DNA of 64,000 nucleotides, taken from assembly GCA_027065695.1 (NCBI GenBank), contig JAMONP010000049.1, positions 1-64,000 of the forward strand. The letters are read 5' to 3'. A model generated the notes under the pieces. It was not told where the DNA came from. It saw only the letters and a program-made list of their open reading frames with translations, and ran no database searches. Made by a program: the position numbers and the translations under genes. Source of the stretch: Desulfuromonadales bacterium (GTDB lineage Bacteria; Desulfobacterota; Desulfuromonadia; Desulfuromonadales; BM103). This document shows, piece by piece, positions 1 to 64,000 of this stretch. The number at the start of each line of letters is the position of its first letter. The stretch's first letter is position 1.

Positions 1-651
1 GACGTAAGGGCCGAAGCCCCACTTTGAGGCCTGCCAACTGGTTGAGTTGGGCATCCCCCCTGTGCCGGTACGAATGACCTTGCCATTTGCCAACACCACT
101 TCCATACCGCAGGAAAAGAGAAAGTGTTCGCCATAAGGGGTATAACCGACACCACGGTCGAGGGTGTTGCCAACCGGACTGGCCATCGATGAGGGGGCCG
201 GGACATCGACCCACAGAGGGATATCGTTCTTCTTGAGATACTGCTGAAGGTCATAATAGGTAACCCCTGGCTCGACCAAGCAATAGCCAAGTTCGGCATC
301 AACGTCGATGATCTTCTTCATGGTCTTCAGGTCGACCACAATCTGTCCTGAGGTCGCTGGCGCGGCGGAACCATACCCCATGTTTTTACCTGTACTCACC
401 GTCCAAAGAGGAGTCTTGTATTTGTTGGCAATCTGAACAACCTTCTGTATTTCTTCGGTGGTCTTTGGGTACATCGCCGCCGAAGGTTTATGACTCTCTT
501 CGGTCTCGGCAACCATGATCTTCATGTAAGACTGCAAAGAGGCCGGATCGATACGGACCCGGTCTGCACCGAGAAGTTCACGATACTCCCGAATAGCTTT
601 TGCGAATGATTTTTCCGTGACTCCCTTGGGGAGTGCAACGAAGCGGCCCAT
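1..651 (-). CDS. pchF: 4-cresol dehydrogenase (hydroxylating) flavoprotein subunit, 5' part
   Basis: This is the first 217 codons of a flavoprotein that oxidises p-cresol to 4-hydroxybenzyl alcohol and 4-hydroxybenzaldehyde, passing electrons to a cytochrome c subunit. The rest lies beyond the left edge. A PCMH-type FAD-binding domain starts near residue 60 (PKTTEEIQKVV). It continues through TGKNMGYGSAAP (about 88-99) and PSSMASPVGNTLDRG (153-167), which are typical of the vanillyl-alcohol-oxidase/p-cresol methylhydroxylase family. The tyrosine that binds FAD covalently in this family would be in the missing part. The start is supported by GGAGG upstream of the ATG at 651. It is the last visible gene of an operon that supplies its cytochrome partner and a bc-type complex. 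A related alkylphenol (for example 4-ethylphenol) substrate is possible. Confidence 0.85.
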   Translation of the reverse strand, partial: MGRFVALPKGVTEKSFAKAIREYRELLGADRVRIDPASLQSYMKIMVAETEESHKPSAAMYPKTTEEIQKVVQIANKYKTPLWTVSTGKNMGYGSAAPATSGQIVVDLKTMKKIIDVDAELGYCLVEPGVTYYDLQQYLKKNDIPLWVDVPAPSSMASPVGNTLDRGVGYTPYGEHFLFSCGMEVVLANGKVIRTGTGGMPNSTSWQASKWGFGPYV

Positions 652-688
652 AATATATTCCTCCTCGACTAAAGCCTGAGTTTTTGAC

Positions 689-1105
689 TTACACCAGCAC
701 GGAAAAACTCACCCTGTGCCGATCATCGTAAGTGATGTAATGGAAACTGCCACCGCAGTCACTGATCGCTTCCTGTATCACAACGAAGTTCGCCGGGTCC
801 GCCACACCGACAAAAGTGTTAACTGTACTTTTCACCTCTTCATAAAGCCCCTTGGTTTCCAGGTAAAAATCGGTCACTGAGCCTGTCAAGGTATGCACCC
901 TCCAGGACCCAGGTGCGCTTTTCTTCATCTGCGCGGCGAAGTCAACTCCCATCTCCAGGTTAGGAACGAGAAGACATAGACCCTCGATCACCGCAGAATT
1001 GGCCGCCGCAACTTTGCGGGGGACTGCCGCTTCGGCAGAGACCGCTAGCACCGTTCCGGCCATGGCAATTTTTTTGAAAAAGTTTCGTCTGCTCTCATCA
1101 ATCAT
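689..1105 (-). CDS. Tat-exported small protein of the p-cresol operon, function unknown
   Basis: A 138-residue protein encoded between the cytochrome and flavoprotein genes of p-cresol methylhydroxylase. The N-terminus (SRRNFFKKIAMAGTVLAVSAEAA) is a twin-arginine signal with a hydrophobic stretch, so export in a folded state is likely. I chose the ATG at 1105 because AAGGAGAGG precedes it. The start lies inside the 3' end of the cytochrome gene, giving an 8-base overlap and probable translational coupling. No cofactor motif is visible in the mature part. Pseudomonads carry a small extra gene (pchX) in the same setting, so an assembly or chaperone role in this enzyme is a reasonable guess, but I did not recognise sequence identity. 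Confidence 0.7.
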   Translation of the reverse strand: MIDESRRNFFKKIAMAGTVLAVSAEAAVPRKVAAANSAVIEGLCLLVPNLEMGVDFAAQMKKSAPGSWRVHTLTGSVTDFYLETKGLYEEVKSTVNTFVGVADPANFVVIQEAISDCGGSFHYITYDDRHRVSFSVLV

Positions 1106-1478
1106 TTGCCTCTCCTTCAAATTCTGCCATCGGCTGGTAATCAGAATGGGTCTTTCGGTACGCGGCCAGATCCTTCAGATAAGTGACGATGTCATCCATC
1201 TCTTTCTCACTAACTTCTGACAGCCTGAAAGCCGGCATAGCGTTGTAGCCAAAACGAGTATTGTTACGGATATACTCAGGGTGCAGGTAATTGCCCTCTT
1301 TCGTTTTCATATCGAAGATTCCGATGGGACCGATCTGCACCTTCTCCTTGTGGCACATAAAGCAATACATGCCGAACACGTAGGGCATCTTCGGTGGTTC
1401 ATCTGCCTGAACCCAGGCACTAAGCAGCATTCCAAAGACCAGCAACGCCGCAAAAATTTTCAACGTTTTACTCTTCAT
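1098..1478 (-). CDS. pchC: c-type cytochrome subunit of p-cresol methylhydroxylase
   Basis: A 126-residue monoheme cytochrome c with a Sec signal peptide (KTLKIFAALLVFGMLL, cleavage likely after VQA). It has one heme site, CFMCH, and a downstream NAMPAF methionine that could be the axial ligand. In p-cresol methylhydroxylase the cytochrome subunit takes electrons from the covalent flavin in the periplasm. The start at 1478 follows an AGAGGAGTT ribosome site; the longer reading frame upstream has no better site. It precedes the small Tat protein and the pchF flavoprotein, which strongly supports the assignment even though the sequence is short. A general cytochrome c5/c551-type carrier is the alternative. 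Confidence 0.8.
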   Translation of the reverse strand: MKSKTLKIFAALLVFGMLLSAWVQADEPPKMPYVFGMYCFMCHKEKVQIGPIGIFDMKTKEGNYLHPEYIRNNTRFGYNAMPAFRLSEVSEKEMDDIVTYLKDLAAYRKTHSDYQPMAEFEGEAND

Positions 1479-1522
1479 CCTCTGAACTCCTCTTGGGCAA
1501 GCTTTTTTCAACAGCCTGACAA

Positions 1523-2380
1523 CTACTCCTCAGCAACAAATTTCTCGTTGGGATAATAGTCCCTCGTGAAAACCCTCTCTGTAAGGCTCAGGACATAAGT
1601 TGTCAAAGCCTTGAGCTGGGTGTCGTTCATTGCATAGATACGCATCGGCGAACCCGGTGTGACCTTCTGAGGATTCTTGAAGTGTTCCAGAACCCAATTC
1701 TGCCTCGAGTGGTCACCATCGATATGAGTGAAATCAAAGGAACCGGTACCCTTGTCGGCGAAAGCGGTCAGCACCGGGGCCATAACTCCGTCACCGGGGT
1801 CGACTTTGTGGCAGCCGGAACAGTGCAAGTCCTTAAAGAGCTTCTGCCCCAAAACCAGCTCGTCAGCCTCGATCGCCGCATAGTTATTGTGACAGTATCC
1901 ACAGCGGGACTGCATAAAGCCCTTTTCCACCATGGGATCAGGCCAATGGGCATTGGACTGATGAGTTGCCCCGTCGTAGGTCGTAGCCAACCCTTTACCG
2001 CCATGACAAATAGTACAGCCGAACTTTTCCACCGGATGGCTTTCCAAAAGCCGGGGGTCAGGATGTGTCGTAAGAGGTTGTTTGGCACCTGTGAAGAGAG
2101 AATCTTCAATCCCCAGGTGACAGGTTGTACAGCGATCGACCCTTCCAAGACCATCCAACATGACCTGCTTGATCTCAGGCTTCATGCTCGTAACCCTTTG
2201 GAAGAACACCGGGTTGGCAACGCGATCGATCTTTTCTAAAAGTAACGACTGATACTCTTGCTGATAATCCTTCCACTCACGTTTCCCGTCGCGGAACGCC
2301 ACTAAGCCCAACAGTGCAAAACTGGCCAATCCACAAATAACGCAAAGCGCGATAAGCTTTCGCAAAAATGCCCTTTCCAT
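1523..2380 (-). CDS. Membrane-anchored tetraheme cytochrome c of the bc-type complex
   Basis: A 285-residue cytochrome with an N-terminal membrane anchor (residues about 5-30, rich in leucine, alanine and valine) and four heme sites: CTTCH, CTICH, CGYCH and CSGCH. The last lies in a domain resembling a class I cytochrome c, with a later methionine (SPMRIYAM). The ATG at 2380 is chosen because TCCTCC at 2388-2393 (GGAGGA on the coding strand) sits 7 bases upstream; an in-frame ATG further up lacks such a site. The gene directly follows Rieske and cytochrome b genes, so it probably takes the place of cytochrome c1, receiving electrons from the Rieske centre or delivering electrons from the p-cresol enzyme. 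Confidence 0.85.
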   Translation of the reverse strand: MERAFLRKLIALCVICGLASFALLGLVAFRDGKREWKDYQQEYQSLLLEKIDRVANPVFFQRVTSMKPEIKQVMLDGLGRVDRCTTCHLGIEDSLFTGAKQPLTTHPDPRLLESHPVEKFGCTICHGGKGLATTYDGATHQSNAHWPDPMVEKGFMQSRCGYCHNNYAAIEADELVLGQKLFKDLHCSGCHKVDPGDGVMAPVLTAFADKGTGSFDFTHIDGDHSRQNWVLEHFKNPQKVTPGSPMRIYAMNDTQLKALTTYVLSLTERVFTRDYYPNEKFVAEE

Positions 2381-2419
2381 CCAGTTATCCTCCGTAGGCT
2401 TTGTACCTATAATGTCCAC

Positions 2420-2938
2420 TTAAACAACAAGCTTGGTCCTTTTGTGGTTGACCGTAGAAGCATCCACCACCAGAGTGCCCATATGATCCATGTACATCTC
2501 GTACCAGGGGAGATCTGTCGGTGCGGCCCCACCCAAAACCTTGCCCGTAGGAGCAAACCTGGAGCCATGGCAAGGACACGCATAGCCGACCTCAGGGTCA
2601 TTCTTCACCGGGTTAACAAGACATCCCAAATGCGTACAAACCAGAGAGATGGCATGAATACCCTCTTTACCCCTGACAATTTCAACACCGCGGCCTTCAA
2701 TAACGATACGACTGCCAATCGGAAAATCGCCCAACTTACCAACCTTGAAAACTTTTGCAGCTTCGTAAAGAACATTGGGTGTCATAAAGCGACCGAACTG
2801 AACGGTCAACCCTCCGGCACCTAAAGCCAGAGCCGTCACGGCCAATTTCTTAACGAAGCCTCTGCGGTTCTCTGCAACCGGCTTACCGGAGGTTTCAACC
2901 GACAGATCCGTCTCACCGCTGCTGTTTTCAAAAGCCAT
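2420..2938 (-). CDS. Rieske [2Fe-2S] protein of a bc-type complex
   Basis: A 172-residue Rieske iron-sulfur protein. The N-terminus has twin arginines and a hydrophobic helix (RRGFVKKLAVTALALGAGG), as in Tat-inserted Rieske subunits, which stay anchored with the cluster domain outside. The two cluster loops are CTHLGC and CPCHGS, giving the two Cys and two His ligands. The start at 2938 follows GGAAGGAG; the upstream extension lacks a ribosome site. It lies between the cytochrome b subunit genes and a tetraheme cytochrome gene in one co-directional run, so it is part of a quinol:cytochrome c oxidoreductase dedicated to the p-cresol operon. Confidence 0.93.
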   Translation of the reverse strand: MAFENSSGETDLSVETSGKPVAENRRGFVKKLAVTALALGAGGLTVQFGRFMTPNVLYEAAKVFKVGKLGDFPIGSRIVIEGRGVEIVRGKEGIHAISLVCTHLGCLVNPVKNDPEVGYACPCHGSRFAPTGKVLGGAAPTDLPWYEMYMDHMGTLVVDASTVNHKRTKLVV

Positions 2939-2978
2939 TTCATTTCTCCTTCCAAGAGGTGTCAACTTCAACCTGCCA

Positions 2979-3500
2979 CTACAACCATGGCCAATATATA
3001 TTCCAGTTCGGTCCACGTAAAAATTCCCCGATCAGAATAAGAACAATCATGACAATGACAAAAAGGGAAAACATAACGATGCCAAATTTACGCGTACCAG
3101 AGAACCAGACACCGACTCCCCTTGGATTCCGGTCCAGATATGGCAGCAACAACAGGGACAATACAATGACCCCAGGAGCAACTATCCCTCCCAAAAAGGC
3201 TGAATAACTGACTAATTCCTGGATGCCGACAAAGTACCAGGGGGCCTTGGCAGGATTGGTCGAATGAAGGGCATTGGCCGGTTCTTCAAGAGGAGCGTTA
3301 AAAACCATGGAGACACCGAGAATCACGATAAAAACCACCAGAAAAAGCAGGAGTTCACGAACCACCAGATGCGGATAAGTCATGACCATATTGTCAGGTC
3401 CCCTTTCAACCTGGAGGGGTTCCCCCTCGACAATCCCCATCAGGGAATAGGTTTTATCCGAACCTTTCGGGAATAATTCCTCTTTTTCAGATGCTTGCAT
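2979..3500 (-). CDS. Cytochrome b C-terminal subunit (subunit IV-like)
   Basis: A 173-residue protein with three membrane helices, corresponding to the C-terminal half of cytochrome b or subunit IV of b6f. The segment KAPWYFVGIQELVSY matches the quinol-oxidation loop. The canonical PEWY motif reads APWY here, so the usual glutamate is replaced by proline, a variation also seen in some low-potential or deltaproteobacterial bc complexes. The helix LLLLPYLDRNPRGV follows. The start at 3500 has a strong GGAGG site. Cytochrome b is thus split into two genes (this one and the gene at 3538-4281), as in b6f and several deltaproteobacterial complexes. Confidence 0.88.
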   Translation of the reverse strand: MQASEKEELFPKGSDKTYSLMGIVEGEPLQVERGPDNMVMTYPHLVVRELLLFLVVFIVILGVSMVFNAPLEEPANALHSTNPAKAPWYFVGIQELVSYSAFLGGIVAPGVIVLSLLLLPYLDRNPRGVGVWFSGTRKFGIVMFSLFVIVMIVLILIGEFLRGPNWNIYWPWL

Positions 3501-3537
3501 GTTTAAACCTCCTCGACGCTCTGGCCCATCTGCTCCC

Positions 3538-4281
3538 TCAATTATCCAACGGCCGCGACAAACCTCCGTCCTTGCGGATTCTCCAGAAATGCACCCCAAC
3601 CAAAGCCGCCATAACCATAGGCAGAACCGCAATATGCAACACGTAGAAGCGTAGTAAAGCCATTTGGCCAACCTCTGTCCCCCCCAGCATCAGGTAACGC
3701 AGTTCATCTCCGATCCAGGGTACATAGGTAACGATATTTGTGCCCACAGTAATGGCCCAGAAAGCCAACTGATCCCAGGGCAAAAGGTAGCCGGTAAAAC
3801 TCAAGAAGAGCGTCAGGAGCAGCAAACACACGCCGACAACCCAATTAAATTCACGGGGCGACTTGTAAGAGGCAGTATAAAAAACCCGACACATGTGAAA
3901 AAAGACAAAGGCCACCATGGCATGGGCTGCCCAGCGGTGCATATTGCGCAAGACCACACCGAAAGAGACGGCAAATTCAAGGTCAAGCATGCTGTTATAG
4001 GCCATATCAATAGAAGGGATGTAATAGAACATCAGCAATATCCCGGAAATGATCAGGATGACAAGCAGGTAAAAAGAGATCAAACCGAGACCGAGTGTAT
4101 ACCCCAGGCGCAGAGTGTTAAGGTGAACCCTTACCGGATGAAGGTGCAGGAACAGATTACCGAATACTACTGAGGCCCGTTCCTGGTCCTCGCTGCCACC
4201 ACCTCGGCGAATCACAGAATTTCTGATATTCACAGGCAGGAGTTTGATCGATTCGGCCAGACTGTAAGTTGCTTTATTCAT
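3538..4281 (-). CDS. Cytochrome b N-terminal subunit (b6-like)
   Basis: A 247-residue di-heme cytochrome b with four membrane helices. Heme-ligand histidines are visible in the helix containing RNMHRWAAH and FFHMCRVF, and in the last helix containing [19 protein letters not shown]. The sequence [15 protein letters not shown] is the conserved loop after helix C. The ATG at 4281 follows GGAGATATTT; an upstream GTG lies inside that ribosome site and is less likely. It forms the bc-type complex with the subunit IV-like, Rieske and tetraheme proteins. In Geobacter metallireducens a membrane complex between p-cresol methylhydroxylase and bc1-like components has been proposed, which fits this gene order. 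Confidence 0.9.
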
Positions 4282-4316
4282 AAATATCTCCACGCTCTGG
4301 ATTCACTTCTGGAGCA

Positions 4317-6167
4317 CTATTCCCATTCCTCTTCACAGCGGAATTCTGCCATAGTGATGGCATCTCCAGGACATCGCCTGGCGCACATACCACAACGGAC
4401 ACAGCGGTTCTCATCCTTAATAATCGCGGCCATACCACTAGCCTGCGGTGACTCCTGTGCCATCATCCTGGTCAGGCTCTGAACTTCCTGATCGCCATAG
4501 ATCTTTGACATTCGGACAATTTTCAGAGAGTTGTCTACACAAGTAGCCACACAGGTCCCACAAAGCAGGCAACGCGATCGGTCAAATACAGTCTGCGTAT
4601 TACACTGACGACATCTGGCGGCCTGCCGGCGCGCTTGCTCTTCCTCAAAGACAAGAGTGATCTCATCCTGGTTCTTGACTCTTTCCCGGACGGCTCTCTT
4701 GGGTGGATTTTCCGGCGCTATAGATTCGCAGAGGGTATTCTCAAAGTCCGGTGCCAGAGCCCTCATATAGCCCCTTTTCTTCACCTGCAATGGCTTGCCG
4801 CGAAGATGGCTATGGATGGATCGGGCAGCTTTTTGCCCGTCGGCTATAGCGTCGGTTGCGTTTCTGGCAAAACGCCAACGGATATCCCCACCGGCAAATA
4901 CGCCGGGAAGGCTCGTAGACAGGTCATCTGCAGCACAAATCAGGCCCGTCGGTGTCATCTCCAGGCCATCCATCCCGGCCAGAAACGGCAGACTGGAAGA
5001 CTGTCCTACTGCCAGTATTACTGTATCTGCGTGCAAGGTAGTTATGGCTTCTGAAACGTAAACAGGATTGAACTTTCCGCTATCATCAAAGATCGATGCC
5101 ACAGGCAGAAACTCGATGCCAGTCACACACCCATTGTGCCCAACAATCCGCTGTGGACCCAGAGAAGGACAAAATCTGACACCCTCCTCCAGTGCATCCT
5201 CTTTCTCGGCCAAACTTACAGGCATATCGTCCCAGGACTCCAGGCAGGCAATTATTACCTGCTCAGCCCCCTGGCGAACGGCATGCTGAGCACAGTCAAT
5301 CGCTACCCCTCCACCACCAATGACCAGGCAGGTTTTTGCCAGCGGAACTTTTTCATAATCACGCACATAATCAATGCCGTGACACACCCCTTGCAACTCG
5401 GAACCTTCCAGATCCAGAACCATCGGATTTTGCAGACCAATACTGATGAATACGGCCTCGTAGCCCTGCTCGCGCAGGTCAGCCAGGGTCCTTTCCACGC
5501 CAATGGGACTATTTAATTTTATGTCAACACCAAGCTCCTGAATGGCCTCGATCTCTTGCAGGACTATCTTCTTTGGCAAGCGAAATTCCGGAATCCCCGT
5601 CCGTAACTGCCCACCCGCTAAGGGTGCCGCTTCAAAAACAGTCACCCGGTAGCCGAGAATGGCAAGATCGTGAGCAGCAGACAAACCTGCCGGACCGGAA
5701 CCAACTATTGCGACGCGAGCCAAAGGAACCTGCGAATCCCTTGTTTCTTTGATCTTCTGAGACAGTCTCGACATGGTCAAGATATGATTGCCCGTCTGGT
5801 CACTCAACCACTGGCCCCCATGTGAGATCTCGACAAGCCTTTTCACGATTGTCCGGGATGAAGATGCACCCTGCTGGTCACATGCAAAACGCTTCAAGGC
5901 CCGGAGGCCCACCGGGGTGCCCTCCTCCGCCTTACGACAGGCTTGCTCGCAGGGAGCCGTACAGACTCTGCTGCAAACAGAAACCAAAGGGTTCGACTGG
6001 CGGGCGATCAGGTAAGCCTTTTCATCATCTCCTTCAGCAATAGCCTTTACGTACCCCTTGGTATCGGTCCCCAAGGGACAAGCATTTTGACATTCTGTAG
6101 AAGCCTGATAATCCTCAAGTCCTGGGACCTTTACCTGGTATTTGTCGTTGAGGTCTAGCTTGTCCAT
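4317..6167 (-). CDS. GltD-like FAD/NAD(P) oxidoreductase with Fe-S domains, first gene of the p-cresol operon
   Basis: A 616-residue soluble electron-transfer flavoprotein. An N-terminal cysteine-rich domain (CQNACPLGTD, VCSRVCTAPCEQAC) resembles that of glutamate synthase small subunit. It is followed by two dinucleotide folds (GSGPAGLSAAHDLA and GGGGVAIDCAQ). The C-terminus has ferredoxin-type cysteine groups (CRQCN, CLLCGTCVATC, CVRCGMCARRCPGDA). The start at 6167 is set by GAGG seven bases upstream. Immediately downstream is cytochrome b, so it may exchange electrons between NAD(P)H or ferredoxin and the membrane complex on the cytoplasmic side. This coupling is inference; no membrane segment is present. 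Confidence 0.8.
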   Translation of the reverse strand: MDKLDLNDKYQVKVPGLEDYQASTECQNACPLGTDTKGYVKAIAEGDDEKAYLIARQSNPLVSVCSRVCTAPCEQACRKAEEGTPVGLRALKRFACDQQGASSSRTIVKRLVEISHGGQWLSDQTGNHILTMSRLSQKIKETRDSQVPLARVAIVGSGPAGLSAAHDLAILGYRVTVFEAAPLAGGQLRTGIPEFRLPKKIVLQEIEAIQELGVDIKLNSPIGVERTLADLREQGYEAVFISIGLQNPMVLDLEGSELQGVCHGIDYVRDYEKVPLAKTCLVIGGGGVAIDCAQHAVRQGAEQVIIACLESWDDMPVSLAEKEDALEEGVRFCPSLGPQRIVGHNGCVTGIEFLPVASIFDDSGKFNPVYVSEAITTLHADTVILAVGQSSSLPFLAGMDGLEMTPTGLICAADDLSTSLPGVFAGGDIRWRFARNATDAIADGQKAARSIHSHLRGKPLQVKKRGYMRALAPDFENTLCESIAPENPPKRAVRERVKNQDEITLVFEEEQARRQAARCRQCNTQTVFDRSRCLLCGTCVATCVDNSLKIVRMSKIYGDQEVQSLTRMMAQESPQASGMAAIIKDENRCVRCGMCARRCPGDAITMAEFRCEEEWE

Positions 6168-6291
6168 GATTTTCCTCTTCGTCATCCTTCGACACCGTAA
6201 TTGTGATCAAATTTATCGTTTAGGACGCAAGCAGGGCGTCAGACGGAACCTTTAACCACAAGAAGATAGAACAGAGTTATACTGGCATCAA

Positions 6292-6307
6292 TGCACGGGA
6301 TATGCCA
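6292..6307 (-). promoter_or_regulatory. sigma54 (-24/-12) promoter of the p-cresol operon
   Basis: The minus-strand reading is TGGCATATCCCGTGCA. It matches the TGGCAC-N5-TTGCW consensus at all four core GG/GC bases with the correct 12-base offset and differs at two other positions. Transcription would start near 6281, about 115 bases before the first gene. Paired palindromes lie about 130 and 150 bases upstream of that point, as expected for an enhancer-dependent promoter. Confidence 0.65.
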
Positions 6308-6401
6308 TCCCTGTCAGCTGCATATATATACGCATAACCAGTTGTAATTATGAGCTTATTTTAGGTGTCAAGCGAATGGCTGGATTTACACAGGACTTGT
6401 T

Positions 6402-6439
6402 CTATGAAATATCGTAAATCTTTTTATGAAGTTTCATAA
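6402..6439 (-). promoter_or_regulatory. Paired enhancer-like inverted repeats upstream of the p-cresol promoter
   Basis: TTATGAAGTTTCATAA at 6424-6439 is a perfect 16-base inverted repeat. CTATGAAATATCGTAA at 6402-6417 matches it at 12 of 16 positions. The centres are 22 bases apart, two helical turns, and 128 and 150 bases upstream of the predicted start. This arrangement is typical for binding sites of a sigma54 activator. Confidence 0.5.
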
Positions 6440-6443
6440 TGCT

Positions 6444-6496
6444 CAAAAAACCAGTGCCCCTCTCCCACCGTAAACACAATGAAAGAAGGGCCCTGG
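6444..6496 (-). terminator. Rho-independent-like terminator after envelope set 1
   Basis: On the minus strand a CCAGGGCCC arm (6488-6496) pairs with GGGCACTGG with one mismatch, across a loop of about 27 bases, and is followed directly by six T. It lies about 50 bases after the DUF1329 stop and separates that operon from the p-cresol promoter. Confidence 0.55.
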
Positions 6497-6547
6497 ATTT
6501 TCAGCAGAGGCAGCCTCAGATATATCAGACAGGCTATACAGAGCAGC

Positions 6548-7852
6548 CTATCTGCCAGAGGCACGCATATTTTGTACGGTAAATTTCGAAGCCGGGCTAA
6601 GTGCGGGATCGACGATGCCCTTGAACTTCCCGGTGGTACAGTGCTGAGCCTGAACATCGATCATCGAGAAACTGTCGTCGATAGAAACCCCGGTACCCTT
6701 ATTTTGCGGCAGGTGGAAATCAGGATGGGCCTGGGCGATAGTCCAAGACTTCCAGAGATCGCCTTTGCGGTCATACATGTTGGTTCGCGGAATAGTGAAG
6801 GTCTGGGCATCGAAGTAATGGACACGCTTGCTTAGAGGATGACCGGGGTCGACCGGTACTGCTTCTACCTCATAGACCTTGCGCAACTGCCAGGTGATAG
6901 CTGGGAAGCAACCACCTTTACCGACCATTTTTACAAACTGATAACCGTCTTCGTCTTTCTTTTCCTCCAGAGGCATATCGTTATGGTTGTAGAAGGGCAT
7001 AAGCAGTTCTCTGGTGCCGAGATATTTCCACTTCATGTCGGCAATGCGGCCGTTATAACCCTCAAAATCTTCGATCATCAAGTCAGAGCCGAGGAAGGCA
7101 TCGGTGACCTGACCGGAGGAGAGGCGACGGACCCGGCGCTGAAAACCGAGATAGAGGTAAACGTTGTCACGTTTCTGATCATCCTCATAACGATGGATCA
7201 GCAACTGGGTGTTCTTGACATCAAAAGGTGCCAGGACCTGTAAATAGGTGCCACGGAAAAGGTCAGAAGGGTTGGGCAGGATCTCGGGCTTCGGATCATT
7301 GACAACGCGATGAGTGAAGTTGAGAAAGTGAAAATTGAAGGTTAGGTTACGTTCGATCTTGCCGGTTTTCATGTTGCGGTACTGCCAATAGAAAGGCTTA
7401 ATAGCTGCGGAATCGCCCCAGTTGTAACCGTACTTGAAGTTCCAGGCCAGCTTCTCCCCAGCCCTGGGGTCGTCCTGAGATGGTTCTGCAGGGAAAGGCC
7501 GACCAGCGTCAGAGCCATTGATCGTGCCAACTTCGGCACCAAGCATCACCTTGCCAAGACGTGCTTTGGTAGCATCGACATAGTTGGGATGTAGATCAAA
7601 AGAAGTCGTTGCCGCTACGTTGATTTCATAATCACCGTTTTTTACGAACTCCAGCATAACCGGATCGAGCACATCTTTGGCGACTTGCCAGTTGTCAGCA
7701 TTGATGACCATGCCTACTTTGATACCCTCAGCATGAGGGACACTGTTTTTGTAAGGGTAGAAAGAGTTTTCCACATCCTGCAACGTGGCGGCATAGGTAG
7801 CCGATGTCATTAGAGTCAAGGTCATTAAAGCCAGAAATATTTTATTCAACAT
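6548..7852 (-). CDS. DUF1329 family exported protein (envelope set 1)
   Basis: A 434-residue protein with a Sec signal peptide (KIFLALMTLTLMTSATYA) and the DUF1329 fold, related to outer-membrane lipoprotein-binding proteins of the LolA/LolB type. Family features include GDYEINVAATTSFDLHP near residue 75, an ADMKWKYLGTRELLMPFYN segment and the late YDRKGDLWKSW motif. It is the last gene of a four-gene run (YCF48, RND, DUF1302, DUF1329) ending at a terminator. A second homologue lies at 33273-34550 in an identical gene order. The family often accompanies hydrophobic-compound catabolism, but its ligand is not established. Confidence 0.88.
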   Translation of the reverse strand: MLNKIFLALMTLTLMTSATYAATLQDVENSFYPYKNSVPHAEGIKVGMVINADNWQVAKDVLDPVMLEFVKNGDYEINVAATTSFDLHPNYVDATKARLGKVMLGAEVGTINGSDAGRPFPAEPSQDDPRAGEKLAWNFKYGYNWGDSAAIKPFYWQYRNMKTGKIERNLTFNFHFLNFTHRVVNDPKPEILPNPSDLFRGTYLQVLAPFDVKNTQLLIHRYEDDQKRDNVYLYLGFQRRVRRLSSGQVTDAFLGSDLMIEDFEGYNGRIADMKWKYLGTRELLMPFYNHNDMPLEEKKDEDGYQFVKMVGKGGCFPAITWQLRKVYEVEAVPVDPGHPLSKRVHYFDAQTFTIPRTNMYDRKGDLWKSWTIAQAHPDFHLPQNKGTGVSIDDSFSMIDVQAQHCTTGKFKGIVDPALSPASKFTVQNMRASGR

Positions 7853-7878
7853 GTGACTATTCCTTTCTGCGTTAGAGG

Positions 7879-9609
7879 CTAGAAGCTGTAGCGAACGGTA
7901 AGCTGAAGTTCATCTTCCTGATTGGCAACACCTATGGGCCCGTTCTTAAACCGCGCCAGAGGTTCATAATCGCTCGGCAAAGAGCCAGGCACTCCCGTCA
8001 AAGCGTCATTTACACTCCAGTCAAACTTTTTCTTGCCACCGGATACGATGTTGCCACCAAAGGTAATCTTCAAGTTGTCACTCACAAGCCATTCGACACT
8101 TGGGGCAATCGCCATGCCATCACTTCGCAGATCACGCGCCACGAGGATCTGGGGGCTGATCTGGTCGCTGTCCCACCAGCCCTTGAAAAGGAAAGTCGCA
8201 ATCCAATTGTCCTTGTAGTCAGGCATATCGTTCTCATGATCCAGAACATGCTGACCGAATAGCTGGCCGGAAATCAGAAAAGCACGTCTTTTGTTTAGAA
8301 AGGGGATAACCTGATTCTTGTCTATACCGAGCACATAACGAAGGATATCGGTTTCTTTGTGCCCGTCCTTATCGCGAGGCAACTCTTCGCCTGTGGTAAA
8401 GGTGGTTTCCAGACGCCAGATGGCATCCGTTGCCTGATTGAAATAGTCGATAGAACCACCGATCAGCTTGACCCTGGGGAAAACAATATCGAAGACGCCG
8501 TCGCTTGCCGGCAGACCGCTCCCCGGCGCTACGACAAGCTCACGAAAGTGCAGAGACGGCAGCTGCTGACGGTAATACAAGCCATTCAGGGAGAAGGTTG
8601 TGTCCCTATAGACACCTTCCCATTTAAGTCCGATCTGGGTGTTTCTCAAGCTCCAGCTTGGTATATCAACATCATGAATAATCGGTACCGGTGCCGTATA
8701 GAAGCCGGGAACGCCGCCGTTGCCGAGGGCCGGATGCGCGTCGATATTCAGGTAGGAAGCGAAAAAGTTGCCAGCATCCAGAATTGCATAAGGTTGACCC
8801 GACTGACCAAGAACATTGGGCCTGAACTTGTCAAAATTCCACACCAGGGAAGTGTTGAAATCATCAAAAATACCGGTCGGTCCCATGCGCGACTCAGCCT
8901 GCAGTATCCATTGAGGAATACGGATGTCTTCCAACTCGTCGTAGATGTTATGCCGTGAATAATCGACCGGATTGATGACATCGAGCACCCGGAACAGGTC
9001 GGATCTTCCCCATATAACCTGCTGCTTGCCGAGACGAATCGATAATTGATCGCCGTTGGCCAGATCGGCGGTCGCATCGATATAGAGTTCTCTGATGAAA
9101 TCCAGTCTATCGTTGAATTCTGGGAACTTGGCATCGTTCTCATCGAGGTCCATATAACCATCAAGGTTTTTACACAAGGTCGGATCGTTGTCGCAGGGGA
9201 ATGGCACGCCAGCAGACAAGAAAGGCTTTCCGCCCAATACGGGGTGGCCGGTGGTTGCGTCGCCACGGGGGTGCCAGTTTTGGCCAAGATAGCTTTCGTT
9301 GGCATCCTTGCCGAACTCGTCGTCATTCAGGTCATAAACACCGTCGTAGGTGGCTCGGAGTATGCCGTTGAGGTTGACTTGAGACCAGAAACCGCTACTT
9401 TTAACCGGTATCAAAAACTCTAACTGGGCAGTATTGCGAAATTTGGAAATTCCTCGGCCGTCACGCAGATAGGTAGCGTTCTCCACAAAGCCATCCAGCA
9501 CGACATCCTCAGCCATCGCCGGCACTGAAGCCCCCAGCAGGACGCAGATAAAAGCCACCGCCATCACCGGGTAAAGCTTTTTAAAACTCATTGTTACATT
9601 CCACATCAT
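7879..9609 (-). CDS. DUF1302 family outer-membrane beta-barrel protein (envelope set 1)
   Basis: A 576-residue DUF1302 protein with a signal peptide (LYPVMAVAFICVLLGASVPAMA). It has alternating polar/aromatic strands and a C-terminal phenylalanine (LTVRYSF), the usual outer-membrane barrel insertion signal. Family landmarks are LSIRLGKQQVIWGRSDLFRV (about 190-210), followed by a DVINPVDYS-type segment. Start: two adjacent ATG codons at 9609 and 9606 follow AAGGAG; the second has the better spacing. It sits between DUF1329 and the RND transporter genes. A role as the outer-membrane channel of a transport system is plausible but unproved. Confidence 0.88.
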   Translation of the reverse strand: MMWNVTMSFKKLYPVMAVAFICVLLGASVPAMAEDVVLDGFVENATYLRDGRGISKFRNTAQLEFLIPVKSSGFWSQVNLNGILRATYDGVYDLNDDEFGKDANESYLGQNWHPRGDATTGHPVLGGKPFLSAGVPFPCDNDPTLCKNLDGYMDLDENDAKFPEFNDRLDFIRELYIDATADLANGDQLSIRLGKQQVIWGRSDLFRVLDVINPVDYSRHNIYDELEDIRIPQWILQAESRMGPTGIFDDFNTSLVWNFDKFRPNVLGQSGQPYAILDAGNFFASYLNIDAHPALGNGGVPGFYTAPVPIIHDVDIPSWSLRNTQIGLKWEGVYRDTTFSLNGLYYRQQLPSLHFRELVVAPGSGLPASDGVFDIVFPRVKLIGGSIDYFNQATDAIWRLETTFTTGEELPRDKDGHKETDILRYVLGIDKNQVIPFLNKRRAFLISGQLFGQHVLDHENDMPDYKDNWIATFLFKGWWDSDQISPQILVARDLRSDGMAIAPSVEWLVSDNLKITFGGNIVSGGKKKFDWSVNDALTGVPGSLPSDYEPLARFKNGPIGVANQEDELQLTVRYSF

Positions 9610-9642
9610 CTTCTCCTTTTTTTAGGGGTAAAATGACCAGCA

Positions 9643-12036
9643 TCAAGAGTGAATCACGCCATCCTCATCTTTGTAAGCAGCGCAGATAAATTTAGGTTTG
9701 AACACCAGAATCCAGGCGGGGACCAGCAACATAGCGGCAATCGCATTGAGTACAACCATCACAATGAGCAACAGCGCCGCATCAGCTTGAAAGCGCAGAT
9801 CGGACAAGATCACCCACATGATGATTCCCGAAACCAGGGTAAAGGCTGTAAAACTGATGGCCAGGCCAGTCGTAGAGATAGCCCGATTTACGGCGGCACT
9901 AATCGATTTAAGATTCACCATCTCGGCCCGAATCCGATCCATCATGTAAATCGAGTAGTCAATGCCGACACCGATACCCACAGCAATGATCGGAACTGTA
10001 TTGATATTGATCCCCATGCCGGTTATGCCCATATAGGCGTAGGTCAGGGATGTAGCAAAAAGCATCGCCATAAACATCATCATGCCAGCGGCGAAGGAGG
10101 TGTAAAAAAAGGTCACAAATGCGAAGATCAGCAGGAACGCCAACGGCAACACCCAGAGGTTAGTTTCGTAGGCCGCTTCATTCATTGCCGCTGTTACCCC
10201 GATGGTGCCCCCGGCAAGACGAATCTTCAAACCTTCAACTCTGCCCTGGTTTTTGTCTATCCACTGCTTGGCGGTGTAGATGGCACGACGGATTGTCTCT
10301 CCTTGATGATCCTTGTAATAGAAAACCAGGTTAGCTACCCGCTCGTCGGTATCGACAAACTCGTTCAACGCGCCAGGAATCGGGTTGGACATCATGTAGG
10401 TGAACATAAGGCCGCCAACGTACATAGCGCTCGCCGGGATCTGACTCCACCTGGGATCATCGTTGTGCAGCAGTCGGTTAACCTGTTTTACCAGCCCCTG
10501 AATCCCCTTCGCACCGCCTATGCCGGGGTCGAGCAACATGTGCCTTTCCAGATCGGCCAGGGCTCGCAGCACCTCGGGGCGCTTGATCCCGCCTACGGCG
10601 TCTGTCTCTGCAACCAGGTACAGCTCCTCAGACCCAGGGAAGCTATCGTTGATCGCCTTGGAAGAGATATTGTAGTCATGATCCTGATATAGAATTGGAG
10701 ACCCAGGTTCTGACTCGCCAATAACGACTTTCGAGGCGGCATACCAACCCACGCAGAGCAAGAGCCCGGCGATCATCAATGCCAGTTTTGCCGACTTTCT
10801 CGAACTGATAACGTTGGCACAAAAGGTCCCGACAACACGAAAGAAGTTCTGCTTGATCACTATATTTTTCGGTTTGGGCAGAATCGACAACAGCAGCGGC
10901 ACCGCCAACAGCACGGTAATAATTATGGACAGCGCCCAGAGCGAAGCGTAATGAGCCAACTTGGTGTTAAGGGGGATCGAGCCTATAGCGATCAGCAGCA
11001 GACCTACAGCATCGGAAACAACTCCTAAGGTGCCGGGACGAAACAGGTTCTCAAAAGTCGTCCGTGCGGCCTTCTGAGGATCGGGATTTTCGTTCAGCTC
11101 CTGATAATAACGCTCCACCAGCTGGATCCCGTGTGACATGGCTCTGGCAACAATCAGAAAAGGGATGACCAGGCCGAGCGGGTCGAGGTTGTAGCCAAAC
11201 AGGGAAATAATGCCGAGCCCCCAGATGCAGGAGACAATCACCCCAGCCAGGGGAATAAGTACGCCGTAGGCCTTACGGAAATAAAAGATCAGCAGGGAAA
11301 CCATGATCAGCGCTGTAAACAGAAAGATCTCTATAACCTGGTTCAGATACTGATAAGCCCAGCCCACCAGCATCGGCTGGCCAGTCACATGAATGCGAAC
11401 CCCAGGTTCAGATTCATCGCTACGTAACTTCTGAATCTGCTCAAAGGTTTTGGCGTAATCAAGCTGGCCTTCGTTCAGTTGCGCCTTGATCAACGCCATG
11501 TGCAGATCCGGCGAAACCAGAGGACCATAGACAAGGGAATTGGCGGTCACATCCTGGCGCATAGTTGCCAGACTTTCTGCCGACAGGTTGGTGTGCTCAG
11601 GATTGTAGTAAGGCTCGGAGTTGACGTTACCCTCCATGGTCAGCCAGACTTTACGGGTGTTGCGATGGGTGACACTGGCTATCAGGTTGTGATTGACTCC
11701 TGGCAGCCTGTCAACCGCCTGGGTAACCCGATAAATCTTAGCCAGATTTGCATTACTGAAAATGTCGCCATCCTCAAACTCGACACCGACGATGATCACG
11801 TTGGCACCGCCAAAAGACTCCTTAATTTCGTTGTGCAATTGGATATAGCTATGACTCTGTGGCAGCAAATCAGCAAAATCCGAATAAATCTTAACCGCCG
11901 GGATCTGGGCAGCAAAGAAGATCGTCACCAGCAGGATCAAGCCAAGCACGATTTTGGGATGATTGAATAATCGATTATCGAGGTTGCGTAGAAAGTGGGT
12001 TGCCTTATGGGCCTTTGCGGATTTTTTGTCGGCCAT
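9643..12036 (-). CDS. MMPL/RND family transporter (envelope set 1)
   Basis: A 797-residue inner-membrane protein of the RND superfamily, MMPL branch. It has a first helix near residues 30-50, a large extracytoplasmic loop, five further helices, then a repeat of this layout (12 helices in all). The second half carries the family signature GIGVGIDYSIYMMDRI. The ATG shares one base with the TAA of the upstream YCF48 gene, so the two are translationally coupled. MMPL proteins move lipids and other hydrophobic molecules using the proton gradient. The position next to p-cresol and phenol operons suggests aromatic or envelope-lipid transport; direction is unknown. It is paralogous to 36121-38526. 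Confidence 0.9.
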   Translation of the reverse strand: MADKKSAKAHKATHFLRNLDNRLFNHPKIVLGLILLVTIFFAAQIPAVKIYSDFADLLPQSHSYIQLHNEIKESFGGANVIIVGVEFEDGDIFSNANLAKIYRVTQAVDRLPGVNHNLIASVTHRNTRKVWLTMEGNVNSEPYYNPEHTNLSAESLATMRQDVTANSLVYGPLVSPDLHMALIKAQLNEGQLDYAKTFEQIQKLRSDESEPGVRIHVTGQPMLVGWAYQYLNQVIEIFLFTALIMVSLLIFYFRKAYGVLIPLAGVIVSCIWGLGIISLFGYNLDPLGLVIPFLIVARAMSHGIQLVERYYQELNENPDPQKAARTTFENLFRPGTLGVVSDAVGLLLIAIGSIPLNTKLAHYASLWALSIIITVLLAVPLLLSILPKPKNIVIKQNFFRVVGTFCANVISSRKSAKLALMIAGLLLCVGWYAASKVVIGESEPGSPILYQDHDYNISSKAINDSFPGSEELYLVAETDAVGGIKRPEVLRALADLERHMLLDPGIGGAKGIQGLVKQVNRLLHNDDPRWSQIPASAMYVGGLMFTYMMSNPIPGALNEFVDTDERVANLVFYYKDHQGETIRRAIYTAKQWIDKNQGRVEGLKIRLAGGTIGVTAAMNEAAYETNLWVLPLAFLLIFAFVTFFYTSFAAGMMMFMAMLFATSLTYAYMGITGMGININTVPIIAVGIGVGIDYSIYMMDRIRAEMVNLKSISAAVNRAISTTGLAISFTAFTLVSGIIMWVILSDLRFQADAALLLIVMVVLNAIAAMLLVPAWILVFKPKFICAAYKDEDGVIHS

Positions 12037-13046
12037 TAGCGTGACTCCCGATCAGCACTTAAACTCTGTTTGATATCTACGGTAAAGAGAGTGCCCCGGC
12101 CACCGGTTACCAGCAGCAGATCATCAAAGAGAATCTCCCCATCAGATAAGTAGGCGGGCAAAGCGGGCGTATCAACAGCCACCCAGTGCTGGCCATCCAG
12201 CTCGAGAACTGTGCCATGGTCGCCGAAAACGAAAAGCCGACCACCCTTGGCGTGTAAACCATAAAGAGGGAAGTTGGTGGGCGTATCCTGCTTCTCCCAG
12301 CTGTCACCACCATCGCCGGTGTATAGAATGGCACCGTCCAGACCCACAACCCAGCCATGTTGAGGATCGGCAAAGTAGCTGCCGGAAGGATAGAACTCAT
12401 CCGGGATGTTGTTGGAACTCTGCCAGTTCTGGCCGCCGTCTTCGCTCTTAGCGATCAAACCGAACTCGCCGGCAATCAGCCCGTTTTGCGCATCAAAAAA
12501 CTGCACCCGCGTCAATATCGCGTCGTCACCAAGACTCGATTCTTCCCAACTCGCGCCTTTGTCGCTACTGTGCAACATGGTGGAAAAGCTCCCTACAACC
12601 CAGTAATCACCACCGGGAGTACAGGCGATTGATAGCATATCCTCTTGAGTCGGCAGATCCGACTTGGTCCAGTCCTGGCCGTCATTGGTGCTAATCCAAA
12701 TCTGACGTTCCACGGCCAGCGCAACCAGCGAGTTGTCTGGGCAGCTATCGATATCAATAAAATTGGGTTGTCCGGCCAGCTCGGTGCGCGTCCATTGCAA
12801 AGCGTCTTCCGAGCTGGCCCCAAGGGGACTGCTGAGAATCAAACCGGCAGAACCAACTGCAGTGACCACTGTTCCGTTGGTTGCGAGGGCAAGAAACTGG
12901 TCTGTGCGGCGCACCGACTTGTGCAATTCAGCCTCTACGCCATCAAGATGCAGCTGCGCCTCACAACCATTCAGGATTAAAGACAAACCCAGCACTGCCA
13001 ATGCCGTTATAATTTTGGCAACAATGGAAACCGTCCTTTTTTTCAT
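12036..13046 (-). CDS. YCF48/BNR-repeat lipoprotein (envelope set 1)
   Basis: A 336-residue beta-propeller-like protein with repeated BNR/Asp-box motifs (STNDGQDWTKS, SSDKGASWEES, SEDGGQNWQSS, TGDGGDSWEKQ), similar to the photosystem II assembly factor YCF48/HCF136. The N-terminus is a lipoprotein signal ending in LNGC (Cys28), so it is probably membrane-anchored outside the cytoplasm. The start at 13046 is preceded by AAGGTG. It is the first gene of the four-gene set and is coupled to the RND gene by a TAATG overlap. There is nothing photosynthetic here; a scaffold or assembly role for the transporter is a guess. Confidence 0.85.
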   Translation of the reverse strand: MKKRTVSIVAKIITALAVLGLSLILNGCEAQLHLDGVEAELHKSVRRTDQFLALATNGTVVTAVGSAGLILSSPLGASSEDALQWTRTELAGQPNFIDIDSCPDNSLVALAVERQIWISTNDGQDWTKSDLPTQEDMLSIACTPGGDYWVVGSFSTMLHSSDKGASWEESSLGDDAILTRVQFFDAQNGLIAGEFGLIAKSEDGGQNWQSSNNIPDEFYPSGSYFADPQHGWVVGLDGAILYTGDGGDSWEKQDTPTNFPLYGLHAKGGRLFVFGDHGTVLELDGQHWVAVDTPALPAYLSDGEILFDDLLLVTGGRGTLFTVDIKQSLSADRESR

Positions 13047-13094
13047 CTTTGCACCTTTTAATTCCTCGTGATGGTCAAACATTTAAGCATTGGG

Positions 13095-13128
13095 AAAGAC
13101 TCCCCATACACAACCCCCAAAAGGAGTC
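13095..13128 (-). terminator. Weak hairpin between phenol operon and envelope set 1
   Basis: A 6-bp stem (GACTCC/GGAGTC) across a loop of about 19 bases is followed by only three T on the minus strand, just after the ubiX stop. It is too weak to be sure that transcription ends here, so read-through from the phenol operon into envelope set 1 is likely. Confidence 0.3.
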
Positions 13129-13148
13129 CTGTTACCAGATAATCCGGC

Positions 13149-13754
13149 TCACGTAGCGACGCGTAACGACCCCTTCTCCAACTCTGGGCTGTCTTGACCG
13201 CTCCAGCGTTTGAACAGCTGGTGCTCGATACCAACTTGATCCAGAGCTTTGCCGATGCTCTGGTGGATGATGTCCATTATCGACTCAGGTTGATGGTAGA
13301 AAGCTGGCATCGGCGGCAGAATTATTGCGCCATAATCGGCGGCACGAGACATGAGGTCGAGATGGCCTTTGTGTAGTGGCGTTTCTCGGAACATCAGCAC
13401 CAGCTTGCGTCGTTCCTTGAGCGTTACGTCTGCGGCACGAACCAGTAAGTTGTAGGTGAATGAATTTGCGATGGCCGAGAGCGTTTTCACCGTGCACGGT
13501 GCGACAATCATGCCGCGGGTGTGAAAAGACCCGCTGGCGACGGCAGCAGCAATATTCTGGTTGTTGTAAACTACACTTGCCAACCCCTTGACCTCGTCTA
13601 GAGAATATTCCGTCTCAATCGATAGATTTAAGGCCGCCGCATCGCTAATGATGAGATGGGTTTCGTGTCCCAACTCTTTGAGCACTCGTAGCATTTCCAC
13701 TCCATAGATCACGCCCGTTGCGCCGGTAATTGCTACTATTAATGGAAGTCCCAT
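13149..13754 (-). CDS. ubiX: UbiX-type flavin prenyltransferase
   Basis: A 201-residue member of the UbiX/Pad1 family, which makes prenylated FMN, the cofactor of UbiD decarboxylases. The N-terminal nucleotide-binding loop (VAITGATGVIYGVEML), the MIVAPCTVKTLSAIA stretch and RKLVLMFRETPLHKGHLDLM are characteristic. The start at 13754 follows GGGAGACG; an upstream in-frame ATG belongs to that leader. It is in the same operon as the UbiD protein at 16432-17940, whose activity would need this product. Confidence 0.93.
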   Translation of the reverse strand: MGLPLIVAITGATGVIYGVEMLRVLKELGHETHLIISDAAALNLSIETEYSLDEVKGLASVVYNNQNIAAAVASGSFHTRGMIVAPCTVKTLSAIANSFTYNLLVRAADVTLKERRKLVLMFRETPLHKGHLDLMSRAADYGAIILPPMPAFYHQPESIMDIIHQSIGKALDQVGIEHQLFKRWSGQDSPELEKGSLRVAT

Positions 13755-13821
13755 GATTTTGCGTCTCCCGTTCATGTTGCTTGGTTACTGTTTGTTTCGC
13801 CTGATTTGGCCATTTCCGAAT

Positions 13822-14502
13822 CTAGGCGGACTGCGTTGGTTTCTGTGTTCCGATTTCGCTCACAGGAAAGCCAGCTGTCTCCAGCGCGGCAACAACAGCC
13901 CCTACATCGTCGGAGCGAAAGCGCAAGATGACCTTCTTCTCAGGGTATCCGTCATGTGTCTCTTTATCGTGATGCCTGTGTGGATAGATTGCTTGCAGCA
14001 CGGCACCCGCGCCTTCTACCACATCGGCGATCTTGCCCAGCACGCCGGGGCCGAGTTTGACCGGCGCCAGCGTCACACCGGTGCGGCGCTCCCAGGCACC
14101 CAGCAGATGAGCGGCGAGGTGAAAAATTTCCTTGGCTGAGAGGATGCCTACCACCTGCTCGTCTTCCATGACTGGGAACTGGGCTATCCCTAACTCCTGA
14201 CCTTTTTGCAGGCAGTACTCCAAGGTATCGTCACCCTGCAGAGTGGCGGGGTTGCGCACCATGACGTCACGCACCTTGAGACAGTTGACGAAGAAATTGA
14301 ATTCGTCAGAATTCTGTGTGCGCAGAACAAAGTGCCCTAGGCGCAGCATGTTGGCCCGCGTCACCAAGCCGCGCAACTGTCCGTTGTCCACCACGCACAG
14401 AGCATGCAGATTTTCGTCGCTGAGAAGTCGCTTCGCCTCCGATACCAGCGTATCGCTTGGAATTGTCATCGGGCTGGTTTGCATCCAATTGCGCACAATC
14501 AT
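13822..14502 (-). CDS. pps3: CBS-domain protein, probable phenylphosphate synthase regulatory subunit (Pps3)
   Basis: A 226-residue protein with two CBS domains (MQTSPMTIPSDTLVSEA..., then VRDVMVRNPATLQGDD...VMEDEQVVGILSAKEI) and a C-terminal ACT-like region ending VAALETAGFPVSEIG. The third subunit of Thauera aromatica phenylphosphate synthase is a 24-kDa CBS-domain protein that stimulates the other two, and this one has the matching size and operon. The start codon overlaps the Nudix stop (ATGA), so the two are coupled. AcuB-like proteins have a similar CBS-ACT layout, so a more general nucleotide sensor is the alternative. Confidence 0.75.
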   Translation of the reverse strand: MIVRNWMQTSPMTIPSDTLVSEAKRLLSDENLHALCVVDNGQLRGLVTRANMLRLGHFVLRTQNSDEFNFFVNCLKVRDVMVRNPATLQGDDTLEYCLQKGQELGIAQFPVMEDEQVVGILSAKEIFHLAAHLLGAWERRTGVTLAPVKLGPGVLGKIADVVEGAGAVLQAIYPHRHHDKETHDGYPEKKVILRFRSDDVGAVVAALETAGFPVSEIGTQKPTQSA

Positions 14503-15101
14503 GATACGTTCTCCTTCTCGGATGATCTCCAGCACTTACCGGGATCAAGATGGTCGCCAAGTTGCGCCAGCGAAAGAGCGGCGACTGTCATTGCATTGTT
14601 GATTTCGCCGTTGGCGATGCGTTTCGGAATCTCCTGCGGGTCAAGCAGTACCACTTCGATATCTTCGCCAGCATCAAGGTTCTGCCCGGTAACTGGCCGC
14701 AAACCCTTTGCAAGGTAAACCCAGGCTCGGTTCGAGAGTAATGCCGGCTGTGGCCGCAGTTCACCTAGCAAAACAGGAATAGTACTGTCGGAACTGCAAC
14801 CATAACCAGTCTCCTCCGTCACTTCCCGCACAGCCCCTTTTGCCGGACTTTCGTCGGCCTGGTCATGGAGCCCTCCGGGCACTTCGAGACTAACTTCTTG
14901 CGTGCCGTGGCGGTACTGTCTGACCAGAATCAGCTTGCCGTCAATGTTGAGAGGAACCACTAACAGCCAGTCAGCCATGTGGCGCAGATGGAAATCCAGC
15001 TCACCACCGGTACGCGGCGAGCGCACGCGGTCTTTGGTCACGCGGAAAATGCCAGCATCAAACACAGCCTCTGAAGCAAGCAACGGCCAGGGACGAATCA
15101 T
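14499..15101 (-). CDS. Nudix hydrolase (ADP-ribose pyrophosphatase-like)
   Basis: A 200-residue Nudix protein. The Nudix box runs from GGLHDQADE to REVTEETGYG (about residues 76-100) with the catalytic REVTEE glutamates intact. An EVSLEVPGG lead-in is typical of the ADP-ribose pyrophosphatase branch. It overlaps its neighbours at both ends with ATGA junctions, so it is tightly embedded in the phenol operon. A mutT-like gene is also part of the Thauera phenol cluster; its substrate there is unknown and a housecleaning role is only a guess. Confidence 0.88.
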   Translation of the reverse strand: MIRPWPLLASEAVFDAGIFRVTKDRVRSPRTGGELDFHLRHMADWLLVVPLNIDGKLILVRQYRHGTQEVSLEVPGGLHDQADESPAKGAVREVTEETGYGCSSDSTIPVLLGELRPQPALLSNRAWVYLAKGLRPVTGQNLDAGEDIEVVLLDPQEIPKRIANGEINNAMTVAALSLAQLGDHLDPGKCWRSSEKENVS

Positions 15102-16345
15102 GTGGTTGCCTTCTTTTCGGCGTAGAGTCGTACGAATTCGTCAACTGCAACACGGGCGAATTCAGGGGTGTAAAGGTGCAGGTCGACCTCTTTGATCCGC
15201 TCGGTGGCGACGATCTTTTCCTTGAGTCGCGCAACAAAGGCAGCATCGGCAACCGGGTCGTATAGAAGTCTGCCTTCCATGTCCTGTGTCGACCATCCCT
15301 TAAGGGGTACCAGAAAGCTCCAGGGACCTTTGGCTTGATTGAGCCGCTCAGCAATCACTTCGGCAGCCAGACAAAGCTCCTCGGTGGAGGTACGTACCTG
15401 CGTGCGTAATGAGTCCTGTACGTATTGAGGGCGGTCCTTGGTCTTTTCAAGCATGTCAGGACGTCCACCGTAGGAGAGCATATCAAGGCCGCAAGTCGAC
15501 ACAACCATTGGGATCCCCAATTCGATAGCCGCTTTCAGGCGGTCCGGGCCTGCGTCACGATTGCCATTGAACAGGTTCTCGACGATACCTCCGGTGCAGA
15601 TATCGAGCACTCCCTGAAAAGCACCGGAGCGGATCATATCTTCCATCGCCTTGTCACCCTTGCCTTGGGCGTGACAAACAACCGGAATCATCCCTGCTTC
15701 TTCAAGCATGCCAAGCGCAGACTGCACCGCCATCTCGCCGAACCCGAAGGAGCTGATGGCAATGACCGGTTTTTCAAAGACAAACTCGGTTCCCATGGTG
15801 AGTTCGACCATGCCGCAGATGGCACCGACTGCATTGGTGATCTGGGCTTTTAGCAGCGGATTCATTTTGACAATATCGAGGACCGTGTGATGCATGGTGA
15901 TATCACTGGTGCCGACATATTGGCTGACATAACGGGGATGGGCAGCCATCGGTGAAGCCATGAGCTTGGGCATGCCAAAGGGCAAGCCCCTCATGACGCT
16001 GGTGCCGACCAATGACGATGTGCCGCCACCGACTCCGAAGACACCCTGGACTTTGCCTTCTTTCATCATATCGTCGACGATTGCACATGCACCGCGAATC
16101 TGGTTTTCCATCGCGCGATCGCGATCTGAGCGATAGTATTCACGGACCGCCTCGATTGTCAGTCCACCGCGCTGCGCTACCTGCTCACAGGTGATGTCAC
16201 CAGGGAAAGGAGGCGGTTCTTCCATGCTAAAATCGAGGAAATATGCCTTGTGTCCACGTTGCTCAATCAATTCTTTGACGAAGATGATGTCCTCGCCCCG
16301 CGTATCCAGGTTGCAAATGATAACTATGCTCTTTTTACTCGCCAT
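15098..16345 (-). CDS. UPF0261 / Tm-1-like ATP-binding domain protein
   Basis: A 415-residue UPF0261 protein, the family of the N-terminal ATP-binding domain of the tomato Tm-1 resistance protein. Landmarks are IVIICNLDTRGEDI at the N-terminus, GVFGVGGGTSSLVGTSVMRGLPFG near 120-143 and KLMASPMAAHPRYV. The ATG at 16345 has AGAAGGG upstream; earlier in-frame starts are unsupported. It overlaps the Nudix gene by four bases and follows the UbiD gene. I know of no role for this family in phenol carboxylation. The intact gene and coupled junctions suggest it does contribute to the pathway or its regulation. Confidence 0.88.
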   Translation of the reverse strand: MASKKSIVIICNLDTRGEDIIFVKELIEQRGHKAYFLDFSMEEPPPFPGDITCEQVAQRGGLTIEAVREYYRSDRDRAMENQIRGACAIVDDMMKEGKVQGVFGVGGGTSSLVGTSVMRGLPFGMPKLMASPMAAHPRYVSQYVGTSDITMHHTVLDIVKMNPLLKAQITNAVGAICGMVELTMGTEFVFEKPVIAISSFGFGEMAVQSALGMLEEAGMIPVVCHAQGKGDKAMEDMIRSGAFQGVLDICTGGIVENLFNGNRDAGPDRLKAAIELGIPMVVSTCGLDMLSYGGRPDMLEKTKDRPQYVQDSLRTQVRTSTEELCLAAEVIAERLNQAKGPWSFLVPLKGWSTQDMEGRLLYDPVADAAFVARLKEKIVATERIKEVDLHLYTPEFARVAVDEFVRLYAEKKATT

Positions 16346-16431
16346 GGTGATGCCCTTCTTTTGAAGATTGCCCCCCGATCCTCGTCTCAAAGAGCAAACG
16401 AGGACCGGGAAGTTGGTGTTGATTGAACCCT

Positions 16432-17940
16432 TTATTTCTTCTTTTCTACCGCTATTGGCTTGCTGAGACGGTCAATCATCTCGGACACGGGACTGCTGCC
16501 CTCGAATCCATACTCGTTCCAGCGGTCGGAGACCTTCTGTAACACCGTACGGTCCATGAAGATCTCGTTCGGCTTGTTTTTCCACTCGTAAGGTGTGGTG
16601 GCATCCATAATAATACGACTGACTATATCGCGCGCTTCTATTGGCAAGCCCGGATCAAGCGGGGTGGAGCGGCCACGATTGATGATCTGGGTTGAGCGCT
16701 TCGGATCGTAGCGGGTGGCCAGCGCCCACCAGACACGATCCATATCGTCCGCCTCGATATCATGATCAACGATGATGATCCCCTTGACGCCGTAATGCCC
16801 GGTGGTACTCCCCATCACCGCGTCGGCGACGTGATTCGAGTGGCCTGGATACATCTGCTTCACTGAGACAATGACCCAGAAGCGACCGGTGGCCGCAGCC
16901 GGGAAGTAGACGCTCTGAATGCCCGGGACCTTCGCGGTTTCCAGATCGTGCCATAGCGTGGCGGTGCGGTTAATCGACTGGACCATGTGGGTGTCGTTGA
17001 TCGGCTTGCCGACCGTGGTTGCCCAGAAGACCGGCTTGGTGCGGTGGATGATGCGCTCCACGCGTATCACCGGTTTGGGATAGTCCTTCATCTTGTTGCC
17101 TGAGTAATAACCGGTGTATTCGCCAAACGGCCCTTCCTCCATCAACTCGTTCGGATCCATCCACCCTTCGACAATGATCTCGGCGTTAGCCGGAAGCGTC
17201 AATCCGGTAAGCTCCGATTTGAATACTTCGATCGGGCGACCGCGCAGAGCGCCGCCCACGTCATACTCGTCGGTTTGGGCACTTACCAGGGTAGAACCGG
17301 CCAGAAACAGGACCGGATCGCCCCCCACCACGTAGGCGACTGGCATCTTCTCACCGCGTGCCTGATATTTCTTCATGTGAAAATCGCCGTGTTTGCCACT
17401 GATTATCTGTGAACCGAGGATGTTCTTGCCCAGAACCTGTGAGCGATAGGTGCCGCAGTTTGTCCAGCCGGTATCCGGATCCTGAGTAACCAGATAGCCG
17501 GAGGTGCCGAAGAAACGGCCGCCGTCATCTGGATAAAACCAGGGAGCGGGAAAGTTTGCCAGATCGACCTCGTCCTTCGGAATGATGTTTTCCATTACCG
17601 GCGGATTGTCTACGAATGTGGGTTTGATCATCTGCTTGGTGGTCAGCTCCATCCATTTCCTGGAAAGCTGACACATGCTAAGCGACGGGTCTTGCTCCAG
17701 ACAGATGGCGATACGTTCAGGTGTGGTGAAGGCACTGGTGAAGACCGGAATCGTATGCCCTTTTACGTTCTCATAGAGCAGTGCCGGACCTTTCTGCTCT
17801 TCGTTAACCTTGGATACATGAGCGAGCTCAAACTTCGAGTCCACCTCTGTTTCGACGCGATGTAGTAATCCGTGAGCATCCAGTGCTTCGATGTAGGTGC
17901 GGATGTCGTTGATGGGTTTCGTTTTAACTGTCTCGCTCAT
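16432..17940 (-). CDS. UbiD-family (de)carboxylase, probable phenylphosphate carboxylase subunit
   Basis: A 502-residue UbiD protein. EGPFGEYTGYY (about 272-282) holds the family's conserved glutamate region. Further landmarks are DPDTGWTNCGTYRSQV and GKHGDFHMKKYQARGEKMP, and a late acid-rich VDHDIEADDMDRVWWA stretch (about 380-395). UbiD enzymes use prenyl-FMN. In anaerobic phenol degradation, UbiD-like subunits of phenylphosphate carboxylase attach CO2 para to the phosphorylated hydroxyl, giving 4-hydroxybenzoate. It lies between Pps2 and the UPF0261 gene. Thauera has two UbiD-like subunits plus two small ones; only this one is seen in the window. Confidence 0.88.
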   Translation of the reverse strand: MSETVKTKPINDIRTYIEALDAHGLLHRVETEVDSKFELAHVSKVNEEQKGPALLYENVKGHTIPVFTSAFTTPERIAICLEQDPSLSMCQLSRKWMELTTKQMIKPTFVDNPPVMENIIPKDEVDLANFPAPWFYPDDGGRFFGTSGYLVTQDPDTGWTNCGTYRSQVLGKNILGSQIISGKHGDFHMKKYQARGEKMPVAYVVGGDPVLFLAGSTLVSAQTDEYDVGGALRGRPIEVFKSELTGLTLPANAEIIVEGWMDPNELMEEGPFGEYTGYYSGNKMKDYPKPVIRVERIIHRTKPVFWATTVGKPINDTHMVQSINRTATLWHDLETAKVPGIQSVYFPAAATGRFWVIVSVKQMYPGHSNHVADAVMGSTTGHYGVKGIIIVDHDIEADDMDRVWWALATRYDPKRSTQIINRGRSTPLDPGLPIEARDIVSRIIMDATTPYEWKNKPNEIFMDRTVLQKVSDRWNEYGFEGSSPVSEMIDRLSKPIAVEKKK

Positions 17941-18002
17941 GTGAGTCTCCTTGTTTTTTCTAGTGGGTGAATGGTATTCGCTGTCTTGTCGGCCTCTTGC
18001 CT

Positions 18003-19109
18003 CTACATTAGTTTCTTTCCCCGCAGCATGCTGGAAAGGATGTAATCCATGGCGGTTGCACCCGCATCGGTGGTAACTGGTTTTTCTTTATCGCTCCACA
18101 CTGTTTCCGGACGCGCCTGTAGAATGAAAATGTTACCGCCGATCGGCAAGTCCTTATCCACCGCCCACTCAATGTCCATGGGACGTCCGTAATGCTTTTC
18201 GATCTTCTTGCCCATCCAGGCCAGGGCGGTGATTTCATCGTCTACCAGCGACTGCACTTGCTGCCGTTCGGGGGGTAGTTCGATGGCTTGGCTGGTCTGC
18301 GTCTTGGTATCGACCGTGTAGTAGAGTTCCTTTTTCGAGATCGTTCTCTCGAGGATATCCAGCGTGACTTTGTTTACGACAAAGTTGTCTGGCGTCACCT
18401 CGCCCGAAACCACTGATTCGCCGAAACCGAAGTTGGAGTCGATGACGATCAAAGAACGGTCACCATTGGCCGGATTAAGGGTGAACATCACCCCAGACGT
18501 AAAGGAATTGGCCATTTTCTGTACGCCGACGCTGATTGCCATGTGCTCATCGTCGAAGTTTTGGTTGGCCCGGTATGCAATGGCTCTCCCCGTGTACAGG
18601 CTGGAGATGCAGCGGCGGATGTGGTGCAGCACCTCATCGGTGCCGCGGATCCAGAGGTAGGTGTCCTGCTGCCCGGCGAAACTTGCTCCGGGAAGATCCT
18701 CGGCTGTGGCACTCGAGCGCACCGCTACCGGAGTCGCCGGCAGACAGCAGCGTACCGAGAGCTTACGGTAGTGTTCGGCTATCAAGTCCTCCATTTCGGT
18801 GGAGAAGGTCAGGTTCTCGATCATCTCGCGAATCGTCTCACTGACCTCTTCCAAGTTGTTCATATTTTGGATGTCGAGCCCGTTCAGCAAAGATTGAATT
18901 TCCCGGCCGACTCCCGCCTTGGCCATGAAACGCCGGTAGCCTTCGGTGGTTACGGCGAAGCCGGGAGGCACTCGGATTCCAGCATTGATCAATTCGCCGA
19001 GGGATGAGCACTTCCCCCCGACCAAGGGGATCGAATCTTTCCTGCAGTCCTCAAGCCAGCAGACTAAAGGCAATTCGTTACTTGCCGAATTTTCTGCAAT
19101 TGAATCCAT
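18003..19109 (-). CDS. pps2: Phenylphosphate synthase ATP-binding subunit (Pps2)
   Basis: A 368-residue protein equivalent to the N-terminal ATP-grasp part of phosphoenolpyruvate synthase. Visible features are LVGGKCSSLGELINAGIRVPPGF (about 29-51, written here in part: GGKCSSLGEL) and VRSSATAEDLPGASFAGQQ near 136-154. Near the end, GRPMDIEWAVD and IFILQARPETVW are the usual terminal motifs of this domain. It lacks the phosphohistidine and PEP-binding domains of a full PEP synthase, exactly as Pps2 of Thauera does (40 kDa). It would transfer phosphoryl groups from ATP to the histidine of Pps1, encoded just upstream with a 17-base gap. Confidence 0.87.
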   Translation of the reverse strand: MDSIAENSASNELPLVCWLEDCRKDSIPLVGGKCSSLGELINAGIRVPPGFAVTTEGYRRFMAKAGVGREIQSLLNGLDIQNMNNLEEVSETIREMIENLTFSTEMEDLIAEHYRKLSVRCCLPATPVAVRSSATAEDLPGASFAGQQDTYLWIRGTDEVLHHIRRCISSLYTGRAIAYRANQNFDDEHMAISVGVQKMANSFTSGVMFTLNPANGDRSLIVIDSNFGFGESVVSGEVTPDNFVVNKVTLDILERTISKKELYYTVDTKTQTSQAIELPPERQQVQSLVDDEITALAWMGKKIEKHYGRPMDIEWAVDKDLPIGGNIFILQARPETVWSDKEKPVTTDAGATAMDYILSSMLRGKKLM

Positions 19110-19126
19110 GAGTTTCTCCTTCTTGG

Positions 19127-20956
19127 TCAGCGCTCAATAGTCACGATGCCTGACGAGCCATCGATGCGGAGCTTCATGCCGGTTTTGATTATTTTGGTTG
19201 CGTGTCCGGTGCCGACGATCGCTGGCAGTCCGTATTCTCGGCAGACAATGGCCGCATGGCTCATGACACCGCCTACATCGGTCACGCAGGCCTTGATCTT
19301 GGCAAAGGCCGGTGCCCAGGACGGCGAGGTTGTGGGCGAAACCAGGATCTCCCCCTCCTGCAAGTCACGGATCTCGTTAGCACTGCGGCAGACTCGAGCT
19401 CGGCCCTCGACGATGCCTGGACTGGCGGCAAATCCCTTCAATTCTGTGATGCTATCGGGGTCCGAGACGTCTTGAACTGCCGCCCAGTCGGCCAGGGAAT
19501 TGTTAGTCACCCCCCAAAGCACGATGGTGAAAGGTTCCTGAATTACCTCGGGAGCGGTGCCCAGAGCGGCCGGGGCACTCCAAGCGTGGAATTTTTCCAT
19601 CACCCCCTTGCGCCAGGCGATCTCGGGCGGCCACACTGACGTACCGCGTGGTTTGACCCCGGTGGCCCAGGCCGTGACTACGTCCCAGAGGCCTTGTTTG
19701 ATCTCGTCGCGGCGCAGATACCAGATGTCTTCGATATCTTCGATGAGACCGTGCTCCTTCATGATTGCTGCAACTTCGCGGATCTTTCCCCAGAAGACCG
19801 AATGGAACCAGTGTTCGATGTAGAAGAGATGGTTTTCCACATAGGGGAAGACCGTCCTGGAGGTGCTGAGTAGTTCGTCGAAGGTCTTGCGGTCCTCCTC
19901 CGACTCGATCAGATCGCGGTACTCGGCGGTGATGCGGTCGCGCTCCGCGCGTATCTGCTCCAGAGGACGTTCGATGTCCACCCCCTCCTTGAGTTTCTTG
20001 ATGTAGGTGGCGATTCCCATCAGCGGAATGTTCAGATCGTCGTTCCAGCTACGGTCTTTGTGCGACCAGCCGGTTCCAGAAGAGATGTAGAACCATGGGT
20101 AGCGAGCCTCTTCGTGGCAAGCGAGCCATTCCTGCCCATTTGGCAGCGCCTTGACTGCCGCAGTAACCTCGAGCCATTCCTGGCTGGAAGTGATGGCCTC
20201 ATCGACTCCCAGATCGATGGCTTTTTTGGCCAGCTTCTTCAACTCGTCGTCGGAGCGAAACATGATCACGTCTATGCCCGAGATCATCTGCGTCACCCGC
20301 TGCTGTGGAATACTCGGGAACTGCTTCTGGACGAAATCAAGAAAGAAGACGTAGGCGGCATAACCAAGATTGAGAAATTCAAAATGGTACTGCCAGCACT
20401 TGATGCCGAGATTGATCAGATCGTCGTAAGCCTTGATCAGGTGGTAACCCTTGGATTCGCCCACCGCGTCTGTCACTACGCTGAGTTCTTCGAGCTCAGG
20501 CAAATGAGGAATCTGTAACTCCTCGAGTTCCTTGATGGTAGCTTCGGTCTTTACTTTCCATTTGGCTTCCAGGGCGTCCCAGTTTTTGTAGTAGTATCCG
20601 GCGCGTTCCATGAAGTTCGGAACACGGCGACCAATCTCCTCGGGGTCTTTCACGGCCACCGGCGAGATGTAGACGTAGCCGTTGATTATTCGATGGTCGA
20701 CGCCGCGCACCGGCGGGATCTGGAAAATGCGGTTATTGAATTGGGACAGGGCCAAATACCAGGCTTCGTCCCAGATTGTGTCGAAAGGATAGAGCGGCTC
20801 GGGGTAGTGAAGACCATCGTAGAACCAGAACGACTCTTCCTCATGTGCTTTGCGTTCTGGATCGTCGGTGCTGAACTTGTATTGGTACGGATACATCCTT
20901 TCCCAGCCTTCGGTCCCGGGAATGTCTTTGATCTCATGTGGACTTGGAAATTTCAT
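19127..20956 (-). CDS. pps1: Phenylphosphate synthase phosphohistidine subunit (Pps1)
   Basis: A 609-residue protein that would phosphorylate phenol. The last 100 residues are the mobile phosphohistidine domain of PEP-utilising enzymes: KGFAASPGIVEGRARV, then GGVMSHAAIVCREYGLPAIVG with the catalytic His567. The Thauera aromatica counterpart is also about 70 kDa and uses a histidine at almost the same position (569, from memory). The N-terminal two thirds have no PEP synthase ATP domain; that is supplied by Pps2. It is the first gene of the phenol operon, about 155 bases downstream of a sigma54 start. A rifampicin-phosphotransferase-like enzyme is the less likely alternative. Confidence 0.88.
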   Translation of the reverse strand: MKFPSPHEIKDIPGTEGWERMYPYQYKFSTDDPERKAHEEESFWFYDGLHYPEPLYPFDTIWDEAWYLALSQFNNRIFQIPPVRGVDHRIINGYVYISPVAVKDPEEIGRRVPNFMERAGYYYKNWDALEAKWKVKTEATIKELEELQIPHLPELEELSVVTDAVGESKGYHLIKAYDDLINLGIKCWQYHFEFLNLGYAAYVFFLDFVQKQFPSIPQQRVTQMISGIDVIMFRSDDELKKLAKKAIDLGVDEAITSSQEWLEVTAAVKALPNGQEWLACHEEARYPWFYISSGTGWSHKDRSWNDDLNIPLMGIATYIKKLKEGVDIERPLEQIRAERDRITAEYRDLIESEEDRKTFDELLSTSRTVFPYVENHLFYIEHWFHSVFWGKIREVAAIMKEHGLIEDIEDIWYLRRDEIKQGLWDVVTAWATGVKPRGTSVWPPEIAWRKGVMEKFHAWSAPAALGTAPEVIQEPFTIVLWGVTNNSLADWAAVQDVSDPDSITELKGFAASPGIVEGRARVCRSANEIRDLQEGEILVSPTTSPSWAPAFAKIKACVTDVGGVMSHAAIVCREYGLPAIVGTGHATKIIKTGMKLRIDGSSGIVTIER

Positions 20957-21120
20957 TTCTTGTTTCCCTTTTATTTTGTGAGTGCCTGGTTACAAGCATG
21001 AATGTTATTCCCTCGGGCTCAACTTGAAGCTCTTAAAGATTACTAAAAAACGGTGTTTTAAATTCTTTACAGAAATGCTGTAAGCCAACCTTAAAATTCT
21101 TGACCGCCACCCTAGTTGTT

Positions 21121-21136
21121 AGCACTTGGCGTGCCA
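21121..21136 (-). promoter_or_regulatory. sigma54 (-24/-12) promoter of the phenol operon
   Basis: The minus-strand reading is TGGCACGCCAAGTGCT, which matches the TGGCACR-N4-TTGCW consensus at every defined position except one (G for T before TGC). Transcription should start near 21110, about 155 bases before pps1. A gene for a sigma54 activator of the phenol-sensing DmpR/XylR class lies upstream at 22025-23788. Confidence 0.82.
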
Positions 21137-21280
21137 AACATTGTTATTTTGTTAAAAAGTCTGGGTTCACTAGCCTGGTAGGCTACTTAAACCAGTGATG
21201 TCATGCGGGATTAAAAATCTATTGTGCCCGGGGAAATACCGTCAATAAACAGTCAACAGCAGGAAGCAGGTAATCAGCTA

Positions 21281-21337
21281 TTGATCATTTCATGATTTTT
21301 GCTCTGGCAGGATTAGCCAATTTAATCATTTGGTGAA
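21281..21337 (-). promoter_or_regulatory. Paired enhancer-like sites for the phenol regulator
   Basis: TTGATCATTTCATGAT at 21281-21296 and TTAATCATTTGGTGAA at 21322-21337 each match the DmpR/XylR-type site TTGATCAATTGATCAA at 12 of 16 positions. Their centres are 41 bases apart (about four helical turns) and lie roughly 180 and 220 bases upstream of the predicted sigma54 start. Confidence 0.55.
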
Positions 21338-21551
21338 CTGTTGATCGCAGAGAGTCAGACGTCGCCCCGATGGAACGGGGAACAGATTCTGGTTTAACGT
21401 GGATATTCAGACTGACTTCAGCGTTATAGATATCTAACTTTTTGTCGGAAGAATAGTGTAGGTGCGCTGGGTGGAAGGTTCACAAAAACATTGTGCAGGG
21501 GAAGATGGGACATCAGCCGCTGGTGATTTTTTAATCAGGGCACACAGGAAC
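21338..21551. other. Intergenic stretch upstream of the phenol enhancer sites
   Basis: The whole 20957-21551 gap (595 bases) holds no gene. Its pps1-proximal half carries the sigma54 promoter and enhancer-like sites listed separately. In the remaining part I see no convincing further promoter, terminator or open frame. Confidence 0.5.
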
Positions 21552-22028
21552 TCATAATGAGGGTGGCAAGTTCAGATTGATCTCATCACGGTGCCCAAGT
21601 CCGACCTCGTTGTCGATAAAGTAGAGACGTTGCGGGACAATCTTGAACCAACGCACCTTGGCCAGAGCCTTGACTATAGCGGCAGGAGCCTGGGCAAGTT
21701 TGCCGACGACGGGAAACTTCTGACCGTAGAGTCGGCGAGCTGTTCTTTCCTCCTCACCAGAGATCTCAGTGACAACTCCTTCGATCTGCAGCCCCTTGAT
21801 TTCCAGCCAGTCGGTGTAGTCTTCCTGTATAGTTACTGCCACGCGAGAGCATTGAGCCAGATTCAAACAGTGACGGCTGGTTGGTGAGGAGAGGAAATAA
21901 AGCGTATAATCGGCATGGACATAAAAGACTGCGGCAGCCCACAGATCATTGTCGCCATGTGTGGCCAGGGTGGCTACCTGATGATCACGGAGATAACCTT
22001 GCACGCGTTCATTTAGCCCTTTCTTCAT
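21552..22028 (-). CDS. Pyridoxamine 5'-phosphate oxidase-like flavin-binding protein
   Basis: A 158-residue split-barrel protein of the PNPOx-like FMN-binding superfamily. The N-terminal VATLATHGDNDLWAAAVFYV and LYFLSSPTSRHCLNLAQCSRVAVTI are the usual strands around the flavin pocket, and the C-terminal KIVPQRLYFIDNEVG is typical. The start codon overlaps the stop of the sigma54 activator gene (ATGA), so it is co-translated with the regulator. Whether it senses flavin or heme, or modifies an aromatic, cannot be told from sequence. Confidence 0.82.
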   Translation of the reverse strand: MKKGLNERVQGYLRDHQVATLATHGDNDLWAAAVFYVHADYTLYFLSSPTSRHCLNLAQCSRVAVTIQEDYTDWLEIKGLQIEGVVTEISGEEERTARRLYGQKFPVVGKLAQAPAAIVKALAKVRWFKIVPQRLYFIDNEVGLGHRDEINLNLPPSL

Positions 22029-23788
22029 TGAGACGGATTGATCAACGGGTCGTTGGCAGGGCCATCGTCACTCCCAGCAAACTCGTCTTCCTGGAGGCGT
22101 CCGAGGCGATAAGCGAGTTGCGGCCGGGTCAGACCGAGAAGCCTGGCTGCTGCGGAGAGGTTACCGCGCACCTTGTCCACGGCAGTTTCGACCAACATGG
22201 CCTCAACCTGCTTCAAGGTCATGGCACCGCTGAAAACCATCTCACAAAGCTCTTTTCCTGACTCTCCAGGATTAGTATCCAAACTGCCTTTACTGTTAAG
22301 TACAAATTCCAGTGGGCTATCATCACTGTAGGACGAAAACATGTGGTTAACCTCTATCCGCCCCCCTGATGGCGCAAGCAGAACACCTCGGTCGACCATG
22401 TTCTGCAATTCACGGATGTTGCCTGGCCAAGAATAACCAAGGAGCGCCCGCTTGCTCTTATCAGTGAAGCCGCGCAATTTCTTGCCATGAATCGCAGAAT
22501 ATTTTGCCAGGAATCTATTAGCAAGGGGTGAAATGTCTTCCTTGCGCTCTCGGAGAGGCGGGATGTTGATCTGGTAGGCGTTGAGCCGGTAATATAGATC
22601 AGCGCGAAACTTGCCGGTTTTGACCAGAGACTTCAGGTCAACGTTGGTCGCCACGACCAGACGCACATCAACCTTGCGGACTTTCTCATCACCCAGACGT
22701 TCAATCTCCCCTTCCTGCAGGACCCGCAGGAGCTTGGCCTGTGCCGAGAGCGGCAGGTCACCGATCTCATCGAGAAATAGCGTTCCGCCACTGGCTCGTT
22801 CGAAGCGGCCGGGGCGAGACGCGAGGGCACCTGTAAAGGCACCCTTTTCAACGCCGAAGAGTTCTGATTCCACCAGATCGGGAGGGATGGCAGCGCAATT
22901 GATGGCAACGAACGACTTGCTGCTACGAGGCCCCATGTCATGCAAAGAACGAGCAAAGACCTCTTTTCCAACGCCTGTTTCACCAAGTAATAAAACTGTA
23001 ATCCGGCTATTGACCGCCTGTTTGAGAAGTTCATATGCGGCAAGGAAAGTCGGCGCATTGCCGACGATATCAGAGGGGAGTTTATCCTCCTTGCCAATAG
23101 CTGAGCGCAATTGCACGACCTGGGTTTGCAGATCTATGAGCTGTTCGACAATCGATTCCTGATTAAAAAAGTTAACTTGCTCGGCACCATCCTCCCATTC
23201 CTCAATGGGTTTGCCAATAATGCGACAGTTTTTATCCCCCTTGCCGTAACAATCAACTTCCTTGTACAAAATTGGCCGCCCCATGAAAGCCGAAGTATAA
23301 CCACAGGCGTAGCCAATCTGGGTCCAGCAGACGGAATCTGAATTGATTCCATATTGGCGACGGTGCCAGAGTGCTTCCCAAGAATGTTCCCAGAGAAACT
23401 CGCCATAAAACTCGCCGGCATCTCGATTGAACTCGACCTTGATAGGGGTTACCTTGACTTTTCCTTCCAACATATGGAGTTTCGGGCCAGTCATGAAAAT
23501 TTCTGTATCATTAGCACTCGGGGTACGCGTGCGTATGAGTTCGGCGTCGCGGGCACCGGAAGCATAGCCCATACGGCTAAGAAGACCGCGAGCACGAGCC
23601 ATACCAAGAGTCTCGATTAACTCTTTACGCAGGGTGGCCTGAGCCTCGACGTGGATCAAGAGCATACGGTGCTCATGAAGCCAGATCTGGCCGCTTTCAG
23701 CACAAAACTGCACCTGTGAGCGCAAGTCATCACTAATCGGGTTCAGGGTAGCTCGTTGCCGTTTGCTGACTTTGGACATAAGTACCAT
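22025..23788 (-). CDS. sigma54-dependent activator of the DmpR/XylR (phenol-sensing) class
   Basis: A 587-residue enhancer-binding protein. The N-terminal third is the XylR_N aromatic-sensing domain followed by a V4R domain (QIGYACGYTSAFMGRPI, VDCYGKGDKNCRI, about 155-195). The AAA+ domain (about 245-470) has Walker A GETGVGKE, the sigma54-contacting GAFTGA loop and GGTLFLDEIGDLP. The C-terminus is a Fis-like helix-turn-helix (LSAAARLLGLTRPQLAYRL). Members of this class bind phenols directly and activate sigma54 promoters, matching the promoter at 21121-21136. The start is uncertain: two ATG codons lie four codons apart and neither has a strong ribosome site. Confidence 0.93.
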   Translation of the reverse strand: MVLMSKVSKRQRATLNPISDDLRSQVQFCAESGQIWLHEHRMLLIHVEAQATLRKELIETLGMARARGLLSRMGYASGARDAELIRTRTPSANDTEIFMTGPKLHMLEGKVKVTPIKVEFNRDAGEFYGEFLWEHSWEALWHRRQYGINSDSVCWTQIGYACGYTSAFMGRPILYKEVDCYGKGDKNCRIIGKPIEEWEDGAEQVNFFNQESIVEQLIDLQTQVVQLRSAIGKEDKLPSDIVGNAPTFLAAYELLKQAVNSRITVLLLGETGVGKEVFARSLHDMGPRSSKSFVAINCAAIPPDLVESELFGVEKGAFTGALASRPGRFERASGGTLFLDEIGDLPLSAQAKLLRVLQEGEIERLGDEKVRKVDVRLVVATNVDLKSLVKTGKFRADLYYRLNAYQINIPPLRERKEDISPLANRFLAKYSAIHGKKLRGFTDKSKRALLGYSWPGNIRELQNMVDRGVLLAPSGGRIEVNHMFSSYSDDSPLEFVLNSKGSLDTNPGESGKELCEMVFSGAMTLKQVEAMLVETAVDKVRGNLSAAARLLGLTRPQLAYRLGRLQEDEFAGSDDGPANDPLINPSQ

Positions 23789-24163
23789 CTAAAGGTTTGT
23801 TGAAAACATTGCAACTGCGACACGAAAACTGATCAAACGTTACATGTTTTCAGACGCGACGAGCATCGTAATCCTTGCGAAGACAGTGACTTAAGCCAAA
23901 GGAAAACGATTCTAAAACGATGTTAAGTTAACACTCGCAGTCATCATTTGGCAAGTGAGAACAGAGGATTAATTCAGGCCGTTTGGCCTTTGAGGCAGGA
24001 AAGCAAAACCATTTATAGAAAATGGTTTAATTTGCCGATACGGTAGACAACCTATAGTTTTTTCCTTAAACTTTAATATTTTATCACAAAGTGGTCACAA
24101 GCCATGCCCTTACAGAACCAGCAGGCGCTTTGTGGTGCTGATGGGACCTTGGCCTTTGATAGC
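23789..24163. other. Intergenic region between the activator and the biotin protein
   Basis: These 375 bases contain the promoter region of the activator gene and the 3' flank of the downstream-facing biotin-protein gene. The half nearest 24163 is AT-rich. I see no clear -24/-12 element, no strong terminator and no credible reading frame. Confidence 0.4.
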
Positions 24164-26221
24164 TCAATCGAGAATCAGGAGAGTATGGCCAATATCAACA
24201 GCATCTCCTTCCTTGATAAAGAGTTGACCTATAGTTCCATCTCGATCAGCAATGATTTCGTTCTCCATTTTCATTGCCTCAAGAATAATGAGCAGGTCGC
24301 CCTCCTGAACCTGCTGCCCAGTAACAACCTCAAGCTTCCAGATATTACCGGCGAGCGGAGCAACCACACCATTTTCGACGACTGCAGGAGCACTCGCGAC
24401 AGCTACGGAAGCGGCCGAAGTCAAGCCGCTATTGCTGCCGACAAAGCTCAAAAGAATTGCACCAATATCAACGGCATCACCCTCATTAACCTGAATCTCT
24501 GCGATAACACCTGATTTCTCAGCCACAACTTCATGTTCCATCTTCATTGCTTCGAGAATAAAGAGCAGGTCTCCTTCTTCAACTTCCTGCCCCGGTGTCA
24601 CCTCTATTTTCCATATATTCCCGGCAAGAGTGGCGTTGACTGTGTCTGCTGCGACGGTAGCAACAGTTGCCGCCGGTGCTCCAGCAGCAACAGCGGCAAC
24701 GGCTGCTGCAGCCGCACCCTCTGCACTGGCAACCTGAACCACAAAACTCTTTCCACCACCAGTCACGGTGTAGACATCACCACCGGCAAGCGCTGAAACT
24801 GACTCCGCAGGGGCATCTTCCTTACCTGTCGGAACGGGCTCAAAGGCATCGGGATTGCCACGGTTTTCGATAAATTTCAATCCCACCTGTGGAAACAGCG
24901 CATAAGTTAGAACATCCTCGATCTCGTTCTCTGCCAGGGTGAGTGCCTTTTCTGCTGCTATTTCGCAAAGTTCAGCGGTAAGCTTCTCCACTTCAGATTC
25001 AAGCAGATCGGCCGGACGACAAGTTATCGGCGTGGCACCCTTCAGGATTTTTTCCTGAAGCTCCTTGTTCACCGGTGCCGGGGTCGTCCCGTATTCACCT
25101 TTAAGAACAGCAGTCGTTTCTTTAGTGACTGCCTTGTAGCGCTCTCCAGACAGAATATTTAACACCGCCTGACTGCCGACAATCTGCGAGGTCGGGGTGA
25201 CCAGAGGCAGAAAACCGAGATCTTCGCGAACCAGGGGAATCTCTTCAAGCACCTGATCGATCTTGTCGCTGGCTCCCTGTTCACGCAACTGGCTTTCCAT
25301 GTTGGTCAGCATGCCACCAGGGACCTGCGCCATGATAATTCGCGAATCTATTCCTTTAAGAGCGCCCTCGAACTTCACGTACTTTTTACGCACCTCGCGG
25401 AAATAAGCGGCAATCTCCTGTAGCGGAGCCAGATCAAGGCCGGTCTCATGCTCGGTTCCATCGGTCATGGCGACCAGGGTTTCCGTGGGGGAATGCCCAT
25501 AAGTCAGGCTCATGGAAGAGATTCCGGTGTCGACACCGTCAATACCAGCCTCGATAGCCTTCAGGTAGGCGGAAGTAGACATGCCAGTCGTAGCATGACA
25601 GTGCATGTGAATGGGAATATCCAAAGTTTTCTTAAGTTTTTTAACCAACGCGTAGGCCGCGTAAGGGGTAATCAGACCAGCCATATCCTTGATACAGAGC
25701 GAATGAGCCCCCATATCCTCGATAGTCTTGGCCAGATCCACCCACTTGGCAAGGGTATGAACCGGGCTAACGGTGTAGGAGATGCAACCCTGGGCATGTT
25801 TGTCCTGCCTGATAACCGCCTTGATGGCCGTCTCGAGGTTGCGGGGATCGTTCATGGCATCAAATACACGGAAAACATCGATGCCGTTAACAGCCGCCCG
25901 CTCGACGAATTTCTTAACAACATCATCAGCATAATGACGGTAACCCAGGATATTCTGGCCCCGGAAGAGCATCTGCTGCGGGGTGTTGGGCATTGCCTTT
26001 TTCAGGGCCCTGAGACGTTCCCATGGGTCCTCACCCAGATAACGGATGCAGGAGTCAAAAGTGGCTCCACCCCATGTTTCCAGGGACCAGTAGCCAACCT
26101 TATCCAGTTTCTCTGCGATTGGCAGCATATCGTTCAGTCGCATGCGAGTAGCGAACAGAGACTGATGCGCATCACGTAGTACCAGTTCAGTGATACCCAA
26201 TGGTTTCTTGACCTTACTCAT
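24164..26221 (-). CDS. oadA: Oxaloacetate decarboxylase alpha / pyruvate carboxylase B-type subunit with two biotinyl domains
   Basis: A 685-residue carboxyltransferase. The TIM-barrel domain (about 1-300) has the family start [17 protein letters not shown] and the metal-binding HMHCHATTG. The conserved PYC_OADA domain follows (about 300-470). The tail holds two biotin carrier domains with EAMKMEHE (Lys560) and EAMKMENE (Lys651), separated by alanine/valine-rich linkers; one domain is normal. It could decarboxylate oxaloacetate with a sodium-pump partner or serve as pyruvate carboxylase B; neither partner is next to it. The start follows GAGGTAGG. Confidence 0.88.
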
Positions 26222-26488
26222 AGACCTACCTCGCTTTCATATTGTCACTCAGGGCCTGTCATTTCTGGCAAATCGGTCGCTGAGTGTCTCTTTTTAATCC
26301 TAATTGTATATTTGCATGGGTGGAAACGACTAGTCAACTATTTTTGAAATCCGATTCCGCAGAATGGAACTGGCAAGAAATAAACGGTATGCCTTTAGTC
26401 CTGATATTGGACCGGAAAAGTTCTTTATTCAGGCTTCGGAAAAACAGAAGAAATGTCCTGAACACTATGAGATTGCCTGGGACGAAAT

Positions 26489-26893
26489 TTAAAACAGGAG
26501 TCTGTGTCGCACTCGCTTTGGCGCATGGGCCATGATTGAAGCTATGACGAAGACCAGCAGTACTGTTTCCTGCGGTGGTAAAAAGCCATGGAACGCGGCT
26601 CCCATAAAGATGATTTTCATCAGCGTGGTCATACCCGAGAGTTCCCGATAAGATTGACGATGCCGCATCCATTCGGAGATAAAGAGCAAACCACCGCTGA
26701 GAAAAGCGACCACAACATATAGCATCGGTGGCCCAGGAATGGCATCGATTAGGTAGGCCGCAAGAAAGACTGCAGCCCCAACCTGATGCACCGCCCTGAT
26801 AAGAAGAGAAAGATGAAGAACCCAGTAGGGACGGTAGCCAATCCTTCCCATTTTCACGTTGTCTTCACAAGCGTTTCCGGGCTTTTCCCGCAT
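26489..26893 (-). CDS. Small integral membrane protein, unknown
   Basis: A protein of up to 134 residues with about four hydrophobic segments (for example VLHLSLLIRAVHQVGAAVFLAAYL, of which only part is needed, MLYVVVAFLSGGLLFI, MKIIFMGAAFHGFL and VLLVFVIASIMAH). I do not recognise a family. Composition and helix spacing look like a genuine protein rather than a chance frame. The start is unclear: the first ATG (26893) and the one at 26851 (MGRIGYRPYW) both lack a strong ribosome site. It stands alone between the biotin protein and bamC. Confidence 0.55.
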   Translation of the reverse strand: MREKPGNACEDNVKMGRIGYRPYWVLHLSLLIRAVHQVGAAVFLAAYLIDAIPGPPMLYVVVAFLSGGLLFISEWMRHRQSYRELSGMTTLMKIIFMGAAFHGFLPPQETVLLVFVIASIMAHAPKRVRHRLLF

Positions 26894-27138
26894 TGGTTAC
26901 CCCAAAGGTTTTTCCATAAGATCCTCACTCGGATTGTCGGATACGTCGGCAACTATTGCCGATTGATCTGCATCACCATATCGCAATTCTCGCGTTTTCA
27001 AGAAAAATCCCACATGCACCCAGTCTATGTACTTACCCTGTGTTGCAGGATATGAATCTTACAATTTCGGGGATACACCTCCACGATAGGACCTGTCTTT
27101 TATCTGCCTTGCTGAGTATAGGTTAACTCAGGTTCAAT

Positions 27139-27708
27139 TCAGCCTTTAGATGTTCTGGCAATCTGCGCAACTATCTTAGCGACCTTTTCTATGCCATGCT
27201 TGCTTATTAACGATTCCAACCCTAGATCTATCTCATCGCGCCTCACTTCTTTTACATCTACCACCTCTTCCCTTTCCACGTAAGTCAGGGCGTCACAACA
27301 GCACACCTGAACACACATCGGTTCTGCCAGCGGCGGAACCGATTCACACATATCGCATTTTAGAGGTAGATCGGAATCTGGTTCTTTGAACAGGTCTCTG
27401 GACGGGCAGGAAACAGTACAGAAACTACATTGTGAGTAATCCTTACCGTTAATCGTATACGTATTTCTGCCAGCGCATTCAGCTGACGAATAATCACCCG
27501 CCCGGATTGGCAGATAGACATCCTTACGGTCTTCCACAATCACCCGAATACGTGATCTCGCCGGATTGGTGCTGCTGAATTTCGGCTCGGCGTGAAACCC
27601 GGAACATGCCATTTCGCAGGCGCGACAACCAATGCATTTATCAAGATTGACCTTTATTTCCTTAATAATTCTTTTTTTCAACCCATTACTCACAGCTTCC
27701 CCCGTCAT
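27139..27708 (-). CDS. bamC: Class II benzoyl-CoA reductase iron-sulfur subunit BamC
   Basis: A 189-residue ferredoxin-like protein with several [4Fe-4S] cysteine groups: CIGCRACEMAC near residue 25, CSFCTVSC, CDMC and CVQVCCCDA. The segment FHAEPKFSSTNPARSRIRV is typical of BamC. In the class II complex, BamC carries electrons to the tungsten subunit BamB, which is encoded directly upstream (48-base gap). The start has AGGGA seven to ten bases upstream. A HycB-like ferredoxin of another aldehyde oxidoreductase is the alternative, but the pair with BamB argues against that. Confidence 0.88.
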   Translation of the reverse strand: MTGEAVSNGLKKRIIKEIKVNLDKCIGCRACEMACSGFHAEPKFSSTNPARSRIRVIVEDRKDVYLPIRAGDYSSAECAGRNTYTINGKDYSQCSFCTVSCPSRDLFKEPDSDLPLKCDMCESVPPLAEPMCVQVCCCDALTYVEREEVVDVKEVRRDEIDLGLESLISKHGIEKVAKIVAQIARTSKG

Positions 27709-27755
27709 TTTGTATTTCCCTGCCTTCTATCAATACCATTCAGGAAGGATCGCCT

Positions 27756-29690
27756 TCACTCTAGGATTCCCCGCTGGATGAAGTCTTTGCTCACGTAATT
27801 CAGGCCCAACTTGTCTAAGGTCTCCCTAGTCGGAATACCATCATTATTCCAGCCTTTAAACTCGTAATACATATCAAGCAGCTTCTGCTCGTTCTCGGGT
27901 TCACGCTTCTGCCAATGGTCTTCCGGGGGCCTCTCGTCAGCCCTTCTCAGACCTCTCCTGATATTCAGGGCCCGAACCAGGTTCCGGTTCCGCCTGGCCA
28001 CCTCCCAGAGTTCGTCCGAATCAAGCTCGATCCCGGACGCACGCGTAATGAAATCCGGCATATTGTAGATATGATAAGGTGGACGACCGCCAAACTGGCC
28101 CCGGAATGAAGAGAGAAAAGCACAGGTACCGATGGCATCGTCAATGTAATGCATAGCCTCGTTCCAATCGCAGATATGGACAGCAGCCTCCAATGATACG
28201 TTGGTTCGCGGTTCCCACTCCATAAACCACTTCTTGAACCGCTCAGGGGCGGCATCCCAATTCTTGACGAACTCTTCCCGCTCTTTCTTATCAACAATTG
28301 GTGCCTGTGGGTAGGATCCTTCTATCTGGGTGATATTCATTTTCTCACCGGTGGCATACATCAGAAAATAAGGATAGTTAACGTAACCCAACTTGATCGG
28401 CACCTGCTCAAATTTCTTTATGGTATTATGATCGTATTCTTCTGCACCATTACCAATCTGGCGAGCCGCCGCATAGATGCCATTGGCCAGGACATCGCCA
28501 ATTCCTTCGCGTCTGGCGATCTTTTCAACCAGATAGAAAAAGCGAGAAGTGTTAATATTATAGCCCTCGACAGTCTCGCCATCGGCACCCGGGAAGTCTG
28601 GCAGATCCTTGTCGGTAAGGATTCCCGCCTCATAGAGTTCGATTGCGAAGGCAATCGTCTGTGGAGTTGAGTAGGCATCCATCCCGTACTCCTGGGTGAT
28701 GCCAATAATATTGTAGTCAAAGTCGAGGTCACCAAAGGAGCCCATCGCGTAGGTCAGCTTGCTGTAGCACTTCTGAAAGTAAGGCATCCGACCCGGATAG
28801 TTGATTGCCTGATGGCAGTCCTTTGGGCAGTTATGACAACCGGTCCAGCGCATCCGCAATTTGTCTTCCAGCGATATCCACTCCTCTTCCATCTCCTTGG
28901 TAAAAAACTGATTTCTCCGGGTGCGGGCATTGCCCCAGGCAAAGTTGTCGACGTGAAATTCGTCGCCTTCGCCGTGGGCCATAGAATCACCACAATCTTT
29001 ATTATCGTACATCTCTTTGTACATGGGGATGCTGATCTCCGCCAACTCAGTCGGCTGGGCGATATAGACATCCTTTGTTCCGCGAACGACGATCGCCTTG
29101 ATCCGCTTGTCACCCATGATCACGCCGACACCACGAGAGGCACTGGAGTTGGCATGCTCAATACTGGCCATATATACCCGGTTTTCACCAGCCAGGCCGA
29201 TAGAAGCCACCTGGGCATTGTCGTCACCTACCTCCTCCTTCAGGATAAGTGCTGTTTCCTGAGCACCCTTGCCACGAAGATGGGTCGCATCACGTATTTC
29301 CACCTTGTCATTATTTATCCACAGGTAGACCAGATCGTCAGCCTTGCCGCGAAAAATGAACTTGTCGTAACCGGCGTACTTCATCTCTGGCCCAAAAAAA
29401 CCTCCGAACAAAGAGTGCGAATAACGACCAGTTTGTGGCGAAAAAGTATCAACCGACGTACGATTAGCGCCGGGAACTGGTGTGGAATGCAAAAGACCGG
29501 TACTGAAGATGAGGAGATTCTCGGGATCAAGAGGGTCGATTTCAGGCGGAACCCTGTCCCATAATATCTTCGCGGCAGTACCCTGCCCCCCCAGGTAAAG
29601 CGCAGTCAATTTTGGGTCCGTCGCGACTCTTTCAATGCTTCCCCTAGAGAGATCGATCTCTAAATCAAACCCTGTCTCCGCGTACCTCAT
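27756..29690 (-). CDS. bamB: Class II benzoyl-CoA reductase catalytic tungsten subunit BamB
   Basis: A 644-residue member of the aldehyde:ferredoxin oxidoreductase family. It carries bis-pyranopterin tungsten and a [4Fe-4S] cluster (CHNCPKDC, about 279-286). It resembles Geobacter BamB closely from the first residues (MRYAETGFDLEIDL, ILWDRVPPE) to the end (LNIRRGLRRADERPPEDHW, GIPTRETLDKLGLNYV, FIQRGIL). BamB dearomatises benzoyl-CoA to a cyclic dienoyl-CoA. The start follows AGGAGCAAG. The genes for the other Bam subunits (D-I) are not in the window. Expression is probably set by the operator-bearing promoter about 80 bases upstream. Confidence 0.9.
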   Translation of the reverse strand: MRYAETGFDLEIDLSRGSIERVATDPKLTALYLGGQGTAAKILWDRVPPEIDPLDPENLLIFSTGLLHSTPVPGANRTSVDTFSPQTGRYSHSLFGGFFGPEMKYAGYDKFIFRGKADDLVYLWINNDKVEIRDATHLRGKGAQETALILKEEVGDDNAQVASIGLAGENRVYMASIEHANSSASRGVGVIMGDKRIKAIVVRGTKDVYIAQPTELAEISIPMYKEMYDNKDCGDSMAHGEGDEFHVDNFAWGNARTRRNQFFTKEMEEEWISLEDKLRMRWTGCHNCPKDCHQAINYPGRMPYFQKCYSKLTYAMGSFGDLDFDYNIIGITQEYGMDAYSTPQTIAFAIELYEAGILTDKDLPDFPGADGETVEGYNINTSRFFYLVEKIARREGIGDVLANGIYAAARQIGNGAEEYDHNTIKKFEQVPIKLGYVNYPYFLMYATGEKMNITQIEGSYPQAPIVDKKEREEFVKNWDAAPERFKKWFMEWEPRTNVSLEAAVHICDWNEAMHYIDDAIGTCAFLSSFRGQFGGRPPYHIYNMPDFITRASGIELDSDELWEVARRNRNLVRALNIRRGLRRADERPPEDHWQKREPENEQKLLDMYYEFKGWNNDGIPTRETLDKLGLNYVSKDFIQRGILE

Positions 29691-29772
29691 CTTCTTGCTC
29701 CTTCTGACAGTTCGTCAGACTTATCCCTGCTACCACTTTACAGATACCTACTGCTAACAAACACGCTATTTA

Positions 29773-29808
29773 TGTAAACAGGTACCACAATACCATTTTG
29801 ACTGTCAA
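29773..29808 (-). promoter_or_regulatory. bamB promoter with shared palindromic operator (site A)
   Basis: On the minus strand, -35 TTGACA (29803-29808) and -10 TACCTG (29779-29784) are 18 bases apart. The operator (29773-29794) overlaps the -10 and reads TGTA-N4-GGTACC-N4-TACC. The predicted transcript starts about 80 bases before bamB. The same operator occurs at six other promoters in the window. Confidence 0.6.
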
Positions 29809-30238
29809 GAAATTATTGCCAAGTTTTCAGTCCGTAATTAATTTCACCATGGGGCTATCTTCCATAATCAATATTGCATTAAATTACGGCTTTTGCAGTG
29901 GAGGGAAATCCGCAAGGATGACAAGCAAGACACTTGAATCCGAACATGGGAAGAAATCGGGACATGACAAGATTATGGTGTAGGGTGCCATGTCCACGCC
30001 CGAGCATTGCAGACGCTCCCATCACCTGCGTCACACGTCCTCTTAAGCAAACCGCGTCGATGATAAACTTTCCGGGAGCCAGTCCGAAAATCCAAGCTCG
30101 GCTGCAAACCCAATTGCTTAATTCAAATTTCGGCTCCTTTTGACCAATAGCTATGGCTATGGCTATCACTCTCAAACGAGCCCAAACCTGTTCTCAAACT
30201 CCTGAGTTTTCGCTTCACCCTTATTGTCGGACAGACTT
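29809..30238. other. Intergenic region of unknown content
   Basis: About 430 bases between the bamB promoter and the VOC gene. A 98-codon minus-strand frame (29879-30175) is open and includes CLACHPCG, but it has no recognisable domain, weak start context and unconvincing composition. I therefore do not call a gene. It could be a decayed fragment. Confidence 0.35.
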
Positions 30239-30688
30239 CTATTCGAGTTCTTTCCACTTATAATCGATGAGCTCCAAAAGGACGCCATTCATTTTTTTGG
30301 GATGGAGAAAAGCAAATTCGCAATCTCGGAAGGGGCGAGCCTTGCCGGTATCATCGTCGGCGAGAGGCTCAGGGTTCGGAATAAATGGATAGTCCTTTTC
30401 CTCAAGCTCCCGAACAGCTTCGCGGGTGTTCTCCACATTAAAGCTGATGAGCATGACTCCTTCACCGTTCTTCTCGATCCACTTACCCACAGGGCCGTCT
30501 GGTGAGGTGGACTCCATGAGTTCAAAACCTACGCCAGCCAGCCAGTAGCGGGCGACCCGGATCTTTTCAGGTTCATCAATGTAAGGATCATCCGGTTCCG
30601 ATTTACCAAGGATGGGCTCCCACACTTTCCTCGCGGCGTCGAGATCTTTTACGGCAATACAAATATGGTCGATCTGTTTACTCTTCAT
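30239..30688 (-). CDS. VOC-family protein, methylmalonyl-CoA epimerase/glyoxalase-like
   Basis: A 149-residue vicinal-oxygen-chelate protein. The first module begins with IDHICIAVKDLDAARKVWEPILG, whose histidine is a usual metal ligand, and WLAGVGFELMES supplies the paired glutamate. The second module ends NGVLLELIDYKW with another glutamate. The layout matches methylmalonyl-CoA epimerase, which links propionyl-CoA and succinyl-CoA, but other CoA-thioester or aromatic-ring roles exist in this superfamily. The start follows GAGGAATAT. It has its own promoter with the shared operator, so it appears to belong to the same regulon as bamB and padB. Confidence 0.8.
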   Translation of the reverse strand: MKSKQIDHICIAVKDLDAARKVWEPILGKSEPDDPYIDEPEKIRVARYWLAGVGFELMESTSPDGPVGKWIEKNGEGVMLISFNVENTREAVRELEEKDYPFIPNPEPLADDDTGKARPFRDCEFAFLHPKKMNGVLLELIDYKWKELE

Positions 30689-30806
30689 AGTATATTCCTC
30701 AGCTTGTACGGGCTCTCATGCTCAAGAAAGTGACCCGTTTATATTCTGCCATGTCAATAGCCAACGGACAAACAACCTACTGGCGATTCTCAAATTAAAC
30801 TATCAC

Positions 30807-30841
30807 GGTATTTCTGTACCACATTACCCTTTAACCGTCAA
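30807..30841 (-). promoter_or_regulatory. VOC gene promoter with shared palindromic operator (site B)
   Basis: Minus strand: -35 TTGACG (30836-30841), a 17-base spacer and -10 TACAGA (30813-30818). The operator at 30807-30828 reads GGTA-N4-TGTACC-N4-TACC. The leader to the VOC start would be about 117 bases. Confidence 0.6.
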
Positions 30842-30926
30842 GGCTTTATTCCCGTTAAGATAGTTGCGGTTTACACTTTTTCTAACGGGTTTATTTCCAA
30901 GTCTATTTCTGGCATAAGAAAACAAC

Positions 30927-30963
30927 TTGCACCAGAGCAGCAATCATGGTACTAGAATACCAT
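30927..30963 (+). promoter_or_regulatory. GNAT-Rrf2 promoter with shared palindromic operator (site C)
   Basis: Plus strand: -35 TTGCAC (30927-30932), a 17-base spacer and -10 TACTAG (30950-30955). The perfect inverted repeat ATGGTA-N6-TACCAT (30946-30963) overlaps the -10 and fits the right-hand part of the shared operator; the left RGTA arm is poor. It would drive the GNAT gene and the Rrf2 regulator behind it. Confidence 0.55.
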
Positions 30964-31118
30964 ATTATGTCTTTTGCATAGAAAAACAACCTCAAGCAAA
31001 AAGCAACAATTCATTTATAATTTTTATGGGTTAGATCCCAGCAGTGTAACTTTGCTTGCGTCGTTGCCTGCGCACTCAAGTAGATCTGCACTGGATATAA
31101 CCTCAACGGGATATTGAT

Positions 31119-31565
31119 ATGTCAGACCAGATCACCATCCGCAATGCCGTACCAACCGACCTTAATGTAGTTATCTCACTGGATAGCGTGGGTACTGAAA
31201 AGGAAAAACCAGCCTACTGGAAAGATGTGTTTGACCGTTATCTGAACGCAGGGAATAGTGACCGGATAATTCTTGTCGCTGAAACAAGTGAGGATGTTGT
31301 CGGTTTCATCGTTGGTGAAGTGCGCGCCTGGGAATTTGGTTCACCTCCTTGTGGCTGGGTGTTCGCTTTGGGCGTCTCGACGAAGACCCGTGAAATTGGC
31401 ATTGGCCACCTCCTGTTCAAGGAGCTATGCTTACGTCTGAAACAGGCTGGAGTAACTTCTGTGCGGACGATGATAGCCCGGAAGCAAAAGCTTGTCCTGT
31501 CGTTTTTCCGCAGCCAGGGCTTGCGAACAGGGCCATATATCGAACTGGAAAAACAGCTTGATTGA
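31119..31565 (+). CDS. GNAT-family N-acetyltransferase
   Basis: A 148-residue GNAT protein. The acetyl-CoA-binding region is LGVSTKTREIGIGHLLFKELCLRLKQAGV in part (about 87-115; core motif REIGIGHLL), preceded by the strand VVGFIVGEVRAWEFG. The target is unknown. It is the first gene of a pair with the Rrf2 regulator (21-base gap). In several anaerobes GNAT proteins acetylate CoA ligases of aromatic degradation, so control of an acyl-CoA ligase is a reasonable idea but is not shown here. Confidence 0.82.
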   Translation: MSDQITIRNAVPTDLNVVISLDSVGTEKEKPAYWKDVFDRYLNAGNSDRIILVAETSEDVVGFIVGEVRAWEFGSPPCGWVFALGVSTKTREIGIGHLLFKELCLRLKQAGVTSVRTMIARKQKLVLSFFRSQGLRTGPYIELEKQLD

Positions 31566-31586
31566 CTTTATACACAGGAATCAACC

Positions 31587-32000
31587 ATGAAGTTACAAAA
31601 AGCCAGCCTATTTGCCCTCTATGCCGTACTCGAGCTTGCCAGCGATCCCGAACGCCAGCTCTCAGCCACTGATATCGCGGATAATTATGGAATCTCCACT
31701 CACCATCTCGCAAAAATCCTACGTACACTTGTTCGTTCTGGCCTGGTCCAGGCCGTGCGTGGTGCAGGTGGCGGGTATCGATTTGCCGGGTCAGTCAATC
31801 GAACAACACTACTCGATGTTATAGATCTATTTGAAACTCTGGACTCCGAGATCGAGAACCCGAATCTCGGCAATCAAGCTGGCCGACCTATCATGGAAGA
31901 ACTTCAAAGCATTTCCAACGAGATCGGCGACCTGACCAAAGCAATCCTCGACACGATAACTCTGGAAACGGCCCTCAACAGCAGTCGTCAACAAAACTAA
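31587..32000 (+). CDS. Rrf2-family transcriptional regulator
   Basis: A 137-residue Rrf2 protein. The winged helix occupies the N-terminal half (KASLFALYAVLEL, ATDIADNYGISTHHLAKIL, VRGAGGGYRFAG). A leucine-rich helix (LLDVIDLFETLDSE) follows. The three cysteines that hold an Fe-S cluster in IscR or NsrR are absent; the protein has no cysteine at all, so it probably senses something other than Fe-S status. The start follows AGGAATC. Because the promoter of this gene pair carries the same operator as bamB, padB and others, it is the best candidate in the window for the regulator that binds it. Confidence 0.88.
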   Translation: MKLQKASLFALYAVLELASDPERQLSATDIADNYGISTHHLAKILRTLVRSGLVQAVRGAGGGYRFAGSVNRTTLLDVIDLFETLDSEIENPNLGNQAGRPIMEELQSISNEIGDLTKAILDTITLETALNSSRQQN

Positions 32001-32153
32001 CAGACCAACAGATTCGGCAGTATCTAGACGAAAGAGTCTCGACTACCGCCATGGCCATTTTTCCTGACAACTGTGCTTGAAATCAGCTTCCCTTCGCCAT
32101 TGTCAACTCCTCTTGAAAACAACAGCCTGCCACACCAAGCTTCTGACCGGTCT

Positions 32154-32969
32154 TTACACGCCGCCCACAGCAGAGAGTAACGGCGGGAGATCAATTCTCT
32201 CCGGGCAGGTGTAAATATTCAATTTGTCACCTCGGGCAAAACCAATGACTGTAATATTCAGGTCCTCAGCAAGAGCCAGGGACAAGTCAGTGGGAGCAGA
32301 GCGGGCCACAAGAATGGGGATATTCATCTTGGCCACCTTCAGAAGAATTTCCGATGATACCCTGCCACTGAAGAAGAGGACATGGTCAGAAAGATCCAGA
32401 TTCAGCAGGTAGGCCCGACCAAGGATCTTATCGAGGACATTGTGCCTTCCTATATCGTAGCAGGTAAAGCTAACCTCCCCAGAATGCCCCACTCCGCCAT
32501 TATGGATTCCACCCGTCTCCTTGAAGAGAGAAGAGTGTTTATCGAGATAGTTGGCATAATAGACAGCTTCATTGAGACCTATCTTTATGGCAGACTTCTG
32601 AACCTTGACCAGAGAGGCATCGTTTTCGAAATTGAAAGAAGCCCTGCTTTTGCCGCAACAGGCTGACATAACGCGCCGGTTCATAGCTTCTTTCTGGGCC
32701 GGTCTTGGCTGGCCTTCAACCCGAATGGTATTTTCCTCGCAGTGATGACCGATGCTGTAAATATCACCACGGTCACGAACGAAGCCTTCGGAAATCAGGA
32801 ATCCGATCGTCAACTCCTTGATATGATTCGGTGAGCAAAGAACTGTAATGATCTCTTCTTTGTTGAAGTATAAAGTCATCGGAATTTCCCGAACTATTGT
32901 GTCCTCGGTCGGCCGATGGTCCCTACCCCTGACCTTGATAATGGGTAATGTTACGGTTTCGTCTATCAT
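32154..32969 (-). CDS. fdhD: FdhD, sulfurtransferase for molybdenum/tungsten enzymes
   Basis: A 271-residue FdhD protein, needed to sulfurate the bis-pyranopterin cofactor of formate dehydrogenases. Landmarks are LTIGFLISEGFV, a cysteine pair in MSACCGKS (in place of the CxxC of the E. coli protein), CYDIGRHNVLDKILG and SGRVSSEILLKVAKMNIPILVARSAPT in part. The ATG at 32969 has AGGGATG upstream; a GTG two codons earlier is less likely. Neighbouring bamB and padB also encode bis-pyranopterin enzymes, so this copy could serve them as well as a formate dehydrogenase encoded elsewhere. Confidence 0.93.
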   Translation of the reverse strand: MIDETVTLPIIKVRGRDHRPTEDTIVREIPMTLYFNKEEIITVLCSPNHIKELTIGFLISEGFVRDRGDIYSIGHHCEENTIRVEGQPRPAQKEAMNRRVMSACCGKSRASFNFENDASLVKVQKSAIKIGLNEAVYYANYLDKHSSLFKETGGIHNGGVGHSGEVSFTCYDIGRHNVLDKILGRAYLLNLDLSDHVLFFSGRVSSEILLKVAKMNIPILVARSAPTDLSLALAEDLNITVIGFARGDKLNIYTCPERIDLPPLLSAVGGV

Positions 32970-33218
32970 TTTCACATCCCTTCACGACACCTAACAACAT
33001 TGAAAGAGTCACGGCTGAAAGCTGATAAGCTCATCATACCGCAACTTTCGTGCCTACCAGCATGTTTTGCTACCACATGATTTTAACATCATACAATCAC
33101 AATACTTTTCCAAACAACGGGACACCAGACAATCGTAACAATAAAGACATCAGTCCCAAAGAATTGGAGATTTCCTCATATATCGGAGACGCTGAAACGC
33201 CATAGCCCAAGAAGACCA

Positions 33219-33254
33219 CCCCGTAACGGTGGTGAAAAAATCACCGTTACGGGG
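33219..33254 (-). terminator. Strong stem-loop after envelope set 2
   Basis: CCCCGTAACGGTG pairs with its complement around a short A/T loop, giving a stem of about 13 bp just after the DUF1329 stop. There is no T-run on the minus strand after it, so it may stabilise the mRNA end or act as a factor-assisted terminator. Confidence 0.5.
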
Positions 33255-33272
33255 AAAGCAACTAGCAGAAGT

Positions 33273-34550
33273 CTATTTCAGGAACTTATCAAGTCCACCC
33301 GAACCTGCTTGCTGCAGCATTTTCGGTGAAAATGCTTTATCAGTAAATTCAGGGTTATTCAAGTTGGTGTTGATAATATCGATATAAGTCGCACGATTCC
33401 TCTGGAAATCGATCGCCTGTGTACTATTGAAGGACAGGCCAGGCTGACCATTTTTAGCCGTGGTTGCGAAATAGGTCTGTCGCCACATGCGCCAGAACTC
33501 ACCTTTGCGGTCATATAGATCGCTTTGATAAAAGAAGGGATACTTGGCATCCATGTAAAGGACTTTCTTTGAGTAGGGATGTTCTTTGGGCGGGATCGCT
33601 TCTATGACATAAACTTCCCGCGGTTCCCAATTCACATTGGTCGGATTCCAATAGGGAAAGGCCTGCTCAACATTATCTTCGAAATGCGGTTTGTTATCTG
33701 TTTTGTGTCCCGTGACAATACCCAGAATCCATCGTTTACCGATCAGTTTCCAGCCCTGATACCAGAGCGGATAGGCGTTCATTGCCTGGTTGTCGTCATT
33801 GAGCAAGTCCATCTTCGGCTGTGGATCCATCCAACTCTTGCCGCCGGCAATCCGCCGGGTTCTCCTGATAGACTTAACGTAGGCCCAGGCATCATCTGAC
33901 TTACCTGTGCTGTACTGCTTGGTAAAGATCCCTAGCCCGGCCAAGTCGTAGGGCTTGGAGATAACCAGTAAATAACGGGCATGGTCTCCCTTATTCCCAA
34001 TACTTGCGTCACCTGTAGTGCGGCCCTCCATGATCATCTTAGCACTCTTTGCCTCAAAACGATCTACACGCCCTTTTTCAGCCTCAACAATCGAGACATC
34101 ACCGGTCGCAATCCAGTTGTCACCCATGACAGGGTTGGCGTAATAGTTATTCCAAGCCAACTTGTAGCCAGCGTCAGGATCATTCTCATCCACTTTTGGG
34201 AAAGGAATCCCGGCCTTGTAGTTGCTAACAGCCTTTGTCCCGGTATCGAATTTGGCCAGTCCGGCATTCTTCTTAGTGGCCGCCAGGTAAGCTGGATCCA
34301 ATTTCAGCTCGGTAGTTTTACTCAACTTCATCTTCAGATCGTAATCTTTGATCCACATTTTCTGGGAGTCCGTCAACAGATCGCCGATCTTGATCCCCTG
34401 AAAAGTCTGGTTCTCCAATTCCGCCAGATTGGCCTTGCTCAGGACAGTCCCTTCAGCAACATCCGTAGCCATAGCGTTCCCGGCAAAGATCAGCATGAAG
34501 AACATCAAAGCGACCGCTTGGCCTAACCTCTTGAGTGTTTGAAATTTCAT
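33273..34550 (-). CDS. DUF1329 family exported protein (envelope set 2)
   Basis: A 425-residue DUF1329 protein with a signal peptide (AVALMFFMLIFAGNAMA). It shares with the set 1 copy the segments AGYKLAWNNYYANP (versus GEKLAWNFKYGYN), WEPREVYVIEAIPPKEHPYSKKVLYMDA in part, and YDRKGEFWRMW. These local matches show the two proteins are paralogues. The start follows AGGAGACG. It is the last gene of the second YCF48-RND-DUF1302-DUF1329 run. The function is unresolved; binding of a hydrophobic ligand in the periplasm is plausible. Confidence 0.88.
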   Translation of the reverse strand: MKFQTLKRLGQAVALMFFMLIFAGNAMATDVAEGTVLSKANLAELENQTFQGIKIGDLLTDSQKMWIKDYDLKMKLSKTTELKLDPAYLAATKKNAGLAKFDTGTKAVSNYKAGIPFPKVDENDPDAGYKLAWNNYYANPVMGDNWIATGDVSIVEAEKGRVDRFEAKSAKMIMEGRTTGDASIGNKGDHARYLLVISKPYDLAGLGIFTKQYSTGKSDDAWAYVKSIRRTRRIAGGKSWMDPQPKMDLLNDDNQAMNAYPLWYQGWKLIGKRWILGIVTGHKTDNKPHFEDNVEQAFPYWNPTNVNWEPREVYVIEAIPPKEHPYSKKVLYMDAKYPFFYQSDLYDRKGEFWRMWRQTYFATTAKNGQPGLSFNSTQAIDFQRNRATYIDIINTNLNNPEFTDKAFSPKMLQQAGSGGLDKFLK

Positions 34551-34600
34551 TTATCGTCTCCTATATGCTGGTATTATTGATGCCGTCTCTCTTGCACCAA

Positions 34601-36064
34601 TTAGAACTGGTAAGTAATTCTGGAGAACCATTGGGAGCTGTTGTCAAACGAACCGAACAGGGTAGCTCCGCCAGGCGTATCACTCTTAGTCCCACCATAG
34701 AAGAGATCCAGCTCAGTTTTAACACGCCAACTCGGACCGAATTGAAATTCCACCGAAGGCACAAAGACCCCGCCACCGTTGCTAACATCATTAACTGCCA
34801 CGATTTGACCGATAATCGTATCATTTTTGTATGGGAAGGTCAGAATAGCGGTGGTCCAGGTCGTATGCTCATCCTCAGAACTGCCGAACGCGTTGGTGAT
34901 CCCTTCACTTTTTTTGTAATCAGCAATCCAGGTATCGAAAATCTGCAAGCTCAACATGCCCTGACTACTAGTGCCGATATAATTCTGCAGGCGCATATTG
35001 GTGTCGAGACCGATCATGGTTCGCCAGGTATCCTTCTCGATCACCTGGGAGTAGGGACCGTAGTTGAAGGGATTATCAGGAATAAAAGCGGCTTCAAAAC
35101 GGTAGACTGAATCAATGTAAGGGATGTAACCACTCATAGTACCGCCATAGATATCTATTTCTGGATAAATAAAAGCAATAGGGGCAGGACTTAAAGGTGG
35201 CAGCGGGAAGTCTTCTGCGCCGAAAATCACCGGGTTCTGGGCTTGGGTACGGTAATAGTTCAGAGAGTAATCCTGATCCCATAATGTCCCAACCCAGCGG
35301 GCTCCGTAGTGCATGTCGTCGGTATCACCCTTAGAGTGGTGGTATTCGATTGGGATCAGAGACCCATTAAGATCAAAACCTCTGCTGCCGTTCTGCGACC
35401 AGCGGCCACCAAACATATCGTAAGTGTTGCCAATGTCTTCTTCATCGTCGAGACCCGGGCGTACGACTATCTGCAGACTGCCATCCAACTCGGGAATATC
35501 GATGGTGGCAGTGGTCAGGATGAGAGGCTTGCGCCACTCTTCGTTCTCTGGCTCCAAAAATGAGCGCCAGGATTGGTCGTAACCATGCACCACGTCCATG
35601 GCCTGGAAGAAGTCTGTCTCACCCCAGACAACCTGCTGCTTGCCAATACGCATATTGACCCGCTCGCCAATTGGGATATCAAGAAAAAGTTCTCTAATCT
35701 CGGTCTCATCGTATTCGTCCCGAAAATCGCCGCTACCTCCAGGAACTGATTTAGCCAGATCTTGCAGATCGCCCTGGTAATCGGTAATCTGCTCCCTGCT
35801 GAACCTGGCAATAGCGGTCAATTTGGCCGGGCCAACAGGCCCACGCAGCTGGAGCAGCAGCGTCTGCCTATTCATGGAGAGTTTACCTTTATCGTCTCCA
35901 CTGGTTTCCGGGACATCATCGAGATTAAAGCTCAGGTACTGCCGGGCATAACCATTGAGCGTGAAATCACCAAGCTCCACAGCTTGTGCGTCACCGGGCA
36001 GCAGAGTTGCAACCAAACCCAGAGCTGCCAACATTGTCACCCATAATCTACATTTAATCATCAT
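34601..36064 (-). CDS. DUF1302 family outer-membrane protein (envelope set 2)
   Basis: A 487-residue DUF1302 protein with a signal peptide (TMLAALGLVATLLPGDAQA, approximately) and a C-terminal phenylalanine (SRITYQF) as in outer-membrane barrels. The motif RVNMRIGKQQVVWGETDFFQAMDVVHG, here abbreviated RIGKQQVVWGETDFF, corresponds exactly in position to RLGKQQVIWGRSDLF in set 1. It is about 90 residues shorter than the set 1 copy. The GGAGG ribosome site precedes two adjacent ATG codons at 36064. It probably forms the outer-membrane part of the same kind of system. Confidence 0.87.
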   Translation of the reverse strand: MMIKCRLWVTMLAALGLVATLLPGDAQAVELGDFTLNGYARQYLSFNLDDVPETSGDDKGKLSMNRQTLLLQLRGPVGPAKLTAIARFSREQITDYQGDLQDLAKSVPGGSGDFRDEYDETEIRELFLDIPIGERVNMRIGKQQVVWGETDFFQAMDVVHGYDQSWRSFLEPENEEWRKPLILTTATIDIPELDGSLQIVVRPGLDDEEDIGNTYDMFGGRWSQNGSRGFDLNGSLIPIEYHHSKGDTDDMHYGARWVGTLWDQDYSLNYYRTQAQNPVIFGAEDFPLPPLSPAPIAFIYPEIDIYGGTMSGYIPYIDSVYRFEAAFIPDNPFNYGPYSQVIEKDTWRTMIGLDTNMRLQNYIGTSSQGMLSLQIFDTWIADYKKSEGITNAFGSSEDEHTTWTTAILTFPYKNDTIIGQIVAVNDVSNGGGVFVPSVEFQFGPSWRVKTELDLFYGGTKSDTPGGATLFGSFDNSSQWFSRITYQF

Positions 36065-36120
36065 GCATACCTCCTCTTCCCTTTAATGTTTTGGGCTGAC
36101 GGATTGCTCACTCCGCATCT

Positions 36121-38526
36121 CTATGCTCCGCCGGACCGTTCAGAAACTATATTATCAACCATAGAAACAGCCTCTGTTTCCTGAGTAACTACTGACTTAG
36201 AGCACTCATTTCCAAGGATAAAGCGGGGCTTAAAAAGGTAGATCATGGACGGAATGACCAGTAGGGCACTGATCGCCGAAACTGTCATCCACACCGCTAT
36301 CAGCAAGCCCATCTCGGCTTGAAAGCGAAGTGATGAGAAAAAATACCAAAACACCACTGAAGCAATCATGGTGGCCGCCGTAATCAGCACCCCTCTGCCA
36401 GCAGTCATAAGACCAAAATTGATGCTCTCTCCAAGGTCTCCTGTCTCCAGATAGCCCTCTTTGATCCGGTCCGAAATATAAAAAGCATAGTCCACACCCA
36501 AACCTATCCCTAAAGCCGCTACCGGCAAGGTGTTGATATTGAGACCAATACCAGCCAAGCTCATGAAACTGAAGGTGACAGTGTTAGAGAGCAGAACCAT
36601 AGGTAGAAAGAACAGGCCAGCCTGAGTCGTTCGATAAGCAATGACACAGAAAATGAAGAGCAGCAGAAGAGCTAAGGCAATACTCTGAATCTGCCCGGAG
36701 AAAATCACTTCGTTGACTGCAGCCAGAACACCAACCAAACCACCGGCAAGACGGTAACTCGCCCCTGCCATAGGGTTTGCCGCCGCAAAGTCATTGATGG
36801 CCTGGATCGCCTTGCGAATGGTGTCCCCGGTATGATCACGGAACATCATCATCACCGAACCGTTCTGGTACTTGTTGTCAGTGAAACGATCAATATCCCC
36901 GGGGTCTGATCCGGTCAGGGCAAAGAAGAGCATCTCCGCATTGACGAGGGCATCATCACCGAGCTTGAAATAGCGCGGATTCCCTTCGTGAAGGATCATG
37001 TTGACCGGTCTGATCACATCGGCCAGAGAAACCGTGCCGCCAATCTCCGGTTGTGCCTCGATATATTGCTGGAATCGGGAAATATTTTCCAGGATCTCAG
37101 GGTCTTTGAGGGCGTTCTCCTTTTCTCCGGCAATGACCACGAACATCCTGTCACTTCCGGGGAAACGGGAATTAATGGCAGCATCGTCCTGGTTGTACTT
37201 GGACTCCGGCCAGAGAATCGGTGAACCTGGATTCGAATCCCCGATGGTGATATCTTTGGCGAAATACCCCGACAGCAGCAATACAGCAAGCCCTGTCGTC
37301 AGAATCAGGGTCGCCATGCTTTTACTGGTTGACAGTCGGCCGCACCATCGCAGCACAGCTTTCATCAGCGGATTAATAGTCCAGGGGATAATCCGTTTTT
37401 CATGGTGAGCACGACACCATGACAACATTACAGGGATCATGACAATGGTACAAACTACCATTGCGGCGATCCATATAGCACCGATAATGGCCGCTTTTTT
37501 CAGCAGCGGAATCGGCGTCATGGCCACCACCAGCATGGCGCCCATATCGGTTGCCAGACCCAGCATCCCAGGCCGTAAGAGTTTTGCCAACGCCATCCGC
37601 GCCGCGTCAGGGGCACTAAGGTTCCCTTCTGCCCGTTCAGTGTTAAAAGCAGCATTTAGCTGTACAGCATGCGAGATGGCCCGTGCTGAAATGATAAAGA
37701 TAATGACGATCGCAAGTGGATCCAGGTTGTAATCAAGCAGTTTCATGACCCCAAAGATCCAGATCCCAGAGATCAGCCCTGAAAACAGAGGCAGACACAT
37801 GCCCCGCAGCGTCCCTTTGCTGATGAGCAGAATCAGAGCAATAACTCCGACAATCAGGAATACAATATTGAGAGTCTCTGGCAGATAATCAAAAATCAAA
37901 CCAGCTAGAATCGGCTGACCGACAACCTTGATATCAATGTTCGGACTGCTTGCTTTAGCTATAACTTCCCTGATCTGGGGCAGGACCGTCTCGTAATCAA
38001 TCAGACGATCGATAAAGTCCACTGTAATCAGGGCCGACTTTTGGTCATAAGAAACATAGCTGCCATAAACCATCGGGTTGGAGATGACATCCTTCCTCAC
38101 CTTATCAATTTCGTCTTGCCCTTCAGGAAGCTCTGGCCACATGATCGGTAGAGTCTCAATCCCTACGTTTGAAGCAATAACATTTTTAAGTTTTTTGGAG
38201 GCCAGTGAGACAATCTGAAATTGATTAACCGCATCCACATACTGAAGATCGTCGGTGATCTGCTTAATCGTCCCAAGGGTTTCAATGTTGAAAATGTCAC
38301 CCTCTTTGGGCTGAACCATGATGGTGACAACGTTGGCACCACCAAAGGTATTTTTGAATTCTTCGTTAGTCTTGACATAGGGATGATCACCCGGCTGCAG
38401 ATCAGTAAAGATCGTCTTCACTTCCACCTGCACGGCAAAATACCCCAGACATATAGTTACCAGCGCGATGACTGCCAATATTGCAATTCGCCAACGAATA
38501 CAGAAATCTGCAATCAAATTAGCCAT
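36121..38526 (-). CDS. MMPL/RND family transporter (envelope set 2)
   Basis: An 801-residue RND protein with 12 predicted membrane helices in two repeats. The conserved second-half signature is GIGLGVDYAFYISDRI, and the first periplasmic domain has NTFGGANVVTIMVQP, close to SFGGANVIIVGVEF of the set 1 protein. The ATG at 38526 has AGGGGAAC upstream and overlaps the YCF48 gene by eight bases, so the two are coupled. As for set 1, export or inward movement of hydrophobic molecules is likely, with unknown substrate. Its neighbours are the bam/fdhD and pad regions rather than the phenol genes. Confidence 0.9.
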   Translation of the reverse strand: MANLIADFCIRWRIAILAVIALVTICLGYFAVQVEVKTIFTDLQPGDHPYVKTNEEFKNTFGGANVVTIMVQPKEGDIFNIETLGTIKQITDDLQYVDAVNQFQIVSLASKKLKNVIASNVGIETLPIMWPELPEGQDEIDKVRKDVISNPMVYGSYVSYDQKSALITVDFIDRLIDYETVLPQIREVIAKASSPNIDIKVVGQPILAGLIFDYLPETLNIVFLIVGVIALILLISKGTLRGMCLPLFSGLISGIWIFGVMKLLDYNLDPLAIVIIFIISARAISHAVQLNAAFNTERAEGNLSAPDAARMALAKLLRPGMLGLATDMGAMLVVAMTPIPLLKKAAIIGAIWIAAMVVCTIVMIPVMLSWCRAHHEKRIIPWTINPLMKAVLRWCGRLSTSKSMATLILTTGLAVLLLSGYFAKDITIGDSNPGSPILWPESKYNQDDAAINSRFPGSDRMFVVIAGEKENALKDPEILENISRFQQYIEAQPEIGGTVSLADVIRPVNMILHEGNPRYFKLGDDALVNAEMLFFALTGSDPGDIDRFTDNKYQNGSVMMMFRDHTGDTIRKAIQAINDFAAANPMAGASYRLAGGLVGVLAAVNEVIFSGQIQSIALALLLLFIFCVIAYRTTQAGLFFLPMVLLSNTVTFSFMSLAGIGLNINTLPVAALGIGLGVDYAFYISDRIKEGYLETGDLGESINFGLMTAGRGVLITAATMIASVVFWYFFSSLRFQAEMGLLIAVWMTVSAISALLVIPSMIYLFKPRFILGNECSKSVVTQETEAVSMVDNIVSERSGGA

Positions 38527-39556
38527 TGTCACTGTTCCCCTTTTCGTAGTCTCTGCGACCTGGTTCGAACGGCATCCATGTCCCTGCGGAATAAACTCCT
38601 GCACCAGCACCGGAGATGAAATAGGAGCTACCCATGCTAGTTATCCCCGTATACCAGCCAAAATTCTGAGGGGCCAACTTGCTTACATCCCACGCAAGAC
38701 CCTGCGCATCGGATGACAAGATCATCCCGGCATCGCCGATAGCATGGTAGTTACTACCATCCCAGAGCAGACCAAAAAGATGAGTCTGAGCCTCACTCTC
38801 CACCAGTTGCCAGTTCAGGCCCCCATCAACCGTCGCCAATATCGTCCCGGACAGCCCCACGATTACCCCGTGGGTAGCATTTGAAAAATCGATAGCATTA
38901 AGGCTCGCTTCCGTAGGGACGCTGACTAGTTCCCAACTTTCTCCGTTATTCTTGGAATATTTGACGGTCCCAAACTCCCCAACAACCCAAATGGTTTTGT
39001 CCGGGGCCACCTTCACATCGTTCCACGAGACATCTTCTTCGGGATGCGCCATACTCCAGCTTTTACCCCGATCGTCGCTCATGAGTACCGTCCCCATGCT
39101 GCCGACAACCCACGCACGACCATTGTCAGGGTCGATGTCTGCGCTCAACAACTGGTCTCCGTACGGAAAAGAGGGCACTTCAACCTGAGTCCAGGTCTGT
39201 CCTGCATCTTCAGTAACCAGAACGGCACTTTTGTCACCAATAGCCAGCAACGCCTGCTGATCCCATGCGGCAACCTTTTGCAGGTGATTCCGAACCGGTG
39301 TTTTCTGAATTTGCCAGTGAACACCACCGTCATCAGTGCGAAGAATCTTGCCATAGCTGCCAACGACACAGATTGACTGACCGTTCTCGTCGAGCGATGC
39401 AGCAGAATAGAATGCATCCCTGCGTTCAAAAGGAAACCTCTCGACTTTCTCCACATGCACGGTCGGTTTGACAAAAAAAGCCACCCAGAAAAGACCACAG
39501 ACAATCAGTAATGACAGCGCCACCTCTGCTACATAAATAAAAACTTTCTTATTCAA
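38519..39556 (-). CDS. YCF48/BNR-repeat membrane-anchored protein (envelope set 2)
   Basis: A 345-residue protein with Asp-box repeats (RTDDGGVHWQIQ, TEDAGQTWTQV, SDDRGKSWSMA, SKNNGESWELV, TVDGGLNWQLV), a YCF48-like propeller. Unlike the set 1 copy it has no lipoprotein cysteine; a single N-terminal helix (VALSLLIVCGLFWVAFF) anchors it. It is the first gene of envelope set 2. The same order and coupled junction in both sets indicates that this protein works with its RND partner. Confidence 0.85.
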   Translation of the reverse strand: MNKKVFIYVAEVALSLLIVCGLFWVAFFVKPTVHVEKVERFPFERRDAFYSAASLDENGQSICVVGSYGKILRTDDGGVHWQIQKTPVRNHLQKVAAWDQQALLAIGDKSAVLVTEDAGQTWTQVEVPSFPYGDQLLSADIDPDNGRAWVVGSMGTVLMSDDRGKSWSMAHPEEDVSWNDVKVAPDKTIWVVGEFGTVKYSKNNGESWELVSVPTEASLNAIDFSNATHGVIVGLSGTILATVDGGLNWQLVESEAQTHLFGLLWDGSNYHAIGDAGMILSSDAQGLAWDVSKLAPQNFGWYTGITSMGSSYFISGAGAGVYSAGTWMPFEPGRRDYEKGNSDNG

Positions 39557-40162
39557 AACAGCCTCACTCTCTTTTTGCCTTAGTCTGGGAATAAATTGCT
39601 CAGTAGAACACTCTGCAACTCTATCAATCCCATAATAGTCCTACGATCTCTTAGGCGACCGGTCATTCAGCTACTATCTAGCTTGTTTTTTCAGCAACAA
39701 AGAGGATTGTGCTAATACGAACAAGCAACCTAACCAACAGCAGTAAAACGATGTTATTGAATGGGGGAAACCCTGTCAACAAAAAAACAGATATTTTAGT
39801 ACTCGTTTACTTTTATGGCATCAGAAGACACCAAACTCATCTCAACAAATAGCGTTAAGTATCGCTTAAAGTTTTTTACCGTTCAGTCCAATGAGTTTTT
39901 ATTTATGGTTTCAAGTACTTGCGAATTCAAACAGAATTAGTACGACATAAGGGCTTAATCACCATGATCAACTTCGCAAAAAACTCTGTAAGCACAGGGA
40001 TAATTATTTTTATTTAATCTTTCCGCTTCTATCTGTTCAATTCAGAGAACAGCCTCTTATTCCGAATACAACAGTGTTTATTTGACATTGATAAGCCCTT
40101 ATTTGCTGGCAAGATATTGCCATTTCGCAAATATCTTCAAGAGCAAAGGACATCCTAAAACC
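39557..40162. other. Intergenic region upstream of envelope set 2
   Basis: About 600 AT-rich bases separate the pad terminator from the second envelope set and should hold its promoter. Two inverted repeats stand out: TTAAGTATCGCTTAA (39855-39869) and TGGCAAGATATTGCCA (40107-40122). The latter resembles a -24/-12 element but its spacing is one base short. No gene is seen. Confidence 0.4.
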
Positions 40163-40191
40163 AAAAAAGGCAGCACTAAATAAGTGCTGCC
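40163..40191 (-). terminator. Rho-independent terminator of the pad operon
   Basis: GGCAGCACT and AGTGCTGCC form a 9-bp stem with a short loop, followed on the minus strand by TTTTTT. It lies about 30 bases after the padI stop. A run of A on the other side means it could also work on the plus strand. Confidence 0.85.
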
Positions 40192-40221
40192 ACAAAAAAA
40201 CAGTTTCTTAAAAACAGCTGC

Positions 40222-41088
40222 TTAAAATTTCTTCTGCAGCCGTGCCCAGTCGTGATCAACTTCCGCCTGGATAAGTTCAATATTCTCGAGCGACAAATGC
40301 CGATAGCGTTTTTGCGTAGTAACATAATCGGCGACAGAAAGACCATTTGGGCCATAATTCAAGGTGTAGAACTCACCATTTTCTACTTCGTAGAGGGGAT
40401 AGATACCCGACTGAACAGCCAAACGGGAGGTTTTTGGCCCAGCACTATCAGGAACCCCCCACCCCGTCAGGCAGGGTGTCAGGATATTAATAAATCTCAA
40501 GCCACCCTTTATTTCCATCGCCCTCTTTACCTTACGAGCAAGGTCATCCGGATAACCGATGGTCGCGGTTGCCATATAAGGAATATTATGAGCAACCATA
40601 ATTTCCGGCACATTTTTCTTCGGTGAAAGCTTACCGGCAGGCGTTGAAGTGGTAAACGCCATTGAAGGTGTTGCCGAGCTCTTCTGAGAACCGGTGTTCA
40701 TATAGCCTTCATTGTCGAGACAGATATAGATAATATCTTCATTTCTCTCGGCAGCGGCTGACAGAGCCTGGAAACCGATATCATAGGTGCCACCGTCACC
40801 CGCAATAGCCACTACATTGGTATGATCGTTGCCTTTTGATACAAGTGCTCGCTTGATCCCGGCAGCCGATGCGGCACTCGCTTCCAGAGTTGTCTGGTAG
40901 ACGGGGATACCCATCGAACTGAGCGGTTGCGGTCCTGAAATAATTGCAATACAGGATGGGGGGACCACAGCAATAGCATCTCTGCCGAGAGTATTGAGGA
41001 CAAACCGAATCGCCAAGGCTTCACTGCAACCGGGGCAGGCAGCATGTCCGGAACTAAAAACTTTTTCTTCGTTTATTTCATAACCCAT
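40222..41088 (-). CDS. padI: Phenylglyoxylate:acceptor oxidoreductase TPP-binding beta subunit (PadI)
   Basis: A 288-residue thiamine-diphosphate subunit of the 2-oxoacid:acceptor oxidoreductase family. CPGCSEALA near residue 18 and the TPP/magnesium motif GDGGTYDIGFQALS with LDNEGYMNTGSQ (about 98-135) are characteristic. In Azoarcus evansii the 34-kDa PadI subunit of phenylglyoxylate dehydrogenase is of this type and decarboxylates phenylglyoxylate to benzoyl-CoA. It is the last gene of the run, seven bases from padG. Taken alone it could be a pyruvate or indolepyruvate enzyme; the preceding PadBCD genes decide the call. Confidence 0.85.
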   Translation of the reverse strand: MGYEINEEKVFSSGHAACPGCSEALAIRFVLNTLGRDAIAVVPPSCIAIISGPQPLSSMGIPVYQTTLEASAASAAGIKRALVSKGNDHTNVVAIAGDGGTYDIGFQALSAAAERNEDIIYICLDNEGYMNTGSQKSSATPSMAFTTSTPAGKLSPKKNVPEIMVAHNIPYMATATIGYPDDLARKVKRAMEIKGGLRFINILTPCLTGWGVPDSAGPKTSRLAVQSGIYPLYEVENGEFYTLNYGPNGLSVADYVTTQKRYRHLSLENIELIQAEVDHDWARLQKKF

Positions 41089-41094
41089 TTATCT

Positions 41095-42252
41095 TCACCC
41101 CTTCCAGACAGAGTGGGCCGAGGGTTTTTCACCCATGGCAGATTGGACCATTTCTTTAATGGCAGCGGGAGTGATATTTGTTCCTCCGACCCCAGCAAGA
41201 TACCCGTGAATTTCCGGCGCATCTTCCAGCCCATACAAAGCAGCCTTAAGCTCTTGGTAGAGAATGCCGCCAGTTCCCGGAGCAAAGTTGCGGTCCAGAA
41301 CCATGACCTTGGGGATTCCAGCCAGGATCTCGCGGACATCAGCGATCGGAAAAGGCCTGAAGAGCTTGATCTTGAACAAGCCGACCGGAAGCCCATCAGC
41401 TCTCAACTCGTCGACAGCATCCCGAACGGTTCCGGTCATGCTTCCCATGGTGGCTATGATAAATTCAGCGCCATCGCAACGATATTGCTCATGAATACCA
41501 TAACCTCTGCCAACCAGTTCTTTCATCTCCTGATCAGCCTTTTTAGCAACCTGGAGAACTCGCTCCATGGCATCGCCCATATCCCGGCGATGGTTCTGAA
41601 ACATGACCTGCGAAACCGTATTCCCCCAGGACTCGCCGATCTGAGGATCGAGCCGGTGTGGTGGATTGAAGTCAGGCAGGTAGGCATCAACCTGATCCTG
41701 GGTGGCAAGTTCAACTGCCTCCATGGAGTGGGAGACGTAAAAAGCTTCATGAATGACCATGGCTGGGAGCAAGACCTGCTCAGCGACCCGAAAGGCCTGT
41801 AAGGTAGTGTCGTGAGACTCCTGACCGTTTTCACAGTAATACTGAATCCAGCCAGTATCTCTCTGCGCAAGACTGTCTGTTTGATCGGGCCAGAACCCCC
41901 AGGGGGAGCCTAGCGTCCGATTGACATTGAACATAACGATCGGGGCACGCGCACCGGCAGCATAATGAAGCATCTCGTGCATCAGCAGCAGCCCCTGCGA
42001 AGCAGTGGCGGTAAAGACCCTGACCCCGGTCAAAGAGGCGGTGATCGCTGCGGCCATGGCCGAATGCTCGGATTCCATGGTCATAATCTCGCCAGTCATC
42101 TCGCCTGCCGCATGGAACTCGGTGATCAACTCGAGAATCGGCGTCTGCGGTGTAATGGGGTAGACAGGCATCACGTTCGGATTGACCAGCTTGACCGCAT
42201 GCGAGACAGCATGATTGCCACTAAGAAGCAGTCTATTGCTATCTGCTTTCAT
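41095..42252 (-). CDS. padG: Phenylglyoxylate:acceptor oxidoreductase alpha subunit (PadG)
   Basis: A 385-residue pyruvate-ferredoxin-oxidoreductase alpha-type subunit. The N-terminal domain has VNPNVMPVYPITPQTPILELI, here key motif YPITPQTP, then MESEHSAMAAAITASLTGVRVFTATASQGLLLMHE in part (ESEHSAMAA). The C-terminal transketolase-like domain includes LFRPFPIADVREIL and VLDRNFAPG. The ATG at 42252 follows GGAGG, and its ATGA overlap with padH implies coupling. The length matches PadG (about 45-49 kDa) of the Azoarcus enzyme. Confidence 0.85.
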   Translation of the reverse strand: MKADSNRLLLSGNHAVSHAVKLVNPNVMPVYPITPQTPILELITEFHAAGEMTGEIMTMESEHSAMAAAITASLTGVRVFTATASQGLLLMHEMLHYAAGARAPIVMFNVNRTLGSPWGFWPDQTDSLAQRDTGWIQYYCENGQESHDTTLQAFRVAEQVLLPAMVIHEAFYVSHSMEAVELATQDQVDAYLPDFNPPHRLDPQIGESWGNTVSQVMFQNHRRDMGDAMERVLQVAKKADQEMKELVGRGYGIHEQYRCDGAEFIIATMGSMTGTVRDAVDELRADGLPVGLFKIKLFRPFPIADVREILAGIPKVMVLDRNFAPGTGGILYQELKAALYGLEDAPEIHGYLAGVGGTNITPAAIKEMVQSAMGEKPSAHSVWKG

Positions 42253-43916
42253 TTCGTTTCCTCCTTGACACCCATCGCTCCCCGGGGGCATTCCTCCAGG
42301 CAACAGCCACAACCTTTACAGTATTGCTCAAGAACCTTGTAATACAACGGCGCATCGGAATCTTTTATGATGGCCATGTCAGGGCAGAAGATGGAACAGT
42401 TGTCACATTCGATGCAAGAACCGCAACTGAAGCAACGCTTGGACTGATCAAACGCCTGTGCGTCCGTCAGCCCCAGTCTGATCTCGTCAAAGCCAAACTT
42501 TCTGATCTCCACAGCAACTTTGTCACGCTCGCCCGGTTCCTGGGTCGGAAAGTAAAAGGTATTGATATCATCAATGGCTACCTCTTTAGCCTCGTCCGCA
42601 AAACCTTCCTCGACCACAATCTTCTGACCGAGATATCTGACGATACTATTGGCGGCTCTTTTCCCGTCCCCGACTGCGGTGGCAACAAAACGTTCGCTAC
42701 TGGCAACGTCACCGGCAGCAAAGATCCCGACGCGGCTGGTCCGATAGTCGTTGTCGACCTCAACCATCCCCCTGGCAACCTGTACCCGGCCTTCCCAGTC
42801 GACCAACTCAGGATCCTGCCCAACGGCCAGAATAACGGTATCGGCCTCCAGGGTAAATTCCGTGCCGGCAATCTCAATGGGTCGAATCACTCCGGGCGGA
42901 ACGTCCTGGTCGAGTTCTACCTTGATACAGTGAAGTAAAAGGGTCCCGGAAAGATCCTCAACTGCTTTGACCATGGCACCGTCATTCAGGATGGCACCCT
43001 CTTCGATCACATCCTCAATCTCGTCTTCAGGAGCGGGCATAACCTCTCTGCCTTCCAAAGCCAGGATTTCAACCTGCCGCGCCAACCTGAGCGCCGACCC
43101 GGCAACATCCATTGCCACGCTGCCACCACCGACAACCAGAACCTTACGGCCGAGCTCCATGGGGGCATCCAGTCTAACACTACGGAGAAAAGTGATCCCG
43201 TCCAGCACTCGGCTATCGTCTTTGGAAAACTGGGGGAGCCTTTTCGGCTCATGTGCTCCAAAGGCGATAAAAATGGCCGAGTAACCCTGATCGAGTTCAC
43301 CCAGGTCTTCCCCGGTCAGCTTACGTCCAGTGACAACCTCTATTCCAAGATCGACGATTCTTTTGGTCTCTGCAGCAACCATTTTCTTGGGCAGACGGAA
43401 CTCAGGGACACCGTAACGCAGAACTCCACCCAACTCGGGATTAGCATCGAAGATGGTCACTTGGACACCTTTACGACGCAGCTGATAGGCACAAGAGAGG
43501 CCAGCAGGTCCCCCGCCAATCACAGCAACCTTCTGATCCAATTCGTCTGAGGGGGCAGGGAATTCCCAGCCTTCCCGTATCGCCATATCGCCGACATACT
43601 GTTCCAGGGCATTAATCGAAACGGCACCGTCATACTCGGTCCGGTTGCATGCACCTTCGCAAGGACGATGACAGGTTCTACCTATAGCTGCGGGAATCGG
43701 ATTGTTTTCTACCAGGGTTTGCCACGCTTCCTTGAATTTCTCATTGCGTATCTGCTGTACCCATACCGGGATATCCCCATCGACGGGACAGACCCCATAA
43801 CAGGGGGCTGGCCGGTGTTCGTGCACGGCAATAGCAGTACGCCAGGTACCGGTATTTAATATATCCGTCGATCCAGTGGTCCAGATCGACGGGACTCTTT
43901 TCACTGTACCCGTCAT
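42249..43916 (-). CDS. padH: FAD/NAD oxidoreductase subunit with fused ferredoxin domain (PadH-like, PadF fused)
   Basis: A 555-residue flavoprotein. An N-terminal GltD-type cysteine domain (CHRPCEGACN) is followed by dinucleotide folds (GGGPAGLSCAYQL and GGGSVAMDVAG). A C-terminal ferredoxin-like tail has CFSCGSCIECDNCSIFC and CKGCGCCLEECP. In Azoarcus the FAD subunit PadH and the small Fe-S subunit PadF are separate; here both functions look fused in one chain. It would transfer electrons from phenylglyoxylate oxidation to NAD+. It starts directly after the padE stop and overlaps padG by four bases. Confidence 0.83.
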   Translation of the reverse strand: MTGTVKRVPSIWTTGSTDILNTGTWRTAIAVHEHRPAPCYGVCPVDGDIPVWVQQIRNEKFKEAWQTLVENNPIPAAIGRTCHRPCEGACNRTEYDGAVSINALEQYVGDMAIREGWEFPAPSDELDQKVAVIGGGPAGLSCAYQLRRKGVQVTIFDANPELGGVLRYGVPEFRLPKKMVAAETKRIVDLGIEVVTGRKLTGEDLGELDQGYSAIFIAFGAHEPKRLPQFSKDDSRVLDGITFLRSVRLDAPMELGRKVLVVGGGSVAMDVAGSALRLARQVEILALEGREVMPAPEDEIEDVIEEGAILNDGAMVKAVEDLSGTLLLHCIKVELDQDVPPGVIRPIEIAGTEFTLEADTVILAVGQDPELVDWEGRVQVARGMVEVDNDYRTSRVGIFAAGDVASSERFVATAVGDGKRAANSIVRYLGQKIVVEEGFADEAKEVAIDDINTFYFPTQEPGERDKVAVEIRKFGFDEIRLGLTDAQAFDQSKRCFSCGSCIECDNCSIFCPDMAIIKDSDAPLYYKVLEQYCKGCGCCLEECPRGAMGVKEETK

Positions 43917-44462
43917 CTAACAACTCCCTTCACTGGCAACTTGATAGCCTTCCATGCAAGCTGCCACGTTATTCTGCACCTTGACCGGGCTCGTTTCACC
44001 AACAACCTTTTCCATCAGGTCAACATTGGCATAATCGATTAACCCAAGGGCTGCCCCCACCAGGGTCGTGTTCACAATTCGTCCCAATTGGTGTTTCTTG
44101 GCAATCGTCTTGGCATCGATCGTAACAACCTTAAAGTCGCCCAGATGAGCAAACTCTTCAGCGGGAAGTGATGAGTTGATCAACACTATCGTTTGTGCCG
44201 TCGCCCCTTTCAGCAGGGTTCCCCCTTCAAGCAGGCTCGGATCGAAACAGACAATGATATCAGGATGTTCTATGTCGCAGCGCATCCTGATTGGCTTATC
44301 GTCAACCCGAAGCGATGAACTGACCGGTGTACCCCTGCGGGCTCCACCATAAGTGGCGTAGACCAGGACATCCTTGCCTTCCTGGAAAAACATATCCGCC
44401 ATGAGCTTTCCGGCCAACTGAGCGCCCTGACCACCCCTGCCTTGTATGATGAACTGCAACAT
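43917..44462 (-). CDS. padE: Phenylglyoxylate:acceptor oxidoreductase gamma subunit (PadE)
   Basis: A 181-residue gamma-domain protein of the 2-oxoacid oxidoreductase family. It begins with the typical FIIQGRGGQGAQLAGKLMAD and continues with YGGARRGTPVSSSLRV and PDIIVCFDPSLLEGG. PadE of Azoarcus evansii is of the same size and type. The gene lies between the membrane subunit of phenylacetyl-CoA oxidoreductase and the padH-like gene, in one direction with short gaps. Confidence 0.85.
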   Translation of the reverse strand: MLQFIIQGRGGQGAQLAGKLMADMFFQEGKDVLVYATYGGARRGTPVSSSLRVDDKPIRMRCDIEHPDIIVCFDPSLLEGGTLLKGATAQTIVLINSSLPAEEFAHLGDFKVVTIDAKTIAKKHQLGRIVNTTLVGAALGLIDYANVDLMEKVVGETSPVKVQNNVAACMEGYQVASEGSC

Positions 44463-44482
44463 GCCTAATGCTCCCCTGACGA

Positions 44483-45364
44483 CTAGATTTTAAGGAATCC
44501 AAGCACCGGCTTGAACACGCCGACTTTCAGCAACAGGAAAAAGATAAAGTAGTGACCGATCAGGTCAGCCACAGTGATCAGAGCAACGGTTCCAGCACTG
44601 GCATGAGGCCCGGCATAAATGCTCATCAGCAGGGTAAACACCAGGCCTACTCCAATAGCCAGAGAGAAGAAAGGTACAGCATATGGACCCTTGACCAGCA
44701 GGTCAAAAGACTCCCGACCCGCGCTGCCAGTGTTAATACTGCCGATCAAGAAGAGTATGACAATGAGCAGGTTGGCCACCAACAGACCGAGCTCAAGGTT
44801 GGGGAGTATAGCGGTGAATTTTTCACTCAGCTCCATGAAACCCATATGCGTCATGAACAAGACCATCGTGGTGCCACCCAGAAAAGAATAGAACATGCAC
44901 ATAACCGGCATGAGAGCAGTATTCCAGATCGGAATGGCTGGTGATGAAGTCAACAGAAAACCATCGTAAACGGCAACTACAAAAGCACAGATCACGGCAA
45001 AAATAGTCAGTGGCATATACAATGAACTACCTACCGGCAGGCTAAGGGCGGCAAAACCTGCAACCATCATCAACCCCATTGCCCAGATCCCACGAGCAAT
45101 CCAGGAAGATTGTGGCCTGGCCATGCCACGCCAAAAACGCCATGGTCGCCCCAGATAGAGGAAATGAGCCCCGCCCTTGCCAACCAGGACGATCAACAAA
45201 CCAACCAGCATACCAAGGCGGCTCGGCAGAAAAACCGACATGATAAAGAGTCCGGAACCGACCTTGCCGAAGAAGAAGGCGCTGGCGATGAGCCCGGCCC
45301 ACTCTTTCTGCTGTCGGAATCCGGCAACAAATTCTTTTTCTACCAAGGGGATACTTATACCCAT
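44483..45364 (-). CDS. padD: Phenylacetyl-CoA:acceptor oxidoreductase membrane subunit (PadD, NrfD-like)
   Basis: A 293-residue integral membrane protein with about eight helices, of the NrfD/PsrC/DmsC type that hands electrons to quinone. Recognisable parts are the first helix (ASAFFFGKVGSGLFIMSVF), GGAHFLYLGRPWRFWRG and the central VYDGFLLTSSPAIPIWN. It follows the ferredoxin subunit by about ten bases and precedes padE. Phenylacetyl-CoA:acceptor oxidoreductase of Thauera and Azoarcus is membrane-bound and quinone-reducing, which fits this subunit. Confidence 0.83.
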   Translation of the reverse strand: MGISIPLVEKEFVAGFRQQKEWAGLIASAFFFGKVGSGLFIMSVFLPSRLGMLVGLLIVLVGKGGAHFLYLGRPWRFWRGMARPQSSWIARGIWAMGLMMVAGFAALSLPVGSSLYMPLTIFAVICAFVVAVYDGFLLTSSPAIPIWNTALMPVMCMFYSFLGGTTMVLFMTHMGFMELSEKFTAILPNLELGLLVANLLIVILFLIGSINTGSAGRESFDLLVKGPYAVPFFSLAIGVGLVFTLLMSIYAGPHASAGTVALITVADLIGHYFIFFLLLKVGVFKPVLGFLKI

Positions 45365-45374
45365 GAGATTTCTC

Positions 45375-45986
45375 CTAATCTAAATAGTAAATGGACGGAT
45401 CGGTATCATCTTCGCAAAGGGGCTGCCGACCACCGCGACTGCGGATCAGGCGACTGACCTTGCTTTCCGAATCATCCAGATCACCGAAAATCCGCGCATC
45501 TGCCGGACAGGTCTGTACACAGGAGGTTTCAGTGAGGCCCTCATCGATACGGTGTGAGCAGAATTTACATTTCTCAACAATCCCGTCCTGGTGCTCCGCG
45601 TACTTGACCTCTTCGTACGGAGTCATTTCCTTGCCATAGTAGCCTACCTTGATTTTTCCTCTTTTCAGATAAATTCGATTATTGTACGGGCAAGCCACGT
45701 AACAGGCCCGACATCCCATGCATTTGTCGTGATCTACCAGTACCAGACCATCCTCACGCTTGTAGGTGGCACCAGTCGGACAAACCCGTTGGCAGGGAGC
45801 ATTTTTACAGTGATTACACAAAACCGGCACGAAGTTCTTGCGGACATTGGGATACTCACCTGAAACCTGATCGAGAACCTTGGTATACATGATGCCTGGA
45901 CCGTTGCCATTCTCGGATTTACAGGCGACGGTACAGGCTTGGCACCCAACACAACGCTTGAGATCTATAACCATTCCATAACGCAT
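45375..45986 (-). CDS. padC: Phenylacetyl-CoA:acceptor oxidoreductase iron-sulfur subunit (PadC)
   Basis: A 203-residue ferredoxin subunit of the DmsB/PsrB/NrfC type with four [4Fe-4S] cysteine groups: CVGCQACTVAC, CNHCKNAPCQRVCP, CMGCRACYVACP and CKFCSHRIDEG...CVQTCP. It wires the molybdenum subunit (PadB, 12 bases upstream) to the membrane subunit PadD. There is no signal peptide, so the complex faces the cytoplasm, as expected for a CoA-ester substrate. Confidence 0.87.
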   Translation of the reverse strand: MRYGMVIDLKRCVGCQACTVACKSENGNGPGIMYTKVLDQVSGEYPNVRKNFVPVLCNHCKNAPCQRVCPTGATYKREDGLVLVDHDKCMGCRACYVACPYNNRIYLKRGKIKVGYYGKEMTPYEEVKYAEHQDGIVEKCKFCSHRIDEGLTETSCVQTCPADARIFGDLDDSESKVSRLIRSRGGRQPLCEDDTDPSIYYLD

Positions 45987-45998
45987 AATCTTTATCTC

Positions 45999-48515
45999 CT
46001 ATTCAGCGATAACGCTCAACTTAACTCTGGTGGCTGTCTCCAGGTGTCCGGTCATACCGTCGGTCCACTTGACATCGGACGGTAGCAACTGGTTGAAGTG
46101 GGTGGAAATTCTCTGCTTACCCACCGGATGCCGTGACCAGCGACTGATGGTATTAGAGATAGCGATGCATTCCGGATGCACCTCCTCGGTCACCCGGGCA
46201 AGCCCCTTGACCTCGCCAAAGGGGGATTCGATCTTGAGAACATCGCCGGTCTTAATCCCCTTGGCCTGGGCTGTCTTACCGTTGATCATCACTCCCAGAT
46301 GGATCGGCTGACAAGAAATGACCTCCTCGATCCAGGGCATGGTGGTGCTTTCGGAAAAGTTCGACTGTGCTTCCTTGAAAGCGAAGGCGTACATGTCGTA
46401 CTCAGGGTCGACATTATGTAGTGGGTGGCTATCCCGCCAGACCGGTACCGGCAAGTATGAGGAGGTATCCCATTCACGACCAGCAGCCTTCATTTTTTTG
46501 TCCAGGTCTTCACCTACCTCTTTGATGAAGTTGAAGTAGATGGGAATCCGCAGACCTTTCTGAGCAGCAGACATATACAACTCGTCCGGACGCATCAAGC
46601 GGGTGGCATGCCCATGCTCCTGGAACCACTCGAGCCCTTGGTCCGGGCCATAGATACTCTTGGCCATCCGGTCGGTCAGTTCCAGGTTACTGTAAACTTT
46701 ATCTGGTTCCAGATGATACTCAGGAGCCAGGAAACAGGTAAAATTAAGCAGTCCATTCCAATTTGGCAGGAAACCGATCCTCTCAGCCAGATCCGAAAGA
46801 ATATCAGTCGCATCGCGACCGTCGTAGAGCGGCTTGATAACCGGACGCCGGTAAAAGTATCCCGTAACCATCGGTGATTCGATACAGATCAGCAGGTCCG
46901 ATTCCAGGTAGGATAGATCCGGCAGGACAATATCGGCCCAGTCAGACGACTCGTTGAGAACGATATCGATCGCGACGATAAACTTGAGCTTCTTAAAGAC
47001 CTCCTTGACCTTCGGGGTTTGCGAGAGGTTCCACATCGGATTGGAGTGCTCGATGATTAACGCCTCGGGCTGATAGTCGTAGCCGAAGTGTTCAGGATCC
47101 ATAATATTCGACGAACAGAGGTGGCCTGGATCGATCCCGATCGGGTACCACTCGATCATCTGGAAGCTATCCGGCTTGGCGGAGAAATTCCCCGGGGGAT
47201 GCAGAAGGTGAGGTTGCGGCTTCATCATGCCATCCTCACCTTCTTCAATAATCAACTGCTGATGGTTCAGCCCAACACCAAGATGCCCGCCGGGAACATC
47301 AATATTACCAACTACCAGGTTGACCAGCTTCATGGCCAGCGCATCGAGTCCGCCATCGACGTGGCCGATAGCACCACGGTAGTAATTGACCGCGGCCGGA
47401 CGATATGGATATTCCTTACCGTCAAGGGTAATATTACTGCCGATACAGGCCGCGTCGCTGTACTCCTTGGCGATCCGGCGGATCGTCTCGGCCGAAACCG
47501 AGCAGATTTCTGACATCCGCTCAGGGGTATGATCTACAAGAGAATCCTTGATCACCTGGAAGGCAGGACGACACTCTTTGCCATTAACCTGGTAGCTCCC
47601 CTCGAGGGCCATATCCTGAACATCCATCTCGGCATCGAAATCCCTGGCCTGATCAGTCGCTGTATCCCAGACCATAGCCTTGTTATTTTCAGGATTGCGC
47701 AGCAGGTTGCCATCTTTTTGGATCAGGTGGATGCCGTTGGTGTGCTTGCGCATAAACCCGGCATCATAAACATTCAGTTCATAGAGCATGGTGTAAACCA
47801 TGCCGAGCACGAAGGCCCTGTCGGTTCCTGGACGCGTCGCGATCCACTCGTCAGCCTTGGCCGCCCCGGCCGACATGCGCGGCTCGACCACGACCAGCTT
47901 CATTCCCCGGTCAACCCGGGCATCGGCCATCCGTTTGATCGACGAAGCCAGGTGCAGGTGGGCCGAGAAGCCGTCACCGGCACCGATCTGGATCCAGTAC
48001 TTACAGTGGTCATAGTCGTTGATCGCAGCGAAGGCACCATCCAGAATGCCATTGGTCGGATGATAAGCGGCGCCACAGTATTGCCCAACAGTCGAGAAGT
48101 AGTGTGGAGAACCAAAAGCAGAACCCCAGCCCCAAATATGAATGCGATGAAAATCGTTGATTGACACCAGCAGCTTGCGTGGATCATCCTCACGAATAGC
48201 CTTGAGCTTTTCGGCAGTCGTGCTGAGAGCTTCTTCCCAGGAAATCGGGACCCACTTCGGATCAACTCCAACACCCTTCTCGGGGTTGGTCCGCTTCAAT
48301 GGAGTTTTAACCCGGTGCGGGTCGTAAAGACGGTTAATCCCCGCCTGTCCCTTGGGACACAACTTGCCTCGGTTGCCTGGGTTATCCGGGTCGCCCTCGA
48401 TCTTTACCACAACGCCATCAACGACATGAGCCCTTATCGCGCAAGTATGAATACACATTTTACATGCGCTCTTTGCCCAATAATCCTTCTGTGCCACCAT
48501 TTCGCTCTGTTTCAA
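45999..48515 (-). CDS. padB: Phenylacetyl-CoA:acceptor oxidoreductase molybdopterin subunit (PadB)
   Basis: An 838-residue bis-MGD oxidoreductase (about 93 kDa, the size of PadB). The N-terminal [4Fe-4S] motif is CKMCIHTC with the fourth cysteine in GKLCPKGQAG. TVGQYCGAAYHPTNG (about 141-155) contains a cysteine at the usual metal-ligand site. There is no Tat signal. The enzyme oxidises the alpha carbon of phenylacetyl-CoA to phenylglyoxylate. The first codon appears to be TTG at 48515, because GGAGGAAG lies seven bases upstream while the next ATG is 15 bases further on. It leads the seven-gene pad operon. Confidence 0.87.
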   Translation of the reverse strand: MKQSEMVAQKDYWAKSACKMCIHTCAIRAHVVDGVVVKIEGDPDNPGNRGKLCPKGQAGINRLYDPHRVKTPLKRTNPEKGVGVDPKWVPISWEEALSTTAEKLKAIREDDPRKLLVSINDFHRIHIWGWGSAFGSPHYFSTVGQYCGAAYHPTNGILDGAFAAINDYDHCKYWIQIGAGDGFSAHLHLASSIKRMADARVDRGMKLVVVEPRMSAGAAKADEWIATRPGTDRAFVLGMVYTMLYELNVYDAGFMRKHTNGIHLIQKDGNLLRNPENNKAMVWDTATDQARDFDAEMDVQDMALEGSYQVNGKECRPAFQVIKDSLVDHTPERMSEICSVSAETIRRIAKEYSDAACIGSNITLDGKEYPYRPAAVNYYRGAIGHVDGGLDALAMKLVNLVVGNIDVPGGHLGVGLNHQQLIIEEGEDGMMKPQPHLLHPPGNFSAKPDSFQMIEWYPIGIDPGHLCSSNIMDPEHFGYDYQPEALIIEHSNPMWNLSQTPKVKEVFKKLKFIVAIDIVLNESSDWADIVLPDLSYLESDLLICIESPMVTGYFYRRPVIKPLYDGRDATDILSDLAERIGFLPNWNGLLNFTCFLAPEYHLEPDKVYSNLELTDRMAKSIYGPDQGLEWFQEHGHATRLMRPDELYMSAAQKGLRIPIYFNFIKEVGEDLDKKMKAAGREWDTSSYLPVPVWRDSHPLHNVDPEYDMYAFAFKEAQSNFSESTTMPWIEEVISCQPIHLGVMINGKTAQAKGIKTGDVLKIESPFGEVKGLARVTEEVHPECIAISNTISRWSRHPVGKQRISTHFNQLLPSDVKWTDGMTGHLETATRVKLSVIAE

Positions 48516-48569
48516 GGGTCTTCCTCCTCTTCTTTACAACGATGCCAGATATGATCGAAGCACCCAGAC

Positions 48570-48604
48570 AGTATTATGGTACCTATTTACCTTTTTAGTG
48601 TAAA
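48570..48604 (-). promoter_or_regulatory. padB promoter with shared palindromic operator (site D)
   Basis: Minus strand: -35 TTTACA (48599-48604), a 17-base spacer and -10 TACCAT (48576-48581). The operator at 48570-48591 reads AGTA-N4-GGTACC-N4-TACC, close to a perfect palindrome. The predicted leader to padB is about 55 bases. Confidence 0.65.
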
Positions 48605-49129
48605 GGCTACATTAGCAGCAAGTCATGTGTCAAGAAAAATAAAACACTGTTTAGTGTTCGATAGAAAACCATATTCCCTCCGAAGGTGCCGGAGAAGGAT
48701 CTACGGGCCAATGATCAGACCTCTCAAACATCGTTTGTAAAGCAATCAGCAAAGCTTCATGTTTTCTTTACGTCTGCAACCCACATGCCACATCTTCACC
48801 GACACCAAACACAGCCAGAACAAACTGTTTTTACACTATTTTTATCAATAACGAGATCAACTTCAGAACCGACCCCAGACGTTTGACTTCCAACATCTTG
48901 GGAATTTTCCCAAATATAGGAAACACTACACACAAAATACACTGGAAAGTAAAACCCCCTGCCCAGAGAATTGTGGGTTTTACTTCGTACAAGACATTCT
49001 ATTGTAATACGAATGCAACAAGGCTCACACATCAACATGAGAGCCTTGGATTACTAGCCATGCCCCCAGAAACCTTGGGAACAGAGGATACTAAATATAG
49101 ATTAGATTAAAAACTACTGTGTCAGGTAC
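48605..49129. other. Non-coding region with three inverted repeats
   Basis: About 525 bases upstream of padB without a credible gene. They contain a perfect palindrome TTGGGAATTTTCCCAA (48898-48913), an 11-bp stem AAGTAAAACCC/GGGTTTTACTT with a 17-base loop (48947-48985), and an 8-bp stem CAAGGCTC/GAGCCTTG (49019-49048). The last could end the SDR transcript, although only TTG follows it on the minus strand. The others are unexplained. Confidence 0.45.
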
Positions 49130-49849
49130 TCAGATACACTGGCCGGCATCGACCCGCACCACTTCGCCAGTAACCATACTTGCCGCGTCAGAAAGCAGAA
49201 ACAACACTACATTTGCAATATCTTCGGGCAGAGCCAACTTGGGCAGCACACACTCTTGCCTGGCCTTGGCAAGAACCTTTTCGGGCAGGGTCTTAGCCAT
49301 CTCGGTCATTACCATACCGGGAGCAACAGCGTTCACTGTAATACCTTTTGGACCGAGCTCTCGTGCAAGAGTCTTGGTCAGGCCAATCAAACCAGCCTTT
49401 GAAGCGCTGTAGTTAGCTTGGCCAAACTTGCCACGGATTCCGTTAATAGAAGTAATATTAACGATCCGGCCATAACCGGCATTGCGCATAGCGGGTGCCA
49501 GCGCCCGTACAATGTTGAATGATCCCGTCAGGTTGACTGCGAGAACCGAGCTCCACTCATCGTCACTCATCTTGACCATGCTGCGGTCACGGGTTATGCC
49601 GGCATTATTCACCAGCAGAGACACCTCATCTGGCAACTGTGCAACAACATCAGCGACACAGGCAGAATCTGTAATATTGACTTGGTGGAACTGATACGGA
49701 ACCTCAGTGCCAGATTCTCCAGGAGCAACATCAAAGACATGTACGCGCGCACCACGATCGACCAATGCATGAGTGATTGCCAAACCGATACCGCGAGCAC
49801 CACCTGTGACCACCGCTGTGCGGCCTTTAAAATCTTGCAAATCGCTCAT
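49130..49849 (-). CDS. Short-chain dehydrogenase/reductase (FabG/PhaB-like)
   Basis: A 239-residue classical SDR. The NAD(P) loop is VVTGGARGIGLA (about 13-24), the structural motif NNAG is near 84, and the catalytic residues are Ser in NITSINGIRG and Tyr/Lys in YSASKAG (about 147-153). It closely resembles 3-oxoacyl reductases, including acetoacetyl-CoA reductases. In this setting it may reduce a ring-cleavage or side-chain keto-acyl-CoA, but the substrate cannot be read from sequence. It is divergent from the ridA gene, and the shared operator lies between them. Confidence 0.88.
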   Translation of the reverse strand: MSDLQDFKGRTAVVTGGARGIGLAITHALVDRGARVHVFDVAPGESGTEVPYQFHQVNITDSACVADVVAQLPDEVSLLVNNAGITRDRSMVKMSDDEWSSVLAVNLTGSFNIVRALAPAMRNAGYGRIVNITSINGIRGKFGQANYSASKAGLIGLTKTLARELGPKGITVNAVAPGMVMTEMAKTLPEKVLAKARQECVLPKLALPEDIANVVLFLLSDAASMVTGEVVRVDAGQCI

Positions 49850-50005
49850 TAGATCCCTCGTTGATAAATAGGTAATAGTGAAATGAGTCCTATTTCCAGC
49901 TTGAAGACTTCTTCACCAGAGACAGACTCTGCCATTAATTGAGCACCGAACGCACTACCCTGACACCAGCCTAAGTTGTTGACCCACTGTTCAAAATATG
50001 CTTTA

Positions 50006-50039
50006 AGTATTGTAGTACTATTTTGCCTATTTATGTCAA
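50006..50039 (-). promoter_or_regulatory. Divergent SDR/ridA promoter region with shared operator (site E)
   Basis: Minus strand for SDR: -35 TTGACA (50034-50039), a 16-base spacer and -10 TACTAC (50012-50017). The operator at 50006-50027 reads AGTA-N4-AGTACT-N4-TGCC. A plus-strand pair, TTGACC (49979-49984) and TTTAAG 17 bases later, could serve ridA and also meets the operator. Confidence 0.55.
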
Positions 50040-50107
50040 GGAAATATTTGACCTCTTCCTTACGAAGAGCAACAGACATCAAGAGATGCAATAAAAAGGA
50101 GCGTAAA

Positions 50108-50518
50108 ATGAGTATTGAGAAGGAAACCATCCAACCAGACGGATGGGCACCTGCCACGGGCTACGCCAACGGCATTCTCGCTCGACCGGGCAAGATCCTG
50201 TTTGTCGCCGGCCAGGTTGGTTGGGACGAGAACCATCGCTTTCTCAGCGAAAAACTCGTGCCGCAATTTGAACAGGCCTTAAAAAATACACTGACGATTT
50301 TAGCAATGGCAGGTGGTGGACCGGAGGATATCTGTCGCATGACCTGTTTTTGCACCAACAAGAAAGAATACGTTGAAGGCCGCAAAGAACTTGGTAAAAT
50401 ATGGAAAAGTCTGCTCGGCAAGAATTTCCCCGCCATGAGCATGATATTTGTGAGCGATCTCCTCGCCTCTCAAAGCCTGATTGAAATAGAAACGACTGCA
50501 GTCATTGCAGAAGAGTAA
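50108..50518 (+). CDS. ridA: RidA/YjgF family protein
   Basis: A 136-residue RidA-like protein (GKILFVAGQVGWDENH, ALKNTLTILAMAGGGPEDICRMTCF, FPAMSMIFVSDLLASQSLIEIETTAV in part). RidA enzymes hydrolyse reactive enamine/imine intermediates; other members act in catabolic pathways. The conserved arginine of true imine deaminases is not evident near the C-terminus (FPAMSMIFV), so this may be a catabolic subfamily member. The ATG at 50108 is preceded by AAGGAG, which excludes the longer upstream frame. It is transcribed away from the SDR gene through a region holding the shared operator. Confidence 0.82.
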   Translation: MSIEKETIQPDGWAPATGYANGILARPGKILFVAGQVGWDENHRFLSEKLVPQFEQALKNTLTILAMAGGGPEDICRMTCFCTNKKEYVEGRKELGKIWKSLLGKNFPAMSMIFVSDLLASQSLIEIETTAVIAEE

Positions 50519-50618
50519 TCGAAACCGGCATACGAACCGTCAAGAACTCTATATTGGCTAGACGCACGGAGGTCTTATCCCCTGACGGGTGTGACAAGAG
50601 GGATAAATAACATTTTTC

Positions 50619-50661
50619 TTGCCATCCCAAAGAGGTTATAGTATTAAGGTACCAAATTATT
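50619..50661 (+). promoter_or_regulatory. Cyclase-gene promoter with shared palindromic operator (site F)
   Basis: Plus strand: -35 TTGCCA (50619-50624), a 17-base spacer and -10 TATTAA (50642-50647). The operator at 50640-50661 overlaps the -10 and reads AGTA-N4-GGTACC-N4-TATT; its right arm is the weakest of the set. The leader to the cyclase start would be about 130 bases. Confidence 0.5.
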
Positions 50662-50784
50662 TATTCTCGACAGATCAAGTCTTCGACCTGAGTAACAAGC
50701 TCAAACTCGGATGTCTTGTGCATGACTTTTAAAAAACAATTTATTCTCGATCAACAAACCCTAAACAAGAATAGGAGTTGAATT

Positions 50785-51576
50785 ATGAGCACGTCAAATT
50801 CTTCACAGGCATTGGCCCAAGTCCTTAGCAATCTCGCTGATGAAAGCATCAAGGTGGTTGATTTGACCAACCCGTTGGGAGAGGATACCCCTGTCATTGC
50901 CCTTCCACCCGAATTTGCCCAATCTCCCCCTTTCAGCAGGGAGGTCATTTCCAAATATGATGAGAAGGGACCAGCCTGGTACTGGAACACCATCACTGTC
51001 GGTGAGCACACCGGGACCCATTTTGACACCCCGAGCCATTGGGTAACGGGTAAAGACCTACCCAATAATACTCTAGATAAAATTCCCGCGCAAAAACATG
51101 TCGCACCGGTCTGTGTCATCGACACCAGCAAGGAATCAGCAGCGGATGCTGATTTTCTGCTAACTCCCGAGTACATCGAGAACTGGGAACAGACTCATGG
51201 TCGCATACCAGCAGGTTCCTGGGTCTTGATGCGTACTGATTGGTCCAAGCATATTGGCGGAGAGACCTTTCTCAACCTGAAAGAAGATGGTTCACACTGC
51301 CCGGGACCGAGCGTTGAGTGCATTAACTTCCTGATCGAGCGTGACGTGATCGGCTTTGGTGCTGAGACTGTCGGTACCGATGCCGGACAGGCCCATCTCT
51401 TCGAGCCCATGTTCCCATGCCACAATCTGATCCATGGTGCGGGGAAATTCGGTCTTGCCAGCCTGTGTAATCTCGACCAACTACCGCCCACCGGAGCAAT
51501 GCTCATCACCGCGCCAATGAAAATCGTAGACGGGTCGGGTAGCCCGGTTCGCGTATTTGCCCTGACCCCGGCATAA
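50785..51576 (+). CDS. Cyclase-family metal-dependent hydrolase
   Basis: A 263-residue member of the cyclase family (kynurenine formamidase/isatin hydrolase type). The metal site is HTGTHFDTPSHW (about 74-85). VLMRTDWSKH and GFGAETVGTDAG follow, and HNLIHGAGKFGLASLCNL is near the end. Family members open cyclic amides or hydrolyse formamides. No partner here identifies its substrate; the RidA gene just upstream could point to nitrogen-containing aromatics. The start follows AGGAG, and a strong terminator lies about 60 bases after the stop. Confidence 0.85.
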   Translation: MSTSNSSQALAQVLSNLADESIKVVDLTNPLGEDTPVIALPPEFAQSPPFSREVISKYDEKGPAWYWNTITVGEHTGTHFDTPSHWVTGKDLPNNTLDKIPAQKHVAPVCVIDTSKESAADADFLLTPEYIENWEQTHGRIPAGSWVLMRTDWSKHIGGETFLNLKEDGSHCPGPSVECINFLIERDVIGFGAETVGTDAGQAHLFEPMFPCHNLIHGAGKFGLASLCNLDQLPPTGAMLITAPMKIVDGSGSPVRVFALTPA

Positions 51577-51634
51577 ATTCGGCATGCACAAACAGCGCAT
51601 TCGGCTGAAAACACTGAATGCCATTGCTTAGTAT

Positions 51635-51667
51635 AAAGGCCGCCCTCGCAAGAGGGCGGCCTTTTTA
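51635..51667 (+). terminator. Rho-independent terminator of the cyclase gene
   Basis: GGCCGCCCTC and GAGGGCGGCC form a perfect 10-bp stem with a 4-base GCAA-type loop, followed by TTTTT. It ends the plus-strand transcript of the cyclase-family gene. Confidence 0.92.
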
Positions 51668-51755
51668 TATTCCCGATTCAACAACAACTTCCGGCTCAAT
51701 ACTTACCTGCAGGAGCTGTTCGACAATAAGGATCTAAGCGAAAAGCCAGAAGCTA

Positions 51756-51920
51756 CTAGTGTCCCGTGCGGTTAATCGTGACGTATAATTCTGAGACATT
51801 TTGGTTGCTGTCAAGGCGTGCTGATGAAGGCCTAGCGTGCGTTAAACCAAAGAGGCGCAACGCAGACAGCGGGCAAAAGGGCCATAATTAAAGGATAGGA
51901 TTAGCCGCACGGGACACTAG
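51756..51920. mobile_element. MITE-like element with terminal inverted repeats
   Basis: TGTCCCGTGCGGTTAAT at 51760-51776 and its inverted copy at 51900-51916 (one mismatch) bound a 157-bp segment without a gene. A CTAG at 51756-51759 and again at 51917-51920 looks like a 4-bp target duplication, as made by IS5-type transposases (YTAR). No transposase for it is in the window. Confidence 0.7.
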
Positions 51921-51929
51921 TGTCGCAAA

Positions 51930-51949
51930 GGGCGCAGCAAGCAGCGCCC
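51930..51949 (-). terminator. Hairpin after the thioesterase gene
   Basis: GGGCGC and GCGCCC pair around an 8-base loop, with TTT following on the minus strand, about 20 bases after the thioesterase stop. It directly abuts the MITE-like element. Confidence 0.5.
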
Positions 51950-51969
51950 CTACGTGTTGCGGTATGGCG

Positions 51970-52395
51970 TTAGCACCTTGCATGATAGTCCTCGAATTTC
52001 ACCCTTAAATCACCTGGTATCGGCACAGGTGTGCCATCCTCCAGGTTTATGAAGACGAGAACCGACTGGCCATGTAAACGCTGCTCGCCAGCAACGGAAC
52101 CAAAGAATTCTACAGTCAAGGATGTACTTCCAACCTTCGTCAAGCGTAACGACAAATCGAGTATCTCGCCAAGGCGGCAAGGTTTCAAGAAATTGCACTC
52201 GGTATGGGCCGTCGGCAGCCCTAGCTCGCGATCCAACAAAATGCCGGCGTAGTCGACTTCCAGCTCTTCGTTGAACCAGTCTTCGACCGCAGATTGGAAT
52301 TTTTCAAAATAGCGCGGGAAAAACACGTACCCGGCAGGATCTGTATGGGTGAAACGAATGCGGCTACTATGCGTATAGGGTTTATTACCTGGCAT
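51970..52395 (-). CDS. 4HBT-type acyl-CoA thioesterase
   Basis: A 141-residue hot-dog-fold thioesterase. HTDPAGYVFFPRYFEKFQSAVEDWF, key part TDPAGYVFFPRYFE (residues about 15-28), carries the catalytic aspartate region and is very close to 4-hydroxybenzoyl-CoA thioesterase. The ATG at 52395 follows GGAGG. It would release aromatic acids from CoA when intermediates accumulate. It is a single-gene unit; the shared operator sits about 250 bases upstream, suggesting co-regulation with benzoyl-CoA genes. Confidence 0.85.
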   Translation of the reverse strand: MPGNKPYTHSSRIRFTHTDPAGYVFFPRYFEKFQSAVEDWFNEELEVDYAGILLDRELGLPTAHTECNFLKPCRLGEILDLSLRLTKVGSTSLTVEFFGSVAGEQRLHGQSVLVFINLEDGTPVPIPGDLRVKFEDYHARC

Positions 52396-52640
52396 AAAGA
52401 GTCCTCCTTTGGTTAAAGGTAAACCTGACAAAACTCTTGGATATCATGGCAAGTCCGGCTGGAAATACCTTCGATCGGCATGCAATCTTGGCAACGTAAA
52501 TTGCATCTATCGGTAACAGCTGGATTTACAGACAATCATAGATTGTCGTACAGGCTCCCAGACGCAGGTAGCTGATCTTGCGACCATACGAATCAATGGG
52601 TTTCATAGTAACATTCGGTTAAGCAATAGTAATCATTTTA

Positions 52641-52675
52641 AGCATTATAGTACCACGTTGCCACTTTATTGCCAA
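52641..52675 (-). promoter_or_regulatory. Thioesterase promoter with shared palindromic operator (site G)
   Basis: Minus strand: -35 TTGGCA (52670-52675), a 17-base spacer and -10 TACTAT (52647-52652). The operator at 52641-52662 reads AGCA-N4-AGTACC-N4-TGCC. The leader to the thioesterase gene would be about 245 bases, which is long; I see no gene within it. Confidence 0.5.
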
Positions 52676-52705
52676 GCAACATCTCAGACCACAGATACAC
52701 CCAGG

Positions 52706-55381
52706 TTAATGCGCCTCGCGCCAGTTGTTACCACTACCAATTTCTACCAGAAGAGGAACGGAGACATTGACAGCTCCCTCCATCTCTTCCTTGACTAGTA
52801 CCGTCATTTTTTCAACTTCCGCAAGCGGAACATCGAACACCAGTTCGTCGTGTACCTGCAACAACATGCGGGCCTGTAATCCTTCGAGAACAAGGCGGTG
52901 GGCGATCTTCACCATGGCAACCTTGATGATATCGGCAGCCGAACCCTGTACCGGGTAGTTGATGGCGTTACGTTCGGCATAGCCACGCACTGCTCCGTTC
53001 TTGCTGTTGATCTCAGGAATAGCGCAGCGTCGCCCGAGCAGAGTTGTCACGTACATTTTCTCGCGTGCCTCAGCGATACAGGCATCCATAAAAGTGCGGA
53101 TGCCAGGATAACGCTCGAAGTAGGTCTCAATAAATTTCTGGGCATCGCGACGACTGATGCCAAGCTGCTTGGCCAAGCCAAAGGCGCTCATACCGTAAAT
53201 CACGCCAAAATTGATTGCCTTGGCCTGACGGCGTTGCTCATCGGTGACCATTTCCGGGAAAAGGCCGAGCACTTCACTGGCCGTACGCCGGTGAATATCC
53301 TCACCACGGGCGAAGGCTTCCTTGAGGGCCGGTTCATCGGCCATGTGAGCGAGAACACGCAATTCAACCTGGGAGTAGTCTGCCGAGAGCAGCAGACAAC
53401 CATCAGAAGGAATAAATCCTTCGCGGATGCGCCGGCCTTCCTCAGTACGAATCGGAATATTCTGCAGGTTGGGGTCACTCGAAGAAAGTCGTCCTGTCGC
53501 TGTGACCGCCTGGTTGAAGCTGGAATGGATCCTGCCGGTCTCCGGGTGAATCAGCTTAGGAAGAGCATCAGTATAAGTTCCCTTCAACTTGGACAGGGAG
53601 CGAAAATCAAGAATTTTCGTGGCGATTTCGTGTTCCTCGGCGAGTTTATTCAAGACCTCTACATCAGTTGACCAGCCGGTCTTAGTCCTCTTGCCTCTTG
53701 GCAACCCAAGGCGTTCGAAGAGAATTTCACCAAGCTGTTTCGGAGAACCAATATTGAAAGAGCCTCCGGCCAGTTCATGAATCTCCCCCTCAAGCACAAC
53801 AAGCTTTTTCTCCATGTCGGCAGAGAGTCCACTGAGGAATTCAGGATCAATACGAATACCAGCCTGCTCCATCCCGACCAGAACCGGCAGCAGGGCCATC
53901 TCCACATCTGTAAAGAGCGCCTGTTGTTCATGTTCGGCAATCATCGGCAGCAATTTTTCGTAAAGACGCAAGGTGATATCAGCATCCTCGGCAGCATAGA
54001 CCGTTGCTTTTTCAACCTCGACCTCGTCAAAACAAATTTTCTTCTTGCCGCTGCCGGCAACCTCGCTATAGCTGATAGTGCGATAATCAAGTAGGTCAGC
54101 GGCCAGGCTGTCCATGCCGTGGGATTTAGCCGCTGGATTGGCAAGGTAGCTGGCCAGCAGCGTATCGAAGAGCGGTTCGTTGACCTCGACTCCAATCCGG
54201 CCTAAAACCAGGATATCGTACTTGAGATTCTGACCAATTTTCAGATGATTAGCAGAACTCAACAGCGGGCTGATTGCAGTAAGCACCTTATCGAGAGGCA
54301 ACTGCTCCGGGACGCCAAGATAACGATGGCTTACCGGCACATACCATGCTTCACCTGGAGTCACAGCAAAAGAAAGCCCGACCAGATCGACTCGCAGGGG
54401 ATCCAGACCGGTCGTCTCGGTATCAAAAGCGAAACGTTCAGAGCTCTCCAGAGCGGCAACCATCTCCGAAAGATCCGTTTCATTTAATACGGCACGGTAA
54501 CCGTCGCCATTTGCACTGGCACGTGAATCTACCGAGAACTCCTGCAGTAGCCGGGGAAACTCACATTCTTTAAAAAGCTCGGTCAAAGCCTCGCGATCAG
54601 GTTCAGTCAGGACAAAGGCGTTGTCATCGACATCAAGATCGAGATCATCAACCAGGGTGACCAAGCGCTTCGACAAACGAGCCTGATCGGCAAAGTTTTT
54701 CAGATTTTCACGGCGTTTTCCCTTGAGTTGGTCAAGGCTGGACAGCAGTGTTTCGATGTCACCGAATTCGTCGATCAGAGCTTTAGCCGTCTTCTCGCCA
54801 ATCCCCGGCACACCGGGAACATTATCAGAACTGTCACCGGAGAGCGCCTGAACTTCAATCACCTTATCCGCACCACCGAAACGCTCGAAAACCTCTACAG
54901 GACCGGAAATCTTGTCCTTCATCGTATCGAGCAGGCGAACACGGTCATTGACGAGTTGCATCATATCTTTATCGCCAGTAACAATTGTCACTTCCACACC
55001 TTTGGCAGCGAACTTTTTGGCGAGGGTGGCGATAATATCATCAGCTTCATAACCGGCCTTTTCAATCCCTGGCAGATTAAAAGCATCCACCAGCCGTTTG
55101 ATATAGGGAATCTGCGGCACCAGATCTTCCGGCATGGCCGAACGATTTGCTTTATATTCGGGATATATATCCTTACGGAAAGTCGGGCCCTTGCTGTCAA
55201 AGATGACAGCCAACTGGTCCGGTTCCAGTTCACGCATCACTTTGAGGAGCATATTGGTGAAGCCGAAGATGGCGTTAGTTGCCATCCCCTGTGAGTTACT
55301 GAGATGGCGGATAGCATAATAGGCGCGATAGATATAGCTCGAACCGTCGATCAGGAAAAGCCGTTGAGGCTGATTGGGCAT
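52706..55381 (-). CDS. polA: DNA polymerase I
   Basis: An 891-residue DNA polymerase I of normal length. The 5' nuclease domain (about 1-290) begins LFLIDGSSYIYRAYYAI. The 3'-5' exonuclease domain (about 310-480) keeps the active-site FDTETTGLDPL, so proofreading is probably functional. The polymerase domain has DYSQVELRVLAHMA, the RRQAKAINFGVIYGM finger helix and VHDELVFDVP near the end. It fills gaps in repair and replaces RNA primers. It is divergent from lon, with about 215 bases for both promoters. Confidence 0.97.
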   Translation of the reverse strand: MPNQPQRLFLIDGSSYIYRAYYAIRHLSNSQGMATNAIFGFTNMLLKVMRELEPDQLAVIFDSKGPTFRKDIYPEYKANRSAMPEDLVPQIPYIKRLVDAFNLPGIEKAGYEADDIIATLAKKFAAKGVEVTIVTGDKDMMQLVNDRVRLLDTMKDKISGPVEVFERFGGADKVIEVQALSGDSSDNVPGVPGIGEKTAKALIDEFGDIETLLSSLDQLKGKRRENLKNFADQARLSKRLVTLVDDLDLDVDDNAFVLTEPDREALTELFKECEFPRLLQEFSVDSRASANGDGYRAVLNETDLSEMVAALESSERFAFDTETTGLDPLRVDLVGLSFAVTPGEAWYVPVSHRYLGVPEQLPLDKVLTAISPLLSSANHLKIGQNLKYDILVLGRIGVEVNEPLFDTLLASYLANPAAKSHGMDSLAADLLDYRTISYSEVAGSGKKKICFDEVEVEKATVYAAEDADITLRLYEKLLPMIAEHEQQALFTDVEMALLPVLVGMEQAGIRIDPEFLSGLSADMEKKLVVLEGEIHELAGGSFNIGSPKQLGEILFERLGLPRGKRTKTGWSTDVEVLNKLAEEHEIATKILDFRSLSKLKGTYTDALPKLIHPETGRIHSSFNQAVTATGRLSSSDPNLQNIPIRTEEGRRIREGFIPSDGCLLLSADYSQVELRVLAHMADEPALKEAFARGEDIHRRTASEVLGLFPEMVTDEQRRQAKAINFGVIYGMSAFGLAKQLGISRRDAQKFIETYFERYPGIRTFMDACIAEAREKMYVTTLLGRRCAIPEINSKNGAVRGYAERNAINYPVQGSAADIIKVAMVKIAHRLVLEGLQARMLLQVHDELVFDVPLAEVEKMTVLVKEEMEGAVNVSVPLLVEIGSGNNWREAH

Positions 55382-55596
55382 GAGTTAATCTCCTTGCAGA
55401 CCTGGATCAGAAAAAGTGTCGGTATTATTTCACAAGATGGTTTAGAGGCAAAGGGGAAGAAACAGTTTTTGTCAATCCATTACAAGTCTTGGTTAAAAAA
55501 GCTTTTTTCTTCCTTTCGTCCCTCCCCAAGGTTGACAATGCCCTTTGAAATGATTAGCTTTTCAGAGGATTATCTTGCCAACAAGGAGTTAAATGC

Positions 55597-58029
55597 ATGT
55601 CTGATGAAGAACAACCCAACGATCTGATGCCCGACTTCGAGATCGATCATGAAAAAATATCCGAAATTATCGAGGAGCACGTCAACGAGGGGGGGCTGGT
55701 GGTCGCCTCGGATATCCTGCCTACCGGTCTGCCGATTATTCCGCTGCGCCCGCGCCCAGCCTTTCCCGGCATCATGATTCCCCTGATCCTCAACGGCAAG
55801 GCTCAGGTGGCCGCAATGCATCAGGCCATGGAGCATCAGGCTCAAACCATCGGTCTGGTTATGGCCCGCGATCTTGACCAGGAGGACGGCGCTGATAATC
55901 TGCATCAGGTCGGTGTCGTCGCCAAAATCGTTAAAGTGCTGCACACCGAGAAGAATGCTGCGCACGTGCTGGTCAACAGCCTCGAACGTTTTGTTATTGA
56001 GGAAGTCCACGCAAGCGGCATCAGCCTCTACGCCCAGGTGCACTATCACCTGGCCACAGAGCTTGCGGACAATCCAGAACTACGTGCCTATTCGATGGCG
56101 ATCCTTTCGACCCTGAAAGAACTTGTGCAGATTAACCCTCTTTACAGTGAGGAGATCAAGCTTTTTCTCAACCGTTCCAGCCTTGACGATCCGGGTCGTC
56201 TCGCTGACTTTGCTGCCAACCTGACCACTGCAGACGGTCAGCTGCTACAGGAGATTCTGGCCACACTTGATGTCCGCAAACGCATCGACAAGACCCTGGT
56301 ACTACTCAAGAAGGAACTGGAAGTCTCCCGCCTGCAGACCAAGATCTCCAAACAGATTGAGGATAAGGTCTCCGCCCAACAACGCGAGTTCTTCCTGCGC
56401 GAACAGCTTAAAGCGATCAAACAGGAATTGGGCCTGGAAAAAGAAGGCAAAGATACCGAGATTGAGAAGTTCCAGAAACGGCTCAAGAAGCTTACACTCA
56501 ACGAAGAAGTGGAACGTGCAGTTGAAGAGGAGATGGAGAAACTTCAACTGATCGAACCAACCTCACCAGAGTACAACGTCAGCCGTAACTATCTTGACTG
56601 GCTGACCATTCTCCCATGGGGTGTTTTCAGCAAAGACTCCTACAGAATTGCCCGGGCCCGGAGAATCCTCGATCGGGATCATTATGGTCTTCAAGACGTC
56701 AAGGAACGCATCCTTGAATTTATCGCCGTTGGTAAGATGAAGGGCGATATCTCCGGCTCGATTCTCTGCCTGGTCGGCCCCCCCGGAGTCGGTAAAACCT
56801 CGATAGGGCATAGCGTAGCCGAAGCTCTGGGCCGCAAATTTTTCCGTTTTTCACTGGGCGGAATGCGCGACGAAGCTGAGATCAAGGGACACCGCCGTAC
56901 CTATATCGGTGCCATGCCAGGCAAGTTCATCCAGGCGATGAAGACTGTCGGGACTGCCAATCCGGTGATTATGCTTGATGAGGTCGACAAAATCGGTGCG
57001 TCCTTCCAGGGCGACCCGGCCTCGGCTCTGCTCGAGATCCTTGATCCAGAACAGAACGGCAGCTTCCGCGATCACTACATGGATGTACCCTTCGATCTCT
57101 CTAATGTTCTCTTTATTGCCACGGCCAACCAGCTTGACACTATCCCCAGGCCCCTGCTCGACCGCATGGAGATGATCCGCCTTTCCGGTTATATCCTCGA
57201 AGAGAAGCTTGAGATTGCCAAGCGCTACCTGATCCCCAAAGCGCTCAAAAGTCACGGCCTTGTACGTAGCCAGGTGACCATTCATAAGACGGCACTCAGG
57301 CAGATTATCGATGGTTACGCCCGGGAAGCAGGCGTTCGTAATCTCGAAAAGCAGATCAAGAAAATCATGCGTCGCGCAACCATGGCCTTTGCCGAAGATG
57401 AAAACCTGAAAAAAGTCTCTATAACCAAGCGGAATCTGGAAGATTACCTCGAAAAGCCGGTCTTTACCGCCGATGAAATTTTCGAAGATGTTCCCGGTGT
57501 CATTACCGGGTTGGCCTGGACCAGCCTCGGTGGCACCACCCTGCAGATCGAAGCAACCGCAGTGCGCGCCAAAACCAAGGGCTTCAAGCAGACCGGGCAA
57601 CTTGGCAAAGTTATGGTCGAGAGTTCAGAGATAGCCTATTCCTATATTATGGCTCATATTACCGACTATGGCGTTGAAGCAGAATTCTTTGACCGACATT
57701 TCGTTCATCTGCACGTTCCGGCCGGGGCTACCCCTAAAGACGGACCGTCAGCCGGCATTACCATGGCAGCAGCCATGGTGTCGATGATCACCGGGAAAAC
57801 AGCCCGTAAAAAGCTCGCCATGACCGGGGAATTGACTCTTACCGGACGTGTTCTGCCGATCGGCGGCGTCAAGGAAAAGACAATTGCTGCGCGTAGATCA
57901 GGACTGCAAACGCTTATTTTTCCAAACGACAACCGCAAAGACTTTGAAGATTTGCCGGATTATCTGAAAGAGGGTCTGGAGGTTCATTTTGTGGAGACCT
58001 TCAATGACGTCTACCAGATAGTATTTTGA
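55597..58029 (+). CDS. lon: ATP-dependent protease Lon
   Basis: An 810-residue Lon protease. The N-terminal substrate-binding domain (about 45-240) is followed by a coiled coil, the AAA+ module with GPPGVGKTS (about 392-400) and the protease domain with the catalytic serine in PKDGPSAG and lysine in GGVKEKTIAA. It degrades misfolded and short-lived regulatory proteins in the cytoplasm. The reading frame is intact and of normal length; an acidic N-terminal extension (EEQPNDLMPDFEID) precedes the first domain. Confidence 0.97.
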   Translation: MSDEEQPNDLMPDFEIDHEKISEIIEEHVNEGGLVVASDILPTGLPIIPLRPRPAFPGIMIPLILNGKAQVAAMHQAMEHQAQTIGLVMARDLDQEDGADNLHQVGVVAKIVKVLHTEKNAAHVLVNSLERFVIEEVHASGISLYAQVHYHLATELADNPELRAYSMAILSTLKELVQINPLYSEEIKLFLNRSSLDDPGRLADFAANLTTADGQLLQEILATLDVRKRIDKTLVLLKKELEVSRLQTKISKQIEDKVSAQQREFFLREQLKAIKQELGLEKEGKDTEIEKFQKRLKKLTLNEEVERAVEEEMEKLQLIEPTSPEYNVSRNYLDWLTILPWGVFSKDSYRIARARRILDRDHYGLQDVKERILEFIAVGKMKGDISGSILCLVGPPGVGKTSIGHSVAEALGRKFFRFSLGGMRDEAEIKGHRRTYIGAMPGKFIQAMKTVGTANPVIMLDEVDKIGASFQGDPASALLEILDPEQNGSFRDHYMDVPFDLSNVLFIATANQLDTIPRPLLDRMEMIRLSGYILEEKLEIAKRYLIPKALKSHGLVRSQVTIHKTALRQIIDGYAREAGVRNLEKQIKKIMRRATMAFAEDENLKKVSITKRNLEDYLEKPVFTADEIFEDVPGVITGLAWTSLGGTTLQIEATAVRAKTKGFKQTGQLGKVMVESSEIAYSYIMAHITDYGVEAEFFDRHFVHLHVPAGATPKDGPSAGITMAAAMVSMITGKTARKKLAMTGELTLTGRVLPIGGVKEKTIAARRSGLQTLIFPNDNRKDFEDLPDYLKEGLEVHFVETFNDVYQIVF

Positions 58030-58171
58030 TTCTCCATTGGTACACTTAAGTTCTGGGTCTGGGGGCCAAAGGGATATGTGATGAGTGCCACCACATCGTG
58101 GACAAAAGTTCTCTGACAATCGAATAGCCACCAGTCATTCTTCTGAACATCAACCCAATTTGGAGGTGTTC

Positions 58172-58774
58172 ATGAAGGATGACATAAAGCAAAACCGTAT
58201 TTGTGCTGTGCTACGTTTTATGGCAGGTGAAAAGACAGAAACAATCTGCTCTTCACTTGGTTGCTCACGATCTTGGCTCTACAAGTGGGTCGCACGCTAT
58301 GACGAAAATAACGAGTCTTGGTGTGAGAATCAGTCAACTCAGCCTCTCAATATCGTAGGTCGCACACCGTCTGAAGTTGAAGAGAGCGTCAAGATGTTGA
58401 GACTCAATCTCTACAACAAAGATCTGTTCTGCGGAGCACAAGCCATTTTGTGGGAAATGGAAGATCTTGGCGCTAAGCCTCTGCCTTCCCTGCGTACAAT
58501 CAACCGTATTTTGAGTCGGCATGGATTGATACATCGGCGCACTGGCAATTACGAACCCAAGGGAACGCCGTATCCCAAGCTACCAGAGTTGTTTCCCAAC
58601 CAGACCCATCAGCTAGACTTTGTCGGCCCATGCTATCTCAAGGGGCCAATTCGTTTTTACGGACTCAACGTCATTGATACAACAACAGTTCGCTGCGGCT
58701 TGCATACATCACCGTCTAAAGCCGGACAAGACGTTCTGGGCGGTGTTTGGTCCATATGGTCACGGCTTCTGCTC
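58172..58774 (+). pseudogene. Truncated IS481-type transposase fused in frame to histidine-kinase remnant
   Basis: From the ATG at 58172 (GGAGG upstream) about 200 codons encode a transposase N-terminus. There is a helix-turn-helix (EKTETICSSLGCSRSWLYKWVARY), then the start of the integrase core with its first aspartate (THQLDFVGP) and NVIDTTTVRCGLH. The remaining catalytic acidic residues are missing. Near 58765-58775 the frame runs directly into histidine-kinase sequence. This is a deletion product of an insertion sequence and cannot be an active transposase. Confidence 0.8.
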
Positions 58775-59377
58775 GGATACATTGACATACTGCTAGACAG
58801 TGATTTGAAAAGCAACTTCAGCAATGAGCAAAAAGAAGAGTTCCTCAACGAAATACATTCCAAAGGAGAGACGCTGTCGGTAATGATTGATGATCTGCTA
58901 GACATCAGCCGGATAGAAGCCGGGCAACCGTTGTAGAGAAGGCCGTCAATCAGTTTTCCATGACCAATCAGAATCATCGATTTATTACTGAGTTCATACT
59001 TCCGCCGAAAGACATTGATATTCCGAATCGATCCGAAGCGCATCGTCCAGGTAATAGAAAATATTCTCAGCAATGCGGTAAAATACTCGGCTCCTGGCAG
59101 TCAGATAAAAATCAATGGCAAGCCGCTAACCAATCAATACCAGATAATTATAGCTGATGAAGGGATCGGAATTCCAACGCAGGATATTCATCTAATATTT
59201 GACAAGTTTTACAGGGTCGATGCTCCGGATACTGCCGTTGGTGGGTTGGGCCTGGGACTGAGTGTCGCCCAGCAGATTATCGACGGTCATGGCGGAAGCA
59301 TTCAGATATCAAGTACACCGGAAGCAGGCACCAACATGTTCCTCACATTACCGGTGAGTTATAGGAATTTACTTTAA
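58775..59377 (+). pseudogene. Broken sensor histidine kinase
   Basis: The remains of a histidine kinase. A dimerisation helix tail (GYIDILLDSDL, then MIDDLLDISRIEAGQPL) starts at 58775 in the transposase frame and stops at 58936. The next part (VEKAVNQF...EFILPPKDIDI) continues in another frame. From about 59015 the first frame resumes with DPKRIVQVIENILSNAVKYS, the ATPase N box, and the G boxes DEGIGIP and GGLGLGLSVAQQI. The phosphoacceptor histidine and sensor part are lost, and two indels break the frame, so it is a pseudogene, although the ATPase domain alone stays open to 59377. Confidence 0.82.
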
Positions 59378-59514
59378 AAATCGACCAACAAGCTGTTTTT
59401 ACTTTAATTTCAACAGTTTACCTCGATCAACCCTCTGCTTATTCATAAGATTGAATTTACATCACATTTCTGCTAAGTTTGCGCCTCCTAAAATACCGAC
59501 AATGGAGTATCAAC

Positions 59515-60480
59515 ATGCGCGTTCTATCCGGCATCCAGCCTTCAGGCTCCCTGCACCTCGGCAACTACTTCGGCATGATGAAGAAGATGATCGACTACCA
59601 GGAGCATGAAGAACTATTCTGCTTCATCGCCAATTATCATGCCCAGACTTCGCTCAGCGACGGCAAGGCTCTCGCTCGCGGCACTATCGAGGCCGCAGCT
59701 AACTTTCTTGCCCTCGGCATGGATCCAGAGAAAAGTATCTTCTGGGTTCAGTCTGACGTTCCCGAAGTTCAGGAACTGGCCTGGCTGCTTTCCAACTTCA
59801 CCCCGATGGGCCTGCTCGAGCGCTGTCACAGTTACAAGGACAAGGTCGGCAAAGGCATTACCGCCAATCACGGCCTGTTTGCCTACCCGGTGCTGATGAC
59901 GGCAGACATCCTGCTCTTTCAGAGTGAAAAGGTACCGGTGGGCAAAGACCAGAAGCAGCATGTGGAAGTTGCCCGCGACATCGCCATCAAGTTTAACAAC
60001 GAGTATGGTGCGATTTTCACCCTGCCGGAACCCGAAATCGATAATGAGGTTGCGACAGTGCCAGGGCTTGACGGTCAGAAGATGAGTAAAAGTTATGGCA
60101 ACGCGATCGACCTGTTTGCCGAGGACAAGGCCCTGCGCAAGCAAATCATGCGTATCGTAACAGCTCCCATTCCGGTTGAGGACCCTAAAGATCCTGATGC
60201 CTGCAACGTTTACAAACTCTCCCGACTCTTTCTTGATAAGGACGGTGATGAAGCATTGAGGCAGCGTTACCATGCAGGTGGGTTGGCATTCGGTCACGTC
60301 AAACAGGAACTCTTCGAAACCGTGCGCGATTACTTTGCACCTCAGGCTGAGTACCGCAAAGAGCTTCTCGCTAATCCGGATGGGATCCGTGAGATTCTCG
60401 CCAAAGGGGCGGACAAAGCACGCTATGCAGCTAGCAAAACGTTACGGAAAGTACGCAAGAAGACCGGGTTAACTTACTGA
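59515..60480 (+). CDS. trpS: Tryptophanyl-tRNA synthetase
   Basis: A 321-residue class I synthetase that charges tRNA-Trp. The HIGH-type motif is GSLHLGN (residues about 11-17) and the KMSKS motif is intact in GQKMSKSYGNA (about 190-200). The N-terminal VLSGIQPSG is typical. The ATG at 59515 has AATGGAG upstream; the longer in-frame extension lacks support. Length and composition are normal. The gene stands alone after the kinase wreck. Confidence 0.96.
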   Translation: MRVLSGIQPSGSLHLGNYFGMMKKMIDYQEHEELFCFIANYHAQTSLSDGKALARGTIEAAANFLALGMDPEKSIFWVQSDVPEVQELAWLLSNFTPMGLLERCHSYKDKVGKGITANHGLFAYPVLMTADILLFQSEKVPVGKDQKQHVEVARDIAIKFNNEYGAIFTLPEPEIDNEVATVPGLDGQKMSKSYGNAIDLFAEDKALRKQIMRIVTAPIPVEDPKDPDACNVYKLSRLFLDKDGDEALRQRYHAGGLAFGHVKQELFETVRDYFAPQAEYRKELLANPDGIREILAKGADKARYAASKTLRKVRKKTGLTY

Positions 60481-60860
60481 TCCTCGCCCCGAAGCGTGAC
60501 ATTAATTGCCGTGTAAATGGTCTTATAACTGATATTGCAGCGTAATGTCCTTCTGATTCTTGCGTTTTAGTACGCCAGAGATTTGCCCGGTGAACAATAA
60601 TCATCTAATACACGCGCAACTCCATACAAGGACTACCTCCCTACCTTGAGTCCGGCATATTAGTTGCAAACAAAGTGTGTGTTGCTGCAAACATTATTGC
60701 TTTCAGTCAGAAAAGTTTTCTGTTATCATCGGAGCGTTTAATTCTTGACATTTTAATGTAAAGAATTAGCGACTGATTTAAACGGTTTAGCTGGCCTGCT
60801 GTTACTGGCATCATGTCCTTCGCTTAAAATTTGCGACAATTGATAAATAAGGGGATAAAA
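60481..60860. other. Intergenic region before the Ig-like lipoprotein
   Basis: This 380-base gap is AT-rich towards its 3' end and should hold the lipoprotein promoter; a TTGACA occurs near 60745. I looked for a c-di-GMP (GEMM) riboswitch core, common upstream of surface proteins in related bacteria, and did not see one. No gene is visible. Confidence 0.4.
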
Positions 60861-62735
60861 ATGGTAAACAAACAAAAAGAGAGTTTCATTGTGAAAAACT
60901 TTTACAAGTTTCTGGCAGTGTTTTTTGTTCTAGCCTTGGCGGCTTGCGGTAGTAGCGGCGGTGGTGGCGATTCAACCAAAACCGCAAGCATTGAGATGGC
61001 CTCTTCTCTCGCCAGCGGCGAGCAATTGCCACAAAATGGAACAGCAACCATAACGGCAACGGCTTTTGATTCATCCGGCAAAAAGGTACCCGATGGCACG
61101 GTGCTAATATTTGAAGCAACAACGGGAAGGATTGAATATCTTGTTGCCACAGCTTCTGGTGTAGCCACGACTCCTTACTTTGCTCCAACAGAGAGCGGGT
61201 TAGTGACAATCACTGCTAAATTCGGTGCACAAGCCTCTGCTGACTTTGGAGTCGCTTCGGCTACACTTAATCTGACAGTTGCCTCCAGCCCTGCCACTGT
61301 TACTTTGGAAACATCCCTTCCGCCGGGTGATCAGTTGGCACAAGGGGGTACGACCACCATCACGGCGACTGTGATCGGCGATGATGGCACCCTGATTGCT
61401 GATGGTACAGACGTTGTTTTTACTACAACAGGCGGAGCTATTACCCAGGCGGCACAAACAGTTTTAGGCAAAGCGACAGCTACTTACACTGCCCCCACAG
61501 TCGGAGGACTGGCTACCATTACTGCAACTGCTGGTGCTGCGACAAACTTTATCGATCTGATAATTGCCTCCGGTTCAGCTGCCTTTATTGAGATTGAGAG
61601 CATTACCCCTGAACGCCTTGGTCTCGAAGGCTCAGGTGTAGATGGGATTGGCACCTTTGTCTTCAACGTTCAGGATAGTGTGGGGAACCCGGTCGCAGAC
61701 AACACGACAGTGTATTTTGCTCTTAATTCGCCCACCGGCGGTGGCGAATATTTGTCCGCCACTTCAGCACCAACAGTTGGTGGTAAAGTTTCTGTCTCAT
61801 TAATAAGTGGCACTGTGCCAGGTGTTGCAACCGTGACCACATCAACCACCGGCACTACAGGCACTGTAACCACAGAAACAAAAATAACCATGGGGTATGG
61901 TAAAACAGATCAAGATCATATCAGCCTTTCCTTTACACCACTCAACATCGCCGGCATGCTTTTCGATGGGCTAAAAACCGAGCTTGGTGCCTACGCTGGC
62001 GACCGCTTTTCAAGCCCGGTTCCTGCGAATACACCGATGTACTTTGCCAGTTCTTGCGGGATTGTTGACCTGCCTGCTGGAATGGCCTTAACCGGTAGCA
62101 ATGGCTCTGCCAGTGCTGAATGGATCACTGCAAACCCCAGGAACCCTCTCTGTACCACAATTATGTGGACGGAAGGAGAGGAAGCCTACCAGGATCTCAA
62201 TGCCAATGGTATGTACGACAATGGTGAAACACACGAAGATATTGGCGAGCCCTATGTCGACGCAAACCAGAATGGTCAATATGACGTTGGGGAGCTTTAT
62301 CTTGACCGTACCGGCGACGGTGAGTATACAGATGCCAACGGTGTCTGGGATGGTGACACCTTTGTCTGGGTTGCCGGTGTGACCAGATGGTCCGACGTAA
62401 CGGCAACTCCGGCAATTTCACCGACAAGCTTCACGATTACTCCTGGTGGTTCAGTTTTATTCACTATCACTGCAGCAGATGTGAATGGTGGCCCGCTGCC
62501 AGCGGGCTCAACAGTTAAAGTCACTACTGATTGTCTGAACAGTTCTTTAAGTGGCGATACTGACGTTACCATTCAAGACGCTGTTTATCCTGGCATCGGA
62601 AAGACTATATTCAACGTGACCCTGGCATCTACAGATGGCATTGCAGGCGATCCAGCCTCGTGTTCTTTGACTGTAGATGTTTCGGCAGATCCCAATGGAG
62701 ACAACTCAAGAAGCATTAACGGCACGATGGACTGA
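60861..62735 (+). CDS. Secreted lipoprotein with bacterial Ig-like repeats
   Basis: A 624-residue protein with a lipoprotein signal (FLAVFFVLALAACGSS) and a glycine-rich spacer. About three bacterial Ig-like (Big_1/invasin-type) repeats follow, recognisable by the recurring TTTITATVIGDDG / ATITATAFDSSG and ATYTAPTVGGLATITAT patterns. A stretch rich in Asp, Asn and Gly (DLNANGMYDNGE, DANQNGQYDVGE, DRTGDGEYTDANG) resembles calcium-binding EF-hand or dockerin loops. The start at 60861 follows AAGGGGAT. A surface adhesion or structural role is likely, with nothing linking it to aromatic metabolism. Confidence 0.82.
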   Translation: MVNKQKESFIVKNFYKFLAVFFVLALAACGSSGGGGDSTKTASIEMASSLASGEQLPQNGTATITATAFDSSGKKVPDGTVLIFEATTGRIEYLVATASGVATTPYFAPTESGLVTITAKFGAQASADFGVASATLNLTVASSPATVTLETSLPPGDQLAQGGTTTITATVIGDDGTLIADGTDVVFTTTGGAITQAAQTVLGKATATYTAPTVGGLATITATAGAATNFIDLIIASGSAAFIEIESITPERLGLEGSGVDGIGTFVFNVQDSVGNPVADNTTVYFALNSPTGGGEYLSATSAPTVGGKVSVSLISGTVPGVATVTTSTTGTTGTVTTETKITMGYGKTDQDHISLSFTPLNIAGMLFDGLKTELGAYAGDRFSSPVPANTPMYFASSCGIVDLPAGMALTGSNGSASAEWITANPRNPLCTTIMWTEGEEAYQDLNANGMYDNGETHEDIGEPYVDANQNGQYDVGELYLDRTGDGEYTDANGVWDGDTFVWVAGVTRWSDVTATPAISPTSFTITPGGSVLFTITAADVNGGPLPAGSTVKVTTDCLNSSLSGDTDVTIQDAVYPGIGKTIFNVTLASTDGIAGDPASCSLTVDVSADPNGDNSRSINGTMD

Positions 62736-62791
62736 TCGCTCATAGATATATGCCAACCTCTTATCTGATTTGAGGTGGGCTTGGATTAAAA

Positions 62792-62828
62792 AAAGCAGGA
62801 ATCTGGAGTTCTTCCAGATTCCTGCTTT
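62792..62828. terminator. Bidirectional rho-independent terminator
   Basis: AAAGCAGGAATCTGGA pairs with its complement in a stem of about 16 bp, flanked by A- and T-runs. It lies between the convergent lipoprotein and DUF4177-like genes and can serve both. Confidence 0.9.
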
Positions 62829-62853
62829 ATATTATATAGAGCTATCCAACATT

Positions 62854-63030
62854 CTAAGCAGACTCTTCTCGGGTAAAGAACACAAAAGCCATTGCAGGCC
62901 TTTTGCTGGCATCACGAACGACAAACTGGATCGTGTCAAAATGCCATCCCTTGGCCGTCCAACTGTTCAACGTCTCTTCAATCGACTCATCTGTGACCAC
63001 TGAGAGTTCTACTACTTTATACTCGATCAT
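62854..63030 (-). CDS. Small DUF4177-like protein
   Basis: A 58-residue protein beginning MIEYKVVELSVV. The continuation (LNSWTAKGWHFDTIQFVVRDASKRPAMAFVFF in part) matches the compact alpha/beta pattern of DUF4177, with its EYKVV start and GW near the middle. GGAAGG before the ATG at 63030 decides the start; the longer frame would run into the upstream gene. It begins five bases after the EamA transporter stop, so it is probably co-transcribed with it. The function is unknown. Confidence 0.7.
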   Translation of the reverse strand: MIEYKVVELSVVTDESIEETLNSWTAKGWHFDTIQFVVRDASKRPAMAFVFFTREESA

Positions 63031-63034
63031 AGAT

Positions 63035-63907
63035 TCACCTTCCACGTTTCAATACCAAAAGTACAAGCCCTGCCAAGATCACGATGATACCGGTAAATGC
63101 CTGGGTATTGAGCTGTTCTCCCAAGACCAGGATTCCCAGGACTGTCGCGGTCATCGGTTCCGCCAATGACAGGGTAACTGCAGTTGATACCTGTACCGTC
63201 TGCAAACCACGAGCGAACAACCAGTAGGAAAGCGCCATAGTCACCAGTCCCAGGTGCAAGACGACAGCAAGTGAACGCGGCTGTAGCAGCCAGTTGAGGT
63301 CAGAGTTCAGTAACCAAGGCAAGAGCATGACCGCGCCGAAACAAACCACCAGGGCCATAACTGCATTGGGAGTATGTTTTTCCAGCAAGCCCTTGACCAT
63401 CAGAGTGTAACCAGCATAAGCGGCTCCAGCCCCGAGAGCCAAAAGGATTCCGTAGGTATCTATAGCAACATCGCCACCGCTCAAACTGAGCAGAACGCAG
63501 CCGGTAATCGCCAGAAGGGTCGCCATTAACCAACGCCTGCCGGGCCTTTCACCACGAAAGATAATACCTAAAGCACCACCAAAGATTGGCGCACTACCGA
63601 TACCGACTATAGTACCAACGGCCACCCCGGTTTTGGCAACAGCAGCAAAAAAGCAGAGCTGATAAATGGCCGTAAACAAGGCTGCCAATAAAACTGAAAA
63701 CCAGTTCCAGTCGCACAATCGGCCCAGCTCCTGACGATGGATAGTCAACCCCAGTAAAGCTGCACCACCAATCAACAACCGCATGGCACCGATTACTTTT
63801 GGATCAAAACCGGCCGGAGCGAAGGCCTGAGCAGTGCCAGTGGTCCCCCAGAGCAACGCCGCTCCGAGGATAAACCAGACGCCGGCACGGGGATTATGAT
63901 TTTCCAT
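63035..63907 (-). CDS. EamA-family (DMT) transporter
   Basis: A 290-residue inner-membrane protein with ten helices in two EamA repeats. The first repeat begins GVWFILGAALLWGTTGTAQAFAP in part and includes LRLLIGGAALLGL; the second begins GILLALGAGAAYAGYTLMVKGLL in part and ends with LGEQLNTQAFTGIIVILAGLVLLVLKR. Such drug/metabolite transporters usually export amino acids or metabolites; the substrate is not predictable here. The reading frame is full length. Confidence 0.9.
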   Translation of the reverse strand: MENHNPRAGVWFILGAALLWGTTGTAQAFAPAGFDPKVIGAMRLLIGGAALLGLTIHRQELGRLCDWNWFSVLLAALFTAIYQLCFFAAVAKTGVAVGTIVGIGSAPIFGGALGIIFRGERPGRRWLMATLLAITGCVLLSLSGGDVAIDTYGILLALGAGAAYAGYTLMVKGLLEKHTPNAVMALVVCFGAVMLLPWLLNSDLNWLLQPRSLAVVLHLGLVTMALSYWLFARGLQTVQVSTAVTLSLAEPMTATVLGILVLGEQLNTQAFTGIIVILAGLVLLVLKRGR

Positions 63908-64000
63908 TTATGACTCCGGGGGGCCCCTTGCTGAGCAACGGATCACAACGCTGCAATCCAGAACATGACCTGTACAGGTAAAACAGTGCCAGGAGTCGAC
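63908..64000. other. Right-edge sequence, no gene seen
   Basis: The last 93 bases lie upstream of the EamA gene and probably hold its promoter. They are too short to judge and show no clear motif. Confidence 0.3.

Follow-up and report, generated by a model that had tools for sequence, protein, structure and literature searches.

Which protein acts at the promoter of the GNAT-Rrf2 gene pair between positions 30927 and 32000, and which other genes share its operator? We addressed this question in a 64,000-nucleotide stretch of a Desulfuromonadales genome (BM103; assembly GCA_027065695.1, contig JAMONP010000049.1, positions 1 to 64,000 of the forward strand), here called the window. Few regulators of anaerobic aromatic degradation have been described in strict anaerobes (PMC6678401). 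The original prediction for this locus named the Rrf2 protein as the likely owner of an operator within its own promoter (site C) and allowed for an aromatic or acyl-CoA ligand.

The Rrf2 protein lacks cysteine and is encoded with a GNAT acetyltransferase

The Rrf2 open reading frame (31587 to 32000, plus strand) encodes a BadM-like regulator of 137 amino acids, none of which is Cys. Membership in the Rrf2 family was clear from Pfam (PF02082, 85.6 bits, cutoff 30, 4.2e-24) and NCBIfam (TIGR00738, 94.1 against a cutoff of 73.3). The protein fell far under the cutoffs of the IscR, NsrR, and RsrR equivalog models and lacks Cys ligands. No Cys is conserved across an alignment of 28 homologs, which, together with the confirmed absence of Cys from the protein itself, supports the earlier claim that it does not carry an IscR/NsrR-type cluster. 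An AlphaFold2 model computed with the 28 homologs (pLDDT 90.3) has the Rrf2 winged-helix fold with a long dimerization helix; an earlier model with close homologs alone as input was poor (pLDDT 58.6). The best Foldseek matches in the PDB were all Rrf2 proteins, the nearest being CymR, with IscR, RsrR, and NsrR also among the top matches. Invariant residues among the homologs are concentrated in the recognition helix (S-x-HHLAK) and the wing (GxGGGY). GNAT-linked homologs form one clade in the phylogenetic tree, apart from Cys-bearing paralogs (99/97), and long branches separate the groups. A separate Cys-bearing Rrf2 paralog is encoded on contig C85 of the same genome.

The partner gene (31119 to 31565, plus strand) encodes a BadL-like GNAT acetyltransferase (Pfam Acetyltransf_1). 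It ends 21 nt before the Rrf2 open reading frame on the same strand, and cotranscription of the two genes is therefore likely. A scan of genome contigs for Rrf2 homologs returned 42 loci, 40 of them close homologs. At all 40 of these, a GNAT gene adjoins the Rrf2 gene, in genomes that range from Desulfuromonadia to metagenome-assembled genomes of Alpha-, Beta-, and Gammaproteobacteria. Two copies of the Rrf2 ortholog are present in each of genomes G002 (L003 and L072) and G032 (L006), and one of the G032 copies lies directly 5′ of bcrC. Near the Rrf2 gene in ten compared loci is a gene for a 134-amino-acid membrane-like protein with no family match (26489 to 26893 in the window).

A predicted palindromic operator lies over the promoter of the pair

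Site C (30939 to 30962; ATGGTACTAGAATACCAT starting at 30946) overlies the core promoter of the GNAT and Rrf2 genes, a position that is conserved. The −35-like element of this promoter, TTGCAC (30927 to 30932, plus strand), was recognized in the sequence and by comparison with many orthologs, in which the GGTACC core is preceded, 17 nt upstream, by CTTG[TC] and the distance to the start codon is variable. Because a plain sigma-70 consensus scan of positions 30700 to 32160 did not flag the GNAT-Rrf2 promoter, its assignment rests on conservation. The fixed spacing between CTTG[TC] and GGTACC implies that the operator covers the −10 region, as expected of a self-regulating repressor.

The short form GGTA-N6-TACC was rejected as the operator: it is not rare genome-wide, with 43 exact copies compared to 41 for a reversed control. 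We therefore adopted the longer palindrome around GGTACC that was found when the GNAT promoters of orthologs were compared, and 46 sites from other genomes yielded an operator matrix with the consensus TGGTATTATGGTACCATAATACCA. Under this matrix, drawn from other genomes, site C scores 19.8; in 297 kb of Markov sequence, 0.0 sites are expected to reach 18. GNAT promoters of orthologs in other genomes carry the site C palindrome too. The presence of a palindromic site in the Rrf2/GNAT promoter, as originally predicted, is thus confirmed by sequence, matrix score, and conservation in orthologs, and autoregulation is supported by the constant placement of this site over the core promoter.

For counts across genomes, the refined pattern GTATTnnGGTACCnnAATAC was used with at most one mismatch. 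A 22-mer at one mismatch was discarded, as it also matched a distinct element that is conserved in relatives lacking the ortholog; the refined consensus excludes that element. A palindrome different from the operator, GGTAATATGGTTCCAAGTTACC, is conserved in four genomes of the same genus (L035, L036, L040, and L041), three of which are without the ortholog.

Predicted operators precede aromatic-degradation genes

The matrix was used to scan 297 kb of the 3.4-Mb genome, and ten sites scored 14.6 or higher, where 0.4 would be expected to reach 14. Seven of these (A to G) lie in the window, which was given, whereas the other three, on contig C65, come from stretches that were mostly picked for earlier pattern matches, so that their share is favored. 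Site A (29772 to 29795; score 21.5) is predicted before a BamB/BamC-like operon, 82 bp from the start of the gene. The first gene (27756 to 29690, minus strand) encodes a BamB-like tungsten enzyme, a paralog of class II benzoyl-CoA reductase. Its product scored 794 bits against the solved BamB (4z3w) and 224 bits against aldehyde oxidoreductase, which rules out a plain aldehyde oxidoreductase. It can also be ruled out as the main BamB, being 59% identical to the BamB of G032, to which the copy on contig C44 is 88% identical. The BamB-like protein is conserved at 81 to 89% in G002, G003, and G032 and is about 55 to 60% identical to the more typical BamB of those genomes. On its 3′ side is the gene for a BamC-like ferredoxin-type protein (27139 to 27708, minus strand; Pfam 4Fe-4S), with 51 to 61% identity to proteins that adjoin bamB elsewhere. 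The genome's own bam operon, on contig C44, has only a marginal site (score 10.7).

Site B (30806 to 30829; score 19.5) is predicted before a gene (30239 to 30688, minus strand) assigned by family profiles to a glyoxalase-fold protein, methylmalonyl-CoA epimerase-like but under the cutoff. Site D (48569 to 48592; score 21.1) precedes an operon (40222 to 48515, minus strand) for a molybdopterin oxidoreductase, an Fe-S protein, NrfD, POR subunits, and an NAD(P)-binding protein; a site is retained at the corresponding gene of G002 (L060). By gene content only, this operon is PadBCD/PadEFGHI-like, of the phenylacetate type, and no family model above its cutoff named a substrate for it. Site E (50639 to 50662; score 22.8) stands before a gene for a cyclase-family protein (50785 to 51576, plus strand), weakly arylformamidase-like, and G002 has a site at the same gene. 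We are less sure of two weaker candidate operators, site F (52640 to 52663; score 16.8), before a gene for a 4HBT-type thioesterase (51970 to 52431, minus strand), and site G (50005 to 50028; score 15.8), before one for a short-chain dehydrogenase (SDR; 49130 to 49849, minus strand).

The highest-scoring operator of the genome (25.1; L050:11437-11460, contig C65) is flanked by the end of an etfA-like gene and by a 51-amino-acid ribbon-helix-helix open reading frame, and it has no clear aromatic target. Elsewhere in the window, the protein encoded at 24164 to 26221 is carboxylase/decarboxylase-like, has two motifs resembling those for biotin attachment, and recalls the OadA described for Geobacter bemidjiensis. 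Positions 13149 to 23788 hold a UbiD-family gene with neighbors that resemble a phenol (phenylphosphate) operon. The gene at 22025 to 23788 encodes a MobR-like sigma-54 activator, which scores under the family cutoff.

The operator and BamA co-occur with the Rrf2 ortholog

In a set of 58 relatives, ten genomes have the ortholog (at least 76% identity), and exactly these ten encode BamA above the cutoff. The 277 genomes examined from the class comprise 44 with both, 7 with the ortholog only, 2 with BamA only, and 224 with neither (Fisher P = 4e-41, overstated because the genomes are related); both BamA-only genomes are incomplete. The operator GTATTnnGGTACCnnAATAC, at no more than one mismatch, was found in 18 of the 51 genomes with the ortholog and in 3 of the 226 without it (Fisher P = 3e-12, overstated for the same reason), and a reversed control pattern gave 0 and 5 hits in these two sets, respectively. 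The pattern of ortholog, operator, and BamA recurs across several families. The operator is loose: 33 of the 51 ortholog-bearing genomes have no site at this threshold, most of them having weaker sites in the GNAT promoter. Genome-wide matches precede bamA, bamB, bcrC, and the GNAT gene, with one each beside etfB and fdhD homologs, and some have no recognized target. In several genomes without detected BamA (L151, L155, L156, and L157), the promoter of the pair keeps its site, a pattern that favors the Rrf2 protein over a bam-specific regulator.

Co-occurrence of ortholog and operator, the test set by the original prediction, was therefore borne out, and with the retention of the site where BamA was not detected, it supports the proposed ownership. 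Judged from these sequence patterns, the Rrf2 protein very probably owns the predicted 24-base operator before its own genes and those of aromatic degradation.

Conservation of the pair and its site in Proteobacteria

With up to four mismatches allowed, the GNAT promoter carries a site at 31 of 38 loci in Desulfuromonadia, where dinucleotide shuffles predict 0.4, and at 19 of 33 in Proteobacteria, where they predict 0.2. Both groups were considered in deriving the consensus, which comes mainly from Desulfuromonadia, so the proteobacterial count is the more independent one, though not fully so. Of the 15 proteobacterial genomes that carry the pair, 12 encode BcrC, a subunit of the class I reductase. 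A genome of the Afifella order has a perfect operator 30 bp from the first gene of the operon that it precedes; this operon contains homologs of had, bamA-like oah, dch, and bcrCBAD and adjoins the GNAT-Rrf2 pair. The homologs tested from that order are 46 to 58% identical. Few operator sites were found by scanning the 1.5-kb flanks of bcrC in Proteobacteria, probably because bcrC is often internal to its operon.

A proposed model for control by the GNAT-Rrf2 pair

Family, gene pairing, operator conservation, the predicted regulon, and co-occurrence follow directly from computation. They are best explained, with good probability, by a BadL-BadM-type switch, in which a cluster-free Rrf2 repressor acts on its own and aromatic operons and the GNAT protein probably makes the inducer. 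The Rrf2 protein would be a ligand-responsive repressor without an Fe-S cluster, whose dimer would bind palindromes like TGGTATTATGGTACCATAATACCA over core promoters and thereby block transcription, both of its own operon and of those for anaerobic aromatic degradation. An N-acetylated aminobenzoate or similar small molecule, probably made by the GNAT protein, would release the repressor from its operator. Here we infer DNA binding, and the ligand and the direction of control (repression, not activation) are taken from BadM; the position of the operator over the core promoter agrees with repression. More tentatively, and with a chance that we put somewhat below even, the same cluster-free repressor, single operator, and acetylated-aromatic-amine switch supplied by GNAT may gate ring reduction across phyla, in both the class I (ATP-dependent) and the tungsten class II pathways, and here also phenylacetate-type degradation.

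The alternative that survives best keeps the same regulator and operator but makes a pathway acyl-CoA (such as benzoyl-CoA or phenylacetyl-CoA) the inducer and gives GNAT another role. The anaerobic benzoate regulators BzdR and BoxR respond to benzoyl-CoA (PMC6079105), the effect of acetamidobenzoate on BadM required 10 mM (PMC6191541), and the window regulon includes a phenylacetate-type operon. Nevertheless, the strict pairing with GNAT and the genetics of BadL in R. palustris favor an acetylated ligand, and we regard an acyl-CoA inducer as unlikely, if still a serious contender. Ownership of the operator by another aromatic-pathway regulator, for example the MobR-like sigma-54 activator (22025 to 23788) or a system of BamVW type, with the Rrf2 operon merely a target, is improbable. 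Such an activator is indeed present in the window, and any bam-linked regulator would co-occur with BamA too, but the site stays with the Rrf2-GNAT promoter where BamA was not detected and as far as Proteobacteria, and it lies over the core promoter, a place for a repressor and not for a sigma-54 enhancer. Least credible by far is an Fe-S type Rrf2 regulator (IscR/NsrR/RsrR-like) beside aromatic genes by accident, since the shared fold, with CymR, IscR, RsrR, and NsrR as top structural matches, is outweighed by a separate deep clade with no conserved Cys, near-perfect co-occurrence of the ortholog with BamA, and a separate Cys-bearing paralog on contig C85.

A BadL-BadM-type switch offers a testable operator, a list of regulon members, and a candidate identity for BgeR. 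It suggests a single regulator common to two unrelated kinds of benzoyl-CoA reductase, and it raises the question of why an acetylated aminobenzoate would signal benzoate. No description of the operator or regulon was found in the literature searched.

Comparison with known systems

CymR, an Rrf2 regulator of cysteine metabolism that works without an Fe-S cluster and acts via CysK, has the closest fold to the window model in Foldseek, but the pathway and the partner of the window protein are different. IscR, NsrR, and RsrR share the Rrf2 fold and winged helix with the window protein, which differs from them in having no conserved cysteines and in its operator and neighbors.

In one genome of the class, which may be that of Geobacter bemidjiensis, the single ortholog is transcribed divergently from bamA-bamB-bamC, and a weak site precedes bamA. 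BgeR of G. bemidjiensis was reportedly treated by Ueki in 2011. It is plausible, with the chances perhaps even, that BgeR and the Rrf2 ortholog are the same protein. BgeR represses bamA in that organism (PMC7324539).

The nearest characterized pair is BadL/BadM of Rhodopseudomonas palustris, a switch by which purple bacteria activate anaerobic benzoate degradation. BadM is an Rrf2 repressor of badDEFGAB, which encodes benzoyl-CoA reductase, and BadL is an acetyltransferase that acts on aminobenzoates; acetamidobenzoates at 10 mM weaken BadM binding, and acetylation of BadM itself was not seen (PMC6191541). BadL homologs adjoin Rrf2 genes in Geobacter metallireducens (gmet_2096) and Magnetospirillum magneticum (PMC6191541). 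The window pair likewise joins an Rrf2 to a GNAT gene (as do all 40 close homolog loci) and is linked to genes of the benzoyl-CoA reductase pathway, through co-occurrence with BamA and with BcrC in 12 of 15 proteobacterial genomes. By gene order, partner, and pathway, and not by alignment to the R. palustris proteins, it fits as a relative of BadL/BadM, and by this analogy the ligand guess can be sharpened toward N-acetylated aminobenzoates. The window pair differs from BadM-BadL in that it carries a predicted operator in its own promoter and in that tungsten class II-type BamB/BamC-like genes, as well as a phenylacetate-type operon, are among its predicted targets. This kind of system is known from BadM-BadL, and the window pair is an additional member.
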